A DNA stretch of 64,000 nucleotides. Source: Thiohalorhabdus sp. Cl-TMA (GTDB taxonomy: Bacteria > Pseudomonadota > Gammaproteobacteria > Thiohalorhabdales > Thiohalorhabdaceae). The notes beneath the pieces were generated by a model. That model had not been told where the DNA came from and searched no databases. It was given only the letters and a program-made list of their open reading frames with translations. Shown here one piece after another: positions 1-64,000 of this stretch. Numbering within the stretch: the first letter of the stretch is position 1; every line of letters begins with the position of its first letter. Location: NCBI RefSeq assembly GCF_041821045.1, contig NZ_JBGUAW010000005.1:186001-250000 (forward strand), read 5' to 3'. The position numbers and the translations under genes are program-made.

Positions 1-1200
1 ACCGTCCGCCCGGGTGACGATGGGCATGACCGCCAGCTCATCGCCATCGTCGAGGACATCACCAAGCGCCGGGAAGCGGAGGAGGCCATGGTGGAGGCGG
101 ATCGGCGCAAGGACGAATTCCTGTCCATGCTTGGCCACGAGCTCCGCAATCCCCTGACCCCCATAGCCACCATGGGGGAAGTGCTGTCCGCGCATAGGGA
201 CCGGATGGACCCCGAGCGGCTGGATCAGGCGGCCGCAACCATCAAGCGCCAGAGTACCCACCTGACCCGGATCGTCGACGATCTGCTGGATCTCAATCGC
301 ATCAAGACCGGGCGGATCACCCTGAAGAAGGAGCGGGTGGACCTGCGGGGCTGCGCCCAACAGGCCGTGGAGTCCGTGTCCGCGGCCGCGCGGGACAAAC
401 GGCACGAACTGACGGTGGAGCTGCCCGACCAGCCCCTCGCGGCGACGGGGGACGCGGTGCGCCTGACGCAGATTCTCGCCAACCTCCTGGACAACGCCGT
501 CAAATACACCGATCCGGGAGGAAACATCCGGCTGGTGGGCGATCGGGAGAACGGCCGAATCCGTTTCCGTGTCCGGGACGACGGCCGGGGCGTTTCCCCC
601 GAGCACCTGGCCCGGCTGTTCGATGACTTCGATAGAGGAGGCTTGCGCAGCACGGGGCCCAAGGGGCTTGGGCTGGGCCTGGCCGTGGTGCGGCGGCTGG
701 TGGATCTCCACGATGGGGAGGTGGAGGCCCATAGCGAGGGCGTGGGCCGGGGCAGCGAATTCCTCGTTCGCTTCCCGGCGGCGGACTCCCCGGAGGAGGA
801 CCGCCAGCCGGAGTCCCGCGGCACGGCTCCCGGAGGTGCCCGGGAGGTGCTGGTGGTGGAGGACGATATGGACGTGGCGCGCTCCCTCTCCTTTCTCCTG
901 GAAAGCATGGGCTACCAGACCCGGCACGTGGCCTCCGGAGAGCAAGCCTTCGACGCGGTGCGGGAGATATCCCCGGGAATGGTGCTCATCGATATCGGGC
1001 TTCCGGATCTGTCGGGGTTCGAGGTGGCCCGCAAGCTGCGGAGTCGTCTCGGGGGAGCTCCCCTGGTGGCCCTGACGGGGCACTCGCGCGCCCAATTCCC
1101 CGAGGAATCCGTCACGGTTTTCGACGAGTACCTGCTCAAACCGCCCACCGCGCGAATATTGCAGAAGACGCTGGAGCGGATGGAGAGCGCGCAGTCCTGA
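1..1200 (+). CDS. Hybrid sensor histidine kinase, 5' end missing
   Basis: The reading frame is open from the first base, so the gene begins upstream of the window. The visible start (LIAIVEDITKRREAEEA) is the typical end of a PAS/PAC domain. A HisKA domain follows with the phospho-acceptor motif GHELRNPL, then a HATPase_c domain with N-box NLLDNAVKYT, G1 box RDDGRGV and G2 box GLGLGLAVVRRL. The last ~120 residues are a receiver domain: the acidic pair VVEDD, phospho-acceptor Asp in VLIDIGLPD and conserved Lys in YLLKP. It is therefore a cytoplasmic hybrid kinase with an intrinsic C-terminal receiver; the input signal and output partner cannot be seen. It is followed by a ~1 kb stretch with only very small genes. 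Confidence 0.9.
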   Translation, partial: TVRPGDDGHDRQLIAIVEDITKRREAEEAMVEADRRKDEFLSMLGHELRNPLTPIATMGEVLSAHRDRMDPERLDQAAATIKRQSTHLTRIVDDLLDLNRIKTGRITLKKERVDLRGCAQQAVESVSAAARDKRHELTVELPDQPLAATGDAVRLTQILANLLDNAVKYTDPGGNIRLVGDRENGRIRFRVRDDGRGVSPEHLARLFDDFDRGGLRSTGPKGLGLGLAVVRRLVDLHDGEVEAHSEGVGRGSEFLVRFPAADSPEEDRQPESRGTAPGGAREVLVVEDDMDVARSLSFLLESMGYQTRHVASGEQAFDAVREISPGMVLIDIGLPDLSGFEVARKLRSRLGGAPLVALTGHSRAQFPEESVTVFDEYLLKPPTARILQKTLERMESAQS

Positions 1201-1293
1201 AGGCCGCCGTGTCCTTCCCCGGCTCGTGCGGCGGCGCGCTCCCCCTCCCCCTTCGTCCGCGCGCTCCACTCCCGTCCCGCAGGGCGCCCCCCA

Positions 1294-1411
1294 TCAGGAC
1301 ATGCCAAAGCCGATCGCGGTGACCACGCACCAGTCGAAGGGATTTTCCCGATCCCGCCTCTGCAAGGCGAAAGCGGCGGCAACGGCGAGTCCAATCCGGT
1401 ATAGGATCCAT
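1294..1411 (-). pseudogene. Possible small membrane-protein gene lacking an intact start
   Basis: A minus-strand frame ending at a TGA (1294-1296) encodes a coding-like peptide with a hydrophobic stretch (ILYRIGLAVAAAFALQ), a charged patch (RRDREN) and an aromatic tail ending IGFGMS. No ATG, GTG or TTG starts this frame. An ATG at 1411 lies one base out of frame: removing a single G after it would give a continuous ~38-residue protein. Either the gene is broken by a one-base insertion, or it uses a rare start, or the base call is wrong. I do not recognise a family. No clear ribosome binding site is visible. Confidence 0.3.
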
Positions 1412-1430
1412 ACGCGGGAGGCCCGGTCCG

Positions 1431-1595
1431 ATGGACATTACGGAATATCCCGACGAGGATCGCCAGGCGGTGGCCGAATTCCTGCGCGCCGAGGCGATCC
1501 GCCTGAACCGCGCGTCGCTGGAGGAAGGTTCGGAAGCATTCGGGAACCGCGCCGAGATGCTGCGGCACCTGGCGGACGAGGTGGAGCCCGAGTAG
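1431..1595 (+). CDS. Small hypothetical protein (54 aa)
   Basis: ATG at 1431 is preceded by GGGAGG about ten bases upstream. The 54-residue product starts MDITEYPDEDRQAVAEFLRA and ends DEVEPE. It is acidic, rich in Glu/Ala/Leu, predicted mostly helical, and has no transmembrane segment or cysteine. Third codon positions are mostly G or C, as in neighbouring genes. I do not recognise the family. It lies between the hybrid kinase and a pair of GC-rich hairpins, the first of which could end its transcript. Confidence 0.6.
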   Translation: MDITEYPDEDRQAVAEFLRAEAIRLNRASLEEGSEAFGNRAEMLRHLADEVEPE

Positions 1596-1655
1596 CGGGA
1601 TCGGGCGTGCCTTGCGGAATGGAGCGGGTCGGGGGGGACGGGCCGTAAACGGAAA

Positions 1656-1690
1656 GGCCCCGCCAGCACAGGGGGGAAGCCGGCGGGGCC
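1656..1690 (+). repeat. GC-rich hairpin, copy 1 of a pair
   Basis: Nine-base arms GGCCCCGCC (1656-1664) and GGCGGGGCC (1682-1690) flank a 17-base purine-rich loop containing a run of six G. No T-run follows, so a classical intrinsic terminator is not supported. A similar hairpin lies at 1816-1850, and both are preceded by GGAAA or GAAAA and have G/A-rich loops. It could be a transcript end, a structured RNA element or a mobile palindrome. Confidence 0.5.
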
Positions 1691-1815
1691 GTGGCCGATG
1701 AGGAGCAATGGTGGGCCGCCGGCGCGGGCCTCGCAATAACTCTTATCAGCTAAGCCGAAAGGTGTAGCAACGCCGATCCGGGACGAATGCCGCGCCGTAA
1801 GCCCGGAAGAGAAAA

Positions 1816-1850
1816 GCCCCGCCGGCAGGGAGAAGGGAATCCGGCGGGGC
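1816..1850 (+). repeat. GC-rich hairpin, copy 2 of a pair
   Basis: Perfect ten-base arms GCCCCGCCGG (1816-1825) and CCGGCGGGGC (1841-1850) flank a 15-base G/A-rich loop. It closely resembles the hairpin 160 bases upstream in arms, loop composition and the preceding A-rich bases. No T-run follows on the plus strand; on the minus strand the arm is followed by TTTTC, so weak minus-strand termination is possible. Confidence 0.5.
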
Positions 1851-2210
1851 ATCAGGGTGATGGCACTCTACAATGCGTCGGGATGCATGGGTATCGCTGA
1901 AACGGCATATCCCGCCCCGCACCTCTGGTCCGCAGTTCGGCATACGCCTGTTCGGTATCCGGGGTACGGGCTCCGGGTAATGGCGCTCGGTGCTGCAGGT
2001 TACGGGCGTGTATTGTTGGGTCGCCGACTGCATTGGGGGGCGGCCCCATGTTGTTGCCGCCAAGCCGAATCGGTCATTTTCTCGCCGGTTATTGCTTAGC
2101 GGTGCCAATGTGCGGCATTACTGTAAAAAGAAGGGGCGCTCCCTGGAACAGAGGGGGTTCCTTTTGTGGAATATGCAACAGGGAGTGGGGGATTATCCCT
2201 GAATAGGGAA

Positions 2211-2239
2211 TGAAAGAAAGGCACGTCAGGGCATATAAT
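2211..2239 (+). promoter_or_regulatory. Sigma-70-type promoter for the 109-aa gene
   Basis: A perfect -10 hexamer TATAAT sits at 2234-2239. A poor -35 match (TGAAAG, 2211-2216) lies 17 bases upstream. The predicted transcript would begin near 2246, giving a leader of about 25 bases before the ATG at 2271. The region is AT-richer than its surroundings. Confidence 0.5.
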
Positions 2240-2270
2240 TCACACCGTTTCCCGAGGAAAAGGGGCGGCC

Positions 2271-2600
2271 ATGGAGCCCAGGAATCTCCCGCAGATCCCC
2301 GAAGAATTCATGGACCTCGTGCGTAGGCTCCGGTTTACCCGGGAGGGGATCGGCGAGGACGTGGATCCCCATTCGGAAGAGGCGGCGCAGCAAAGTACCG
2401 GTCCCCCCATTCTGTGCAACCGCTTCGAGCTCGACAAAGAGCGCGCCGAGCAGTTGCAGGCCTTCTTCCAGGATTATGCCGGGCGCATCCTGGAGAAGCC
2501 CGCCGATCCGACGCGCGGCCGGATGATCCTCATGCCGCGGAAATTCCACCCCGTGGACGGCGACTACTACGTGGAGTTCGAGGCCCTCTCCTTCCTGTAA
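2271..2600 (+). CDS. Conserved small protein, paralogue A (109 aa)
   Basis: Soluble protein of unknown function. Its ATG is preceded by GAGGAAAAGGGG. A paralogue of almost identical length lies at 9980-10306. The two share SxxPP-I-C in the middle, an ERAEQLQAFF / QARELQQFF helix, an EKPxD turn, RGRMI-x2-PRK, and the C-terminus DG-x-YVE-EAL-FL. Codons match the neighbouring genes. There is no signal peptide or membrane segment. It has a strong -10 box of its own and runs tail-to-tail with the sensor kinase at 2616-4748. Both copies lie next to PAS-kinase genes, which hints at a signalling-related role, but that is inference. Confidence 0.8.
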   Translation: MEPRNLPQIPEEFMDLVRRLRFTREGIGEDVDPHSEEAAQQSTGPPILCNRFELDKERAEQLQAFFQDYAGRILEKPADPTRGRMILMPRKFHPVDGDYYVEFEALSFL

Positions 2601-2615
2601 GCGCCCGGCGCCCGC

Positions 2616-4748
2616 CTACCCCTCCTCCGCGATCGGAAGCGTGAAACGGAACGTGGCTCCGCCTTCGCGGCCGCTCTCCGCCCAGAGCTTACCCTCGTGC
2701 GTTTCGATGATGGAAAGACTGATCCGCAGTCCCATGCCCATTCCCTCCGGCTTCGAGGTGAAATAGGCCTCGAAGATGCGCTCCAGATCCGTGTTCGACA
2801 GGCCGGGCCCGTTGTCGGAAACGGCGACCTGGGCCGTGTCCGGGTCCCGCAGCCGGGCTTCGAGCAGGATGCGGCCGGTTCCCTTCCGGGAATCGGATTC
2901 GGCCAGGGCCTCGGCGGCATTGCGGATCAGGTTCAGCACCACCTGCTTGATGAGGGTGGGCTCGCCGTAAACCGGAGGCAGCGACGGCGCCAGGGCCGTT
3001 TCCAGACGCGCCCCCTTGGCCGCGATCTCCAGGTGCGTCAGCTCGCTAACCTCTTCCAGCACCGCGTTCAGGTCCAGGGTCCGCCATTGGGTCCAGTCCT
3101 TGCGCAGATAGGCCCGCAGCCGATTGATCACTTCCCCGGTGCGCAGGGCCTGATCCTGCATCTGGCTCAGAATCTCGCGCACCTTGTCGTAATTGGGCTC
3201 GGATCGGTCCAGGTAGTTGCGGGCTGCCTGGCTGCCGGCGGTAATGGCGGCCAGGGGCTGGTTGAGCTCATGGGTGAGCTGGGTGGCCATCTCCCCGGCT
3301 GTGCTCAGGCGAGCCGCATGGGCAAGCTCCCCCAGGCGCTTGCGGGCCAGCTCTTCCGCCTCTTTCCGCTGGCTCAGGTCGTGGGCGATGAGGGAGTACC
3401 AGGCCACCGCGCCGGAGGAATCGTAGTGGGCGAGGATCACCTGGGTGGCGGGCCGCTCGGTTCCGTCGGGGCAGAGGAAGGGGGCCTCGCCCTGCCAGAC
3501 GCCCTGCTCCCGGGCGGCGGGCAGCACCTCGCCGCGGATCCAATCCCGGAGCCGGGGCGGATAGAGCTCGACCAGCGAGCGGCCCGCCAGGGGCGATTCC
3601 TCCGGAATGCCGAGCATCTCCCGGCTGGCCGCGTTCAGGTACAGAGGCCGGGCCTCCGGGTCCGCCAGGGCCACCGGATCGGGGGCGGCGTCCAGCAGGG
3701 CGAGCAGGCGATCGCGGGTCTCGGTGGCCTCCCACATGGCGGTTACGTCGGTAACGAAGCCCTCCAGGTGCGGCCCGGTTTCCCCGGGGTAGGTGACCGC
3801 CCGGCCGCGCTCCCATACCCATCGCATGCGTCCCTCGGCATCGAGTATCCGGTAGGTGGCTTCGTAGGACCGCTCCTCTGCGACGGCATCCGCAATGGCG
3901 GTGCGTATCCGCTCGCGGTCATCCGCATGCACGAGGCCGGCGAAGGCGTTCTCCGTGCGCATCAGCGCATCCGGCTCGAAGCCGGTGACCTCGCGGCTGC
4001 CCTCGCTCACATATTCCAGAGGCCAGGATTGGGCGTTGCGGCTCCGGAAGACCATGCCGGGCAGGTTGCCGAGAAGCGCCCGCAGGGAATGCTCCCGGGC
4101 GCGAAGCGCTCGCCAAAGCGGCGATACCGCCCCGAGATAGGTGCCGGCACCGATCAGACCCAGAACCACGCCGCACAAGCCCGTCAGCCAGCCCGCCTGC
4201 CAGTAGGGCCGTTGTAGGGTGGCCAGGTCCTCCTTAACGACGATGCCCCGCTCCAGCCAGGGCAGGGGCTGAAAGGCGGCGAGCACCGGCTTCCCCTGGT
4301 AGTCCAACGTCCGGATTACTCCGGATTGCCCCGCCAGGGCCCGTTCCATGGCCTCGGATTTGCGCCCCTTCTCCGGTACCGCTAGGGGTGCCTCCGGATC
4401 GGCGGCGCGCTGGCGGAAGGTCAGGAGGAGGAAATCGCCGAAGTGACGTCCCAGGAGGAATTCCCCGCTCTTGCCGATTCCGGGATAGCTGCGGAGGGCC
4501 TGCCGGATCTGGTAGCGGGTGGCCTCCACCGGATTAAAACGGTGATTCAGCTCCTCGGGGGGATATTGCCGGTTGTAGGCGGCATTGGTGGCGATCATCC
4601 GGGTCTGGCTGGTCAGTATGTCCTCCAGACGGTCCCGGGTTTCGGCCAGGGCGGTGGTATAGAGGAAATAGATGCCCAGAATGCTGGCGAGCACCGGGAG
4701 CAGCACGAAGAGCGCGGCGAGCAAATAGCGGCTTGCCCGTTCTTTCAC
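2616..4748 (-). CDS. Membrane-bound PAS sensor histidine kinase (710 aa)
   Basis: An N-terminal transmembrane helix (about residues 8-30) and a second (about 190-212) bracket a ~160-residue periplasmic sensor resembling a Cache domain. Two PAS domains follow (about 220-340 and 345-465; the first ends FVTDVT, the second contains NAASREMLGIP). Then come HisKA with LTHELNQPLAAIT and HATPase_c with NLIRNAAEAL, VSDNGPGL and MGMGLRISLSI. The HELNQPL box is typical of FixL/DctB-like kinases. There is no receiver domain and no response-regulator gene next to it, so it appears to be an orphan kinase. Its closest relative in the window by C-terminal sequence is the kinase at 7467-9563. Confidence 0.9.
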   Translation of the reverse strand: MKERASRYLLAALFVLLPVLASILGIYFLYTTALAETRDRLEDILTSQTRMIATNAAYNRQYPPEELNHRFNPVEATRYQIRQALRSYPGIGKSGEFLLGRHFGDFLLLTFRQRAADPEAPLAVPEKGRKSEAMERALAGQSGVIRTLDYQGKPVLAAFQPLPWLERGIVVKEDLATLQRPYWQAGWLTGLCGVVLGLIGAGTYLGAVSPLWRALRAREHSLRALLGNLPGMVFRSRNAQSWPLEYVSEGSREVTGFEPDALMRTENAFAGLVHADDRERIRTAIADAVAEERSYEATYRILDAEGRMRWVWERGRAVTYPGETGPHLEGFVTDVTAMWEATETRDRLLALLDAAPDPVALADPEARPLYLNAASREMLGIPEESPLAGRSLVELYPPRLRDWIRGEVLPAAREQGVWQGEAPFLCPDGTERPATQVILAHYDSSGAVAWYSLIAHDLSQRKEAEELARKRLGELAHAARLSTAGEMATQLTHELNQPLAAITAGSQAARNYLDRSEPNYDKVREILSQMQDQALRTGEVINRLRAYLRKDWTQWRTLDLNAVLEEVSELTHLEIAAKGARLETALAPSLPPVYGEPTLIKQVVLNLIRNAAEALAESDSRKGTGRILLEARLRDPDTAQVAVSDNGPGLSNTDLERIFEAYFTSKPEGMGMGLRISLSIIETHEGKLWAESGREGGATFRFTLPIAEEG

Positions 4749-5008
4749 GGGAGGAACCTTCGCGGACTCGGGATGGCTTCCGGTCGTAATCGGGAGTGCG
4801 GAAGCGAGGGTGTCTGGATCGTTGGCCGGGGGTGAAAGGATTAGACCGTCAAAAGCGCCAAGGTTTCACGCCATTTGCCGGAATACCGCCTCCGGTATTG
4901 CCGGGATCCCGTGGGCTCCGGGGATGCGGGCGCGGCAAGGAGGGAGACCGGAAACGCGGGGTGAAGGCGGGTTTTCCCGGGATCGGAAAGCGGGCGGGGA
5001 AACGGCGC

Positions 5009-6919
5009 TCAGGGGTCGGAGGGTGGCTCCGGGTGGGGGGGTCCGCGGAGACGGCGGGCCCGAAGGAGCAGGATCCCTCCGGCCCAGGCCACCAGCAGAG
5101 GCAGCACGGGATCCTTGCCGCCGGCCGGATAGGGGGCGAGGGCGCAGCCGCCGCCTCCACCGCCGTTAGAGCCGCCCCCGGTTTCCGAGCCGGAGACGGA
5201 GCGGATCCGGTCCAGGCTGCCCTTGGCATCGATGACCGCCCCCGTTGCCGTGTAGTCCTCCAGGCCGGCGATCTGCCGGCCGCCGTCGAGAATGGCGTTC
5301 CGGAGGGCAGACGGTTCGGCCCCCGGCTCGGCGGCCCGCAGCAGGGCCGCCAGCCCCGCGACAAAAGGCGTGGCCATGGAGGTACCATTCATGCGTGCCA
5401 CCGTGGTCGTTCCCCGCAGGCTCTTGCGCACGCGGACGGGGAAGGCCGCCACGCCGCTGTCCGTAACCGAGCTGTCGGAGCGGAAGTGTAAGGCAAGGGT
5501 GCATGCGTCGCCGAGACAGTCCCCCAGGCCGGCGTCGAGCTCCCAGCCGGAGCGATTCCCGGACAAACGGAAATCCGGGTTCCCCGAGGAATCCACTGGA
5601 TCCCCCCGACCGGGGGCGTGCCAGCTCTCCAGGTAATCGGTGTTGCGCTCCGTGTCCAGGTTGACGGAGAGGCTGTATCCCGCCCCCAGGAGGTTCGGGT
5701 CGGACAGATCCACCGTCCTGGTGGCCTGGTCGTCGAGGTCGTTCGCATAGCTTCCGGTGCCCGTGCAGGTGCCGCCCGGAAGGGTGAGCGCCTTCTTGTA
5801 CCAATGGCCCAGGGCGCACCACTCCGTGCCCCAGTCGCCTTCCATGGACCAGGTGCCCGGGTCCAGGTCGGTGAAGGGCCCGGACACGCTGCTCAGGATA
5901 CTGGTGCCCGGCGCGGCGATGTCCACATCCTCGGAACCGTGATTGGAAAAGGAGGTGCGCTGGAAATTGGCGTCCACGGCGGCGATGCACAGCAGATTCG
6001 GGTTGTCGAAGCTGCACGGGTAGTGGGGGCGGATCGAAAGGTCGCTGCCGGCGTTGCCGGCGGCTGCCACCACCAGGACGCCGTGCTCCCCGGCGTAGCC
6101 GATGGCGTCTTTCTGGGCCTGGTCGAAGTAGGAGCCGCCCAGGCTCATGTTGATGATGTCCGCGCCGTGGTCCACGGCCCAGTAAATGGACTGCGTGACG
6201 GTGGAGGTGGTGCCGCCGCCCGGACCCAGCGCCCGCAGCGCCATGACGCGGGCCCGCCAGCAAACCCCTGTGGTGCCCGTGCCGTTATCGCCGCCGGCGG
6301 CGATGATCCCGGCCACGTGGGTGCCGTGGATCAGGCCGTCGGTGGCCATGGGGTCCTCGTCCTCGTCGTAGAAATCGTATCCATGGTTCGGGGCCTGCCC
6401 GCCGCCGTCCCACATATTCCCCGCCAGGTCGGCATGGGCGTAGTTGATGCCCGTATCTATGACCGCCACCGTCACCGTGGAGCAGTCGGTGCGCTGCTCC
6501 CAGGCTGCCTCCGCGTTGATGTCGAAGTCCGGATTGGCGGAATTGACTAGCGCCCACTGGTCGTCCAGGCGGGGATCATCCGGCAGTCGGCTGGGGTAGA
6601 AGCGGTAATTGGGCTGGGCGGCCACCACCTCCTGCTGGGCCTCGTACAGGGCCACCGCATCGCGGACCGACTGTCCCTTCCCCAGCTTGATGCGCTGGTA
6701 GGCGCCATGGGCCTCCCCGTCCGTCACGAGCATCCCGCCATGGGCGGCCACGGTCCGGTCCTGCGCCGCGGGGGAGGTCGCCTCCCGGAACCGCACCAGC
6801 ACCTCGTCGGGCGCGTACCGGCCGGGACCGGAGGAAACGGCCGCGGCGGCCGGCGCGGGCTGAGGGGACAGAGGAGATAGTACGAGGGCGCAGGCGCACA
6901 GGAGAAACCGACGGAGCAT
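5009..6919 (-). CDS. Secreted subtilisin-family serine protease with C-terminal sorting signal (636 aa)
   Basis: I place the start at the ATG at 6919, which begins a signal peptide (MLRRFLLCACALVL...APAAAA) and has AGGAG upstream; the frame stays open further upstream without coding character. A propeptide-like module follows (DEVLVRF ... AAQPNYRFYP). The S8 catalytic triad is Asp in AVIDTGIN (about residue 155), His in HGTHVAGI (about 200) and Ser in NGTSMATPF (about 513). Roughly 170 residues with several Cys and Trp are inserted between APGTSI and the Ser region, probably a beta-sandwich domain. The C-terminus has a Gly-rich linker, one Cys, DPVLPLL, a hydrophobic helix and a basic tail (LLLRARRLR). 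This resembles the JDVT-CTERM class of surface-sorting signals. It is likely exported, processed and anchored at the surface. The gene follows the 6922-7338 gene by two bases. Confidence 0.88.
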   Translation of the reverse strand: MLRRFLLCACALVLSPLSPQPAPAAAAVSSGPGRYAPDEVLVRFREATSPAAQDRTVAAHGGMLVTDGEAHGAYQRIKLGKGQSVRDAVALYEAQQEVVAAQPNYRFYPSRLPDDPRLDDQWALVNSANPDFDINAEAAWEQRTDCSTVTVAVIDTGINYAHADLAGNMWDGGGQAPNHGYDFYDEDEDPMATDGLIHGTHVAGIIAAGGDNGTGTTGVCWRARVMALRALGPGGGTTSTVTQSIYWAVDHGADIINMSLGGSYFDQAQKDAIGYAGEHGVLVVAAAGNAGSDLSIRPHYPCSFDNPNLLCIAAVDANFQRTSFSNHGSEDVDIAAPGTSILSSVSGPFTDLDPGTWSMEGDWGTEWCALGHWYKKALTLPGGTCTGTGSYANDLDDQATRTVDLSDPNLLGAGYSLSVNLDTERNTDYLESWHAPGRGDPVDSSGNPDFRLSGNRSGWELDAGLGDCLGDACTLALHFRSDSSVTDSGVAAFPVRVRKSLRGTTTVARMNGTSMATPFVAGLAALLRAAEPGAEPSALRNAILDGGRQIAGLEDYTATGAVIDAKGSLDRIRSVSGSETGGGSNGGGGGGCALAPYPAGGKDPVLPLLVAWAGGILLLRARRLRGPPHPEPPSDP

Positions 6920-6921
6920 GC

Positions 6922-7338
6922 CTAGGGCAGCTCCTGGCGGGAAGGCTCCGGAGGATCGGCATGGTAGCGGAATTCCGGCTGTACCGACTCCGCGGCCGGC
7001 AGCGGCGCCAGGGCTTCGCGTAGGGCCTCCAGACCCGGATCGGGGTGCAGCTCGACGCGGACGGAAGGGCCGTAGAGGTCCTTCCACGCCCGCAGACCGA
7101 GGTCGGATAGCGCCTTGCGGATGGGCGCGGCGGAGTGGCCGGACGCCACCTGGATGAGATAGACGCCGCGGCTTTCCGCCCGCGGAGGCTCGCCGGCCCG
7201 GAGAGGGCTGCATAAGAGCAGAAGCGCCGCCCACCCCAGCAGGAGGATCAGCCGGGCCGACGAGAGAACGGGATGGGTTCCGCCGCCGTGGGCTGGATGC
7301 GTGTCAGCAGAAGCGTCTGAAGCCTTCCCCCCGGACAC
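6922..7338 (-). CDS. Exported propeptide-like (inhibitor I9-type) partner of the subtilase (138 aa)
   Basis: An N-terminal hydrophobic segment (LILLLGWAALLLLCSPLRA) predicts export. The remaining ~80 residues have the layout of a subtilisin propeptide: a first strand GVYLIQVASG, a helix, RVELHPDP, a second helix LEALREALAPL, then VQPEFRYH. This matches the subtilase's own pro-region, where the corresponding end is AAQPNYRFYP. The stop is separated from the subtilase ATG by two bases, so the two are almost certainly co-transcribed. It may act as a foldase or inhibitor supplied in trans. The I9 assignment is from pattern only; a SPOR-like fold is the main alternative. The exact start is uncertain, and a later in-frame start is possible. 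Confidence 0.65.
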   Translation of the reverse strand: MSGGKASDASADTHPAHGGGTHPVLSSARLILLLGWAALLLLCSPLRAGEPPRAESRGVYLIQVASGHSAAPIRKALSDLGLRAWKDLYGPSVRVELHPDPGLEALREALAPLPAAESVQPEFRYHADPPEPSRQELP

Positions 7339-7466
7339 GGATTCCCCCTCTTGACCCCGGTGCTATGCCCGGCTGGGACAACGCGGCGACATGCCGCGAT
7401 TCGCTGTCCGGGAGGATACCCGACCACCCCCGCCTTTGCCAGGAGGATGTCCCGGGGTGCCCTGGA

Positions 7467-9563
7467 TCAGTGCCCCGCTTCCCGTACCGGCAGGGTGAAT
7501 CGGAAGGTGGCGCCGCCTTCGCGCCCGGATTCCGCCCGGAGGGTGCTGCCGTGCTGCTCCAGGATGGAGCGGCTGATGCGCAGTCCCATGCCCATGCCTC
7601 CCGTCTTGGAGGTCCAGAACGGGGTGAATACCACTTCCGGGTCCGCGCCGAGCCCGGGCCCGGTGTCGTGGACAGCCATCTCCACGCCTCCCGGGCGTCG
7701 GCGGGTTTCCAGGATGATGCGCCGCGGCCGGTCAGGATCCGCCAGCTCCCCCAGGGCCTCCGCGGCGTTGCGCAGGAGGTTCAGGGCCACCTGCTGGATG
7801 AGAATGGCACAGCCCCAGACCGGGGGCAGGTCCTCCCCCCAGCGGGCTTCCAGCTCCGCTCCGTGGGCCTCCAGCTCCAATCCGGCAAGGATCAGTACCT
7901 CCTCCAGGACGGCGTTGAAATCGAAGTTGTCCCATTGGCAGCCGGGCTGGCGGACGAAATCGCGTACGCGGCGAACGAGCTGGGCGGCATGCCGCGCCTG
8001 GTGGTCCAACCGTTCCAGGGCTTCCCGGACGGGGGGCGGGGCATCTTCCGCCAGGAGGCTGCGGGCGATGCTGCTGTAGTTGCGGACCGCGGTGAGGGGC
8101 TGGTGAAGCTCGTGCGCCATCTGGGTGGCCATCTCGCCCATGGTGCTGATTCTCGCCACATGGGCGAGCTCCAGCAAACGGCGCCAGGCGGTCTCCTCGG
8201 CGCGCCTCTGCTCGGTGATGTCGCGGACGGTGGCCTTCAGCCAGACGCGGCCGTCTAGCTCCATCCGGGTGAGCTGGACGGTGGCCGGAAAGAGCGTTCC
8301 GTCAAGGCGGCGATGGGTCCACTCGAAGAAGTGCCCCCCGCTTTCCAGGGCCATGTCGATCAGCTCGCGGGCCTTGGCCGCCGAGGAACGGCCGTCGGGC
8401 TGCCGTACGGGGGAGAGCGCCTCGGGGTCCAGGGCCGTGATATCGGCTTCCTCCCGGGCGCCGAACATGGCGAGGGTGGCCGGATTGGCGGCGGTGAACC
8501 GGCTGTTAGAGGCATCCCAGATCATGATGGCGTCGCGGGAGCGCTCATAGAGGGCGCGGTAGCGGGCCTCGCTCTCCTGGAGGGCCGATTCCGCCCGCTT
8601 GAAGGCGGTGATATCCAGGGAGACGCCCACATATCCCAGCGGCTCGCCCGCGGAGTCCCGCAGCTTGGTGTTCACCACCCGGGCAGGGAACCGGGTGCCG
8701 TCCTTGCGGCGCACCGCGTACTCGCCATCCCAGGAGCCCTGCTCGTCCACCACCCGCATGATGGCCCGGGCCTCCGTCTCCGAGACCTCCGGCACGGTGA
8801 CCTCGAAGATGGACCGGCCCAGCACCTCCTTCGCCCGCCACTGGTAAAGGTGCTCCGCATGGCGATTCCAGAAGGTGATCCGCATATCGGTGTCGGTGGC
8901 GATTACCGCGCTGCAAACCTGGTCGAGGAGCAGGCCCAAGCATTCGCCGTCGCCTGCCGGGCTCCGCCGGCCCGGATGGGCGTGGGGAATCGCCGTTTTA
9001 CCGCTTTCGGCAACCCGGGGCCGGAAGCTCTCCTCCGGCACGGCCCGCCTTTCCGGAAGCGGGCGGCGGGCCAGGGAAAGGGCAAAGGCGATGCCCAGCT
9101 GATTCGCGAACGCAAGGTCCTCCGCGGTGAACGGGGAGCCGTCGGTTCTTTCCGGAAGGTAGATGCGCCCCTCGCCGTCCCGGGGGAGTAGCAGGGGGAG
9201 GGCGAGCAGGGAGCCCGGGGAGGGGGATTGCCGAGCCGCCCGGGCGGAGCCGGGGCCGGCATTCAGTCGCTCCGGAGAAAGGACCTCGGCCTCCGGAAGC
9301 GGTGCGTGGAGTATCCCCGGGTCGCGCAGGAGCCCGGGAAGGCCGGCGGCGGCCGAGGCGGCTCCGGCCTGGATGCATTCATCGGCCCGGTCCGGGTCGT
9401 CCACGAAAAGGAGAACCCCGCAGGGCACTGCGAGCCGCTCTACGATCAGCTCCAACCCCCGCCGGCAGGCACGCCGTTCGTCGTCTTCCCGGGCAACCCG
9501 GGCGCGAAGCTCCCGGGCTGCCGCATCGAGGTACAGGAGGGCATCGGCGCCGCTGGAGCCCAT
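7467..9563 (-). CDS. GAF-PAS-PAS sensor histidine kinase (698 aa)
   Basis: I chose the ATG at 9563 (MGSSGADALLYLDAAARELR) because AGAGG lies about 11 bases upstream and the frame before it lacks coding character. It has a short coiled N-terminus, a GAF-like domain (about 30-180, with VLLFVDDP and FANQLGIAFALSLAR), and two PAS domains (the first contains TFWNRHAEHLYQW, the second ANPATLAMFG). HisKA follows with MAHELHQPLTAV and HATPase_c with NLLRNAAEAL, VHDTGPGL and MGMGLRISRSI. There is no transmembrane segment, so it should sense a cytoplasmic signal. The kinase core is closely similar to the one at 2616-4748. No cognate response regulator is adjacent. Confidence 0.9.
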   Translation of the reverse strand: MGSSGADALLYLDAAARELRARVAREDDERRACRRGLELIVERLAVPCGVLLFVDDPDRADECIQAGAASAAAGLPGLLRDPGILHAPLPEAEVLSPERLNAGPGSARAARQSPSPGSLLALPLLLPRDGEGRIYLPERTDGSPFTAEDLAFANQLGIAFALSLARRPLPERRAVPEESFRPRVAESGKTAIPHAHPGRRSPAGDGECLGLLLDQVCSAVIATDTDMRITFWNRHAEHLYQWRAKEVLGRSIFEVTVPEVSETEARAIMRVVDEQGSWDGEYAVRRKDGTRFPARVVNTKLRDSAGEPLGYVGVSLDITAFKRAESALQESEARYRALYERSRDAIMIWDASNSRFTAANPATLAMFGAREEADITALDPEALSPVRQPDGRSSAAKARELIDMALESGGHFFEWTHRRLDGTLFPATVQLTRMELDGRVWLKATVRDITEQRRAEETAWRRLLELAHVARISTMGEMATQMAHELHQPLTAVRNYSSIARSLLAEDAPPPVREALERLDHQARHAAQLVRRVRDFVRQPGCQWDNFDFNAVLEEVLILAGLELEAHGAELEARWGEDLPPVWGCAILIQQVALNLLRNAAEALGELADPDRPRRIILETRRRPGGVEMAVHDTGPGLGADPEVVFTPFWTSKTGGMGMGLRISRSILEQHGSTLRAESGREGGATFRFTLPVREAGH

Positions 9564-9979
9564 GAAGCCGTTGCCTCTGATGGAAAAGGTCCTCCGGGGC
9601 GGACCGGACAGGACCGGAAATCCCGTTCGGGGAACCGAATACGGGTACAGATTCGGCTCATTGCATCGGGAAACTTCCCGGCGGGCGCAAGGGCCGTATC
9701 GACCATATCCCGATTCCCGAAATACCGCTATAAAAGTGCGTCCCGGGGATTCCCCTGTCAATAACCATTCCGCTCCTTTTCAGCGGGGCGGAGCGCTCCC
9801 GCGCGGTTCCGGAAATTTTTGGCGGTCGCCCGTGGCAAGGTCACCGCTACCGGAGGTGGGCGCGAAAATCGTCGGTCTATGCCGCGGCGTTCCCGTGAGG
9901 GGTCGCCCTAGTCTCGGGAGAATCATCACTCCGGTACGCTGAAACCGTACGTATTATTTTCTACTTCCAGGGGGGGAGA
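9564..9979. other. Intergenic region between divergent genes
   Basis: This 416-base gap separates the kinase (minus strand) from the 108-aa gene (plus strand). No frame looks coding. AT-richer patches near 9725-9770 and 9945-9965 (TATTATTTTC) are where promoters for the two divergent genes would be expected, but no hexamer pair is convincing. Confidence 0.4.
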
Positions 9980-10306
9980 ATGGCCCAAGGAGAGCTAGCC
10001 CGGATTCCCGAGGGGATAATGGGGCAGATCGAGCAGCTGGGCGACGGTCGTCAAGGAGTGGGCCAGCATTGCGACAATACCCCCGCGGAGGCGGCGCAGA
10101 GCACCAGCCCGCCCCTCATTTGCGGGGAGATCCAGCCAAGCGACGAACAGGCGCGGGAGCTCCAGCAGTTCTTTCAGAAATACCGGGATGCGGCGGTGGA
10201 AAAGCCCCGGGACGGTGTGCGGGGGCGCATGATCGTGGCCCCGCGCAAGTGCGAGCGGCTGGACGGGAGCTTCTATGTGGAGCTCGAGGCCCTGGCTTTC
10301 CTGTAG
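9980..10306 (+). CDS. Conserved small protein, paralogue B (108 aa)
   Basis: The ATG follows a strong ribosome binding site (GGGGGGAGA). The product aligns over most of its length with the protein at 2271-2600: shared EAAQSTxPP, ARELQQFFQKY against AEQLQAFFQDY, EKPxDxxRGRMI, PRK and YVELEALAFL. The N-terminal ~40 residues diverge. It is soluble, acidic and of unknown function. It is divergent from the PAS kinase at 7467-9563, whereas paralogue A is convergent with its neighbouring kinase, so the two copies did not arise by simple duplication of a kinase-plus-small-gene unit in one orientation. Confidence 0.8.
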   Translation: MAQGELARIPEGIMGQIEQLGDGRQGVGQHCDNTPAEAAQSTSPPLICGEIQPSDEQARELQQFFQKYRDAAVEKPRDGVRGRMIVAPRKCERLDGSFYVELEALAFL

Positions 10307-10487
10307 GGATCTGCCGGGTCCGCGGGATCCATGGAAGCTGCATGGGGCCGGGGGACGGCTCCGGACCGGCCGGAGGGAAAGGCGCCGGGAAGGGGCATAT
10401 GGCGCGCCCCTGGCGCTTGCTTATAGGGTCTAACGGGGTGCATGGGTGCGGACGCAGGGGGGCTGCCCCGTGCCCGGACGTCGGTGC

Positions 10488-10730
10488 CTACTGGCTTTGG
10501 GAATCTCCCGTCAGTCCGTTGGCACGCTTCCGCAAGGCGTGCTCTCCCAGCTCGCTGAGGCGGATGCCGCTGCCGCTGGGCTCGGCCAGCTTGCGCTCCA
10601 GCAGGGAGGCCAGCTCATCGAAGATCTCCTGTTTGGTACAGCAATCGACATGGGCCAGTGATTCCTGGATATCCGCGATGGACCTTCCCTCGCCCAGCAT
10701 CAATAAAATCCGGTACTCGGTGACCGTCAT
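10488..10730 (-). CDS. Small winged-helix-like protein (80 aa)
   Basis: The start is placed at the ATG at 10730, which has AGGGGGAG about 11 bases upstream; an in-frame ATG 14 codons earlier (10772) is the alternative. The sequence reads as helix (MTVTEYRILLMLGEG), helix (SIADIQESLAHV), a recognition-like helix (KQEIFDELASLLERKL) and a wing-like turn (SGSGIRLSELGEHAL). This is the usual layout of a small winged helix-turn-helix fold. There is a Cys-Cys pair after the second helix. It is probably a small DNA-binding or protein-interaction protein. The family is not recognised. Confidence 0.6.
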   Translation of the reverse strand: MTVTEYRILLMLGEGRSIADIQESLAHVDCCTKQEIFDELASLLERKLAEPSGSGIRLSELGEHALRKRANGLTGDSQSQ

Positions 10731-11162
10731 CTCCACTTCGGCTCCCCCTTTGGGCCGACCCTGAGCACGCAAGCTCCCGCCCTCTACTATGAAGTGATCC
10801 GGTGTACAGGCAGTTCCCGATGTAAGTAAGGGCTTACCCTATGCGTTTTTCGACGTAATGGGAAGGGGGGCCCGAAGGAAAAAGTCTTTCCGCTCGGGCC
10901 GCTGTCCTTCACCGTTGATTTTCTTCGCTATATCGCTTTCAGGAATGCGGGGGCCGCTACGGGGTCTCAATGGAAAGGGCGCGGCAAGCGGGCACGCCCT
11001 CGCGGCCTCCGGACGTGTCCGGCCGCCAATCCCGTCCGGCTTCCGGGAATCGAAGCCGTGATTCCGTATTTACCTTCCTCGCTGTCCTTTCATTGATAGC
11101 CCGCCGGGATGGCGCACCTTGCCCTGTCCCGCGGGAACTCCCCCGAGGACCGGAGGTACCCC
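10731..11162. other. Intergenic region between divergent small genes
   Basis: No convincing gene. It contains the hairpin at 10869-10900 and a short dyad GTAAG-N6-CTTAC near 10820-10835. Promoters for the flanking divergent genes are expected here but I cannot assign hexamers. Confidence 0.35.
10869..10900 (+). repeat. Two-part inverted repeat
   Basis: GGCCCGA (10869-10875) pairs with TCGGGCC (10894-10900), and inside them GGAAA pairs with TTTCC around a five-base loop. No T-run follows on either strand, so this is a stem-loop of unknown purpose in the intergenic space rather than a clear terminator. Confidence 0.4.
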
Positions 11163-11390
11163 ATGTCCACCGACGAGCGAATCGAGATCCACGTCTTTCT
11201 GGACCAGACCGATCCGACGCCCGGGTGGGTAGGCAAGGCCTACAGCCGGGCGGACAACGGCGAGCTGGAGCCTCTGCCGCCCCTGGAGGGTGTGCTGCTT
11301 TCCTCCAAGGACCCCGAGGAAGCCCGATCGCGGGCTTCGGAGCATTTCTCCGTGGCGCCCGAACGGGTGGAGGTGATCCTGGGATGCTGA
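11163..11390 (+). CDS. Small hypothetical protein (75 aa)
   Basis: The ATG at 11163 has GGAGG seven bases upstream, better than an in-frame ATG 54 bases earlier. The product begins MSTDERIEIHVFLDQTDP and ends RASEHFSVAPERVEVILG plus Cys. The alternating strand-helix pattern (IEIHVFLD, LEGVLLSS, PEEARSRASEHF, RVEVIL) suggests a small soluble alpha/beta protein. No signal peptide or recognised motif. It stands alone between two minus-strand small genes. Confidence 0.6.
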   Translation: MSTDERIEIHVFLDQTDPTPGWVGKAYSRADNGELEPLPPLEGVLLSSKDPEEARSRASEHFSVAPERVEVILGC

Positions 11391-11521
11391 AGGGCCCGGG
11401 GGAGGCCGGGATGGGGACATCGAATGCGGCCGGTACATGCCGCGAGCTCCACGGAGCCGGATCGAGGGGGGACCTGTGGGTAACCGTGGAAGCATGTATT
11501 GTTACCCGTTCCCCATCCCGA

Positions 11522-11686
11522 TTACAAGGCCCGCACCAGCATCCATTCCACGTTGCCGTGCAGGTCGCAGGGTGGAAAGGACTCCCCCTTCGAAAGCGGA
11601 ATTTTCTTGTGGCAGGGACAGCTGCTTTTGTACACCCCGCCCTGGCGGCAGTCACGACCGGTATTGGTCCCGCTTTCAATACCCAT
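11522..11686 (-). CDS. Small cysteine-rich, probably zinc-binding protein (54 aa)
   Basis: The ATG at 11686 is preceded by TAGAGG with a spacing of about eight bases. The product starts MGIESGTNTGRDCRQGGVYK and ends VEWMLVRAL. Cysteines at 13, 23, 25 and 40 (including CPC and PPC) plus His at 26 and 43 suggest a metal site. The motif IPLSKGESFPPC followed by a W-x-LVRA end is familiar from small bacterial zinc-ribbon-like proteins of unknown function, in which a GxY-C-x-C segment precedes a SKGE-FPPC segment. Codon use matches local genes. Function is unknown. Confidence 0.7.
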   Translation of the reverse strand: MGIESGTNTGRDCRQGGVYKSSCPCHKKIPLSKGESFPPCDLHGNVEWMLVRAL

Positions 11687-12086
11687 TATTCATCCTCTAG
11701 GGTGAAAAGCTTCCTTTCCAGCTTCCCGATCGGCGGGGACGCGCTCAATTAGAAAATCTCCCTAATCGGTTTTTCGCAGGTTCGGAAGCGGGGGCCAGAT
11801 CAGTTTCCGGGGGGAATGAAGCGCTTCGGGGAGAGGCGGTCTTCCATCCCTGTTCGACTGCGGAAATGCTGGCGCGCGATGAGGCGGCTGCGGCCGCGGC
11901 CGGGCTGCAGGGCGGCCCGGCGGGGCAGTTGTCCTCCGGAGGGCGGTGGGGGCAGAATCTTATCGGTTTTCGGACTTGCGATTCCGCGGCCTGGCGTGCA
12001 GGGAACGGGTCCCCTTTTCCCGATTCAGGAGGGAAAAGGGCGAATTTCCGGTCGAAAGGGGCACTAGGGGAAGCGGAGCAAACCAC
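11687..12086. other. Intergenic region upstream of the CheB-CheR gene
   Basis: About 400 bases with no frame I can support. It starts AT-richer (11690-11780) and becomes very GC-rich. It ends in the hairpin at 12087. The promoter of the CheB-CheR gene presumably lies here. Confidence 0.35.
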
Positions 12087-12115
12087 GGCCCCGGAGCGCC
12101 GGGGCCGGCATTTTT
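12087..12115 (+). terminator. Terminator-like hairpin just before the CheB-CheR ribosome binding site
   Basis: Perfect eight-base arms GGCCCCGG and CCGGGGCC with a four-base loop AGCG (12087-12106) are followed by GGCA and five T (12111-12115). The GGGAG ribosome binding site begins at the next base and the ATG is at 12131. It could terminate a leader transcript or act as an attenuator for the downstream gene. Four bases separate stem and T-run, which weakens the case for efficient termination. Confidence 0.5.
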
Positions 12116-12130
12116 GGGAGCAGATCGCCA

Positions 12131-15034
12131 ATGGCGGAGCCGCCTGAGGGTCACGACCAGCAACCCAGCCCCATGGTCATCGGGGTGGGAGCCTCGGCAG
12201 GTGGACTGGAGCCCTTTTTCGGTCTTCTGGATCATTTCGAAGCCGACTCCCGATTCGCCCTGGTATTCCTCCAGCATCGCTCGGCCGCTCCGGGGGCGGA
12301 TCAGCTGCTTTCCCTGCTGGAACGGCACACCCGCATGGCGGTGGAGGCCGTGGAGGAAGGCCGGTTCCTGCGCGGCGGCCGCATCTACGTGGCCCCGGCG
12401 GGCAAGGACGTGGCCCTGGACGGCGCCCGGTTCCTGGTGCTCGATCCGCTCGCGGAGCGCGCCCTTCACCATCCCATCGACATCTTCTTCCGTTCCCTGG
12501 CGGAGGCCTGGGGAAGCCGGGCCATCGGCGTGCTGCTTTCCGGCACCGGAGCGGACGGCTCCGAGGGCCTGACGGCCATCCGGGGGGAGGGCGGGGTAAC
12601 CTTCGCCCAGGAAGCGGCGACGGCGCAGTACCCGGACATGCCCCGCAACGCCGTCGACGCCGGAGCGGCGGATTTCATCCTGGCCCCGGAGGAGATCGGC
12701 AGACGGCTGCACCGGTTCGGCGGAAAAGAAATGGCCCCTCCGCTGGCCTCGGTGCCGGAAGGGGAGGAGCTGGCCAAGATCCTCATGCTGCTCCGGCATT
12801 ACAGCGGAACGGACTTTTCCTACTACAAGCTGGCCACCATCCGGCGCCGGGTGGAGCGGCGCATGGCCCTCAACCGGGTGGAGCAGCTTTCGGAGTACGT
12901 CCGCATCCTGGAGGAGGAGACCAAGGAGCTGGAGGTCCTGTACAAGGAGATCCTCATCCGGGTTACCTCCTTCTTCCGCGATGCCGGGGTTTTCCGGGCC
13001 CTGAAGGATATGGTCCTCCCGCGCCTCCTGGCGGAAAAGGGGCCCGGCGATGACCTGCGCATCTGGGTGCCCGCCTGCTCCTCCGGCGAGGAGGCCTTCT
13101 CCCTCGCCATGGTGGTGACCGAATTCCTGGAGGAGCGGGACCAGTCCCGGCGTGTGCAGATCTTCGCCACGGATCTCGATCCTTCCTCCGTGGCCCAGGG
13201 GCGCGAGGGCCGCTATCCGGCGGCCATCGCCCAGGACGTCTCCCCGGAGCGCCTGGAGCGGTTCTTCACCCTGGAGGAGAACGGGGAGACCTATCGGGTC
13301 GCCGATTCGCTGCGGGAAATGTGCGTCTTTGCCGTTCAGAACCTGGTGAACGATCCGCCCTTTTCCCGGCTGGACCTGATCAGCTGCCGGAACCTGCTCA
13401 TCTATATGGGGGACGAGCTCAAGGAGCGTCTCCTGAGTACCTTCCACTACGCCCTCAATCCCGCCGGGCTGCTGATCCTGGGCAGCTCGGAAAGCGTGGG
13501 GGATCAGTCCAACCTGTTCAGCGTGGTGGACAAGCAGCAGCATATCTTCCACAAGAAGGGCGCCTCCACGCCGGGCAGCCTCAGCTTCTCGCGGCGTCCC
13601 TTCGCGGTCCCCGCCCCCGAACGGCCCCAATATCCCGCTAAGGGCCGTACCCGGAGCCTGAAGGAGGTGGTGGACGAGCTGGTGCTCGACGAGTACGCCC
13701 CGCCCGGCGTGGTGGTGAACCGGGATATGGACGTGCTCCTGTTCCGGGGACGGACCGGCGACTATCTGGAGCCGCCCCCGGGGGAGCCCTCCGGCAGAGT
13801 CACCAAGATGGCCCGGGAAGGCCTGCTCATGGATCTGCATTCCCTGGTTCAGGAGGCCTTCCGGGAGAAGCGGCCCGGGGTCCGCGAGCGGGTGCGGCTG
13901 CGGGGCGATCAGGGGGCCCGGGAAGTGGATCTGGAAGCGGTGCCGCTGACCAGTCCGGCCTCCGGGGAAGGGGTGGTCCTGGTGCTGTTCCGGGAATCCG
14001 CGCCGAAATCCGCGGACCCGGGGATGGCGGAGCCACCTTCTCCCGGGGAGGAGAGCCGGATCCGCGAGCTGGAGCACGAGCTGGCGGCCACCAAGGAGTA
14101 CCTGCAGGCCACCATCGAGGCCCTGGAGGCTTCCAACGAGGAGCTCCAATCCACCAACGAGGAGCTGCAGTCCACCAACGAAGAGCTCCAGTCCACGAGC
14201 GAGGAGCTGGAGACTTCCAACGAGGAACTAAAGGCCACGAATGAGGCCCTAGTTGAAGCAGACCGGGTCAAGGAACGGCGCCTGGCGGAGGCCGATCAGG
14301 CCCAGGCGGATCTGTTCAATCTGCTCAAGACCCTGGGTACGCCCGTGGCCATCGTGGATGAAGATCTGTTCATCACCCGCATCTCCCCGGGTATCGCTCC
14401 CCCGCAGCCCCTCCATTCCGGCCTGGAAGGCCAATCCCTGGAAGCGCTGAGCGGCCTGTTTCCCGAGGTGGACGTAACCGCGCTCACCCGACGGGTCATG
14501 GAGCTGGGCGACGGCATCGAGCAGGAGGTGGAGGACGCGCTTGGCCGCTGGTTCCTCCTGCGCATCCATCCCTATATCGATCGGGATCGCCGGCTCACGG
14601 GGGTGGTGCTGACCCTGGAGGATATCGGCTCCCTCAAGCGGAGCGCGCAGGAGACCCTGGCCGCCCGGAATTACGCGCAGTTCCTCATGGACGCGCTGCC
14701 CCTGCCGATCCTCATCCTGGAAAAGAATTTCGTGGTAGTTTCCGTCAATGCCCGTTTCCGCGCCGCATTCGGGGTAACCTCGGAGGAAGTCGTGGGCGGA
14801 TACCTGCACCGCCTGGGGGGCGGGGAGTGGGACAGGCCGGATCTGCGCCGCACGCTGGAAGACCTCGCCGTTCAGGGCGGGGAGGTCATGGGACTGGAGG
14901 TGGCGGAGGGGTTCGAGCCGTACGGTATCGCATCCATGACGCTGGGGGCGTACCTTCTGGAAGGATCGGAGGGGCAGCCGTCGCGGCTGCTCCTGGTCGT
15001 CCAGCAAATCACGGAGACCGACAGTGCGGGGTGA
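12131..15034 (+). CDS. CheB-CheR fusion protein with coiled coil and PAS domains (967 aa)
   Basis: Residues ~15-195 are a CheB-type methylesterase domain with the catalytic Ser in VGASAGG (Ser22), a QHRS site and LLSGTGADGSEG. Residues ~215-470 are CheR-type methyltransferase: RRRVERRMALNR, TSFFRDAGVF, WVPACSSGEEAFSLAM for SAM binding, and CRNLLIYM. A long coiled coil (~645-720) contains near-identical EELQSTN heptads. Two PAS-like domains finish the protein. Such fusions couple methylation-type activities to kinase signalling rather than flagellar chemotaxis. The stop overlaps the GTG of the next kinase gene by 11 bases, so the two are translationally linked. GGGAG lies upstream of the ATG, directly after a terminator-like hairpin. 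Confidence 0.93.
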   Translation: MAEPPEGHDQQPSPMVIGVGASAGGLEPFFGLLDHFEADSRFALVFLQHRSAAPGADQLLSLLERHTRMAVEAVEEGRFLRGGRIYVAPAGKDVALDGARFLVLDPLAERALHHPIDIFFRSLAEAWGSRAIGVLLSGTGADGSEGLTAIRGEGGVTFAQEAATAQYPDMPRNAVDAGAADFILAPEEIGRRLHRFGGKEMAPPLASVPEGEELAKILMLLRHYSGTDFSYYKLATIRRRVERRMALNRVEQLSEYVRILEEETKELEVLYKEILIRVTSFFRDAGVFRALKDMVLPRLLAEKGPGDDLRIWVPACSSGEEAFSLAMVVTEFLEERDQSRRVQIFATDLDPSSVAQGREGRYPAAIAQDVSPERLERFFTLEENGETYRVADSLREMCVFAVQNLVNDPPFSRLDLISCRNLLIYMGDELKERLLSTFHYALNPAGLLILGSSESVGDQSNLFSVVDKQQHIFHKKGASTPGSLSFSRRPFAVPAPERPQYPAKGRTRSLKEVVDELVLDEYAPPGVVVNRDMDVLLFRGRTGDYLEPPPGEPSGRVTKMAREGLLMDLHSLVQEAFREKRPGVRERVRLRGDQGAREVDLEAVPLTSPASGEGVVLVLFRESAPKSADPGMAEPPSPGEESRIRELEHELAATKEYLQATIEALEASNEELQSTNEELQSTNEELQSTSEELETSNEELKATNEALVEADRVKERRLAEADQAQADLFNLLKTLGTPVAIVDEDLFITRISPGIAPPQPLHSGLEGQSLEALSGLFPEVDVTALTRRVMELGDGIEQEVEDALGRWFLLRIHPYIDRDRRLTGVVLTLEDIGSLKRSAQETLAARNYAQFLMDALPLPILILEKNFVVVSVNARFRAAFGVTSEEVVGGYLHRLGGGEWDRPDLRRTLEDLAVQGGEVMGLEVAEGFEPYGIASMTLGAYLLEGSEGQPSRLLLVVQQITETDSAG

Positions 15035-17288
15035 CCGGAAGAGCGAGCAGGACCTCCCGCCCGGCTCGGAGCAGCAGGAGCAGCGGCCGGAGTCGGCCCT
15101 GGGGAGTACCGACTTCAGCACCTGGTCCCGCGAGGACCTGATCGCCCGGCTCCGCCACCTGGAGGCGGATCTGGCGGCCGAATCCTCTCCCGAGGACTAC
15201 CGGCGCATGCTCTACGAGCTCCAGGTCCACCAGATCGAGCTGGAGATGCAGAACCGGGAGATGCGCGAGCTGCGGAGCCAGCTCGAGGATTCCCGGGACC
15301 TGTACGTGGACCTCTACGACTCCGCCCCCGTGGCCTACCTGACCCTGAACCGGGAGGGCCTGATCCGTTCCATCAACCTCACCGGCGCCGAGCTGCTGCG
15401 CTGGGAGCGCGAGAGCCTGAGCGAGAAGCCCTTCTCCGGATTCCTGCGCCCCGATCACGTGCCCGGGTTCTTCAGCTACCTGCGGGAGCTGCTGCGGGAG
15501 GGCCACGCCCGCCCCATCGAGGTGTGCCTCGGACCGCCGGGCGGTGCTCCCAGAACGGTGAAAGTGGAGGGCGCCCAGGCCGTCTCCCCCCGGGACGGCG
15601 AAACCGTGGCCCGGCTGATCCTCACCGACGTCACGGAGGTCAAGGAAACGGAGGCCCTGCAGCGCCGCGTCAACCGCGCCCTGCGCGCCCTGAGCCGTGT
15701 CCAGGACGCCGCGCGTGCGGCGCAGAGCTGCCGCTGCCTCATGGACCAGGTCTGCCGCTTCCTGAACGAGGATGCGGGGTATGCCCTCGCCTGGGTGGGG
15801 GAGCCGGTGACGGACGGAACCGGCTCGGTGCGGATCCTGGGGGCCAGTGGGGCCACCGGCTATCTGGACCGGGTCATCGGCGAGATCCGCTGGACACCCG
15901 ATGACCAGGGCGGCCGGGGCCCCTTCGGCCGGGCGGTGCAGACCCGCGAGCCGGTCATCAGCAACTCCGTGGGCACGGACCCCTCCTTTGCGCCGTGGCG
16001 GGAGCGCGCCCTGACTCATAACCTGAACGCGGTCGCCGGCATACCCCTGGTGGAGGGCGACAGGGCCCTCGGCGTGCTCGGCCTCTACGCTGAGGATGCG
16101 GAGTCCTTCGACGACGAGGAGATGCAGTGGCTGACCCGGGTGGCGGACGAGGTGGCCACCGCCTGGATCTCCCTGCGCCATCGGGAGGAGCGGTGCAAGG
16201 CCGAGGAGGAGCGCAACCGGCTGGTGGAGATCCTCGAGGCCACCCCGGACTTCGTGGCCATCGCCACGGCCGACGAGCGGGTCGTCTACTGGAACGCCGG
16301 CGCCTACGAGGTGCTGGGCTACGACCCGGAGAACTACCGTCCGGAGGAGCATGTGGTCCGGGACCACTTCCCGCGCTGGGCGTACGAGTGCCTGACCACC
16401 GAAGTGCTCCCCCTGGTCCGGGAGCGGGGCGTCTGGCGCGGCGAGACGGCCTTTCTGAGCCGGGACGGCCGGGAAGTGCCGGTGAATCAGGTGATCCTGG
16501 CCCATTACGGGCCGGAGGGGGAGTTGGAATACTACTCCACCATCGCCCACGACCTGAGCACCTTCAAGCGCCAGCGCGCCGAGCTGGAGCGCAGCCGCCG
16601 GCTCATGGCCCTCGGCGAGCTGGGCTCGGTGCTGGCCCACCAGCTCAACCAGCCGCTCACGGCGGCGCTGACCTTCGCCGAGGGCACCCTGCAGCGGTTC
16701 GACAGACTGGAGGAGGTGCCCGCCGGCCTGCGCGAGGGCCTGGAGCAGATCCGCGTCCAGGTGGAGAAGGCGGGCGGCATCGTCCGCGACCTGCGCAACT
16801 TCCTGCGCGGCGGATCGCCCCATTTCCAGCGCGTGGACCTCAATGCCCTGGTGCAGACGGTGGGTCCGCGCCTGGAGATGGGCCGGGAGACCCTGGTGCC
16901 CTGCCTGGAGCAGCATCTGGCCGACGACCTGCCGTACGTTTCCGCCGACCCCACCCTGGTCCAGGAATGCCTCCAGAACCTGGTGAACAACGCCACCGAG
17001 GCCATGGAGGACCAGGCGGCGCCGGTGGTCCATATCACCACCGAGTCCCGGGCGGATGGGCTCGTGGAGGTCCGGGTGCGGGACTCGGGGGGAGGGCTTC
17101 CCGAGCCCATGCAGGAGAACCTGGACCGGCCCCTGTACACCACCAAGCCCGGCGGCCTGGGGCTCGGCGTGGCCATCTGCCGCTCGGTGATCGAGGCCCA
17201 CGACGGCAACCTGTGGGCCACCCCCAACGAGCCGGAGCCCGGAACCACCTTCCACTTCACCCTGAAGGCCGCGGATCGCGACGCCTGA
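15024..17288 (+). CDS. PAS-GAF-PAS sensor histidine kinase (754 aa)
   Basis: GTG start overlapping the end of the CheB-CheR gene. Order: an N-terminal coiled segment (YELQVHQIELEMQNREMREL), PAS (about 95-210, ending LILTDVTEVKE), GAF (about 225-380, with AGIPLVEGDRALGVLGLYA), PAS (about 395-510), HisKA with LAHQLNQPLTAAL, and HATPase_c with NLVNNATEAM, VRDSGGGL and LGLGVAICRSVI. Cytoplasmic; no membrane segment. The ELEMQNREMREL segment plus PAS is a recurring N-terminus in kinases that accompany CheB-CheR fusions. About half of its residues appear identical to the next kinase (17585-19876), so they are tandem duplicates. No receiver domain. Confidence 0.92.
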   Translation: MRGDRKSEQDLPPGSEQQEQRPESALGSTDFSTWSREDLIARLRHLEADLAAESSPEDYRRMLYELQVHQIELEMQNREMRELRSQLEDSRDLYVDLYDSAPVAYLTLNREGLIRSINLTGAELLRWERESLSEKPFSGFLRPDHVPGFFSYLRELLREGHARPIEVCLGPPGGAPRTVKVEGAQAVSPRDGETVARLILTDVTEVKETEALQRRVNRALRALSRVQDAARAAQSCRCLMDQVCRFLNEDAGYALAWVGEPVTDGTGSVRILGASGATGYLDRVIGEIRWTPDDQGGRGPFGRAVQTREPVISNSVGTDPSFAPWRERALTHNLNAVAGIPLVEGDRALGVLGLYAEDAESFDDEEMQWLTRVADEVATAWISLRHREERCKAEEERNRLVEILEATPDFVAIATADERVVYWNAGAYEVLGYDPENYRPEEHVVRDHFPRWAYECLTTEVLPLVRERGVWRGETAFLSRDGREVPVNQVILAHYGPEGELEYYSTIAHDLSTFKRQRAELERSRRLMALGELGSVLAHQLNQPLTAALTFAEGTLQRFDRLEEVPAGLREGLEQIRVQVEKAGGIVRDLRNFLRGGSPHFQRVDLNALVQTVGPRLEMGRETLVPCLEQHLADDLPYVSADPTLVQECLQNLVNNATEAMEDQAAPVVHITTESRADGLVEVRVRDSGGGLPEPMQENLDRPLYTTKPGGLGLGVAICRSVIEAHDGNLWATPNEPEPGTTFHFTLKAADRDA

Positions 17289-17584
17289 GCGGGGATACGG
17301 ATACAGCCCCGAGGGTGTGCGGAAAAGCCGGAGTGGAATGCTGGGTTTTATGCATATTTTTGGATACAGTGGGGGAGAACCGGTTCACGGGTCTGGACCG
17401 TTTTCCGGAACCGGCGGCCACCCGTTCGGCCCGCCGGTCGTCTGATGTGTAGAGCGTAATGGAAGCGAGTCCCGCGGGGGGAGGTGCTTGGCATGATCCA
17501 TCCGGATGCGCGGGGTAACGGCGGGTCAAGAGGGGAAACCGCGGAGCTCCGGGGGAGCTTGGGCCCGGCACCCGGGGGCCGCCC

Positions 17585-19876
17585 ATGAGGAATGAACACC
17601 GTGATGCCCCCTTCTTGTCCGCCTCGGCCGATGCCCTCATGAACAGGGAAACGGGCGGTTCGCGGTCCTACGCGGATGTCGGCGCCTGGTCCGGGGCGGA
17701 CCTGGAAAATCGCCTCCAGGAGCTCCGGAAGGCGCTCCAGGACCCCCAATCCGCGCCGCCCAAGCAGCGGGACCGCTACGAGCTGGAGGCGCAGCGCATC
17801 GAGCTGGAGATGCAGAATCGCGAGCTGCGCGAGCTGCAGGCGGAGATGCAGGCCTCCCGGGATCTGTACGCGGACCTTTACGATTTCGCCCCCCAGACCT
17901 ATCTGGCGGTGAGCCGGGAGGGGCTGATCCGGGCCATCAACCTCACCGGCGCCCAGATGCTCGGCTGGGAGCGCGGTAACCTCACCGGAAAGCCCCTGGC
18001 CCCGTTCGTTCACGCCGAGGACCAGCCGGCCTTCTTCACCTTTCTCCGCAAGCTGTTCGAGGAGGGGGAGCGCACCTCCCGGGAGATCCGCTTTTCCCCC
18101 AAGGGCGGCAGCCCATGCACGGTGGTCCTGGAGGGCATCCTCGGCAGCGCGCCCGCCGAGGGCACCCCCTTCGCCCGGCTGGCGGTGACGGACATTACCG
18201 AGCGCAAACGGGCGGAGGCCATCAAGGAGCGGGAGAACCGCGTGCTGCGGGGGCTCCAGGCGGTCCAGCACACGGTCCGGGAAGGGGCCGATCTGCCCAC
18301 CCTGCTGCAGAGGGTCTGCCAGCACCTGAACGAGGAGGCCGGCTACGCCCTGGCCTGGATCGCCCAGCCCGTGGACGACGCCGAGCGGTCCATCCGGATC
18401 ATGGGGCTGGCGGGGGAGACCCGCTACGTGGAGGCCATGCAGGGGCGCGTTAGCCTGACCTGGGGCCCGGGCGCCGACGGCGGCGAGAACGCCCTGGGCT
18501 ATATGGCGCGCACGGGGGAGTATCTGGTGAGCAACTCCCTCAGGGAGGAGAGCCTTTGGGCGGGTCGGGATATTGCCCATAGCATGGGCATGAACGCCGC
18601 TGCCGGTCTGCCCCTGGTCTACGACGATCGCGTGGTCGGTCTCATGGGCCTGTATGCCTGGGACCGGGACGCCTTCGACGAGGGGGAGATGCGCTGGCTG
18701 CTCCAGCTTGCCAACGAGCTGGCCACCGCCTGGGCCACGCTGGCGTACCAGGAGCAGCACCGGCAGTCGGAGCAGGAGCGCCAGTACCTGCTGGAGTTCC
18801 TGAACGCCACACCCGACTTCGTGGCCATGGCGGATGTGGCGGGCAACGTCCTCTATCGGAATCCCGGGGCCTATCGGCTGCTGGGCCAGGATCCGGCCCA
18901 CAGGCCCCTGGAATCCATCCGCATGTCCGAGGCGCATCCCCAGTGGTCCTGGCACCGGCTCCTGAACGAGGCCTTCCCCACCGCCCGGCAGGAAGGGGTC
19001 TGGCAGGGCGAGATGGCCTTCCTGGACACCGCCGGCCGGGAGATCCCCGTCCATCAGGTGATCGTCGCCCACTACGGCGACGACGGCTCGGTGGAGCGCT
19101 TCTCCACCATCGCCCACGACCTCACCGCCTTCAAGCGTCAGCGCGCCGAGCTGGAGCGCACCCGGCGCTCCGTGGCCCTGGACGAGCTCGGCTCGGTGAT
19201 CGCCCATCAGCTCAACCAGCCCCTGACCGCCGCCCTGATGTACGCCGACGGCACCCTGAACCGCTGGCAGGGGCAGCAGGGCGTTCCCGATGGCTCGGAG
19301 GAGGGGGTGGTGCGGGTCAAGGAGCAGGTGCAGAAGGCGGTGGAAATCGTCCAGGACCTGCGCAAGTTCCTGAACGGCGGCAAGCCGCAGCTCCAGCCCC
19401 TGGACCTCAACGCCCTCATCGAGCGGATCGGCCCCCGCCTCATCCTGGGCCGGGAGACCCACCAGCACCACCTGCGCGAGGATCTGGACCCCGACCTGCC
19501 CGAGGTGTCCGCCGATTCCACCCTGCTCCAGGAGTGCCTCCAGAACCTGGTCAACAACGCCGCCGAGGCCATGCAGGAGGCGGAGGTGGACGAGCCCGCG
19601 GTGGATATCCGGACCCGCTTCCGGGAGGACGGCATGGTGGAGGTGCAGGTCCGCGATAGCGGGGTGGGACTGCCGGAGACCCTGCGGGAGAACCTGAATC
19701 AGCCCCTGTTCACCACCAAGCCGGGCGGCATCGGGCTCGGCGTGGGGATCTGCCGCTCGGTGGTGGAGGCGCACGGCGGCGTCCTCTGGGCCACCCCCAA
19801 CGACCCCGAGCCGGGCACCACCTTCCACTTCACCCTCAAGCCGGTGGAGGCCGACCCGGAGGAGGAAGCCGGCTGA
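17585..19876 (+). CDS. PAS-GAF-PAS sensor histidine kinase, tandem paralogue (763 aa)
   Basis: Same architecture and length as the preceding kinase: coiled segment with IELEMQNRELRELQ, PAS, GAF (LPLVYDDRVVGLMGLYAWD), PAS (ATPDFVAMADVAGNVLY), HisKA with IAHQLNQPLTAAL and HATPase_c with NLVNNAAEAM, VRDSGVGL and IGLGVGICRSVV. The start could also be the ATG 18 codons further in (17639); neither has a strong ribosome binding site. A 296-base gap containing an AT-rich patch near 17350 separates it from the upstream gene, so it may have its own promoter. Divergence is concentrated in the PAS domains, suggesting that the copies sense different signals through similar outputs. Confidence 0.92.
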   Translation: MRNEHRDAPFLSASADALMNRETGGSRSYADVGAWSGADLENRLQELRKALQDPQSAPPKQRDRYELEAQRIELEMQNRELRELQAEMQASRDLYADLYDFAPQTYLAVSREGLIRAINLTGAQMLGWERGNLTGKPLAPFVHAEDQPAFFTFLRKLFEEGERTSREIRFSPKGGSPCTVVLEGILGSAPAEGTPFARLAVTDITERKRAEAIKERENRVLRGLQAVQHTVREGADLPTLLQRVCQHLNEEAGYALAWIAQPVDDAERSIRIMGLAGETRYVEAMQGRVSLTWGPGADGGENALGYMARTGEYLVSNSLREESLWAGRDIAHSMGMNAAAGLPLVYDDRVVGLMGLYAWDRDAFDEGEMRWLLQLANELATAWATLAYQEQHRQSEQERQYLLEFLNATPDFVAMADVAGNVLYRNPGAYRLLGQDPAHRPLESIRMSEAHPQWSWHRLLNEAFPTARQEGVWQGEMAFLDTAGREIPVHQVIVAHYGDDGSVERFSTIAHDLTAFKRQRAELERTRRSVALDELGSVIAHQLNQPLTAALMYADGTLNRWQGQQGVPDGSEEGVVRVKEQVQKAVEIVQDLRKFLNGGKPQLQPLDLNALIERIGPRLILGRETHQHHLREDLDPDLPEVSADSTLLQECLQNLVNNAAEAMQEAEVDEPAVDIRTRFREDGMVEVQVRDSGVGLPETLRENLNQPLFTTKPGGIGLGVGICRSVVEAHGGVLWATPNDPEPGTTFHFTLKPVEADPEEEAG

Positions 19877-19901
19877 GCGGCCTGGAGCGCCGTCCCGGGC
19901 A

Positions 19902-21014
19902 TCAGCCGGGTACGGTGAGCACCCGGCGCACGGCGACGGCGTGCCCCTTCCGCTCCTCCAGCCAGGCCAGGAGCGCCCGGGCCGCGTAGGCCCACTCTCC
20001 CCGCACCAGGCCCCGCCCGGCGGCCACCCGGCGGAAGCGCGTCAGGTCCTGCTCGCCGGGTCCGCACACCGCCAGGTAACGGTCCAGGGCGGCCTCGTTC
20101 TCCGTACCGGTGGTGGCCCGCAGTGCCCGTTCGCCTTCCGGGGGTGGAAACGTCCAAGTGCTCCCTTGAATGGCCACGTTCCCCGCCAGCACGCTCACCC
20201 GGCCGTCGGGATAGAGGTCGAAAAGGGTGCAGCGGTCTCCCGGGCTGCCGCCGGTGACGCGCAGATGGAAGGTGCGCCCTGCCCGCAGCCGCTTCCCGAG
20301 GGGCCGGCCCGCGGCACTCACCGCCCGGAGCCGGAGGCCGCCGCGCGCATAGCCGGAGAGGTCCACCGCCGCCAGGGTGTCGGCGAGCGGGAGCTGCACG
20401 CCGTCGGCCCGGTAGATCCAGTCGCCGTCGCGCCGGTCCAGGGAGAGGGCCACCTCCCGGACATCGTCCCCGCCGCCGGTGAGTGCGCGGTCGAGCCGCC
20501 GTACCAGCGGCGCCCCCGTGAGCCCGGCGGGTCCCCGCCAGCGGATCCGGGCCGGCTCGCCGGCCCACTCCGCCCGCAGATTTTCCGCCAGCACCGCCCA
20601 GGCCGGGCGTAGATCCAGGCGCCAGCGCACGTAGAACCGCGCCCCGCGCTCCGCGACTCGGTCCCTGCGGGCATGGTCCAGCCGCTGCCGGGCGTGCAGC
20701 CGGATTTGCTGCCGGTAGCTCCGTTCCGACGGCTCGCCGGCGCCCCGGCGCGTGCGGCTCTCCACGGCGCTGCGCACCCACACGGAGCGCTGCTGGCCGA
20801 GGTCCTGCAAGGCCTCGGCCCGGGCATCCGGGAGGCTGGTGCCCCGGCCGTAGCCGTAGAGCAGGTCGGGGTGGGGCGCTGGCTGTCCGAACCAGTCGGG
20901 GGTGTCCGGGCCGGGTGCGGCGCTGTCCGTCGCGCAGGCGGCGAGCAGGAGGCCGCCGCACAGGCCGGCAAAGCGGCGGACGTAGCGGGAAAAGCCCATG
21001 CTGGGGTACGCCAT
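19902..21014 (-). CDS. LPP20/DUF4384-like lipoprotein (370 aa)
   Basis: A signal peptide ends in a lipobox GGLLLAAC, predicting an outer-membrane lipoprotein. Residues ~40-180 resemble the LPP20 family: WFGQPAPHPDLLYGYG followed by ARAEALQDLG. The C-terminal part resembles DUF4384: LRAGRTFHLRVTGGSPGDRCTLFDLYPDGRVSVL. Other genomes often place DUF4384 next to or inside caspase-like proteins, and here the gene is divergent (131 bases) from a lipoprotein with a caspase-like domain. This supports a shared envelope function, perhaps as a partner or regulator. The start at 21014 has GAGGGAG just upstream; an ATG five codons later is the alternative. Family calls are by motif only. Confidence 0.75.
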   Translation of the reverse strand: MAYPSMGFSRYVRRFAGLCGGLLLAACATDSAAPGPDTPDWFGQPAPHPDLLYGYGRGTSLPDARAEALQDLGQQRSVWVRSAVESRTRRGAGEPSERSYRQQIRLHARQRLDHARRDRVAERGARFYVRWRLDLRPAWAVLAENLRAEWAGEPARIRWRGPAGLTGAPLVRRLDRALTGGGDDVREVALSLDRRDGDWIYRADGVQLPLADTLAAVDLSGYARGGLRLRAVSAAGRPLGKRLRAGRTFHLRVTGGSPGDRCTLFDLYPDGRVSVLAGNVAIQGSTWTFPPPEGERALRATTGTENEAALDRYLAVCGPGEQDLTRFRRVAAGRGLVRGEWAYAARALLAWLEERKGHAVAVRRVLTVPG

Positions 21015-21145
21015 GGCTCCCTCGAACGGACCGGCAACGGGGACGGCGTCCCGGGAATGGGTGGGAGGCGGACAATCTGGCAGAATCTCTCCCGGGGCGC
21101 AATGTCCGCCCCGGATGCCGCATCCCCTGGGAGACCCGAACCGCC

Positions 21146-24055
21146 ATGAACCGTTCCATCCTGCTTTCGGCCGTCCTCCTGGGACTGCTCGTCCTGGGCG
21201 GATGCGCCTCGCCGGGAAAGCGTGTCTGGCCCGCTCCGGACGGCGCCGCCGGGGCGCCCGACCAGTCCGGGGCGCCCCTGTTCATCTTCCGCACCGGCGG
21301 GGCGGTGCGCGGCGCGCCGGCGCTCGGGCCGGGCGGCAAGGTGTACCTGGCTTCCCGGGACGGCCATGTCTACGCCGTCTCCCCGTCCGGAGCCAAGGAA
21401 TGGGCCTACGAGCTGGGCGCGGCGGACGGGGAGGCCGCCGTGGCGGTGGCGCCCGACGGCCGGATCTACGCCGCCGCCGGCGGGCGTGTCCACGCCCTGA
21501 GCCCCGACGGCGAGCGCCGCTGGGTCTACGCCACCCGGGGGACGGTGCGCGGCGCGCCGGTGCCCGGTCCCGACGGCACCCTCTACGTGGCCTCGGCGGA
21601 CGACGCCACGAAGAAGGACGACGGCTACACCTATCCCGTCGACCACCTCCACGCCGTCACGCCCCGGGGAGAGCGCAAGTGGGTCCGGGAGGCGGCGGGC
21701 GGCGTGGCCGCACCGCCGGCGGTGGCTCCCGGCGGCACCGTATACCTGGCCACCCGCGACGGCGGGGTCCACGCGCTGAACCCGGACGGTGACCGCAAGT
21801 GGTCGCGGGCGGTCCCCGGGCCCCTGTCGGCGTCCCCCGCCGTAGGGCCGGAGGGCGCTGTCTACGTGGGCTCGAAGGAGGGGCGTCTCCACGCCCTGAC
21901 GGCGGCGGGCGAGCGAAGATGGACGCAAGAGATGGGCGGCGCCGTGACGGCCGCCCCGGCGGTGGCCCCGGACGGCACGGTGTACGCGGGCTCCGGGGAC
22001 GGCCGCATCCACGCCCTGACCCCGGCCGGCGAGGAGAAATGGACCTACGCCACCGACGGTCCGGTGGCCACCACGCCCGCCGTGGGCCCGGACGGTACGG
22101 TGTACGCTGGCTCGGACGACGGCTTCCTCTACGCCCTCACGCCCGACGGCACGCGGCGCTGGGCCCGGGGCACCGGAGAGCCGGTCCGCTCCTCGCCGGT
22201 GATCGGCCCCGGCGACCGCGTGTATGTGGGCTCGGACAGCCGCCGCCTGTACGCCTGGCGGGGCTGGCCGGAATGGGTGGCCCGTTTCCCGGCGGACCCG
22301 CCGGAGGCCCGGGGGCGGTTCCGGTGGCGGGCCGGGCACGGCCATCCGGCGCCCCATACCGACGGCACGAGCCTGGCCACGGTGCGCCAGCTCGCCGAAC
22401 GCCGGTTCCGGCATGCCCTCGCCACCTATCGCCGGCTGCCGCCGGACCTGCGGGAGCGCCAGTGGCGCCTGGCGCTGGCGCGTCCGCTGCCGCCGCGGCT
22501 CGCCAAGGACGAGTTCGAATCCAGCCGGCGCTTCCGGGAGCGGCTCGACCGGGCCCGGAAGGCGTATCGCCAGAGCGTGGAGGACCACAACCGGCGGGTG
22601 TCGGAGCTGGAGACGGCCATCCGGGGCTTCCGCCGCGACCGCCGGCGCCTGCCCGCCTGGAAGCGGGAGCAGATCCTGCGCCGCACCTTCCTGGAGGTGC
22701 TCGGCGATCCCGAGCTGCGCGATATCCGCTACGACGCCGACAGCCGGACCTTCTACGGCGAGATCGTCGCCAACCGGGGCGGCGGGCTCCAGCGCACCGT
22801 GGCCCTGAAGCGGGCGGTGTCCCCGGAGGCGGCCCGGCGCCTCAAGCCCCGCCTGCAACGGGTCGATCCCGAGGTCACCTTCGAGGTCGGCGACGACGGC
22901 GGCCTGGAGTGGGCCGACGCGGCGGTGGCCGTGGACGGCACCCGCTACGCCCTGCTGCCCACCGGGGCGCCCGCGCCCGTGGACGTGCGCGTCCGGGTGG
23001 CCGGGCCGGCGCCGGAGCGCGTGGACCTCACCGGCCTCAGGGTCCGGGGGGCCGGCGAGGACCTGGACCTGACGGTGACCCGGGACCCGGAGATCCGCGC
23101 CCTGCAGGAGCGCATCGTCCAGGCCCGCGAGCGCATCGCCGCCGAGCGGCTCAAGGAGCGGCGCCTGGCCCGGCTCAAGGAGCGCCTGGCGGAGCTGCAG
23201 GGGCGCCGCGGCGCGGACGCCGCGCCCAACGCCCGGACCCGCGAGCTCCTGGAAGGGCTGCCCGAGGCGGCGCGCCCCCGTCCCCACGGCGTGGCCGTGA
23301 TCATCGGCAATCGCCACTACGGCGGCGCGGACAGCGACATCCCGGATGTTCGCTACGCCCACAACGACGCCCGCGCCATGGCCCGCTTCGCCCGCCGCAC
23401 CCTCGGCTTCCGGGCGGGCAACGTGGTGGTGCTCGAGGACGCCTCCAAGGCGCGTCTGGAGGCCTGGCTGGGCTCCGCCAGCCATCCGGGGGGGCGGCTG
23501 GCGGATCTGGTGAAGCCGGGCCGGTCGGAGGTGTTCGTCTACTATTCCGGCCACGGCGTGCCCGGGGCGCGCGAGGGGCGCAGCCACCTGCTGCCCGTGG
23601 ACGCCTCCCCGGACCAGGTGGCCATCACCGGCTATGCCCTGACGACCCTCTACCGCAACCTCTCCCAATTGCCCGCCAAGCGCGTGACCGTGGCCCTGGA
23701 CGCCTGCTTCTCGGGCCGCTCGCCCGGGGGCGCGGTGGTGCGCAACGCCTCGCCCGCCACCCTGACGGTGAAGGGGGTGCGGCCCGGGCTGGCGGGCGGC
23801 ACCGTCCTGGCCGCCGCCGCGCCGGAGCAGATCGCCTCCTGGGACACGGAAGCGCGGCTGGGGCTGTTCACCCGGTACTGGCTGAAGGGGGTGAGTGGCG
23901 CGGCCGACGCCGACGGCGACCGCCGCGTCACCGCCGGCGAGCTGCACGACTTCCTCGGCGAGCGGGTCACCTACCAGGCCCGCCGGCGCTACGGCCGGGT
24001 CCAGGAGCCGCGCCTGTTCGGCCCGCCGGAGCGGGTGGTGGCGGAGCTGCCCTGA
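21146..24055 (+). CDS. Lipoprotein with eight-bladed propeller and C-terminal caspase-like peptidase (969 aa)
   Basis: The ATG at 21146 starts a lipoprotein signal peptide (SAVLLGLLVLGGC, Cys20) with GGGAG upstream; coding before it is not convincing. Residues ~45-375 hold eight repeats of a PQQ-type propeller blade, each with P-x-V/L-GPDG-x-VY-x-GS-x-DG...YALTPDG-x2-W. A charged helical region (~400-700) follows, including RERLDRARKAYRQ and KERRLARLKERLAEL. The C-terminal ~250 residues are a C14 caspase-like domain: VAVIIGNRHY, catalytic His803 in VYYSGHG and Cys854 in ALDACFSG, then AAAPEQIASW. Both catalytic residues are present, so it should be an active Arg/Lys-type peptidase on the periplasmic face. 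It is the first gene of an apparent envelope operon. Confidence 0.9.
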   Translation: MNRSILLSAVLLGLLVLGGCASPGKRVWPAPDGAAGAPDQSGAPLFIFRTGGAVRGAPALGPGGKVYLASRDGHVYAVSPSGAKEWAYELGAADGEAAVAVAPDGRIYAAAGGRVHALSPDGERRWVYATRGTVRGAPVPGPDGTLYVASADDATKKDDGYTYPVDHLHAVTPRGERKWVREAAGGVAAPPAVAPGGTVYLATRDGGVHALNPDGDRKWSRAVPGPLSASPAVGPEGAVYVGSKEGRLHALTAAGERRWTQEMGGAVTAAPAVAPDGTVYAGSGDGRIHALTPAGEEKWTYATDGPVATTPAVGPDGTVYAGSDDGFLYALTPDGTRRWARGTGEPVRSSPVIGPGDRVYVGSDSRRLYAWRGWPEWVARFPADPPEARGRFRWRAGHGHPAPHTDGTSLATVRQLAERRFRHALATYRRLPPDLRERQWRLALARPLPPRLAKDEFESSRRFRERLDRARKAYRQSVEDHNRRVSELETAIRGFRRDRRRLPAWKREQILRRTFLEVLGDPELRDIRYDADSRTFYGEIVANRGGGLQRTVALKRAVSPEAARRLKPRLQRVDPEVTFEVGDDGGLEWADAAVAVDGTRYALLPTGAPAPVDVRVRVAGPAPERVDLTGLRVRGAGEDLDLTVTRDPEIRALQERIVQARERIAAERLKERRLARLKERLAELQGRRGADAAPNARTRELLEGLPEAARPRPHGVAVIIGNRHYGGADSDIPDVRYAHNDARAMARFARRTLGFRAGNVVVLEDASKARLEAWLGSASHPGGRLADLVKPGRSEVFVYYSGHGVPGAREGRSHLLPVDASPDQVAITGYALTTLYRNLSQLPAKRVTVALDACFSGRSPGGAVVRNASPATLTVKGVRPGLAGGTVLAAAAPEQIASWDTEARLGLFTRYWLKGVSGAADADGDRRVTAGELHDFLGERVTYQARRRYGRVQEPRLFGPPERVVAELP

Positions 24056-24113
24056 GGCGGGGGTGCTCCGGAAACGGCGGGCAAGGGAAGTTGACCGGAG
24101 CGCGGCGAGCCGC

Positions 24114-24144
24114 GATCCTTTCCCGGCCGGGGGCGGGAAGGATC
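24114..24144 (+). repeat. Intercistronic hairpin after the caspase-like gene
   Basis: Arms GATCCTTTCCCG and CGGGAAGGATC pair apart from one bulged T, around a G-rich loop. A second small perfect dyad CGCGGC-GA-GCCGCG lies directly before it (24101-24114). No T-run follows. It may stabilise or separate the caspase-like message from the downstream gene, whose ribosome binding site starts about 20 bases later. Confidence 0.4.
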
Positions 24145-24177
24145 ACCAGGAACGGAAAGGCCACAAAGGGGAACGGC

Positions 24178-24669
24178 ATGGCGGGGAAGGGCGGATGGCG
24201 GATTTTGACGGCGGCGGGCCTGCTGGCGGCGCTGCTGAGCGGCTGCGGCAAGGGCGGCGACGACGACACCGTGAAGCCGAAGCTGGACAGCCTCTGGGCG
24301 GAGCGGCTGAAGTATTGCAGCGAGTGTCATGACCCGGACCGGGATCCAGATTACGACGGCCCCGATATGTCCACGCAGGCGTCCTTCCTGGCCGGTCTGA
24401 AGGAACAAGACCACTCGGATTACGGTGATTGGAATATAGGATCAGATTGTAGTGGGGTCCCTTTTATTGACCCTGAGAAGCCGGGAAATTCCTTGATTAT
24501 GGCGGCTTTGGTACTGTCGTATTCTGATCAGATAAGTGCAGACCATGGGAAGTGTGACACTTCCTACAGTTACCATAATGATGTTAGTGAGTCTTTCGAC
24601 GCCGAAAAGGACGCCGACCTAATCAGTGCCCTGAAAACCTGGATCGCCAACGGCGCCAAGGACAACTAG
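24178..24669 (+). CDS. Haem-binding-type (CxxCH) lipoprotein (163 aa)
   Basis: The ATG is preceded by AAAGGGGAA. A signal peptide ends LLAALLSGC (lipobox). A CSECH motif about 25 residues later fits covalent c-type haem attachment. The layout LKYCSECHDPD ... IDPEKPGNSLIMAAL ... LISALKTWIANGA is that of small cytochrome-c-like domains with a distal segment ending in W-I-x-x-GA; whether there is a Met or other axial ligand is unclear. Further Cys residues may form a disulfide. From about 24413 to 24600 the gene is distinctly AT-rich compared with everything around it, while both ends match the local composition, suggesting a recently acquired or fast-evolving segment. It ends 12 bases before the AsmA-like gene. 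Confidence 0.75.
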   Translation: MAGKGGWRILTAAGLLAALLSGCGKGGDDDTVKPKLDSLWAERLKYCSECHDPDRDPDYDGPDMSTQASFLAGLKEQDHSDYGDWNIGSDCSGVPFIDPEKPGNSLIMAALVLSYSDQISADHGKCDTSYSYHNDVSESFDAEKDADLISALKTWIANGAKDN

Positions 24670-24681
24670 GACGGCCCGGCG

Positions 24682-27600
24682 GTGAGCGGGGACGGCGGGA
24701 ATCTCCGGCGCGCCGGGCGCCCTTGGCTCCGCTACGGGCTGTACGCCCTGGCGGGGCTCGGGGCGTTCGGGGCCGCCGTTCTGGTGGCGGTCTACTTCGC
24801 GCTGCGCTCGCCCGCCGTCATGGACCGGCTCCTGCCCGTGGCCAGCGACGTCCTAGAATCCACCGCCGGCGTGGCGCTGCGCGCCGAGCGGGTCCGCATC
24901 GACCTGCTGTCCGGCGCCGAGCTCCGGGGCCTGGAAGTCCGCTGGACCGATCCGCAGCGGGGCGAGGCGGTGGCCGCGGTGGACGCCGTCTCCCTGGCGT
25001 TCCGCCCCGGCGACCTCCTGGGCGGCCGCCTGTTCGTGGAGCGCCTGCGGGTGGCGGGGCTGGACCTGGACGCCGACCTGCGCCTTCCCGCTTCGTCCGG
25101 GGCCGAGCCCTCGGAGCCGGAGGGGGCGGCTCCCGTGCCCGGCGGGGATGCCGATACCCCGGCCGAGCCCGCCTGGCGGGGCCTGGCCAAGGCCCTGGCC
25201 GCCCCGCCGCTGGCGCTGCGCGCCGAGGAGCTGGCCGTCACCGACAGCCGCGTGGACCTGCGCGTGGTCCGATCCGGCCGCATCCTCCGCTACCGGACGC
25301 CCGTGGCGCTGCGCGGCAGCGCTCGCTGGGCGGCGGATGGCCTCCGGGCGAGCACCCGGCTGGATCTGGGCGCCGGGGAGGACGCCGCTCCGGGTACCCT
25401 CTTCCTGGATGGTGCCGGCGAGGGGGCGTCCCTGGCGGCGGAGGCCCGGCCCGCGCTGAGCCTGGCCCTGGACTGGACCCTTGAGCGCGCGGACTCCGGC
25501 TGGGCGCTGCGCGTGGATCCCCTGCGCCAGCGCTTCCAGCTCGCCGGCGCGCGGGTGACGGGCCGCTCGCCGGACGGCCCGGTCCGGGCGGAGCTGGCGG
25601 TGCTGGACCTCCGGGCCCGACTGTCCGCCGCCACCAGCGGGACGGCCCCCACGGACGGCGCGGGGCCGGCCGCGATCTTCCCGCTGCGCACCAACCTGAC
25701 GCTCCGCGCCGGGCTCGACGGTCTGGACGCCGCCGCCGGCGGGCGCAGGCTGCGTCTGGAGCGGTACCGCCTGCAGGTGGACGGCGAGAACCACGCCCCG
25801 GACCCGGACCACCTGTTGGCCGATTTCCGGCTCACCGGCCGCCAGGAGCTGTCCCTGCCCGGGGCGTCCCTGGACGCCGGCGGCGGCCCCCGCGCCGCCC
25901 TGGAGGGCTTCCGGCTGCGCTCGGGCTGGAAGCTCCGGGACGGCGATAACCCCGAGGGCCGCATGCCGCCGCCGTTCACCTTCGAGGTGGGCCTGCAGGG
26001 CGGCGCGGACCGCCTCACCGCCTCGCTCCCCGGCGGCGAGGCGGCGCCCGCCGCGCTGCGTCTGGACGCGCCGAGCCACGCCTTCCGCCTCACCGGCTCC
26101 GTGGACCGGCCCGGGGATCTGCTCGCCGCCCTGCGGGCGGAGCTGCGGGGCGACCTGGGGCTCGATTCCCTGGAGGTCCGGAAGCAGGGCGCCGAGGGAA
26201 AGCGGGTCCTGCGCATGGCGGGGCCGGGGCTCACCGTCAACGGCTCCTTCGCCGAAGGGGCGGGCAGCCTGCAAGCGGACCTGGACCTCCCCGGGATCCG
26301 CACGCCCCTGGTGAAGCGGTCTTTCCGGGCCGGGCTCCGCGCCCGGGCGGAGAGCGATGCGGCCCTCGAGCGGCCGAGCGCCGGACTGGCGCTCCACCTG
26401 GACGGCGAGCGGCTGGCCTCCCTCTCGGCCTCCGCCCGCGACGAGGCCGGGACGCTTCGCCTGGACCACCGCCTGGCGGCCCGGCTCGGCGCCGGGCTCG
26501 CCGGATACCATGCCGCCGCCGTGCCGCTGCGGCGGCTCGGGGGCCTGCGCCTGGAGTGGGAGGGCGAGCAGCGCCTGGAGCACGGCGCCGAGTCCGTGCT
26601 GGACGCCGATTTCGGGGCCGTGGATGCCTGGCCCGCCGAGGGCACGGGGCTGCTGAGCGTGGCCCAGCTCGGCGAGCCCGCCGAGGCCCTTCCGGCCTGG
26701 GGGGAGCCGTTGCGGCTGGATTACCGCCTGGCCCGGGCGGGAGACTACACCGCCGAGCTGGCCCTCACCGCGCCCGCCCTGCGCGTGCCGCCCCTGGAGG
26801 AGCCCGTGCACCTCAAGCTGTACACCCACCAGGGTGCGGACTGGCCCCTCACCGAGGCCCGGGCCTACGGCCTGGCCTGGCTAGAGGGCGAGCGCCTGTT
26901 CTCCTACGGGCTTTCCCTGGACAACGCGCCCGGCGACTTCCGGCTGCGGACCGGGCTGGGTCTGGCCGCCGACCCGGATTGGGCGGCGCACTGGTCCGCC
27001 CTGAAGCCCCTAGAACGGGCGGGCCGCCTGGATACCGGCGTGAGCCTGCGGACCCGGGTGGCGCACCCCCATGACAGCATCCTGGCGCTGCGCCCGGGCG
27101 CCCTGGACGGCGTGGCGGTCGAGGCGGATCTGTCCCTGGCGCTTGCCCAGGGGCAGGCCGGTTCGCTGCTGCGCCTGCACCAGCCCCTGGTGCTGCGGGA
27201 GCACCTGGAGTGGTCGCCGGAGCATGCCCACCTGCGCGGCGGGCTGCGGCTGCCTTCCGCGGTCGTTCCGGGCCGCCTGGCGGCCGAGGGCCTGGCCCTG
27301 GACCACCATGCGCGCATGCGCCCCGGACGGGCGCCCGATTCGGGACGGCTGGAGGCGGGGCTGGAGGCGGCGCGCCTGGCGCTCCCGGGTGGAGAATCCG
27401 GGACGCAGCGGGACCTGGCGCCCCTTGCGGTGCCGTTGCGCCTGACCGTGGAAGGGGCCCGGGATGGCGGGGATGCCGAGCTGGAGAAACTGGCGCTGGC
27501 CCTGGGTGGCGGCCTGGCGGCGCTGGAGGCGGCGGGGCGCTTCGCCACGGACGGCGGCGAGGGAGCCCTGAGCGGCCGGCTCACCCTGCGTCCCCGGGAG

Positions 27601-28482
27601 GAAATGTGGCAGGCCCCGGCGCTCTCCGGCAGCGGCACCCTCCAGGCCCCCTGGCAGGTCACCTGGATGGACCGGCGCCGCTTCGCCCTGGAGGGACGCC
27701 TGGTCTTTCGCGATCTGGGGCTGCGCTCGGACCGGTTCCGGCTGGCCGGGCTCTCCGGCGAGATCCCCTTCCACGAGGAGCTGGAGCGCACCGATTCCGG
27801 CGGCCTGCGCTTCGCCTATCTGGCGGAGGCCGATCCCTTCCAACGGGTGGCCTTCAGCCGGGTCCGGCCCTATCTGGACCAGAGCTTCAGGCTCGACGCG
27901 CGCAAGCTGGAGGCCGGGGGCGTCGCCGCGGGTCCCCTGCGCGCCAGCCTGGACATGGAGCAGAACCTGCTGCGCCTGCGGCGGTTCGAGCTGGGGCTGC
28001 TGGGCGGTCACCTGGGCGGCGAGCTCTACCTGGACGCCACGCCCGGGGCCATGCGGGTGGGCTTCCTGGGCCGGGTCAGCCAGGTGGACCTGCGGCCACT
28101 GCTCGCCGACGAAGCGGGCGCCGCGCAGCGGGCGTACGCCCCCGTCAGCGCCCGGGCGGCGGTGAGCCTGGATGTGGCTCGGCTCCTGCTGGAGGGCCGG
28201 GTGGACATAACCCGCATCACCCGGGCCCAGCTCCTGCAGGTGCTGGCCCTGCTGGACCCGGCGCAGGAGGATCCCCAGCTCGACCGTATCCGCAGCGCTC
28301 TGCGCGTGGCCCACCCGCAGCGGGTGAGCCTGCGCATGCGCAATAGCCTCCTGGACCTGGAGGTGGCCCTTTCCGCCCTCAAGGAGCCCATCCGGGTGCG
28401 CGGCGTGCCCCTGACCCCGCTCCTGCAGCGCTATGCCGCCGACACCCTGCGGATGGCCGACCGTTTCCCCCTGGAGGAATGA
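24682..28482 (+). CDS. AsmA-like (YdbH-type) large envelope bridge protein (1266 aa)
   Basis: GTG start 12 bases after the haem lipoprotein gene. There is one N-terminal transmembrane helix (LYALAGLGAFGAAVLVAVYFAL), then a very long periplasmic region of alternating amphipathic strands. The beginning (LRAERVRIDLLSGAELRGLEV, here cut: VRIDLLSGAELRGLEV) and the end (LLRLRRFELGLLGGHLGGEL, VDITRITRAQLL, GVPLTPLLQRY) have the look of AsmA-like, TamB/YdbH-class beta-groove proteins that move phospholipids between inner and outer membranes. The following small lipoprotein overlaps by four bases, as expected for a YdbH-YnbE type pair. There is no catalytic motif. The AsmA-like class is fairly safe; equivalence to YdbH is inference from length and neighbours. 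Confidence 0.75.
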   Translation: MSGDGGNLRRAGRPWLRYGLYALAGLGAFGAAVLVAVYFALRSPAVMDRLLPVASDVLESTAGVALRAERVRIDLLSGAELRGLEVRWTDPQRGEAVAAVDAVSLAFRPGDLLGGRLFVERLRVAGLDLDADLRLPASSGAEPSEPEGAAPVPGGDADTPAEPAWRGLAKALAAPPLALRAEELAVTDSRVDLRVVRSGRILRYRTPVALRGSARWAADGLRASTRLDLGAGEDAAPGTLFLDGAGEGASLAAEARPALSLALDWTLERADSGWALRVDPLRQRFQLAGARVTGRSPDGPVRAELAVLDLRARLSAATSGTAPTDGAGPAAIFPLRTNLTLRAGLDGLDAAAGGRRLRLERYRLQVDGENHAPDPDHLLADFRLTGRQELSLPGASLDAGGGPRAALEGFRLRSGWKLRDGDNPEGRMPPPFTFEVGLQGGADRLTASLPGGEAAPAALRLDAPSHAFRLTGSVDRPGDLLAALRAELRGDLGLDSLEVRKQGAEGKRVLRMAGPGLTVNGSFAEGAGSLQADLDLPGIRTPLVKRSFRAGLRARAESDAALERPSAGLALHLDGERLASLSASARDEAGTLRLDHRLAARLGAGLAGYHAAAVPLRRLGGLRLEWEGEQRLEHGAESVLDADFGAVDAWPAEGTGLLSVAQLGEPAEALPAWGEPLRLDYRLARAGDYTAELALTAPALRVPPLEEPVHLKLYTHQGADWPLTEARAYGLAWLEGERLFSYGLSLDNAPGDFRLRTGLGLAADPDWAAHWSALKPLERAGRLDTGVSLRTRVAHPHDSILALRPGALDGVAVEADLSLALAQGQAGSLLRLHQPLVLREHLEWSPEHAHLRGGLRLPSAVVPGRLAAEGLALDHHARMRPGRAPDSGRLEAGLEAARLALPGGESGTQRDLAPLAVPLRLTVEGARDGGDAELEKLALALGGGLAALEAAGRFATDGGEGALSGRLTLRPREEMWQAPALSGSGTLQAPWQVTWMDRRRFALEGRLVFRDLGLRSDRFRLAGLSGEIPFHEELERTDSGGLRFAYLAEADPFQRVAFSRVRPYLDQSFRLDARKLEAGGVAAGPLRASLDMEQNLLRLRRFELGLLGGHLGGELYLDATPGAMRVGFLGRVSQVDLRPLLADEAGAAQRAYAPVSARAAVSLDVARLLLEGRVDITRITRAQLLQVLALLDPAQEDPQLDRIRSALRVAHPQRVSLRMRNSLLDLEVALSALKEPIRVRGVPLTPLLQRYAADTLRMADRFPLEE

Positions 28483-28781
28483 GCATGCCCACGTCCCGCC
28501 GGAACCCGTTGCCGCTAGCGCCGCTGATCCTCCTTCCCGTCCTGGGCGGCTGCGTCAATCTGGCCCCGGAGGTGCACATCGCCGACCGCCACACGGTGCT
28601 GGAGCAGGACGCCTCCGGGAGCTGGCCGGAGCTGGAGAAGCGGTTCGACGAGCGGGTGCTGCGCATGGGGCCGGTGCCCCTGGCCGAGGACCCCCTGCAC
28701 GGCAGCCGCCGGGAGCGGGCCTTCAGCGTCCTCAACGGCGCCTTCGTGAACGGCGAAGGGGAAGAGGGGGGCGGGTCGTAG
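28479..28781 (+). CDS. Small YnbE-like lipoprotein (100 aa)
   Basis: The ATG overlaps the stop of the AsmA-like gene (ATGA), showing translational coupling. A signal peptide with lipobox LLPVLGGC predicts an outer-membrane lipoprotein. After the Cys the sequence runs VNLAPEVHIADRHTVLEQD, then a charged helix (WPELEKRFDERVL) and a Gly-rich acidic tail. In enterobacteria YdbH (AsmA-like) works with the small lipoprotein YnbE, which extends its beta-groove to the outer membrane. Position, size and lipidation match, but the sequence is too short for a firm family call. Its stop codon overlaps the GTG of the next gene. Confidence 0.65.
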   Translation: MSMPTSRRNPLPLAPLILLPVLGGCVNLAPEVHIADRHTVLEQDASGSWPELEKRFDERVLRMGPVPLAEDPLHGSRRERAFSVLNGAFVNGEGEEGGGS

Positions 28782-31700
28782 TGGCCCGGGCTGATTGGCC
28801 GAACGGAAACCGTGTAGGAGCGGCCTCCCGGCCGCGACCCGTGGAGCGTGGCTCCGGGGGCCGCGACGCGGACGTCGCTCCCACAGGGCCTCGCAGGCCG
28901 CGTGCCCTGTTGCGCGCCGGCCTGGCCCTGCTCCTGCTGGTGCCCGCCGCGGCTCCCGCCGTGGACTGGGAGTCCAATCGGCTCAGGGAGCCGCGCAAGA
29001 TCACCGTGGGGCCTGCCGACAACGCGGGGGCGGCGGTGGAGGCCGGGGGCGGGGGGCTCTATTTCTCCCGGGTGCGCAGTCAGGTCCCCGGGGTCTTCCG
29101 TCAGGACCTCCGTACCCAGCGCGCCCGCGCCGTGCTGCCGGGGCGGGGGGACGCCCGGGCGCCCGCCGTGGGTCCCGAGGGCACGCCGCTGGCCCTCGTC
29201 AGCTACCGGTTCGATGCCCGGGGGGATATCTGCCTGTACAGGGGGGAAAAGGCGGGGCTGGAATGCCTCACCGAGCCGGGACGCACGGAGCGTGCGCCGT
29301 TCTGGGCGGGCGCCGGGCGCGTGGGGTGGCTCCAGCGGCCCGCCTCGGGCGACGGCTGGGCGCTGGTGGTGCAGGACCTCGGCGGCGGCGAGCGCCGGAC
29401 CCTGGCCGAGGGCGCGCTGTCCGCCCCCGCCGCCGACCCCTCCGGGCGGTACGTGGTCTACAACCGGGCGGCGGAGCGGCCCGGCGACCGGCCCCGGCTG
29501 GAGATCCACGACCGCCGGACCGGCAGGACCCACCGGCCGCCGCGCTTCGACCTGCCCGGCATCACGGGCTCGCTGGCCTTTTCCCGGGAGGGCCGGTATC
29601 TCTATTTCACGCACTACCTCAACGACACCAGCCTCGATCAGGTGATCGACGGCGCCGACCACGGGGTGGTGCTCCGCGTCCGCTTCCAGCGCCTGCTGAC
29701 CGCCGAGGCGCCCTTCCTGCCCGAGCAGCTTACCTCCGTGGCCCGCAACTGCCGCTTCCCGGCGCTGGGTCCCGGACACCTCTATCTCACCTGCGCCTTC
29801 GAGGGGTCGCTCGACATCTACCGGCTGCCCGCCGGCGGCGCGGTGCCCGCGGACTGGGACGAGGAAAAGCTCCGGTCCGCCTACCGGGCTGCGCGCACCC
29901 ATCCGGACCGGCTGCTGCTCCTGAACACCCTGCGCTACCGGCACGGCGGGGCCGATCCGCGCATGGTGGAGCGCCTGCTCAGCCATCACCTGGAGATCGG
30001 CGAGCTGCGCGCGGCGGGATACTACGTGGCGGAGCTGCGGCGCGCCTACGCGGAGCGGGGACGGGACCGCCTGGCCGCCTTCTACCGGATGCTCGGCCCC
30101 CTGCTGGAGGTCCGGAGCCTGGAGAAACGCCAGCCCCGCGGGGTGCGCACCACCGCCTTCCTGCGCCGGGTGCGGGCGGTGCGCCGGGAGCTGCAGCGCA
30201 CTCCGGTCACCGCCGATCAGGGCGCCCTGCTGGCGGCGTATCTGGATGTTGCCGAGGGGGAGCGGCGGCGGGCCCTGGAGCGCCTGGACGGCCTGCGCCT
30301 AGCCGAGGGCGATCTGCTGCCGCTGGGGCGCTATCTGGCCTTCGCCCTCTACCGGCGCCTGTTGGAGGAGCGCGATCCGGGGCGGCTGCTGGACCATTAC
30401 CCGGCCATGTACGGCGCCGCCGACCTCTCCCGGGAGGCCCGGCTCTACTACGCCTTCCGGTACCTGCGGCTCCTGGCGCGGCTGCACGGCAGCGGCGGCG
30501 AGCGCCTGGAAATCCTGGGATCCCGGCTCACCGAGCCGCCCGGTGCGGGCGTGGCCGCTCTCTTCCGCGCCGAGCGGGCCGCCCTGGAGCTGGCGGCGGC
30601 CGAGGGCGAGGAGGCGCGGCAAGCGGCCTATCGCGAGATCCGCGAGCTGCTCTCGGAGGCCCGGGAGGATCCGGTCCTGCGGCGCGTCCAGCACGTGCGC
30701 GCCATCCGGGTGCTGGGCGCCGCCGACGATTACGAGTACATGGAGCTGCTGTCCCGCCACTGGCTGCTGAGCACCCATGTTTCGGAGATGGGCTTCCCCT
30801 ACGTGGCCGAGCAGTACGCCGTCGCCGTCACCGACAAGGCCTACGGCCTGCTGGCGCAGGGGGAGGGGGACCGGGCCTTCCTGTCCTTCTACAGCGTCCT
30901 GCGCCAGACCAACGACCTGGAGGCCCATTACCGCTACATCACCCTGGGGCTCGGCCGGCTGGACCGGAGCGACGAGGTGGAGCGCAGCTACGGCATGCTG
31001 CGCGAGCGGGAGCTGCTGGGCGAGAGCGGCCCCTATGTCCGGGCCCTGCGCCTGCTGCTGCCCGATTCCGGCCGCCCCACCGACGAGGAGCTGGATCGCG
31101 CCATCGCGCTGCTGGAGGAGCTACCGCCCACGGGCATATCGCCGGCCATGGGGGAACTGCTGCTGGGCTACGCCCACCACCGCAAGCTGGCGCGCGGCCG
31201 GAAAGGGCGGAGCTACGACAAGGGCCGCTTCCAGCAGGCCCACCGCCACTACATGCTCGCCCTGGACCTGGCCCACGAGAATGCCCGCATCCGGGCGGCG
31301 GTGCTACAGAACCTCGGCCTGCTGCATGTCGGCGTGGGCAACTACGCCATGGCCGCGGACTTCTACGGCCGCCGCGCCGGCCTGCCGTTCGCTTCCGGAG
31401 CGGGAGAGGCGGCCCTGCGCTGGAAGCTCGCCCGCGCCCTGTTCTACGTGGACCGACCGGACCGCGCCCGGCGGCAGGCCGAGCTGGGCCTCGACGTCGC
31501 CGAACGGCGGGAGGGCCTGGCCGCGGCGCCCTTCCGGGAGAAGGCCGCCTTCTATGCCCTCCAGGCCGGGGCATACGAGGCGGCCACGGCGCACTACGCC
31601 GCGCTGCTGGAGGGGGGCGGGGCGCCGGAGGGCGCCCATGGGGCACGCATCCGGCTGGCCTATGGCTATGCGCTGCTCAAGGCGGAGCGCCCGGAGGCGG

Positions 31701-32353
31701 CCCGGAAGCATCTCCGTGCGGCGGGGGCGGGTGGGGCACCCCCTCCCCGGCGCCGGTTGCTGGCGCTCGGCCTGCTGGCCGAGGCCGCTCCGGGACCGGC
31801 TGAGGCGGCCGGATACCGGCGCGAGCGGATCGCCCTGTGGGAGCGCTTCACCGGCGAAGCCAGGCGGATTGGCTATTCGGAGACGGACCGGCTGCGCTTC
31901 CTGAGCAAGGACTACCAGCAAGTGGCCGCCGCGGAGGAGCGCCTCGGGCGGATCGGCGCCGCACGGGAGGCCATCCTCCGGGGGCTGGCGGCGGCCCGGG
32001 AATGGGCCGCGACAACGGGCAGTCCCGGCGGCGTGCCGGTGTACCACGGCCTGGTCAACTACCTGAGCCTCGGGGTGCGGCATCCGGAGGTTTTCGACGG
32101 GGCCGATCCGGAGTGGCTCGGGGAGCGCATGGACGCGACCCTGGCGGCCTACGCGGACCTGCCGGGGGCCACCGCGATCACGCGGACCCGGCAGCTCAAG
32201 CTGCGTATGCTCTGGAAAGCCTACGGAAGGGCACCGGCGGCGCCCCCGCCACGCCGTATCCTGGAATCGGAGGCTGCCCGGAGCCTCAAGGCGGCCCGGC
32301 CCGGGCTGTACGGCGAGCTGGAGGCGCTGGCGGACCGGCTCACTTCCCTGTAA
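28781..32353 (+). CDS. Exported propeller (TolB/WD40-like) and TPR protein (1190 aa)
   Basis: The proposed start is a GTG at 28781 overlapping the preceding TAG, with GAAGAGGGGGG upstream. Residues ~42-60 form a signal peptide core (LLRAGLALLLLVPAAAPA). A TolB-like propeller follows (about 65-370), with repeats such as GGGGLYFSRVR, ALVSYRFDARGDICLY, ADPSGRYVVYN and FSREGRYLYFTHY. The C-terminal ~800 residues are helical repeats of TPR type (AHRHYMLALDLAHENARIRA, LQNLGLLHVGVGNYAMAADFY, ALFYVDRPDRARRQAELGL). It should be periplasmic or surface-associated. Unusually, residues ~11-35 before the signal peptide are encoded by a REP palindrome, so the native start may have been displaced. It is the last gene of the envelope cluster and ends at a convergent terminator. 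Confidence 0.75.
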   Translation: MARADWPNGNRVGAASRPRPVERGSGGRDADVAPTGPRRPRALLRAGLALLLLVPAAAPAVDWESNRLREPRKITVGPADNAGAAVEAGGGGLYFSRVRSQVPGVFRQDLRTQRARAVLPGRGDARAPAVGPEGTPLALVSYRFDARGDICLYRGEKAGLECLTEPGRTERAPFWAGAGRVGWLQRPASGDGWALVVQDLGGGERRTLAEGALSAPAADPSGRYVVYNRAAERPGDRPRLEIHDRRTGRTHRPPRFDLPGITGSLAFSREGRYLYFTHYLNDTSLDQVIDGADHGVVLRVRFQRLLTAEAPFLPEQLTSVARNCRFPALGPGHLYLTCAFEGSLDIYRLPAGGAVPADWDEEKLRSAYRAARTHPDRLLLLNTLRYRHGGADPRMVERLLSHHLEIGELRAAGYYVAELRRAYAERGRDRLAAFYRMLGPLLEVRSLEKRQPRGVRTTAFLRRVRAVRRELQRTPVTADQGALLAAYLDVAEGERRRALERLDGLRLAEGDLLPLGRYLAFALYRRLLEERDPGRLLDHYPAMYGAADLSREARLYYAFRYLRLLARLHGSGGERLEILGSRLTEPPGAGVAALFRAERAALELAAAEGEEARQAAYREIRELLSEAREDPVLRRVQHVRAIRVLGAADDYEYMELLSRHWLLSTHVSEMGFPYVAEQYAVAVTDKAYGLLAQGEGDRAFLSFYSVLRQTNDLEAHYRYITLGLGRLDRSDEVERSYGMLRERELLGESGPYVRALRLLLPDSGRPTDEELDRAIALLEELPPTGISPAMGELLLGYAHHRKLARGRKGRSYDKGRFQQAHRHYMLALDLAHENARIRAAVLQNLGLLHVGVGNYAMAADFYGRRAGLPFASGAGEAALRWKLARALFYVDRPDRARRQAELGLDVAERREGLAAAPFREKAAFYALQAGAYEAATAHYAALLEGGGAPEGAHGARIRLAYGYALLKAERPEAARKHLRAAGAGGAPPPRRRLLALGLLAEAAPGPAEAAGYRRERIALWERFTGEARRIGYSETDRLRFLSKDYQQVAAAEERLGRIGAAREAILRGLAAAREWAATTGSPGGVPVYHGLVNYLSLGVRHPEVFDGADPEWLGERMDATLAAYADLPGATAITRTRQLKLRMLWKAYGRAPAAPPPRRILESEAARSLKAARPGLYGELEALADRLTSL
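28813..28885 (+). repeat. REP-type palindromic element
   Basis: The left end begins TGTAGGAGCGGCCTCCCGG and contains the perfect hairpin GCGGCC-TCCC-GGCCGC; the right end is GTCGCTCCCACA. The ends TGTAGGAGCG and CGCTCCCACA are the classic outer parts of REP sequences of pseudomonads and related gammaproteobacteria, here as an inverted pair. It lies inside the open frame of the propeller/TPR gene, just upstream of its signal peptide. I saw no second copy in the window. Confidence 0.75.
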
Positions 32354-32384
32354 AAAAGCCTCCCACCCGATCCGGGTGGGAGGC
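32352..32384 (-). terminator. Intrinsic terminator of ettA, between convergent genes
   Basis: Perfect 11-base arms GCCTCCCACCC and GGGTGGGAGGC with a five-base loop (32358-32384) are followed on the minus strand by six T (plus-strand A run 32352-32357). It therefore terminates ettA. The same stem lies four bases after the stop of the propeller/TPR gene and may help end that transcript too, although no T-run follows on the plus strand. Confidence 0.85.
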
Positions 32385-32413
32385 GCTTGGGCGGGCGGAG
32401 ACCCGGATCGGAA

Positions 32414-34078
<1,665 letters not shown>

Positions 34079-34960
34079 GACAACCTTCTCGGTGCGGTTG
34101 GTCGGCGGGGTGGACCGCGGATTTACGGGCTGAGCCAGCGCATTTCCCGGTGGCCGGGATGCGCCCAAGGGGCTTGCGGTCCCCGCGCCGGGCCCGGCGC
34201 GGGGACCGCCCCACGGAATCCCCGAAGGATAACACGCCCTTTCGCTTTGGGTCGCCCCGGGAGCCGTGCACCAGCAATGGGCGCGGTCGCCCCTCCCTTG
34301 GGCAAGGCCCGCCGGGAGGTCCGATTGCCCCGGTATCCGCACCCCGTAGCCGCCCGGGAGCCATCGCGCCCTCATGGGTCGATGGCCATCGTATACCCGC
34401 CTCCGGGCATCGTGCATCACCCGTATTTTCCGAACCGAGGGCGCGTCTTCAACCTGGAACCGGTGCTTGCGGGAGCTCGGCCGTGGCCCGCCTCTCCGGG
34501 CCGACGAGAGGCTCGCCCCGTTCCGCATCCGGAGGCCGAGGCCCGCGTGCGTACGACCGAGGGCAGGCGCGAGCCGGGGCGCCTGTGCTCTATTGTGTGG
34601 TTTTTGGAACACCTGCGCCATGAGCCGGGCAGCAAAGGGGTGGGTGATCGTTATCCCAAACGAGGTGCAGGTTTTTCCTTAGGTTGGGCTTCGCGCCTTA
34701 GGGGAAAAAGGGCAGTAATCAGGACGGTTCCGGAGGGTTTCTCCTGCGGAAAAGCGCGCCTGCGCCGCTTAATGGGTGGAATAAGCAATTTGTGGAAATT
34801 ATTCGTATAGAACTGTCGGTTTTCGGCGACACGCAATCTGGCTGAAATTGCGCCGTTTGTAGGATACGGCGTGCCCAGCGGGCCCGCGCAACGTTGGGAG
34901 ATAGCAACACCGTGCTGTACCGGCAGATCAACGCCGCGGCGCTTCTTCATAAAAATGACT
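34079..34960. other. Long intergenic region upstream of ettA
   Basis: Nearly 900 bases with no frame of coding character that I can support on either strand. It includes the perfect 34-base palindrome at 34176-34209. Composition shifts from GC-rich to about balanced after 34650. It must contain the ettA promoter. The AT-rich end carries the sigma-54-type promoter of the next gene. Confidence 0.4.
34176..34209. repeat. Perfect 34-base palindrome
   Basis: The 17-base arm starting GCGGTCCCCGCGCC (34176-34192) is followed directly by its exact reverse complement (34193-34209), with no loop. It lies about 100 bases upstream of the ettA start. It could extrude as a cruciform, act as a protein-binding site, or form a very stable hairpin in the leader. 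No T-run flanks it. Confidence 0.8.
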
Positions 34961-34981
34961 AGCAAATCCTTTATTTATATT

Positions 34982-34999
34982 TTGGTACAACATTTGCAA
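34982..34999 (+). promoter_or_regulatory. Sigma-54 (-24/-12) promoter
   Basis: TTGGTACAACATTTGCAA contains the invariant GG (34984-34985) and GC (34996-34997) separated by exactly ten bases, with TTGG-AC and TTGCA matching the RpoN consensus on both sides. The surroundings are AT-rich. The predicted start near 35010 gives a ~60-base leader before the gene at 35073. An activator site upstream is not identified. Confidence 0.7.
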
Positions 35000-35072
35000 T
35001 TGTCTGCATAAAGCTTCCAAACCGTAATTTTCCATCAACTAAGGAGTGGTTTCTCCAGGAGGAGGAATGCAG

Positions 35073-35372
35073 ATGCACGCCAGCCAACTTGAATGGCACA
35101 CGGTGCTGAGCTCGGCAATCGACAATCTGAGCGCCCAGGAACGGATCCTGGAATCCCTGGAGGTGGACGCCGAATGCGGTGAGTCCTGGGGCCAGGAGGA
35201 CGTTATCCATCGCGCGCATTGGCGCTCCCACCGCCGGCAGTGCCGGTTGGCCCTTTCCATTCTCGAAAAGCTGTCCAAGGACCCCGAGGCGCCCGATAAC
35301 GGCAAGCGCCGCAAGATCGTCACCGTCCTGGACGCGGAGTTCGACCGTCTCGGAGAGGAGTGGCCCCGTTAG
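35073..35372 (+). CDS. Small hypothetical protein behind a sigma-54 promoter (99 aa)
   Basis: The ATG at 35073 is chosen because GGAGGAGGA lies six to seven bases upstream; an ATG two codons earlier sits directly on that site. The product is soluble and largely helical: SQLEWHTVLSSAIDNLSAQE, HWRSHRRQCRLALSILEKL and KRRKIVTVLDAEFDRLGEEW. Two Cys and several His/Trp give no recognised motif. A good sigma-54 promoter upstream and a strong terminator after it make this a monocistronic, tightly controlled gene. Function unknown. Confidence 0.75.
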   Translation: MHASQLEWHTVLSSAIDNLSAQERILESLEVDAECGESWGQEDVIHRAHWRSHRRQCRLALSILEKLSKDPEAPDNGKRRKIVTVLDAEFDRLGEEWPR

Positions 35373-35435
35373 GGAAGCGCCGCGGACCCGGCGCGCCGGC
35401 GGTAGGTTCCGAATTTCCGAAAAGGGTGGGACGCG

Positions 35436-35468
35436 GACCGGGCGGGTATTCCCCGCCCGGTCTTTTTT
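35436..35468 (+). terminator. Intrinsic terminator
   Basis: Perfect 11-base arms GACCGGGCGGG and CCCGCCCGGTC around a five-base loop are followed by six T (35463-35468). It ends the transcript of the 99-aa gene and faces the convergent glycosyltransferase gene. Confidence 0.9.
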
Positions 35469-35500
35469 GCGGCGAGCTCCGCTCTGCGGGTCCCCGCCAC

Positions 35501-36616
35501 TCAGCACCGGTCCGGAATATCCGCCAGTATCCGGTCGTATTCGGGGCCCATGCGTCGCCAGTCGAATTCCGAGGCCGCCGTGGCGAGCCGCTCGGAACCG
35601 CCGGGCGGTCCCTCCCGGATCAGCCGGCGCAGGCGGCGGCGGAGCTCGTCCTCGCTTTCGTACAGGCAGTGCTCCCGCCAGGCCGCCGGGAGGAGCTCGG
35701 GATAGGCCTGGCGCCGTGGCAGCAGTGGGAAGGCGCCGCAGTACATCGCTTCCATGACGCTGATGCCGAAGAAGTCGTGGTGGGAGGTTACCGGCAGGAT
35801 ATCCGCCGCCCAGAGCCAGGCGGCATAGGTGGCGCGGTCCTCGACGTAGCCGAAATGGGCGATGCGCCCGTGCAGCCGCCGTCGGGCTTCCTCGAATATC
35901 GGGTAGCCCCGTTTGGGCGCGCTGCCGAGTACCGCCACCCGAAAATGCAATCCCTCCCCGGCCAGGTCGAAGAGGATCCGGAAGAAGGCGTCCGGGTTCT
36001 TGTCGTGCGCCCAGCGGTGGTTCCAGAGGAGAAGCGGCGGCTCCTGCCCGGCCGCCGCCGTGGGACGGTGGGGGTCCAGGGCCTCCAGGTCCAGGCCCAG
36101 GGGGAGCACCGCGCTCTTGGCCGCCACTGCCTCGATCCCGTCCGGGTCCGCGTGATCGCGGATCCCCGTGAGCATGGTCCGGGCCCCTTCCAGGAGGCTG
36201 TCCCGGTTGAAGGCGGAGTTGAAAAGCACCCGGTCGGCGGCCAGGGCGGTGGCGTAATTGATGAAGCCGTAGTGGCTGTCCCGGCCCTGGGCCGTGTCCG
36301 TGTCCTCCGGGGAGCGGGGATAGGCGAACTGGTTCTCGTGGAAATAGGCGGCCACCGGAATGCTCGCGGTCTGCTCGCGGGTAAGGGCGAGAAAGGTGGT
36401 GAGATCCAGGAGGTCCGTGGCCAGGATCAGATCCGGGCGCCGTTGCGCCGCCCGGAATCGCTCGGCCAGGGTGATGGCGCCGCCGTGCATGCGCCATTTC
36501 CAGTTGCGGCCGGGCAGGGAAAGGATCTCCACGCTGTGCCGGCTGTGCCTTTGCAGGCCCAGTGCCCAGGCGGCGTGGGAGCCTCCGAAGAAGGGTTCCA
36601 GAAGCAGGATGTGCAA
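35501..36616 (-). CDS. tRNA-queuosine alpha-mannosyltransferase-like glycosyltransferase (371 aa)
   Basis: The N-terminus MHILLLEPFFGGSHAAWALG and the following LPGRNWKWRMHGGA are hallmarks of the GTDC1/DUF3524 family, whose animal member mannosylates queuosine in tRNA-Asp. The middle contains AAYFHENQFAYP and FNSAFNRDSLL. The C-terminal GT4-type domain has WNHRWAHDKNPDAFF, LGYVEDR-type turn and HHDFFGISVMEAMYCG, the usual sugar-nucleotide-binding Glu region. It is a cytoplasmic GT-B fold enzyme. Bacterial members are known but not well studied, so the substrate here is an inference. It is transcribed divergently from the YncE-like gene. Confidence 0.85.
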   Translation of the reverse strand: MHILLLEPFFGGSHAAWALGLQRHSRHSVEILSLPGRNWKWRMHGGAITLAERFRAAQRRPDLILATDLLDLTTFLALTREQTASIPVAAYFHENQFAYPRSPEDTDTAQGRDSHYGFINYATALAADRVLFNSAFNRDSLLEGARTMLTGIRDHADPDGIEAVAAKSAVLPLGLDLEALDPHRPTAAAGQEPPLLLWNHRWAHDKNPDAFFRILFDLAGEGLHFRVAVLGSAPKRGYPIFEEARRRLHGRIAHFGYVEDRATYAAWLWAADILPVTSHHDFFGISVMEAMYCGAFPLLPRRQAYPELLPAAWREHCLYESEDELRRRLRRLIREGPPGGSERLATAASEFDWRRMGPEYDRILADIPDRC

Positions 36617-36738
36617 GAAAATTGTCTCCCGGGGTTGACCGCGGTACGCCCCAGCGACGAATTTTCCCTGGAGGGGAACGCGAATTCAAAAGGGGCGGAA
36701 CCGTTCCCGCCCCGGTGTCAATCCGAGGAGTGCTTTCC

Positions 36739-37740
36739 ATGTCCATAAGGGTTTTCCGCCGTATCCCGGGCGGAATCGGGGCGGCGCTGTCGGCCGCCGC
36801 GCTTCTGGCCGGCTGTGCCACCATGGGCCAGGGATGGTCCGTTGACGGCGGCGAGCCGGTGTACGTGGTGGATCAGTCCGCCGGAAAGCTGGCGGTGGTG
36901 GACCCCCAGGGGGGCGAAGTGGTCGATGAGGTGGACGTGGGCCGGACGCCCACCTATAACGCGGTGACCCCCGACGGCAGGTACGTGCTGGTGACCGCCA
37001 CCGCCGAGGAGACCCTGTACGTGGTGGACACCGGGAGCCGCGAGGTGGTGGACAAGCTGGAGCTCGGAGACACGCCCAAGGGCGTGGGGGTGACCCCCGA
37101 CGGACAGTTCGTCTACGCCGTCAACGAGGGCGCGGGGACCGTGGACATCTTCGAGGTGGGTAGCTGGGCGCACGTCAAGGAGGTCTCGGTGGGCAGCGCC
37201 CCGCACAACGTGGCCTTCGACGACAAGCGCAAGATCGCCTACATCAGCAACGGCGGCTCCAACACGGTGAGCCGAATCCGCTATACCAACCATACCCGGC
37301 TGGGGCAGATCGGCCTCGCGGGCGAGGGTGTGCCGCACAATCTGGTGGTCAGCCCCGACGGCACGTACCTGCTGGTCACTCGCAACCGGAGCCGGGACAT
37401 GGCGGTGGTGGACCTGGAGAGCGGCCAGGACATCGTCCACATCCGGCTTTCGCAGGGGCACCACGGCATCGACATGAATCCCGACGGCCGCTGGGTATAC
37501 GTCACCGGCATCGGCGGCTCCGTGGTCAATGTCATCGACCTGGGCCGGTTCGCCCGCGTGGGCCAGGTGGAGGTGGGGCAGGGCCCGCACGGGGTCCGGT
37601 TCAGCGCCGACGGCGAGCGGGCCTATGTGACCGTGCAGGGCACCAACGAGGTGGTGGGCCTTGAGGTCGAGAACCACGCCATTATGCGCCGGATCGAGGA
37701 CGAGGGCGGGCCCTTCTGGCTGTCCGTCCGGGGTCGGTGA
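36739..37740 (+). CDS. YncE-like beta-propeller lipoprotein (333 aa)
   Basis: The ATG at 36739 has GAGGAG eight bases upstream. A signal peptide with lipobox ALLAGC (Cys26) is followed by about seven repeats of the YVTN type: VYVVDQSAGKLAVVD, NAVTPDGRYVLVT, GVGVTPDGQFVYAV, NVAFDDKRKIAYIS, NLVVSPDGTYLLVT, GIDMNPDGRWVYVT and GVRFSADGERAYVT. The whole mature protein is one seven-bladed propeller. Role in the periplasm is unknown; related proteins bind ligands or metals, or act as scaffolds. A strong terminator follows directly. Confidence 0.88.
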   Translation: MSIRVFRRIPGGIGAALSAAALLAGCATMGQGWSVDGGEPVYVVDQSAGKLAVVDPQGGEVVDEVDVGRTPTYNAVTPDGRYVLVTATAEETLYVVDTGSREVVDKLELGDTPKGVGVTPDGQFVYAVNEGAGTVDIFEVGSWAHVKEVSVGSAPHNVAFDDKRKIAYISNGGSNTVSRIRYTNHTRLGQIGLAGEGVPHNLVVSPDGTYLLVTRNRSRDMAVVDLESGQDIVHIRLSQGHHGIDMNPDGRWVYVTGIGGSVVNVIDLGRFARVGQVEVGQGPHGVRFSADGERAYVTVQGTNEVVGLEVENHAIMRRIEDEGGPFWLSVRGR

Positions 37741-37764
37741 TCCGGACGCCGTCCCACCTTTCCG

Positions 37765-37790
37765 GGCCTCCCGCGCGGGAGGCCTTTTTT
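37765..37790 (+). terminator. Intrinsic terminator
   Basis: The perfect palindrome GGCCTCCCGC-GCGGGAGGCC (37765-37784) is followed by six T (37785-37790). It ends the YncE-like gene and separates it from the convergent cysB. Confidence 0.9.
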
Positions 37791-37805
37791 GCGTGAATCC
37801 GGGGG

Positions 37806-38786
37806 TCAGGGCAGCTCGGTGACGGCCACCAGCTCGTTGAACAGGCCCTGAAGCGTTTCCGGATCCTCCGCCCGCTCCGCCCGGTCGAGGACCTCCGCGG
37901 TCAGGTGCGGGGCGAAGATGCGGATGAACTCCCGGGTGAAGCCGCGCAGCGGCTCCTCGCTGCGGAAGGCGATGCTGGTGATGCTGGGATCGAAGAGGTG
38001 GCCGGCATCCAGCGCCACCAGATCGTCGTCCTGCGGCGACTCCAGCGCCATACGCGCCACGATTCCCACCCCCATGCCCGCCCGCACGTAGGTCTTGATC
38101 ACCTCCGCGTCGGTGGCCGCCAGCACCACCTCGGGCTCCAAGCCCTGTTCCTCGAAGGCCGCGCTCACCCGCGACTGCCCGGTAAGGCCGAAGACATAGG
38201 TTACAAGCGGGAAGGCGGCCAGCCGTTCCAGGGTTACCGGACGCTCCTCGGTGAGCGGGTGTCCGGGGGGCACCACCAGGCAGCGGTTCCACAGATAGCA
38301 GGGCAGCAGCACCAGTCCCTCGAACAGGTGCAGGGATTCGGTGGCGATGGCCAGATCCGTCTCGCGCCGGACGAGCATGCCGGCGATCTGCTGCGGGGTG
38401 CCCTGATGGAGGCGGAAGCGCACCTCCGGGTGCAGCTCGCGGAAGCGCCGGATGGTTTCCGGGAGCGCGTAACGGGCCTGGGTGTGCGTGGTGGCCAGGG
38501 TCAGGGTGCCCTGTCCGGGCTCGCGGTACTCGGTGGCCACCTGCTTGATGTTGGTGATCTCGCGCAGGGCGCGCTCGGCGTAGGCCAGCACCGCCTCCCC
38601 GGCGGGAGTCAGGTGGGAGAGCTGCCGGCCGGAGCGCGCGAACAGGGGCAGGCCCAGCTCCTCCTCCAGCAATCGGAGCTGCTTGCTGATGCCCGGCTGG
38701 GAGGTGAACAGGCGCTCCGCCGCGGCGGTCACGTTGAACCCGGTGCGTACCACCTCCCGGAAGAATTGCAGCTGGCGAAGGGTCAT
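37806..38786 (-). CDS. cysB: LysR-type regulator CysB (326 aa)
   Basis: Starts MTLRQLQFFREVVRTGFNVT and has the LysR helix-turn-helix (ERLFTSQPGISKQLRLLEEELG), followed by a periplasmic-binding-type effector domain with TTHTQARYALPE, LHQGTPQQIAGMLV, LVTYVFGLTGQSRV and ATDAEVIKTYVRAGMGVGIV. The segments TTHTQARYALP and YVRAGMGVGI are typical of CysB. The length matches the family (~325). CysB activates cysteine-biosynthesis genes in response to N-acetylserine or O-acetylserine and represses itself. Its place next to the cys cluster, divergent from the peroxiredoxin gene, supports the call. Confidence 0.93.
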   Translation of the reverse strand: MTLRQLQFFREVVRTGFNVTAAAERLFTSQPGISKQLRLLEEELGLPLFARSGRQLSHLTPAGEAVLAYAERALREITNIKQVATEYREPGQGTLTLATTHTQARYALPETIRRFRELHPEVRFRLHQGTPQQIAGMLVRRETDLAIATESLHLFEGLVLLPCYLWNRCLVVPPGHPLTEERPVTLERLAAFPLVTYVFGLTGQSRVSAAFEEQGLEPEVVLAATDAEVIKTYVRAGMGVGIVARMALESPQDDDLVALDAGHLFDPSITSIAFRSEEPLRGFTREFIRIFAPHLTAEVLDRAERAEDPETLQGLFNELVAVTELP

Positions 38787-38800
38787 GAGATCGGCATAGA

Positions 38801-38840
38801 ACCAAAAGTTTGGTTGTTATGAGAACAAAGAATTTCTCAT
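38801..38840. promoter_or_regulatory. Probable CysB/LysR operator in the divergent promoter region
   Basis: Two dyads lie just upstream of cysB: ACCAAA-AG-TTTGGT (38801-38814) and ATGAGAA-N8-TTCTCAT (38819-38840). The region is AT-rich in a GC-rich genome and sits in the 134-base space between divergent genes, where LysR-type regulators normally bind. The sequence of the protein's true site is not known here. Confidence 0.6.
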
Positions 38841-38920
38841 GAACGGCGTCGGTCCCTAGTCTCTATTACCAGATTCGACGCCAACGGCGGACGGCTCAAA
38901 ACATCCCAAGGAGACAGGCA

Positions 38921-39559
38921 ATGGCACTGAGGCTAGGCGACCAGGCACCGGACTTCACACAGGATTCCAGCATCGGCTCCCTGAATCTCTACGAATGGGC
39001 GGGCGACAGCTGGGTGGTCCTGTTCTCCCATCCGGCCGATTACACCCCCGTCTGCACCACGGAGCTCGGGCGCACGGCCAAGCTGGCCAAGGAATTCGAG
39101 AAGCGCAACGTCAAGGCCGTCGGTCTCAGCGTGGATTCCTCGGAATCGCATAAGGGGTGGATCGAGGACATCAACGAGACCCAGAGCACCGAGGTGAACT
39201 TTCCCATCATCGCCGATCACGACCGGAAAGTCTCCGAGCTCTACGACATGATCCACCCGAATGCCGACACCACCCTGACGGTGCGCTCGGTGTTCGTGAT
39301 CGATCCCGACAAGCGGGTCCGCATGACCCTGACCTATCCGGCGAGCACGGGGCGCAATTTCGACGAGATCCTGCGGGTCATCGATTCCCTCCAGCTCACC
39401 GATAACTACAAGGTGGCCACGCCGGTGGACTGGAAATCCGGGGACGACGTGGTGATCGTGCCGACCCTGACCGACGAGGAAGAGCTCAAGCGCCGCTTCC
39501 CCAAGGGCTACGAGGCTGTTCGCCCGTACCTGCGGATCACGCCGGACCCGTCCCGCTAA
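38921..39559 (+). CDS. 1-Cys peroxiredoxin (Prx6 class, 212 aa)
   Basis: The ATG has AAGGAGA seven bases upstream. The peroxidatic Cys45 lies in HPADYTPVCTTELG, and no other cysteine is present, as in 1-Cys Prx6-type enzymes. The C-terminal segments VRSVFVIDPDKRVRMTLTYP, ATPVDWKSGDDVVIVP and RRFPKGYEAVRPYLR are typical of the class, and the length is normal. It reduces hydrogen peroxide and organic peroxides, with an external thiol as reductant. Its placement between cysB and the cys genes suggests coordinate control with thiol supply. Confidence 0.95.
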   Translation: MALRLGDQAPDFTQDSSIGSLNLYEWAGDSWVVLFSHPADYTPVCTTELGRTAKLAKEFEKRNVKAVGLSVDSSESHKGWIEDINETQSTEVNFPIIADHDRKVSELYDMIHPNADTTLTVRSVFVIDPDKRVRMTLTYPASTGRNFDEILRVIDSLQLTDNYKVATPVDWKSGDDVVIVPTLTDEEELKRRFPKGYEAVRPYLRITPDPSR

Positions 39560-39968
39560 CGGCCGGCACCCGGGGCACCTGCCCGCATGAGGCCCTCGTG
39601 CATCCGGGATGATAAAAAAAATTCATCCATGCATAAACCTTTATTGGGGTTGTCGCGATGGAACTGCCCATTCCGGAAACGTTCGTGAAACCGGAAAACG
39701 CCGTCCAGCACCGGCCGCAGTCGCCCGCCCGGCGGGCCTCGGCACCGGTTCCATTCCCGGAGGAGCGCCGCGCGGGCAAGGGGGACTACTACCCCATGCT
39801 GCCCGCCGGGTGCGCCGGCTAGGCCCCGGAAAGGACCCCCGATCAGCGGAAATGCTCCGGCTCCCCCTCTGGGGGAGTAGGGCAGGCTCACCCCGCTTTC
39901 CGGGCGAGGAGCCCGGGAGATCCCGGGACGCGCGACGCAGGAATCTACAAGGAAGGAAACAATTGGCT
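39560..39968. other. Region between peroxiredoxin and cysH
   Basis: It holds an AT-rich patch (39610-39650) that could be a promoter, the possible small gene at 39658-39822, and a small hairpin CTCCCCC-TCT-GGGGGAG (39861-39877) without a T-run, which may lie in the leader of the cys operon. No other feature is evident. Confidence 0.4.
39658..39822 (+). CDS. Possible small protein (54 aa)
   Basis: The ATG at 39658 follows an AT-rich patch; GGGG about nine bases upstream is a weak ribosome binding site. The product begins MELPIPETFVKPENAVQHRP and ends GDYYPMLPAGCAG. It is proline- and arginine-rich with no membrane segment. Third codon positions are mostly G/C. It is not recognised, and the only support is the open frame, codon bias and the preceding AT-rich region. 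Confidence 0.4.
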   Translation: MELPIPETFVKPENAVQHRPQSPARRASAPVPFPEERRAGKGDYYPMLPAGCAG

Positions 39969-40676
39969 ATGGGTGCAGTCACCGAGACGCTTCCGGAAGC
40001 GAAGGCCCGGCGCGTGGCGGAGGAGCTGCGGCGCATCGGGGCCGCCCATTCGCCGGCGGTGCTGGCCAGCAGTCTGGGCGCGGAGGACATGGTCCTCACT
40101 GACCTGATCAGCCGCGAGGCCCCGGGTATCGCCGTGTTCAGTCTGGACACGGGCCGCCTGAACGCCGAGACCTACGAGCTGATGCAGCAGGTCAAGACCC
40201 GCTACCCGGACCTGGATTACCGGATCTACGCCCCCGAGGCCGCCGATGTGGAGGCGCTCGTGCAGGGGTACGGACCCAACGCCTTCTACGAGAGCCTGGA
40301 CCTGCGCAAGCAGTGCTGCCACGTCCGCAAGGTGAAGCCCCTGCAGCGGGCCCTCGCCGGGAACAGCGCCTGGATCACGGGCATGCGGCGGCTCCAGTCG
40401 GTGACCCGCAAGGACCTGGAACCGGAGACCTGGGACGAGGCCAACGGGCTCTACAAATTCAATCCCCTCTACGACTGGAGCCAGGCGGAGGTCTGGGGCT
40501 ACATCCGCGCCCACGGCGTCCCTTACAACGCGCTCCACGAGCAGGGCTACGCCAGCGTCGGCTGCGCCCCCTGCACCCGGCCCATCGCTGCGGGCGAGGA
40601 CGAGCGGGCCGGCCGCTGGTGGTGGGAGGACCCCGAGGCCAAGGAATGCGGCCTCCACCTCAACCGCGAATCCTGA
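39969..40676 (+). CDS. cysH: Adenylyl-sulfate (APS) reductase CysH (235 aa)
   Basis: Reduces APS to sulfite with thioredoxin or glutathione as electron source. The two cysteine pairs that bind a [4Fe-4S] cluster are present: Cys116-Cys117 in RKQCCHVRK and Cys199/Cys202 in VGCAPCTRP. This points to the iron-sulfur APS reductase type rather than the enterobacterial PAPS reductase. The catalytic Cys227 is in the C-terminal KECGLH motif. Other motifs: ASSLGAEDMVL (PP-loop), FSLDTGRL and ITGMRRLQS. A TTG six bases earlier (39963) has better spacing from AAGGAAGG and may be the true start. It precedes sat, consistent with a pathway that skips the APS kinase step. Confidence 0.93.
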   Translation: MGAVTETLPEAKARRVAEELRRIGAAHSPAVLASSLGAEDMVLTDLISREAPGIAVFSLDTGRLNAETYELMQQVKTRYPDLDYRIYAPEAADVEALVQGYGPNAFYESLDLRKQCCHVRKVKPLQRALAGNSAWITGMRRLQSVTRKDLEPETWDEANGLYKFNPLYDWSQAEVWGYIRAHGVPYNALHEQGYASVGCAPCTRPIAAGEDERAGRWWWEDPEAKECGLHLNRES

Positions 40677-40762
40677 GCGGGCGGCAGGGGGCCCGGCCAG
40701 CGTCCGGAACGGCCCCGCCCCTCGGCCCGGCTACCCGAAAAGAACCGCAAGAGACGTTTCCC

Positions 40763-41950
40763 ATGCGTACAGCGAACCCGCTGCCCGAAGTGCCGCCCCA
40801 CGGCGGCCGTCTGGTGAACCGGCTGTTGTCCGGCGCGGAGGCGGAGGAAGCCCGCGCCCAGGCCGCGGCGCTTCCCGCCGTATCCCTTTCCTCCCGGGCC
40901 CTGGCCGACCTGGAGTGTCTGGCCACCGGGGTTTATTCCCCGCTCGAGGGGTTCATGGATGGCTCGGATTTCCAGGCCGTGGTTTCCGGAATGCAGCTCG
41001 CCGGCGGGGAGCCCTGGACCGTCCCGGTGACCCTGCCGGTGGGGGACGCGGTGGCCGGCTGGGTGAAGCCCGGAAGCCGCTTGGCCCTCCAATGGCAGGG
41101 CGCGCCGCTGGGCGTTCTGGAGGTCTCCGACTGCTTCCGGCCCGATAAGGAGGAGGAGGCGGTACAGGTCTTCGGCACCGGTGATGCCGATCATCCCGGT
41201 GTTGCCGCCCTGTACGAGGGCGAGGATTTCCGCCTCGGCGGTACGGTGTGGGCCTGGGATCTGCCCCGCCAGGACCCCTTCGCCCCCTACCGCTGGACGC
41301 CGGCGGCGGTGCGCAAGGCGATCGCGGACCGCGGGTGGCGAAGCACCGCCGCCTTCCAGACCCGCAATCCCATCCACCGCGCCCACGAGCACCTGCAGAA
41401 GGTGGCTTTGGAGGTGGTGGACGGGCTGCTGGTGCATCCCCTGGTGGGCACCACCAAGCAGGGGGACATTCCTCCCGAGGTTCGGCTGGATACCTACGAG
41501 GCGGTCCTGAGCCACTACTACCCCCGGGAGCGGACCCTGCTGACGGTGTTCCCCGCCGCCATGCGCTACGCGGGTCCCCGGGAGGCGGTCATGCACGCCA
41601 TCGCCCGCAAGAATTACGGCTGCACGCATTTCATCGTGGGACGCGATCATGCGGGGGTGGGGGACTACTACGGCACTTACGAGGCGCAGGAGATCTTCGA
41701 CCGCTTCAGCCTCGACGACCTGGGTATCCAACCGCTTAAGTTCGACCACGCCTTTTTCTGCCGGGCGTGCGACCAGATGGCCTCCATTCGGACCTGCCCC
41801 CATTCCACGGAGGAGCGGGTGGTGCTGTCGGGCACCGAGGTGCGCCGCATGCTGCGCGACGGCGAGCACCCGCCGCCCGAGTTCACCCGGCCCGAGGTGG
41901 CGGAGATCCTGGTGGACGCCTTCCAGGAATCCGGCGCCCAGCGTGCCTGA
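40763..41950 (+). CDS. sat: ATP sulfurylase Sat (395 aa)
   Basis: Makes APS and pyrophosphate from sulfate and ATP. Motifs: PHGGRLVNRLL at the N-terminus, AFQTRNPIHRAHEHLQK (the QxRNPxHxxHE active-site motif), LVHPLVGTTKQGDIP, VFPAAMRYAGPREAV and VGRDHAGVGDYYG. Cysteines in FFCRACDQMASIRTCPH form the putative zinc site of prokaryotic homo-oligomeric Sat. No APS kinase domain is fused. The start at 40763 gives the expected MRT...PPHGG beginning. It sits between cysH and cysJ in the same direction, so it works in assimilation here, although the same enzyme type runs in reverse in sulfur oxidisers. Confidence 0.95.
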   Translation: MRTANPLPEVPPHGGRLVNRLLSGAEAEEARAQAAALPAVSLSSRALADLECLATGVYSPLEGFMDGSDFQAVVSGMQLAGGEPWTVPVTLPVGDAVAGWVKPGSRLALQWQGAPLGVLEVSDCFRPDKEEEAVQVFGTGDADHPGVAALYEGEDFRLGGTVWAWDLPRQDPFAPYRWTPAAVRKAIADRGWRSTAAFQTRNPIHRAHEHLQKVALEVVDGLLVHPLVGTTKQGDIPPEVRLDTYEAVLSHYYPRERTLLTVFPAAMRYAGPREAVMHAIARKNYGCTHFIVGRDHAGVGDYYGTYEAQEIFDRFSLDDLGIQPLKFDHAFFCRACDQMASIRTCPHSTEERVVLSGTEVRRMLRDGEHPPPEFTRPEVAEILVDAFQESGAQRA

Positions 41951-41985
41951 GCTCCCCCTCAAACGGCCCAGGGAAGTGCTTGCTT

Positions 41986-43818
41986 ATGCAGTCGACGCCG
42001 CTCAGTGAACATTCCAGCCCCCTGACCCGGGAGCAAGCGGAACAGCTCAACCGGCTCAAGGAGGATCTGGCTCCGGAACAGGCCACCTGGATCAGCGGGT
42101 ACCTGGCCGGACTGGTGGGTGCCGGTGCCTCCGCCACGGCCACCCCCGCCCCGGAGACGGGCGCGGGGGTGGCCACCCTGCCATCGCTTACCGTGCTGGT
42201 GGGCTCCCAGACCGGAAACGCCCAGGGCGTGGCCCAGCAGGCCGCCGAGCGGGCCCGGGAAGCCGGGTTCGAGGCGGAAGTCAAGGACATGGGGAGCTAC
42301 AAGAACAAGCAGCTCCGCAGCGAGGATTACCTGCTGGTGATCTGCAGCACCCACGGCGAGGGAGAGCCGCCGGACAACGCCCTGGATCTCCACGAATTCC
42401 TCCACGGCCGCAAGGCCCCCAAGCTGGAAGGGACCCGCTTCGCCGTACTGTCCCTGGGGGACCGCAGCTACGACCACTTCTGCCAGACCGGCAAGGACTT
42501 CGACGGCAAGCTGGAGGAGCTGGGCGGGGTCCGGCTCGCGGAGCGTACGGACTGCGACGTGGACTTCGAGGCGGACGCCGATGCCTGGATCGACCGGGTC
42601 CTGGAGGCCCTGGGCCAGGAGTCCGGAGCCGCCGGGACGGGAGCCGGCAACGTGGTGCCCCTGGCCACGGAGAAGAAGGGCACCGCGGAGAGCCGCTATT
42701 CCCGCAAGCATCCCTTCCCGGCCACGGTCCTGGAGAACCAAGCCCTCACCGGCCGCGGTTCCAACAAGGGAACCCGGCACCTGGAGCTCTCCCTGGAGGG
42801 GTCGGACCTCACCTATGAGCCCGGCGACTCCCTGGGCGTGTTTCCGGTGAACCGCCGCGAGGCGGTGACCGAGCTGCTGGAATCGCTGGGCCTGGAGGCC
42901 GGGGAGCCGGTCCCCACCCCCAAGGGGGAAGAGGTGGCCCTGGAGGAGGCCCTGCGGCGCCATTACGAGATCCGCCTGCTGGCCCCCCCGGTGGTGGAGG
43001 CGTGGGCGGAGCTGGCCGGCTCGGAGGCGCTCGGCGCGCTGGCGGCGGAGGACAACCGGGCCGCCCTGCGGGAGTACCTCCACGGCCGCGAGCTTATCGA
43101 CCTGGTGCGGGATTATCCCGTGGGCGGCGTCTCCGCGGGGAATTTCGTCGGCGCGCTGCGCCCGCTCCAGGCGCGGCTGTACTCCATCGCCTCCGGACCC
43201 AGCGCCAGCCCGGACGAGGCCCATCTCACCGTGGGTCTGGTGCGTTACTGGAGCCACGGGCGCGACCGCTACGGTGTGGCCTCCAACTGGCTGGCGGACG
43301 TGGTGGAGGAGGGGGACGAGCTGCCGGTGTACGTGCACCGGAATCCCAACTTCCGGCTTCCCGAGGATCCGGACGCGCCGATCATCATGATCGGGCCGGG
43401 TACGGGGGTGGCGCCCTTCCGCGCCTTCCTGGAGGAGCGCGAGGAGACGGGGGCCGGCGGCGCGAACTGGCTGTTCTTCGGCGAGCAGCACTTCCGGACC
43501 GATTTCCTCTATCAGCTGGATTGGCAGCGCTGGCGGCGGGAAGGGGTCCTCACGCGCATGGACGTGGCCTTCTCCCGGGACCAGGCGGAACGGGTGTACG
43601 TCCAGGACCGCCTCCGGGAGCGGGCACGGGAGCTCTACCAATGGCTGGAGGAGGGCGCCCACGTCTATGTCTGCGGCGACGCCGTGGGCATGGCGCCGGC
43701 CGTGCACGGCGCCATGGAAGCGGTCATCCGGGAGGAAGGGGGCCACGGTCCCGAGGAGGCGGCCCAGTACCTCAAGGATCTGCAGAAGGCCGGGCGCTAT
43801 CAGCGCGACGTCTACTGA
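41986..43818 (+). CDS. cysJ: Sulfite reductase flavoprotein alpha component CysJ (610 aa)
   Basis: Transfers electrons from NADPH through FAD and FMN to CysI. An N-terminal helical segment is followed by a flavodoxin domain (about 65-210: [44 protein letters not shown]). Then come the FAD-binding region ([30 protein letters not shown]) and the NADPH-binding module ([33 protein letters not shown], ending GRYQRDVY). The C-terminal Tyr is conserved. The ATG at 41986 has GGGAAG upstream. It is 17 bases ahead of cysI. Confidence 0.97.
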
Positions 43819-43835
43819 GCCATCAGGAATTTCTC

Positions 43836-45548
43836 ATGCGTGACGAAAAACCGTCGACCGAGGGGCTGCACCCCAACGAGCGCCTCAAGGCCGACAGCGA
43901 CTATCTTCGCGGGACCATCGAGCAGGGGCTGGCCGATCCCATCACCGGGGCCATCGCCGAGAGCGACACCCAGCTCCTGAAGTTCCACGGCAGCTACATG
44001 CAGGACGACCGCGACCTCCGGGACGAACGGCGCCGGCAGAAGCTTGAGCCCGCCTACTCCTTCATGATCCGGGTGCGGATGCCGGGCGGGGTGTGCACCC
44101 CCGAGCAGTGGCTGGCACTGGACCGGCTGGCGAGCCAGTACGCCAACGGCACCCTGCGCCTCACCACGCGCCAGACCTTCCAGTTCCACGGCATCCTGAA
44201 GGGCGACCTGAAGCCTACGATCCAGGGAATCAACGCGAGCCTGCTGGACACCATCGCCGCCTGCGGCGACGTGAATCGCAACGTCATGTGCCACCCCAAT
44301 CCGGACCGCTCGGAGATCCACCGGCAGACCTACGATTGGGCGCGGCGCATCAGCGAGCACCTGCTGCCCAATACCCGGGCCTACCACGAGATCTGGCTGG
44401 ACGGGGAGCGGGTGGCCGGGACGCCGGGGACGGATTCCGAGCCCCTGTACGGGCCCACCTATCTGCCCCGCAAGTTCAAGATCGCCATGGCGGTTCCGCC
44501 CAGCAACGACGTGGACGTCTATGCCCACGATCTGGGCTTCATCGCCATCGTCGAGGACGGCGAGCTGCGGGGCTTCAACGTCACGGTGGGCGGTGGCATG
44601 GGCATGACCCACGGCGAGCCCGCCACCTTTCCCCGGTTGGCAGATGTCCTGGGGTTCTGCGCGCCGGAGCGGGCCGTGGAGGTGGCGGAGCAGGTCCTGG
44701 CGGTGCAGCGGGACAACGGCGACCGGGTGGACCGCAAGCACGCGCGCCTCAAGTACACCATCGAGGACATGGGCCCGGCGGCGTTCCGGGAAGCGGTGGA
44801 GGCGCGCCTGGGCTGGGCGCTGGAGCAGGCCCGCCCGTTCCACTTCGAGGACAACGACGACCGTTACGGCTGGCACCAGGGCGAGGACGGCAACTGGCAC
44901 GCCACCCTGTTCATCGAGAACGGCCGTATCAAGGACAGCGCGGACTATCCCCTGATGACGGGGCTTCGGGAGGTGGCCCGCAACCTGTCGGGGGAGATCC
45001 GCCTGACCCCCAACCAGAACGTCATACTCAGCAATATCCCCGACGCGGAGCGTCCCCTCGTGGAGGACCTCCTCCGGGAGCACGGTCTGGACCGTGCCCT
45101 GGGCGGGCATTCCGGCATGCGGCTCGGCTCCATGGCCTGCGTGGCGTTCCCCACCTGCGGCCTGGCCATGGCCGAGAGCGAGCGCTATCTGCCGGAGCTT
45201 ATCGGTGCGTTGGAGGCGACGCTGGAGGAGGTGGGACTCCGCGAGGACACTATCCGGGTACGCATGACCGGATGCCCGAACGGCTGCGCCCGGCCCTATC
45301 TGGGCGAGATCGGCCTGGTGGGCAAGGCCCTCGGCCGCTACAACCTCTATCTGGGTGCCGGATACGCGGGGCAGCGCCTGAACAGGCTGTACCGGGAGAA
45401 CATCACCACCGACCAGATCCTGGAGGAGGTCCCGCCCATCATCCGTCACTACGCCGAGGAGCGGGAGCCGGGCGAGCCCTTCGGGGATTTCGTCATCCGC
45501 AAGGAATATGTCCGGGAGGTGAAGGCGGGACGCGCCTTTCATGATTGA
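43836..45548 (+). CDS. cysI: Sulfite reductase hemoprotein beta component CysI (570 aa)
   Basis: Catalyses the six-electron reduction of sulfite to sulfide on a sirohaem-[4Fe-4S] centre. The four cluster cysteines are present: Cys435 and Cys441 in [15 protein letters not shown], Cys480 and Cys484 in [12 protein letters not shown]. Other family motifs: [47 protein letters not shown], and [14 protein letters not shown]. Length is as in E. coli CysI. It follows cysJ by 17 bases and is 39 bases ahead of the tusA-like gene. A sirohaem synthase gene is not in the window. Confidence 0.97.
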
Positions 45549-45587
45549 AATTTGCCGCTATAATCTCCCGGCCAAAGGAGCGAGACA

Positions 45588-45830
45588 ATGACAGCAACGC
45601 ACAAGGTGGACGTGCGCGGGGTGTCCTGCCCCGAGCCCCTGCAGACCCTGATCGCCGAGATCCGCCAGGTGGAGCCCGGACAGTCCCTGGAGCTGCTCAG
45701 CACGGACCCGGCCGTGGAGAAGGATGTCCGCGCGTGGCTGGGCAAGGCCGGCCATCACCTGGAGGAAGTGTCCGCGGAGGACGAGGGGGTCTATCGCCTG
45801 CGCATCCGGCGGAAGGTGCCCTACGAGTAG
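45588..45830 (+). CDS. TusA-family sulfur carrier protein (80 aa)
   Basis: The motif DVRGVSCPEPLQTLIAEIRQ contains the CPxP signature with the persulfide-carrying Cys14, and the length and beta-alpha-beta layout match TusA/SirA-type carriers. The ATG has AAAGGAG upstream. Its place directly after cysI suggests it handles sulfane sulfur from assimilation or thiol metabolism; several TusA paralogues are usual in sulfur bacteria, so a role in tRNA thiolation is not certain. The last seven codons and the stop lie inside a 19-base inverted repeat shared with the convergent gene, giving it the C-terminus RRKVPYE. Confidence 0.9.
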   Translation: MTATHKVDVRGVSCPEPLQTLIAEIRQVEPGQSLELLSTDPAVEKDVRAWLGKAGHHLEEVSAEDEGVYRLRIRRKVPYE

Positions 45831-45846
45831 GGTACCTTCCGCCGGA
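45805..45846. repeat. Nineteen-base inverted repeat spanning two convergent stop codons
   Basis: The arm at 45805-45823 (TCCGGCGGAAGGTGCCCTA) pairs with 45828-45846 around a CGAG loop, with one G-U wobble in RNA. It contains the 3' ends of both the tusA-like gene (plus strand) and the 70-aa gene (minus strand). No T-run flanks it. It is a very stable stem in either transcript and could act as a bidirectional 3' end or processing barrier. Confidence 0.85.
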
Positions 45847-46033
45847 CCCGGACCGGCCGGGAAGCGGGCGGGGCTCCGGCAGGGGGCGCCGGCCCGCAAG
45901 CCGTGACCCACATGCGGCGGATGCGGATATAGCGCCTTATATCCCGAAGATTGGCCAGCACCCCGATAATCAGCAGCGCGCCGAGCCCCCTCCCCACCCA
46001 TCCCATCCGGTTCCCGCCTGCTGTTCTAGCCAT
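45821..46033 (-). CDS. Small single-helix membrane protein, DUF6893-like (70 aa)
   Basis: ATG at 46033 with AGGGAG about eight bases upstream. Residues ~10-40 give one transmembrane helix followed by a basic tail: GWVGRGLGALLIIGVLANL then RDIRRYIRIRRM. The N-L-x-D-I-x-R-Y-x-R-I-x-R-M ending is characteristic of the very small DUF6893 proteins, which usually stop there. Here a proline-rich extension of about 30 residues runs on into the inverted repeat and ends RRKVPYS, so the original stop may have been lost. The start codon overlaps the stop of the upstream frame (TGATG), suggesting translational coupling. Confidence 0.6.
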   Translation of the reverse strand: MARTAGGNRMGWVGRGLGALLIIGVLANLRDIRRYIRIRRMWVTACGPAPPAGAPPASRPVRVRRKVPYS

Positions 46034-46287
46034 CACCGGCACTCCCTTCGTTTTCTGACCCCGGCGTGGACAGGGTTCGTTCCGGGGCGCGCATCCCGGC
46101 AGCAGGAGGGGCGGAGCGGTCCCGCCCAAGCACAGGACCGTCCGGGGTCCGGGGAATGGAGGCCGGGCAGTCCGGCCGTTTCCGCGGGGTGCGGTTCCTC
46201 CGCCTCGGACAGGGTCAGGATGCGCAGGGAGAGCATCTCGTCGATCTCCGTGCCGTCGAAGAGGTCCTCCGCACTCTCGGCGGCCAC
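46033..46287 (-). CDS. Possible small acidic protein, partly degraded (up to 84 aa)
   Basis: A minus-strand frame contains an acidic, natural-looking segment (AAESAEDLFDGTEIDEML, then SLRILTLSEAEE), after which it turns proline- and cysteine-rich. GTG at 46287 is the first possible start in good context; the frame opens further upstream without a clear start. Its TGA overlaps the ATG of the 70-aa membrane protein gene by one base. I do not recognise the family. It may be the remnant of a longer gene. Confidence 0.35.
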   Translation of the reverse strand: MAAESAEDLFDGTEIDEMLSLRILTLSEAEEPHPAETAGLPGLHSPDPGRSCAWAGPLRPSCCRDARPGTNPVHAGVRKRRECR

Positions 46288-46618
46288 CTCCGTCCGGATC
46301 GCCCACGAGCATGGACCGAATCCCCCGTTCCTGCGGGAGCGGCTCGGGCCCGGTGGGACCCTGGAGCCCGTGGCTTCCGAGAACTATCGAGCACCCGAGG
46401 ACAAGCCCCGGTCCTTCGTGGGGGTGCCTCTTCACCTGGATCCGCTAGCCGCGTTTTCCGCCGGCTCCCCCGTCCACTGGGGGAAGCCCTATGGCCGTAG
46501 CACCTCGCAGCCCTTGTGCGCGGCCTTTCACCCCGTTTTACATTCGAAGAAGGGTGGGGAGCGGGCCGGCTCCGATCTCCACGCCTTCGGGGAGGTCTTC
46601 CCGGATCGAGGGAACGCC
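46288..46618. other. Region of unclear coding status before the ligase remnant
   Basis: Frames on both strands are open here but none begins and ends convincingly. A plus-strand stretch (46300-46490) has GC-rich third positions, with peptide fragments such as NPPFLRERLGPGG and APEDKPRSFVGVPLH, and may be a gene fragment. GAGGGAA at 46608-46614 is the ribosome binding site of the following pseudogene. Confidence 0.3.
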
Positions 46619-49386
<2,768 letters not shown>

Positions 49387-49406
49387 GACTGTAAGGTTGC
49401 GAAACC

Positions 49407-50207
49407 ATGCCCGAGCTGCCCGATGTGGAGGTTTTCAAGCGTCGTTTCGACGAGACTGCCCTCCACCAGACCGTCGGCGGCCTGGAAGTCCGGGATTCGG
49501 GGGTGCTGGCGTATCACGGCCCCGGGGATCTGGAGCGGCGGCTGCAGGGACGCTCCTTCGAAAGCTCCCACCGGCACGGCAAGCGGCTGTTCGCCGGCAT
49601 GAGCGGCGGCGAATGGCTGGAGCTGCATTTCGGCATGACGGGCAGCCTGGCCTACGTGGCCGACCCCGATGATGCGCCCCCCTACACGAAGGTCCTGCTC
49701 CGGCTGGAGAACGGCCGCTATCTGGGCTTCGTGGATTCCCGAAAATTGGGCCATCTGGCCCTGATCGCCGATCTGGACGCCCGCCTGAAGGAGCAGGGCC
49801 TAGGGCCGGATGCCTACGGCCTGGATCCCGACGCATTCCTGGAGCTGGCGAAAAAGCAGCGGGGTCAGGCCAAGTGCTGGCTCATGGACCAGGGGAAGAT
49901 GGCGGGCATCGGCAACGTCTATTCGGACGAGATCCTGTTCCAGGCCGGCATCCATCCCAAACAGCCGGTGAAAGCGCTTTCCGATTCCGCGCTCCTGAAT
50001 TTGCACGGAAGCCTGCGGCGGGTGGTGGACGACGCGGTGGACGCGGCGATGCACACGAAGGGCATACCGGCGGACTTCCTTGTTCCCCACCGCGAGCCGG
50101 GAGGCGAATGCCCCCGCTGCGGAGCGGCTCTGGATACCGTGAAGGCCTGTGGCCGCACTGCGTATTTTTGCCCCAAATGCCAACCGGGAACCTTCGGAGG
50201 CGGCTGA
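49407..50207 (+). CDS. Formamidopyrimidine-DNA glycosylase family protein (266 aa)
   Basis: N-terminus MPELPDVEVFKRRF: after Met removal, Pro is the catalytic nucleophile and Glu3 the general acid. Lys in HRHGKRLF matches the conserved beta-hairpin Lys. H2TH region: KMAGIGNVYSDEILFQAGIHP. A C-terminal zinc finger CPRCG ... YFCPKCQ with four cysteines is complete. It excises oxidised purines, or pyrimidines if it is Nei-like, and nicks the strand. The motif PELPDVE (not PELPEVE) and the operon with PolX suggest a dedicated paralogue rather than the housekeeping mutM. Confidence 0.93.
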   Translation: MPELPDVEVFKRRFDETALHQTVGGLEVRDSGVLAYHGPGDLERRLQGRSFESSHRHGKRLFAGMSGGEWLELHFGMTGSLAYVADPDDAPPYTKVLLRLENGRYLGFVDSRKLGHLALIADLDARLKEQGLGPDAYGLDPDAFLELAKKQRGQAKCWLMDQGKMAGIGNVYSDEILFQAGIHPKQPVKALSDSALLNLHGSLRRVVDDAVDAAMHTKGIPADFLVPHREPGGECPRCGAALDTVKACGRTAYFCPKCQPGTFGGG

Positions 50208-50441
50208 CCGTCCGGCCCGGAGCCCTGCCGGGAATGCGGGTAACCCCGTAAAATATTACCGTTATCCCCTATATTTTGAGTGAAACCGGAAAAATGGACA
50301 GTGGAGGCATGGAAATTCCGCTGTCACTGGGAAAGGTATTTCCATTTGCCAGGGTCTCTGCCATGTCCTACCGTGGACTGAAGGACGGATGGAGCCCACT
50401 GGCGAGCAGGCAGCGAATCCGATTGAAAGGTAAGGGGTACG

Positions 50442-50771
50442 ATGGCCGAGGAAAAGAAGGAGCTCGACGAGGAGATCCAGGCGCTCAAGGCGGATCTTGC
50501 GGCCTTGCGGAGTGACGTCTCCGAGCTGGCCAGCACTATGCGCGACATGGGGCGGGACAAGGCCAATGACTGGCGCTCTTCCATGCAGGATGAATGGAGC
50601 GAGCGGCGGGACGAGCTCATGCGTGCCCTGGGCGTCGCCCGGGATCGTGGCCGCCAAGCGGAAGAGGACTTCGAGCGCAACGTGAGCGAGCACCCCTGGA
50701 CCAGCTTGGCCACCGCCTTCGGGGTGGGCTTCCTGATCGCCAAGATCATGGACATGGGAGGCCGGCGCTGA
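50442..50771 (+). CDS. YqjD/ElaB-type (DUF883) membrane-anchored protein (109 aa)
   Basis: A long charged helix (KKELDEEIQALKADLAAL onward) ends in a short transmembrane-like segment (HPWTSLATAFGVGFLIAKI) near the C-terminus, the layout of the DUF883 family. E. coli YqjD binds 70S/100S ribosomes at the inner membrane in stationary phase. The start is supported by AAAGGTAAGGGG upstream. It overlaps the next gene, and the trio corresponds to yqjD-yqjE-yqjK. Confidence 0.85.
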   Translation: MAEEKKELDEEIQALKADLAALRSDVSELASTMRDMGRDKANDWRSSMQDEWSERRDELMRALGVARDRGRQAEEDFERNVSEHPWTSLATAFGVGFLIAKIMDMGGRR

Positions 50772-51043
50772 ATTACCTGGCCGATTTCATCATTGCCCTG
50801 GCCGACCTGGCGGAGGCGGAAGGCCGCGCCTTACGGCGCGGGGCGGTTCGCGTGGTGGGAGGAATCGCCCTGGTGGTGGTGGCCGCCCTGCTCGTCGCCG
50901 CAGCGGTGGCGCTCTTCCTCTGGGGGCTCTATCAATATTCGGCGGGAATGCTCAATCCCATTCTGGGCACCCTGGTTACGGGGGTGGCGTCCCTGATCGC
51001 GGCGGGAGTGCTGGTATGGATAGCGAGCCGCATGACCCGCTGA
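50768..51043 (+). CDS. YqjE-like (holin superfamily III) membrane protein (91 aa)
   Basis: No ATG, GTG or TTG opens this frame. The first codon with proper spacing from GGGAGG is a CTG at 50768 that overlaps the yqjD-like stop. The product LNYLADFIIALADLAEAE is followed by two transmembrane helices (VRVVGGIALVVVAALLVAAA and LGTLVTGVASLIAAGVLVWI). This fits the Phage_holin_3_6/YqjE family, which always lies between yqjD and yqjK in proteobacteria. Non-canonical initiation at CTG is likely because coupling to the upstream stop would help it. Confidence 0.7.
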   Translation: MNYLADFIIALADLAEAEGRALRRGAVRVVGGIALVVVAALLVAAAVALFLWGLYQYSAGMLNPILGTLVTGVASLIAAGVLVWIASRMTR

Positions 51044-51321
51044 GTCTGGCCGAGTCCAAGGAGCGCCTGCGCGGCGGGCACCTCCGTTGGCGGCATGGCC
51101 CTCCAGCAGCCGGGCGGGCGGGTCCGCCCTCCCTGGGCGAGGTAAAGGAGCGGGTACGGAGCACCGCCGAGCAGGCCGGACCCACCGCCTGGGTGGGACG
51201 TCATCCGCTCGGGGCCCTGCTGGCGGCGCTTACCGGAGGTATGGCCATGGGCAGCTTCCCGCGCGGAATGCGCAAGACCCTCAGGGGAAGCCTGCTGGGC
51301 ATGCTGCTGCGCCACCTCTGA
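51016..51321 (+). CDS. YqjK-like small protein (101 aa)
   Basis: ATG at 51016 overlaps the end of the yqjE-like frame by 28 bases. The N-terminal half is charged (LSLAESKERLRGGHLRW, GEVKERVRSTAEQAG). The C-terminal half has a hydrophobic segment (HPLGALLAALTGGMAMGSF) and a basic tail. Position and size fit the third gene of the yqjD-E-K set, but sequence identity to YqjK is not obvious. The function is unknown. Confidence 0.6.
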   Translation: MDSEPHDPLSLAESKERLRGGHLRWRHGPPAAGRAGPPSLGEVKERVRSTAEQAGPTAWVGRHPLGALLAALTGGMAMGSFPRGMRKTLRGSLLGMLLRHL

Positions 51322-51465
51322 GCCGTGCCGGTGGTTCCCGCTGGCCGTTTCCCTGAACTGCCCGTTTCCCGCTGAACATTCCCGGCTATCCAGCGCGGGA
51401 GGCCCGACCGGATCACGGGGCCTTCCACAAGCTCGATCGTTCTGCAAAGGGAGAGAACCGACCCA

Positions 51466-53457
51466 ATGTGCGGCATCGCGGGTTTTTGGGCCAAGGAAAT
51501 GCGCGGGGCGCCCCGGGAGGTGGCCGGCGCCATGGGCGACCGCCTGCACTCCCGGGGCCCGGATGACCGGGGAGTCTGGACGGACGAGGAAGCGGGCATC
51601 GCCCTCGCGCACCGCCGTCTGGCCGTGATCGACCTCTCCCCCGCCGGCCACCAGCCCATGACCACACCCTGTGGCCGGTACACCCTGGTCTACAACGGAG
51701 AGATCTACAACCACCGCGAGCTGCGCGGCGAGCTGGAGAAAGCGGGGGGGCATTTCGCCTGGCGCGGCCACTCGGACACGGAGACCCTGCTCGCCGCACT
51801 CCGGCATTGGGGGTTGGAAGGGGCGCTGCGCCGCCTCAACGGTATGTTCGCGTTCGCCCTCTGGGACGCCGCGGAGCGGCGGCTCTTCCTGGCCCGCGAC
51901 CGGATGGGGGAAAAGCCGCTCTACTTTGGCCGTAGCGGCGGCGCCTTCCTGTTCGGCTCGGAGCTGAAGGCCCTGGCGGCCCACCCGGAATGGCGCGGGG
52001 CGGTGGACCGCGAGGCGCTGACCCTCTACCTGCGCCACAACTATATTCCCGAGCCCTGGAGCATCTACCAGGGCATCGGCAAGCTGCTCCCCGCCCACTA
52101 CGTGGTGATCGGCGACGAGGGGAGGGCGGTTTCCGAGCCCCACTGCTACTGGGACCTCGGGGCCGTGGCGGCGGAGGGGACCGCGCGCGCGGCGGAGGAG
52201 CCGGAAACGCTCACCGACGAGCTGGAGGCGCTGCTCGCCGATGCCGTGGGAAGGCGCATGGACGCCGACGTGCCGCTGGGGGCTTTCCTGTCCGGAGGCT
52301 ATGATTCCACCACCGTCGCCGCCCTCATGCAGGCCCAGAGCGACCGGCCGGTGAAGACCTTTTCCATAGGCTTCCAGGAGGCGGCCTACAACGAGGCCGA
52401 GCATGCCCGGGCCGTTGCCGGGCATTTGGGCACCGATCACACCGAGCTCTATGTCACCCCGGAGGAGGCCCGATCGGTCATCCCCGAGCTGCCCACGATC
52501 TGGGACGAGCCCTTCGCCGATTCCTCGCAGATCCCCACCTATCTGGTAAGCCGACTGGCCCGCCGCCATGTGACCGTGAGCCTGTCCGGGGACGGCGGTG
52601 ACGAGCTCTTCTGCGGCTACCATCAATACGCCTTCGGCTGCCGGCTCTGGGAGAAGCTGCGCTGGTTGCCGCTGGCGCTGCGCCAACGCCTGGCCTCCCT
52701 CCTGCAGCGGATCCCGGCGGACAATCTGGATAGCCTCTCCCGGAGGCTGCCCAGGGACATGCGGACACGGTTCAGCGGGGACCGCCTGCTCAAGCTGGCC
52801 GAGGTGCTCTCCCCCGAAACCGGGGAGGCATTCTACCGGGCCCTGGTTTCCCACTGGAAAGAGCCCGCCGCGGTGGTCCGGGGCGCCGGGGAGCCGGATA
52901 CCCTGTTCACGGACACCGGGCGCTGGCCCCGGCTGCCGGGGCTGCGCGAGCGCATGATGTATCTGGACGCCCTTACCTACCTACCGGGGGACATCCTGGC
53001 CAAGACGGACCGGGCAACCATGGCCGTCAGCCTGGAGGCCCGCGTGCCCATGCTGGACCATCGGCTGGTGGAGCTCGCCTGGCGGGTGCCCACCAGCCTC
53101 AAGTTCCGGAACGGCAAGGGCAAGTGGCTCCTCCGCCAGGTGCTCTACCGCTACGTGCCGGAAAGCCTCATGGACCGGCCCAAGATGGGCTTCGAGGTTC
53201 CCGTGGAGCATTGGCTCCGGGGCCCCCTGCGGGAATGGGCCGAGGACCTCCTCGACGAGCGGCGGCTGCGCGAGGAGGGGTTCTTCCATCCCGCCCCCGT
53301 CCGTCGGATGTGGCAGGAGCACCTCTCCGGAGCCCGACGGTGGAATTACCACCTGTGGGATGTCCTCATGTTCCAGGCTTGGCTTCGGGAACGGCCCGCT
53401 ACCGGAAGCCCCTCCGACCGCCCCGAACCGGAGGCCCGCCCCGCCGTGGGCGGATGA
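51466..53457 (+). CDS. Glutamine-dependent asparagine synthetase-type amidotransferase (663 aa)
   Basis: N-terminal Ntn glutaminase domain with catalytic Cys2 (MCGIAGFW), SRGPDDRGVW and YNGEIYNHRELR. The C-terminal ATP-dependent synthetase domain has the PP-loop LSGGYDSTTVAAL, FSIGFQEAAYNEAEHAR, SLSGDGGDELFCGY and DRATMAVSLEARVPMLDHRL. The SGGYDST form and the tail WNYHLWDVLMFQAWL are seen in the AsnB paralogues of polysaccharide loci. It likely amidates a sugar or amino-sugar precursor, or makes asparagine. Its location 3.7 kb before an EpsB-type sugar transferase supports an exopolysaccharide role. Confidence 0.9.
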   Translation: MCGIAGFWAKEMRGAPREVAGAMGDRLHSRGPDDRGVWTDEEAGIALAHRRLAVIDLSPAGHQPMTTPCGRYTLVYNGEIYNHRELRGELEKAGGHFAWRGHSDTETLLAALRHWGLEGALRRLNGMFAFALWDAAERRLFLARDRMGEKPLYFGRSGGAFLFGSELKALAAHPEWRGAVDREALTLYLRHNYIPEPWSIYQGIGKLLPAHYVVIGDEGRAVSEPHCYWDLGAVAAEGTARAAEEPETLTDELEALLADAVGRRMDADVPLGAFLSGGYDSTTVAALMQAQSDRPVKTFSIGFQEAAYNEAEHARAVAGHLGTDHTELYVTPEEARSVIPELPTIWDEPFADSSQIPTYLVSRLARRHVTVSLSGDGGDELFCGYHQYAFGCRLWEKLRWLPLALRQRLASLLQRIPADNLDSLSRRLPRDMRTRFSGDRLLKLAEVLSPETGEAFYRALVSHWKEPAAVVRGAGEPDTLFTDTGRWPRLPGLRERMMYLDALTYLPGDILAKTDRATMAVSLEARVPMLDHRLVELAWRVPTSLKFRNGKGKWLLRQVLYRYVPESLMDRPKMGFEVPVEHWLRGPLREWAEDLLDERRLREEGFFHPAPVRRMWQEHLSGARRWNYHLWDVLMFQAWLRERPATGSPSDRPEPEARPAVGG

Positions 53458-53784
53458 TCCGGACCGGGAACCGCCGAATCGTTGCGGGAGTGCGGATGCA
53501 CGTACTGTCCGGATTCCCCGGACAAAAAAGTTCCTCTCCTGCCTAAAGTTTGCGTGCCCGGCAACGACAAGCCCAATTAGATACGGTGGGATTCTTTCCA
53601 GCTCGTCGCCCATGTCCTGGGAGCGGATATATGGCCTGGATTCTCCGGGAGCCCGAATCCGGTACGGCCCCCGAGCCCGGCTTAACGGCCGCGGAAGCCT
53701 CACCCGAGCATTTCGGGTCCAGCCCTTGCTAGCTTGCCGTCTGTCCCGGACTGTCTTGCGCATTTGTTCCAGCCGGAGGTGCCC
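53458..53784. other. Intergenic region upstream of the GGDEF-EAL gene
   Basis: No gene supported. It contains the small hairpin TGTCCGG-ATTC-CCGGACA near 53507-53525 (no T-run after it) and the sigma-28-like promoter at 53544-53570. Confidence 0.4.
53544..53570 (+). promoter_or_regulatory. Sigma-28 (FliA)-like promoter
   Basis: TAAAGTTT (53544-53551) is an exact -35 match to the FliA consensus. Exactly 11 bases later comes AACGACAA (53563-53570), which agrees with the -10 consensus GCCGATAA at five of eight positions. Transcription would start near 53578, about 205 bases before the GTG of the GGDEF-EAL gene. Confidence 0.45.
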
Positions 53785-55482
53785 GTGAGCTGCGCGCCAA
53801 TCAATGCCCCTCTAGGGCCTGTCCCGGACCCCGTCGTAGCCGCAGATTCCAGCCTCCAAATCATCGGCTTCAATACCGGCGCCGAGGCCGTATTCGGCTG
53901 CCCGGCCCGGGAGGTGCTCGGCCGGGATCTGGTGTCGCTGTTCCCCGAGCGGTTTGTAAGCGTGCTGTATGACGGCCTGGGGGAGCTTCGCGAGGAAGCC
54001 CCCGAGACTGGCCGGGTCAGCCGCAGGCTCAATCTGTTCGGAGTCCGTCAGGACGGGGAGGAGGTGGCCCTGGATGCCACCCTCTGCATGCTGCAGAGCG
54101 GCCGGGCGGAAAGCAGCGTCGTGCTCGTCCTGCGCAGCCATTCCATGGCCGCCGAGCAGGGTCCGCAACCGGATCAGGGAAAAACGGACGGCCTGACGGC
54201 CCTGCCGAACCGGATTCTGTTTCCCGAGCTCGTGGATCAGAGCCTCAAGCGCCTCGAGCACCACGGCCGCAACGCCGCGGTCATCCTCATCGATCTCAAT
54301 CGTTTCCGTCTTATCAACAGCTCCCTGGGACAGGCGGGCGGGGACAGGCTGCTGACCCAGGTGGGACGGCGTCTACAATCCCACCTGCGCCCGGGGGATA
54401 CCGTGGGCCGCCAGGGGGGTGACCAGTTCGCGGTATTCCTCAACGATCTCGGCGAGGTGGAGCACATTCCCCCCCTGGTGGCCCGGTTGATGGATTCCTT
54501 TTCCGATCCCTTCCAGGTCCAGGGCTATGAGCTGTTCGTCACCGCTTCGGCGGGAGTGAGCGTCTTTCCCGACGACGGAACAACCTCTGAGGACCTGCTC
54601 CAGCGGGCGGACATGGCCCGAACCCGGGCGGAGGATACCGTTCAGAACAATTGGGCCTTCTTCGCCCCGGACCTGGACACCAAGGCATGGGAGCGCCTGG
54701 AGCTGGAGGCCAGGCTCAGCCGCGCCCTGGAGCGCCAGGAGTTCCATCTCGTCTATCAGCCCATCGTCGATCTCGCCTCTCACCGCATGATCGGCGTGGA
54801 GGCCCTGCTCCGCTGGGCCCATCCGGAGCTGGGTCCGGTGAGTCCTGGGGTCTTCATCCCCCTGCTGGAGGAAACGGGAATGATCGTCGCGGTGGGGCAG
54901 TGGGTTCTCCAGGAGGCCTGCCAACAGCTGCGCGCTTGGCAGGACGCCGGCGTGGGGCCGTTGGATCTCAGCATCAATCTGTCCCCTCGGCAGTTCGCCG
55001 ACCGCCAGCTGGAGAGCATCCTCGAGGGGGCCCTGCGAGAGAGCGGCGTGGGGCCCGGGCAGATCCGGCTGGAGATCACGGAGAGCCTGTTCCTGCGCGA
55101 CCTGCCCGAGGCCTCCGAGATCCTGAGCCGGTTGAACGACCGGGGCTTCCGGCTGGCGCTGGATGATTTCGGTACCGGGTTCAGCGCCCTCAATTACCTG
55201 CGCCGTCTCCCCTTTCACAGCCTGAAGATCGATCGATCCTTCCTTGCCGATATCCCCCGCGTAGTGGAAGATACCGCCCTGGTGCGCGGCATCATCCATC
55301 TGGCCGATACCCTCAGGATCCGAACCGTCGCGGAGGGCGTGGAGCGCTCCGAACAGGCGGAATTCCTGCGGTGGCTGGGCTGCCCGGAGGCACAGGGGTT
55401 TGGCTTCAGTCCTCCGGTGTCGGCCGAAGACATTTCCCGTCTGGCCTGGCAAGGGGGATTTTTGTCCCTCGCACCCGAGTAG
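53785..55482 (+). CDS. PAS-GGDEF-EAL cyclic-di-GMP protein (565 aa)
   Basis: GTG at 53785 has GGAGG six bases upstream, which is better than an in-frame TTG at 53734. A PAS domain (about 10-120: VVAADSSLQIIGFNTGAEAVF) is followed by GGDEF (about 140-295) whose signature is degenerate (RQGGDQFAVF, Gln in place of Glu). The EAL domain (about 310-560) is intact: EALLRW, SINLSPRQF, EITES, DDFGTGFSALNYL, LKIDRSF and AEGVE. It probably hydrolyses c-di-GMP, with the GGDEF domain regulatory. The sigma-28-like promoter upstream suggests a link to motility or biofilm switching. Confidence 0.93.
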   Translation: MSCAPINAPLGPVPDPVVAADSSLQIIGFNTGAEAVFGCPAREVLGRDLVSLFPERFVSVLYDGLGELREEAPETGRVSRRLNLFGVRQDGEEVALDATLCMLQSGRAESSVVLVLRSHSMAAEQGPQPDQGKTDGLTALPNRILFPELVDQSLKRLEHHGRNAAVILIDLNRFRLINSSLGQAGGDRLLTQVGRRLQSHLRPGDTVGRQGGDQFAVFLNDLGEVEHIPPLVARLMDSFSDPFQVQGYELFVTASAGVSVFPDDGTTSEDLLQRADMARTRAEDTVQNNWAFFAPDLDTKAWERLELEARLSRALERQEFHLVYQPIVDLASHRMIGVEALLRWAHPELGPVSPGVFIPLLEETGMIVAVGQWVLQEACQQLRAWQDAGVGPLDLSINLSPRQFADRQLESILEGALRESGVGPGQIRLEITESLFLRDLPEASEILSRLNDRGFRLALDDFGTGFSALNYLRRLPFHSLKIDRSFLADIPRVVEDTALVRGIIHLADTLRIRTVAEGVERSEQAEFLRWLGCPEAQGFGFSPPVSAEDISRLAWQGGFLSLAPE

Positions 55483-55583
55483 GGTCCCGGCAGCCTCGGA
55501 CCAGGCGGGCCCGTTTCCAACCAACCGATCCGCCCCTGTCCCTCGGGAACCGATCGGAGGGGGCTCGGATTCAGGAGGAGGGG

Positions 55584-56792
55584 GTGGAAAAACGCCACCT
55601 GGTCCGGCAGTCGATTCTGAATGCACAACGGGGGTTGGCCGGCTATGACCTCCAGGTGTGGGAAAAGGATGGCCGGGAAGGCGCTCACAGGCATCCCACG
55701 GCGGAGAGCGCCCGGCTCCTGATCAACCTGATCAACTCCTCGGATCTGGCGAAGCTCGTGGAAAGCCAGCCGGTATTCCTGAGCTTCCCGGGGGCTTTTC
55801 TCTTTCACGACTACGAGGAAATGCTCCCGCCGGGCCGGATCATCCTCATGGCACCGCAGACCGCGGAGGATACGGGGCTGGTGGAGGCCATACGGGCGCG
55901 TCGGGCGGAGGGAGTCCGGGTGGGCTTCGATATCGACGCCGCGGGCCCGGCGCCGCCGTCCGAGGTGGTTGCCGAGCTGGACTTCCTGCGCTTCGATCTC
56001 GCCCGGCTCGGGGAAGGGGACGGCCTATCGGCCGCCACCGAGCCGTTCCGGGCCACGCCGGTGCCGTGGATCGCCCGCAACGTTCACAGCCATTCGGACT
56101 TCGAGCGGTGTCTGGAGCTGGGGTTCGGCCTGTTCACCGGCCAGTTCTTCACCCAGCCGCTGCTATTCAGCAAGGACGGGCTGAGCGCCCGTCAGATGGC
56201 GCTGGTGGAGGTGTTCCAGCAGCTCAGCGCCGGCGCCGAGTTTCCGGAGATCGAGGCCACCTTCAAGGCCTATCCCGACCTGAGCTTCCAGCTTCTGGAG
56301 CTGCTCAATTCCGCCGCCATGCGGCGGAAGGAGCCCATCTATTCCATTCGGCAGTCCCTGGTCCTGCTTGGACAGAACAACCTGCGGAAGTGGGTGGCTC
56401 TGCTCCTGTTCACCGGCGGGGATGGCGAGGGGCCCAACCCGCTCTATGAGGAGGCGGTCATCCGGGGCCGGATCATGGAGATGGCCGCCTCCCGTATCCA
56501 GGACAGCGACGCCTTTACCGGGGGCGCCTTCCTCACCGGCATTTTTTCCGTCATCCAGGCCCTCCTCATGCGGCCGCTCCGGCAGATCGCCCAGGACCTT
56601 CAGCTGGATCGCGGCATCGCCCTGGCCCTCGTGGAGCGGAAAGGCGTGCTCGGCCACCTGCTGGACACGGTGGCGAAATTGCGGGAGGAAAAGGCGCCCG
56701 AACCGAAGCTGGCCGTTGGCGGTATAACCTTCCGAGATCAAGATTGGTTCAGTTTTGAGGAGCAAGCCAGCCTGGAGTACGGCATAGGTTAA
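55584..56792 (+). CDS. EAL-HDOD (YuxH-type) signalling protein (402 aa)
   Basis: GTG at 55584 has AGGAGG five to seven bases upstream. The N-terminal ~200 residues correspond to a divergent EAL domain: LRQS-type start VRQSILNAQRGLAGYDLQVW, FHDYEEMLPPGRIILM, FDLARLGEGD and FTGQFFTQP, in which catalytic EAL residues are not recognisable. The C-terminal HDOD domain contains YPDLSFQLLELLNSAAM, SIRQSLVLLGQNNLRKWVAL and GAFLTGIFSVIQALL. YuxH-family proteins often act as c-di-GMP or partner-binding regulators. It follows the GGDEF-EAL gene by 101 bases and ends at a strong terminator. Confidence 0.88.
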   Translation: MEKRHLVRQSILNAQRGLAGYDLQVWEKDGREGAHRHPTAESARLLINLINSSDLAKLVESQPVFLSFPGAFLFHDYEEMLPPGRIILMAPQTAEDTGLVEAIRARRAEGVRVGFDIDAAGPAPPSEVVAELDFLRFDLARLGEGDGLSAATEPFRATPVPWIARNVHSHSDFERCLELGFGLFTGQFFTQPLLFSKDGLSARQMALVEVFQQLSAGAEFPEIEATFKAYPDLSFQLLELLNSAAMRRKEPIYSIRQSLVLLGQNNLRKWVALLLFTGGDGEGPNPLYEEAVIRGRIMEMAASRIQDSDAFTGGAFLTGIFSVIQALLMRPLRQIAQDLQLDRGIALALVERKGVLGHLLDTVAKLREEKAPEPKLAVGGITFRDQDWFSFEEQASLEYGIG

Positions 56793-56821
56793 ATCGTCTT
56801 ACAGAACGTCTCCTTCCCTTC

Positions 56822-56851
56822 GCCCCGCGGCCGTGTCGCGGGGCTTTTTTT
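56822..56851 (+). terminator. Intrinsic terminator
   Basis: Arms GCCCCGCG and CGCGGGGC around a seven-base loop are followed by seven T (56845-56851). It ends the EAL-HDOD transcript and begins an AT-rich intergenic region. Confidence 0.9.
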
Positions 56852-56950
56852 GTTCTATTTTTATTATTCTTGTTCATAAAAATTAGGGAACCTCCCTACA
56901 TGACTTACCCCATCCATTTTTTAATGAAAAAATAGTAAAACAAAATACTT

Positions 56951-57014
56951 GTAGAGGCCTGTAAAACAGCCTGACAGATGTGAATTTTGTTTTGTTTTTT
57001 GGCAGCAGACGTAC
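56951..57014 (+). promoter_or_regulatory. Candidate PEP-CTERM-box / sigma-54 region
   Basis: In the strongly AT-rich space before the sugar-transferase gene, CTGTAAAACAGCCTGACAG (56959-56977) has the GTAAA-N6/7-GACA pattern I recall for PrsR-associated boxes. About 20 bases downstream lies TTGGCA (56999-57004), a good -24 half-site, but the -12 position reads ACT instead of GC, so the promoter match is incomplete. The prsK-prsR genes nearby make PrsR with RpoN the likely regulator; this is inference. Confidence 0.4.
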
Positions 57015-57143
57015 TAATAATCGTGAAAGGGGGGATAAAAAATGGCACCGGACATGGGGAGCGCCGAAAGCGCATTCCTGTGCAATTTTGTCCGGTCAAC
57101 GAACATCGCGCGGGCGCCGCGGCGCCGAATAGAGGAGAAGGAG

Positions 57144-58541
57144 ATGCGGACCATCCCCCTGTTTCAGCACCACATCAAGACAGGGTTCCTGGTCTTGGGG
57201 CTGGTGGAGCTGATGGTCCTCGTGGTTTCCGTGGCTACCGCGGCCTATGCCCGATTCCAATGGGATGCCCTGGCGGTGGCCGAGAATGCCGGTCCTCTGC
57301 TGCCCAAGGCCCTGTTCGCCGCCCTGGTGCTGCAGGTGAGCATGGTGGCCACCGGGCTGTACCAGCGGCATCTCCGGGACGGTTACGGAGGCATCAGCCG
57401 ACGTCTGCTGATCGCCTTCATGATCAGCCTCATCTTCCTGACCATGGCGTTCTATTCCCTCCCCGAGCTGTACCTCGGTCGGGGCATTCTCGGTATCTCC
57501 CTGGTGATTGCCTTCCCTTCCCTGCTCGCGACACGGGTGATCTTCTTCTCCCTGATGCGAACCCAGGGAATCCGGCGCCGGGTCCTGGTGCTCGGAGCCG
57601 GGCAGGCGGCGGAGGTACTGAGCCGCTTCCGTCGGGAAACCGATCGGCTGGGGAAGGATATCGTCGGCTATGTCCCCATGGGTGAGGAGGCACCCCGGGT
57701 AGAGGCGGACCAGCTGGTCGAGCTTCCCAATGGACTGTCTCCCTACGCCCTGCGGAACGTGGACGAGATCGTGGTGGCTGTCGATGAGCGCCGCAATGTC
57801 CTGCCGGTTCGCGAGCTCCTCGAATGCCGGATCCGCGGCATCGAGGTGGTGGACCTGCTGACCTTCCTCGAACGGGAAACGGGCAAGGTGAAGGTGGATT
57901 TGGCGCAGCCCAGCTGGTTCACCTATTCCCCCGGCTTCTTCTACCGGGGGCTTTTCCATCGCTTCTTCAAGCGCGCCATCGACCTGGTGGGAGCGCTGAC
58001 CTTCCTGGTGCTGGCCGCGCCGGTCATGGCGATCACCGCCCTGGCCATCTGGCTGGAGGACCGGGGGCCGATCTTCTACCGGCAGACCCGGGCCGGGGAG
58101 GACGGCCGGCCCTTCCGCCTGATCAAGTTCCGCAGCATGCGGACCGATGCTGAGAAGCTAGGGGTTCCGCAATGGGCCGCCGAGAACGACCCCCGCGTGA
58201 CCCGGGTCGGCGCGGTCATCCGGAAATATCGGATCGATGAGCTGCCCCAGGTGCTCAACATCCTGCGGGGGGACATGAGCTTCGTCGGTCCCCGGCCGGA
58301 GCGTCCGGAATTCGAGGAGGACCTGCTGGAGAAGCTCCCCTACTACGCGGAACGGCACCGGGTGAAGCCCGGACTCACCGGCTGGGCGCAGATCTGCTAC
58401 CCCTACGGCGCTTCCCGGGAGGATGCCCTGGAGAAGCTCCAGTATGACCTCTATTACGTCAAGAATTTCAGCCTGTTCCTGGATTTGATGATCCTCATTC
58501 ACACCGCGGAGGTGGTCCTTTGGGGCAAGGGGGCGAGATGA
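57144..58541 (+). CDS. EpsB-type undecaprenyl-phosphate sugar transferase, PEP-CTERM system associated (465 aa)
   Basis: ATG at 57144 has AGAGGAG and AAGGAG upstream; an earlier ATG (57042) would add 34 residues without family likeness. Four to five transmembrane helices lie in the first ~150 residues, followed by a nucleotide-binding-like domain (RRVLVLGAGQAAEVLSRF). The C-terminal bacterial sugar transferase domain starts at the helix LVGALTFLVLAAPVMAITAL and has RQTRAGEDGRPFRLIKFRSM, RKYRIDELPQVLNILRGDM, SFVGPRPERPEF and KPGLTGWAQICYPYG. It transfers the first sugar phosphate onto undecaprenyl phosphate in exopolysaccharide synthesis. It heads the prsK-prsR-prsT cluster. Confidence 0.93.
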   Translation: MRTIPLFQHHIKTGFLVLGLVELMVLVVSVATAAYARFQWDALAVAENAGPLLPKALFAALVLQVSMVATGLYQRHLRDGYGGISRRLLIAFMISLIFLTMAFYSLPELYLGRGILGISLVIAFPSLLATRVIFFSLMRTQGIRRRVLVLGAGQAAEVLSRFRRETDRLGKDIVGYVPMGEEAPRVEADQLVELPNGLSPYALRNVDEIVVAVDERRNVLPVRELLECRIRGIEVVDLLTFLERETGKVKVDLAQPSWFTYSPGFFYRGLFHRFFKRAIDLVGALTFLVLAAPVMAITALAIWLEDRGPIFYRQTRAGEDGRPFRLIKFRSMRTDAEKLGVPQWAAENDPRVTRVGAVIRKYRIDELPQVLNILRGDMSFVGPRPERPEFEEDLLEKLPYYAERHRVKPGLTGWAQICYPYGASREDALEKLQYDLYYVKNFSLFLDLMILIHTAEVVLWGKGAR

Positions 58542-58577
58542 GGCTACTGGATCACCGCAGCACCGGGGCTTTCCGGC

Positions 58578-60668
58578 ATGGCTAGTATCGCGGCCCTGAG
58601 CTATCTGACGGGCGCGGCGGCCTTCCTGGCCCTGACCGTGGTCCTGGCCATCGGCTGGCGGGGGCGCCCAGCCGGGACCCTGCTGTTGACCGCCTCCGCG
58701 GGCAATACCCTGTGGGCCGCCCTCATGGCCTGGTCCGCCTGGGAGGCTTCGGCCGGGCCGGCCGCCGTGGTATTCGCCGACTCCCTGCGTTACGGCCTCT
58801 GGTTCGCCTTTCTGGTGGGGCTCCTGAAGGGGGTCGCGGGGGTCCGCCTGTTTCGGGGGCTGGCGATCGCGGCCGCCGGCCTGCCTCTGCTTCATCTCGC
58901 CGGCGGGGCCTGGGGACCCTGGCTCTGGCAGTGGGCCGGGATGGAGGCCTTTTCCAGCCTGTCCCTGCTGACCGGCATCCTGCTGGCGGTGTTCGGCCTG
59001 CTGCTGATCGAGCAGATCCTGCGCAATACGGGAACGGATAGCCGCTGGGCGGTGAAGTACCTCTGCCTGGGTGTGGGGGCCATTTTCGCCTACGACTTCT
59101 TCCTGTTCGCCGATGGCCTCCTGGTCCAGCACACGGACCTGGACCTCTGGGCCGCGCGCGGGGGCGTGAACGCACTGGTGGTGCCCCTGGTGGCGGTTTC
59201 CGCGGCCCGCAACCCAGACTGGTCCCTGGATGTGTACGTTTCGCGCCGCATGGTCCTGCATACCGCGACGCTGGTGGGGGCCGGGCTCTATATGCTGGTC
59301 ATGGCCGGCGTCGGCTATTCCATCCGGGTCTACGGCGGCATGTGGAGCGGGACCGTCCAGGCGGTTTTCCTGTTCGGGGGCGGGATCCTGCTGGCGACCC
59401 TGCTGTTCTCCGGCCAGCTTCGGGCTCAGGCGCGGGTATTCCTCAGCAAGCACTTCTTCAACTACAAGTACGACTACCGCGAGGAGTGGCTGCGCTTCGC
59501 CGCCACGCTTTCCGACGAGGACAACGGGCCCCTGAAGGAGCGGGTGATCCGGGCCCTGGCCAAGATCGTCGAGAGTCGCGGTGGGGTGCTCTGGCAGCGC
59601 GACGAGGAGGAGGGGTTCCGGGCCACCGCCGCCTGGCACGTGGCTCGCCCGGACACGGATCCCGTCCCCTACGAGGATCCCTTGCCGCGTTTCCTCCAGG
59701 AATCCGGCTGGGTGCTGGAGGTGGGCGAGTGGCAGCGGCGCCCCGAGCAGTACCGCGAGATCGCCGTGCCGGAATGGTTTCGCGCCCTGCCGGAGGCTTG
59801 GCTCCTGGTGCCGCTCGTTTATCGGGAGTCCCTGATCGGGTTCGTGGCCCTGAGCGAGCCGCGGGCAGGCACCCGGACACTGAACTGGGAGGACTACGAC
59901 CTTATCAAGACCGCCGGCCGCCAAGCGGCCAGCTACATCGCCCAGGAGGAGGCGGCGGAAGCCCTGGGGGAGGCACAGCAGTTCGAGACCTACCACCGGC
60001 TCTCCGCCTTCGTGCTGCACGACCTGAAGAACGTCATGGGGCAGCTCTCCCTGCTGGCCCAGAACGCCTCCAAGCACAAGCACAACCCGGAGTTCGTCGA
60101 TGACGCCGTCATGACCATCGAGCACTCCGTGGAGCGCATGCAGCGCCTTATGGAGCAGCTCCGGGGGGGCCGCAACCTGAATCAGCCCGTGGCCCTTGAC
60201 GTGGCCGAATGCGCTCGGGAGGCGGTACGGGCCCATGCCGACCGGCGGCCCGTGCCCGTGCTGGACGAGCGCCCGGGCGGCGAGGGGCGGGTGGTGGCGG
60301 ATCGGGGTCGCCTGGTGGCGGTCATCGGGCACATCGTCCAGAACGCCCAGGACGCCGCGGATGACCAGGGTACCGTCACCGTTCGTTTGGATAAGGACAA
60401 GGAAGATCTGGTGTTGGACATAGAGGACGATGGAACCGGCATGGATTCCGACTTTATCCGGAACCGCCTCTTCAAGCCTTTCGATACCAGCAAGGGGAGC
60501 ACCGGAATGGGTATCGGGGCCTACGAGGCCCGGGAGTTCGTACGGGACCTCGGGGGCGAGGTGGAAGTGGCCAGCGCCCCCGGCATGGGAACCCGCTTCC
60601 GGTTCCGGTTCCCCGGACAGGCATTGATCGCGGAATCCAGAGAAATGGCCAGGGAGGTGGGCCGATGA
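58578..60668 (+). CDS. prsK: XrtA/PEP-CTERM system sensor histidine kinase PrsK (696 aa)
   Basis: The first ~270 residues contain many transmembrane helices (ALSYLTGAAAFLALTVVLAI onward) followed by FLSKHFFNYKYDYREEWLRF, a very typical PrsK junction. A GAF-like domain (about 300-455) ends LIKTAGRQAASYIAQEEA. The kinase core has LSAFVLHDLKNVMGQLSLL (phospho-acceptor His), VIGHIVQNAQDAADDQG (N-box), DDGTGM and STGMGIGAYEAREFV. It is membrane-bound and should phosphorylate PrsR, whose gene overlaps its stop by four bases. The system controls exopolysaccharide and PEP-CTERM protein genes. Confidence 0.95.
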   Translation: MASIAALSYLTGAAAFLALTVVLAIGWRGRPAGTLLLTASAGNTLWAALMAWSAWEASAGPAAVVFADSLRYGLWFAFLVGLLKGVAGVRLFRGLAIAAAGLPLLHLAGGAWGPWLWQWAGMEAFSSLSLLTGILLAVFGLLLIEQILRNTGTDSRWAVKYLCLGVGAIFAYDFFLFADGLLVQHTDLDLWAARGGVNALVVPLVAVSAARNPDWSLDVYVSRRMVLHTATLVGAGLYMLVMAGVGYSIRVYGGMWSGTVQAVFLFGGGILLATLLFSGQLRAQARVFLSKHFFNYKYDYREEWLRFAATLSDEDNGPLKERVIRALAKIVESRGGVLWQRDEEEGFRATAAWHVARPDTDPVPYEDPLPRFLQESGWVLEVGEWQRRPEQYREIAVPEWFRALPEAWLLVPLVYRESLIGFVALSEPRAGTRTLNWEDYDLIKTAGRQAASYIAQEEAAEALGEAQQFETYHRLSAFVLHDLKNVMGQLSLLAQNASKHKHNPEFVDDAVMTIEHSVERMQRLMEQLRGGRNLNQPVALDVAECAREAVRAHADRRPVPVLDERPGGEGRVVADRGRLVAVIGHIVQNAQDAADDQGTVTVRLDKDKEDLVLDIEDDGTGMDSDFIRNRLFKPFDTSKGSTGMGIGAYEAREFVRDLGGEVEVASAPGMGTRFRFRFPGQALIAESREMAREVGR

Positions 60669-62041
60669 GTGGCAAGGAGCGCCGACTATTAGTGGTGGAA
60701 GACGATCCCGGCGTCCAGCGGCAGCTGCGCTGGTCCTTCGATGAGGTGGAGCCGCTCATCGCCGAGGACCGCCAGAGCGCCCTTGCCCAGCTCCGCAGGT
60801 ACGAGCCCCAGGTGGTGAGCCTGGACCTGGGCCTGCCCCCCGATCCGGGCGGGGTGGAGGAGGGTCTGCGCGCCCTGCGCGAGATCCTGGCCCTGGATCC
60901 CCGGACCAAGGTGGTGGTCATCACCGGCAACAACGACCGGGAGAACGCCGTGCGGGCCATTGCGATGGGGGCCTATGACTTCTACGAGAAGCCCCTGGAC
61001 CCGGAGCTGCTCGGTGTCATCGTCGATCGCGCCTTCAAGGTCTACGAGCTGGAGGAGGAGAACCGGAAGCTGAGCCGCAGCCGCCACGATACCCCCCTGG
61101 CCGGGGTGGTGGCCGCCAGCCCGCAGATGGAGCATGTCTGCCAGATGATCGAGAAGGTGGCCCCCTCCGAGGCGACGGTCTGCCTCCTCGGGGAGAGCGG
61201 GACCGGCAAGGAGCTGCTGGCTCGGGGCCTCCACCAGCTCAGCGCCCGGGCGGACAACCGCTTCGTGGCCATAAACTGCGCCGCCATCCCGGAGAATCTC
61301 CTGGAGAGCGAGCTGTTCGGTTACGAGAAGGGCGCCTTCACAGGCGCCAACCGGCAGACCCGGGGCAAGATCGAGCACGCCCACGGCGGGACCCTGTTCC
61401 TGGACGAGGTGGGGGATCTGCCCCTCGCCCTCCAGGCCAAGCTGCTGCGCTTCCTCCAGGAGCGAGTGGTGGAGCGCGTGGGCGGCCGCGAGGAGATACC
61501 GGTGGATCTCCGCGTCATCTGCGCCACCAATCAGGATCTGGAGGAGCAGCTCGCCCGGGGCGATTTCCGCGAGGATCTCTATTACCGCATCACGGAGGTG
61601 ACCATCCGCATTCCGGCCCTGCGGTCTCGGGAGGGCGATGCCGCGGTGATCGCCCGCTCCCTTTTGGAGCACACCGCCCGGGAGCAGTCCCGCCCCGTGC
61701 CGCGCCTGACCCAGGAGGCGGTACACGCCATCGAGGCCCACAGCTGGCCGGGAAACGTCCGGGAGCTGGAGAACCGGATCAAGCGCGCCACCATCATGTG
61801 CGAGGGTGGCCGGATCACCCCCGAGGATCTGGAGCTGGATTCCCCGGAGACCGAGCCGCTCCCCTTCAATCTGCGCCAGATCCGCGAGAAGGCCGAGCGG
61901 ACCGCCCTCCATCGGGCCCTGAACCACACCAACAACAACCTCTCGCGGGCGGCGGAGGTGCTCGGGGTCACGCGCCCCACCCTCTACGCCCTGCTGGACA
62001 AGCACCAGATGCGCAGCGGGCGGGCCAGCAAGAACGCCTGA
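60665..62041 (+). CDS. prsR: Sigma-54-dependent response regulator PrsR (458 aa)
   Basis: An N-terminal receiver domain (LLVVEDDPGVQRQL, phospho-acceptor Asp in VSLDLGLPP, Lys in YEKPLDPELL) is followed by a sigma-54 AAA+ domain with GESGTGKELLARGLH, the RpoN-contact loop GAFTGA, LFLDEVGDLPLALQAKLLR, and a C-terminal Fis-type helix-turn-helix (NNNLSRAAEVLGVTRPTLYALL). The PEP-CTERM-box regulators of this type carry this exact receiver/output arrangement next to prsK. The overlap with prsK (ATGA) shows coupling. It would act at enhancer sites with RpoN. Confidence 0.96.
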   Translation: MSGKERRLLVVEDDPGVQRQLRWSFDEVEPLIAEDRQSALAQLRRYEPQVVSLDLGLPPDPGGVEEGLRALREILALDPRTKVVVITGNNDRENAVRAIAMGAYDFYEKPLDPELLGVIVDRAFKVYELEEENRKLSRSRHDTPLAGVVAASPQMEHVCQMIEKVAPSEATVCLLGESGTGKELLARGLHQLSARADNRFVAINCAAIPENLLESELFGYEKGAFTGANRQTRGKIEHAHGGTLFLDEVGDLPLALQAKLLRFLQERVVERVGGREEIPVDLRVICATNQDLEEQLARGDFREDLYYRITEVTIRIPALRSREGDAAVIARSLLEHTAREQSRPVPRLTQEAVHAIEAHSWPGNVRELENRIKRATIMCEGGRITPEDLELDSPETEPLPFNLRQIREKAERTALHRALNHTNNNLSRAAEVLGVTRPTLYALLDKHQMRSGRASKNA

Positions 62042-62086
62042 TGCCGCGATAACAGAAAGCATTCGCCATCCAGGGGAGCGGAGGCT

Positions 62087-64000
62087 ATGGAATCGTATGT
62101 TCGAAAGGGGCGCCGGGGGACCTCCCTGGCGGGAGCACTGGCCGCCGCGTTGATCGCCGGCTGCGGGGGTGACGGCATGAGCGCCGCGGAGCACCTGGAG
62201 CGGGCGGCACACTACCGGAAGGAAGGGGACCAGCGGGCCGCGGTGATCGAGCTCAAGAACGCCCTCCAGCAAAAGCCGGAAAACGCCGAGGCGCGGCTCC
62301 GGCTGGGCCGGACCTACGTGGCCCTGGGAGACGGCGTATCCGCGGTGAAAGAGCTGCGACGGGCCGCGGATCTGGGCATGGCCGAGCGGAAGGTGGCCAT
62401 GCCGCTCGCCGAGGCGCTGCTCCTGAAGGGCCAGCCCCGCAAGCTCCTGGAGGAGGTCCAGCCCGGGGAGGTGAGCGCGAAGCCGGAACGGGCCGCGGTA
62501 CTCGCTTTCCGGTCCCGGGCCCATCTGGCTCTGGGGGAGCCGGAAAAGGCCGCCTCCCTGGTGGAGGAGGCGCTCTCCCTGGATGGGAGCTCGGGGAAGG
62601 TGCGCCTGGCCAAGGCCCAGCTGGAGGCCGCCACCGGGGATCCCGAAGCCGCCTCGGAATGGGCGGAACGGGCCCTGGACACCGAAGAGGCGCCCGGCGC
62701 CGCCTGGAGCCTTCTGGGCGATATTCATCGCCGGCAGGGACGTCTGGAGGCCGCCGAGAAGGCCTACAGTCAGGCCATCGAGCATCGCACCAACAGCGCG
62801 GGTGATCATCTGAAACGCGCCCTGATCCGGATCGCGAATGGGGAAACGAAGGCCGCCCGAACCGATCTGGATGTTCTCGAGGAGGTTGCGCCCGATCACC
62901 CCGGGCTCGCCTACGGGCGGGGCCTGGTCCGATTCCAGGAGGGCGACCTGAGCGCCGCCCGCACCGATTTCCAGGAGGCCGTGCGGGCTGCCCCGGGGCA
63001 TGTGCCGGCGCGGTTCTACCTGGGTGTATCCCATTATCTCCAGGAGAACTACAACCAGGCCGAAGTGCAGCTTTCCCGGCTCCTGGAGCGGGCGCCGCAG
63101 CAGAAACAGGCGGCCAAGGTGCTGGGATCGATCTATCTGCGCTGGGAGGAATACGATGCCGCCTCCCGGGTCCTGAAGCGCGTGGTGGAGCACAATCCCG
63201 GGGACCAGACGGCACTGACCCTCCTGGGGCGGGCCTCCCTGGGCGCCGGACGGACCGAGGAGGGCATCCGGTACCTGCGTCGCCTGGTGAAGAATGCCCC
63301 GGAAGATCCGGCGGCGCAGACTACCCTGGCCCTGGGACTGCTCTACAAGGGAGCGCGAAACGAAGGGACCAGGGCGCTGGAAAAGGCCATCGACCTGGCG
63401 CCGGGGGCCAAGCTACCGGAGATGTTGCTGATCCAGCAGCATTTCGCGGCCCGGGAATTCGACAAGGCGCTGGCGGCCGCCAAGCGGTTCAAGGAAAACC
63501 GGCCGGAGAGCATCCGGCCCGAGCTCTACATGGGGCTGGCCTACCTGGGCAAGGACCAGCCCGGAAAGGCGCGGGAGGCGTTCCGCGAGGCCCTGGCACA
63601 GAAGCCGGGGAGTCCCGCCGCGGGCAACAACCTGGCCCGGCTCGCCGCCAAGGCGGAGCGGTATGACGAGGCCCGCGGCTACTATCGGCAGATCCTGGAG
63701 CATAATCCCGGCCACCTGGAGACGCTGCTCTCGCTTGCCCGGCTGGAGGCGGGGCGCGGCAACCGCGCGGAGGCCATCTCCACGCTGCGCAAGGCCCGCG
63801 AGGCCAACCCCGGGGCCACCGAGCCCCGGGTCCTGTTGGCCCGTTTCCATAGACACGCGGGTGAGCACCGAAAGGCCCTGTCGGCGGCCCGGCAGGGACT
63901 GGATGAAGTGCCGCCCGAGCCCAACCTCCTGGCGGAGATCGGCCAGGCCCAGCTTGCCCTGAGCAAGGAATCCGCCGCCCTGTCCACCTTCAAGCGCCTG
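62087..64000 (+). CDS. prsT: XrtA/PEP-CTERM system TPR lipoprotein PrsT, 3' end missing
   Basis: The frame stays open to the end of the window (638 codons seen). ATG at 62087 has GGAGG upstream. A signal peptide with lipobox AALIAGC is followed by AAEHLERAAHYRKEGDQRAA, the standard PrsT opening, and then continuous TPR repeats (VIELKNALQQKPENAEARLR, LGDIHRRQGRLEAAEKAYSQ, FYLGVSHYLQENYNQAEVQL, LARLAAKAERYDEARGYYRQ). PrsT is usually about 900 residues, so roughly two thirds is present. It is an outer-membrane-anchored periplasmic scaffold linked to exopolysaccharide assembly and follows prsR by 45 bases. Confidence 0.93.
   Translation, partial: MESYVRKGRRGTSLAGALAAALIAGCGGDGMSAAEHLERAAHYRKEGDQRAAVIELKNALQQKPENAEARLRLGRTYVALGDGVSAVKELRRAADLGMAERKVAMPLAEALLLKGQPRKLLEEVQPGEVSAKPERAAVLAFRSRAHLALGEPEKAASLVEEALSLDGSSGKVRLAKAQLEAATGDPEAASEWAERALDTEEAPGAAWSLLGDIHRRQGRLEAAEKAYSQAIEHRTNSAGDHLKRALIRIANGETKAARTDLDVLEEVAPDHPGLAYGRGLVRFQEGDLSAARTDFQEAVRAAPGHVPARFYLGVSHYLQENYNQAEVQLSRLLERAPQQKQAAKVLGSIYLRWEEYDAASRVLKRVVEHNPGDQTALTLLGRASLGAGRTEEGIRYLRRLVKNAPEDPAAQTTLALGLLYKGARNEGTRALEKAIDLAPGAKLPEMLLIQQHFAAREFDKALAAAKRFKENRPESIRPELYMGLAYLGKDQPGKAREAFREALAQKPGSPAAGNNLARLAAKAERYDEARGYYRQILEHNPGHLETLLSLARLEAGRGNRAEAISTLRKAREANPGATEPRVLLARFHRHAGEHRKALSAARQGLDEVPPEPNLLAEIGQAQLALSKESAALSTFKRL

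Follow-up and report, generated by a model that had tools for sequence, protein, structure and literature searches.

A conserved gene unit joins a remote YdbH relative and a small lipoprotein to a propeller/repeat protein and a lipoprotein with a haem motif

Six adjacent genes, here called A to F, occupy part of the window, that is, the whole 64,000-nucleotide stretch of DNA analysed, which belongs to a 3.74-Mb host genome. A preliminary description read their products as a surface sensor-protease coupled to an envelope lipid-transport bridge. The question that the locus raises is which of these genes belong together, and what the proteins of the resulting unit might do between the membranes.

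Layout of the locus

Gene A (19902–21014, minus strand) encodes an LPP20/DUF4384-like lipoprotein and is divergent from gene B (21146–24055, plus strand), whose lipoprotein product combines eight PQQ-type repeats with a caspase (C14) domain. Both lie outside the conserved unit described below. By ORF reading, this unit, C-D-E-F, spans 24178–32353 on the plus strand and is co-directional with B. Gene C (24178–24669, plus strand), with its ATG start at 24178, encodes a 163-aa lipoprotein carrying the c-type haem motif CSECH. Gene D (24682–28482, plus strand) has a GTG start and encodes a 1266-aa AsmA/YdbH-like bridge protein with one N-terminal hydrophobic helix, and gene E (28479–28781, plus strand) encodes a 100-aa lipoprotein that is YnbE-like by position. 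Finally, gene F (28841–32353, plus strand) encodes an exported protein with a TolB-like beta-propeller and a long helical-repeat (TPR-like) region.

The gaps measure 122 bp between B and C, 12 bp between C and D, and about 60 bp between E and F, and the stop codon of D overlaps the start codon of E as ATGA. A single REP-like imperfect inverted repeat (GTAGGAGCG...CGCTCCCAC, 28812–28885) lies between E and F and extends over the probable start of F, which leaves the choice of start codon uncertain; GTG 28841, inside the repeat, was taken as the start. Downstream, a strong bidirectional terminator-like hairpin with a 12-bp stem (32358–32384) separates F from a convergent ABC-F gene. Lipoboxes are present in A, B (LGGC), C (LSGC), and E (LGGC), and F has an export signal with no lipobox. 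Asp at position +2 is absent from all four lipoproteins, which suggests placement in the outer membrane according to the E. coli rule.

At the level of single genes, the preliminary description was borne out. All of its ORFs, five co-directional and one divergent, are present, and its four lipoboxes, the CxxCH motif in the second protein of the series, and the 1266-aa protein with one N-terminal hydrophobic helix, coupled through ATGA to a small lipoprotein, can all be read in the sequence. For F, which it had named an exported propeller/TPR protein, export and a propeller, which is TolB-like, are supported, and the TPR label is weak.

Two features of the surroundings were also observed. The 3' half of gene C (24400–24669) has a G+C content of 48%, compared with 72–77% in the neighboring genes, and C may have a different history or be under weak codon selection. 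Upstream of A, two similar adjacent genes encoding PAS/GAF-type histidine-kinase-like proteins (15024–17288 and 17585–19876) have apparently arisen by tandem duplication.

Conservation of C-D-E-F and the tie between C and F

A scan of one genome per species yielded seven loci, including one in a Myxococcales MAG and one in an Oligoflexia MAG. Two Gammaproteobacteria of other families share the order C, D, E, F and have neither A nor B. The two other species of the window's genus lack B, D, and F. In a class-wide search, full-strength matches to F came from 8 of 369 Gammaproteobacteria genomes, the weaker matches being TolB-type propellers; it was also present in 11 of 241 genomes of the phylum of the Oligoflexia MAG, referred to here as the second phylum. 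Together with the Myxococcales genome, these are the 20 F-positive genomes considered below. Eighteen of them, from the Gammaproteobacteria, the second phylum, and the Myxococcales MAG, have D, E, and F side by side with order and strand conserved; the unit extends over at least three major groups of bacteria. In the 19th genome (G249), about 7 kb separate D from E-F, which lie downstream on the same strand, and G054 is represented only by a piece of F at a contig end. Among the Gammaproteobacteria, the window branches deepest in the tree of F and in that of C, with low support in the latter.

C adjoins D-E-F in 15 of the 20 F-carrying genomes, in three arrangements. Five Gammaproteobacteria carry C immediately upstream of D. 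In two genomes (L050 and L127), C follows F in the same direction, and in eight (L051, L128–L133, and L135), it follows F but is encoded on the other strand, with one or two ORFs between F and C in L128 and L132. In two more genomes (G369 and G194), C lies on a different contig from F. A search with the C profile did not find C in G537, where F is at the contig edge, in G249, which carries D, E, and F, or in G054. Across 610 sampled genomes, a C gene was found in 16 of 19 with F and in none of 591 without F. The association holds separately in the second phylum (10 of 11 F-positive versus 0 of 230 F-negative genomes; Fisher 7e-17) and in Gammaproteobacteria (6 of 8 versus 0 of 361; Fisher 8e-12), where the Fisher values are only indicative because the genomes share ancestry and the C profile was built mostly by position. 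This 15-sequence profile, made largely from C genes located beside F, scored 143–184 bits only in F-positive genomes, and the next score was 33 bits. The C proteins of G369 and G194, which were outside the query alignment, scored 152 and 143 bits, respectively, and at the level of sequence profiles they provide independent confirmation of the tie between C and F.

The alignment of these 15 relatives of C shows the pattern C-x2-4-C-H in nearly all of them, with the second Cys and the His invariant, as well as two further conserved cysteines (C91 and C126) and a WI..GA tail. No Pfam family matched C above its cut-off. Against PDB profiles, C gave six weak matches (E 0.085–0.92), of which the best five are haem c proteins, including the redox cytochromes FoxE and hydrazine synthase alpha, and one is a binding protein. 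These features indicate that C is likely to bind haem. The preliminary description considered its system possibly redox-responsive; the motif is real, and such a response may be a role of the haem. An AlphaFold model of C made from five sequences reached a pLDDT of 51 and was unusable.

Several neighbors of the unit were seen at some of the loci. After the bridge operon of G058, beyond a small lipocalin-like gene, TamA-like and TamB-like genes were recognized by eye (L039:15611–19001), and a TamA-like gene was likewise seen by eye downstream in G194 (L082). The locus of G537 has, next to D but in the opposite direction, a gene for an exported multi-haem-type protein (cytochrome c7, 29.7 bits; L126:5803–6366). 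F of UBA6920 is followed by genes for large repeat proteins and by an ExbB/MotA-like gene (L048:4108–11592), an arrangement not seen at the other loci.

Collectively, the genomic patterns indicate that C, D, E, and F very probably form a unit and that C is a real partner of D-E-F. As regards the set that the preliminary description brought together, the AsmA-like protein and the small lipoprotein recur in other genera as a conserved pair resembling YdbH/YnbE, to which the CxxCH lipoprotein and the propeller/repeat protein also belong, in each case far beyond close relatives; the caspase-propeller protein does not recur with them.

Remote homologies and a proposed bridge between the membranes

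In E. coli, the AsmA-family proteins YhdP, TamB, and YdbH are redundant with one another and essential as a set, and outer-membrane partners are expected for them (PMC8593681). D shows the traits of the AsmA-like clan, with one N-terminal membrane helix in its sequence and a long predicted beta-sheet body; its C-terminus is conserved. The D of the window scores below the Pfam AsmA cut-off (17.1 versus 29.8 bits), and a relative in L050 scores above it (31.5 versus 29.8 bits). A YdbH profile was built from E. coli YdbH and full-length relatives of it. With hhalign, a 17-sequence D profile matched the C-terminal part of this profile with a probability of 96.5% (E 7.5e-10, 168 columns), versus 1.6% for a reversed YdbH control. 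A first nine-row D alignment had reached 84%, and the single E. coli YdbH sequence gave no match to the D alignment; the firm result came only with the 17-row profile. The N-terminal part of D resembles TamB (62%); because TamB, YhdP, and AsmA were compared with D as single sequences only, the match to the YdbH profile does not prove that D is closest to YdbH. The YdbH family PF11739 itself finds no D in 13 genomes, that of the window included, its best D relative (L130) scoring 14.8 bits against a cut-off of 26.3. Thus, judged by the profile–profile match, D is a remote relative of YdbH that lies below the family cut-off. PF11739 was also found in none of the C-D-E-F genomes tested; since it occurs in only 33 of 369 Gammaproteobacteria genomes, we draw no inference about mutual exclusion of D and canonical YdbH.

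A search of PDB sequences with the D profile returned nothing. The structural model of D (residues 70–1266) is almost all beta and suggests a beta-groove body, with modest confidence overall (pLDDT 62.8), a fair C-terminal half, and an N-terminal half largely under 50. In the latter, low-confidence part, where a Chorein-N-like start was looked for, model residues 1–226 matched an N-terminal fragment of Vps13 (Z 9.4, rmsd 5.1, 182 residues). For the middle of the model, the other structure matches were apoB and outer-membrane barrels. TamB, AsmA, and YhdP were absent from the structure matches listed, to which no weight is given.

Mature E starts with CxxxPxVxxxDRxT. The E proteins matched no Pfam family, YnbE included, and the short E and YnbE are alike only in the lipobox/CxPxVxV start, with 14 columns aligned; as the alignment covers the lipobox region only, we did not accept homology between E and YnbE. 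The E proteins of L086 and L050 are extended by a C-terminal part that resembles YdbL/DUF1318. The long E of L086 matches DUF1318 at 5e-5 with 24.2 bits, under the cut-off of 27; long E matches a YdbL profile at 61%, and the YdbL-like part in L050 was seen by alignment. Because a YdbL-like part is fused to long E and the E. coli order is ydbH-ynbE-ydbL, the E line can be linked to the YdbH-YnbE-YdbL system. The operon of the window has neither a DUF1318 (YdbL) component nor a separate ydbL gene. In E. coli, YdbH works with the outer-membrane lipoprotein YnbE (PMC12977461, PMC11784454).

F begins with a propeller that matches TolB structures in the PDB (best 1.5e-10) and continues into the long helical-repeat region. 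Its scores against the TolB equivalog, 20.1 and 31.7 bits, are far under the cut-off of 343. Two cysteines and a loop in the propeller, DTNxDQxIDGxDN, are conserved, and the loop has the appearance of a calcium-binding loop.

The data directly show the unit with its conserved gene order, the co-occurrence of C and F, the remote homology between D and YdbH, and the haem motif; the topology, a lipid cargo, and the roles of F and C are our inference. With fair confidence, we propose that C-D-E-F forms a YdbH-YnbE-like lipid bridge from the inner to the outer membrane, with F as an adaptor and C as a haem lipoprotein. In this proposal, the N-terminal helix of D would sit in the inner membrane, and its AsmA/YdbH-type beta-sheet groove would span the periplasm. 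The conserved C-terminus of D would meet E, which would serve as the outer-membrane lipoprotein acceptor in the way that YnbE does for YdbH, and lipids or other hydrophobic cargo would move along the groove between the membranes. F may be a periplasmic adaptor or scaffold through which the bridge is attached to the cell wall or to outer-membrane partners. C may be a c-type protein with a single haem, held by its lipid anchor at the outer end and serving the complex as its own redox partner. That the unit moves lipid is probable by analogy with the family. The stronger version, in which C is indispensable to the working bridge, either gating it or modifying its cargo by redox chemistry, is doubtful; if true, it would define a class of intermembrane transporters dependent on electron transfer.

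The tie of C to F across groups is tighter than expected of an optional accessory, and this speaks for a different reading, in which D-E-F is a scaffold for electron transfer or outer-membrane cytochrome assembly that positions or exports C or other redox proteins, lipid transport being secondary. AsmA-like proteins are linked to the assembly and transport of outer-membrane and surface proteins (TAM, GspN), and the redox cytochromes among the weak matches of C fit such a role. However, D-E-F persists without C in G249, the one haem motif of C is too few for a conduit, and D resembles lipid-bridge proteins, all of which makes the scaffold unlikely. The cargo might also be something other than phospholipid, such as a quinone, hopanoid, carotenoid, or surface glycolipid, which C would redox-modify or sense. 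Bridge grooves bind generic hydrophobic ligands, and such a cargo would give a reason for the near-obligate partnership with a haem protein; yet no lipid-modifying or quinone-biosynthesis gene was recognized by eye as recurrent beside the C-D-E-F loci, and we regard this reading as quite unlikely.

The route of phospholipids to the outer membrane and the partners needed by AsmA-family bridges are an active question. To our knowledge, the only well-known outer-membrane partners are YnbE for YdbH and TamA for TamB. The genome comparisons presented here suggest that a YdbH-like bridge has two further partners, both unexpected and near-obligate, of which one is a haem protein. Should the lipid bridge with adaptor F and haem lipoprotein C prove correct, the unit would represent an independent evolutionary experiment in bridge design and would allow a direct test of whether lipid transport can be tied to redox state.

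The neighboring caspase genes and comparison with known systems

The eight-bladed PQQ-type propeller and caspase-like domain attributed to B were both seen: eight repeats can be read in the sequence, PF00656 matches residues 715–942 at 50.1 bits (cut-off 21.4), and the dyad residues His803 and Cys854 are present in SGHG and DACFS, respectively. A scores 17.8 bits against LPP20, under the cut-off of 25.9, and is DUF4384-like by eye only. In the literature searched, caspases with DUF4384 are mentioned mainly in orthocaspase surveys. The pairing recurs at two sites with no bridge gene near. In G038 (L040), a caspase has a DUF4384 protein nearby (8e-5), and at the start of contig C9 of the host genome (L088:21–2118), the C-terminal fragment of a second caspase at the contig end is followed by a protein with a weak DUF4384 match (0.002); neither DUF4384 score reaches the curated cut-off.

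A and B are absent from every other C-D-E-F locus examined, and we therefore rejected the caspase and LPP20-like genes as members of the unit; the coupling of a surface sensor-protease to the lipid bridge is not supported. As caspase–DUF4384 pairs also occur away from bridge genes, the adjacency of A-B to C-D-E-F looks incidental, and on comparative grounds the cluster is two things side by side, a C-D-E-F unit and a separate A/B unit. That all six genes nevertheless form one sensor-protease and lipid-transport system in this organism, where B and C are adjacent, co-directional, and separated by a gap with no terminator-like site on the plus strand, is very improbable given the other loci and the bridge-free caspases.

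A literature search found no description of an operon combining AsmA, cytochrome, and propeller proteins, nor of DUF1318 with AsmA. Among known systems, caspases (Peptidase C14) with DUF4384-type neighbors form the recurrent pairing into which A and B fit, whereas B adds a PQQ-type propeller. Compared with TolB of the Tol-Pal system, F shares the propeller but falls far short of the equivalog and is fused to a long helical-repeat region, and the C-D-E-F unit contains no Pal or TolA. TamA-TamB likewise combines an AsmA-family bridge, similar to the N-terminal part of D, with an outer-membrane partner; in contrast, the partner in C-D-E-F is a small lipoprotein and not an Omp85 barrel. Finally, C and F are extra relative to the E. 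coli YdbH-YnbE(-YdbL) locus, and because D lies outside the YdbH Pfam family and E has no YnbE match, we do not class C-D-E-F as a member of that system. The two nevertheless share a large inner-membrane-anchored AsmA-family protein with a small lipoprotein gene directly after it, remote profile homology between D and YdbH, and possibly a DUF1318/YdbL-like part, carried here on the E of two relatives.
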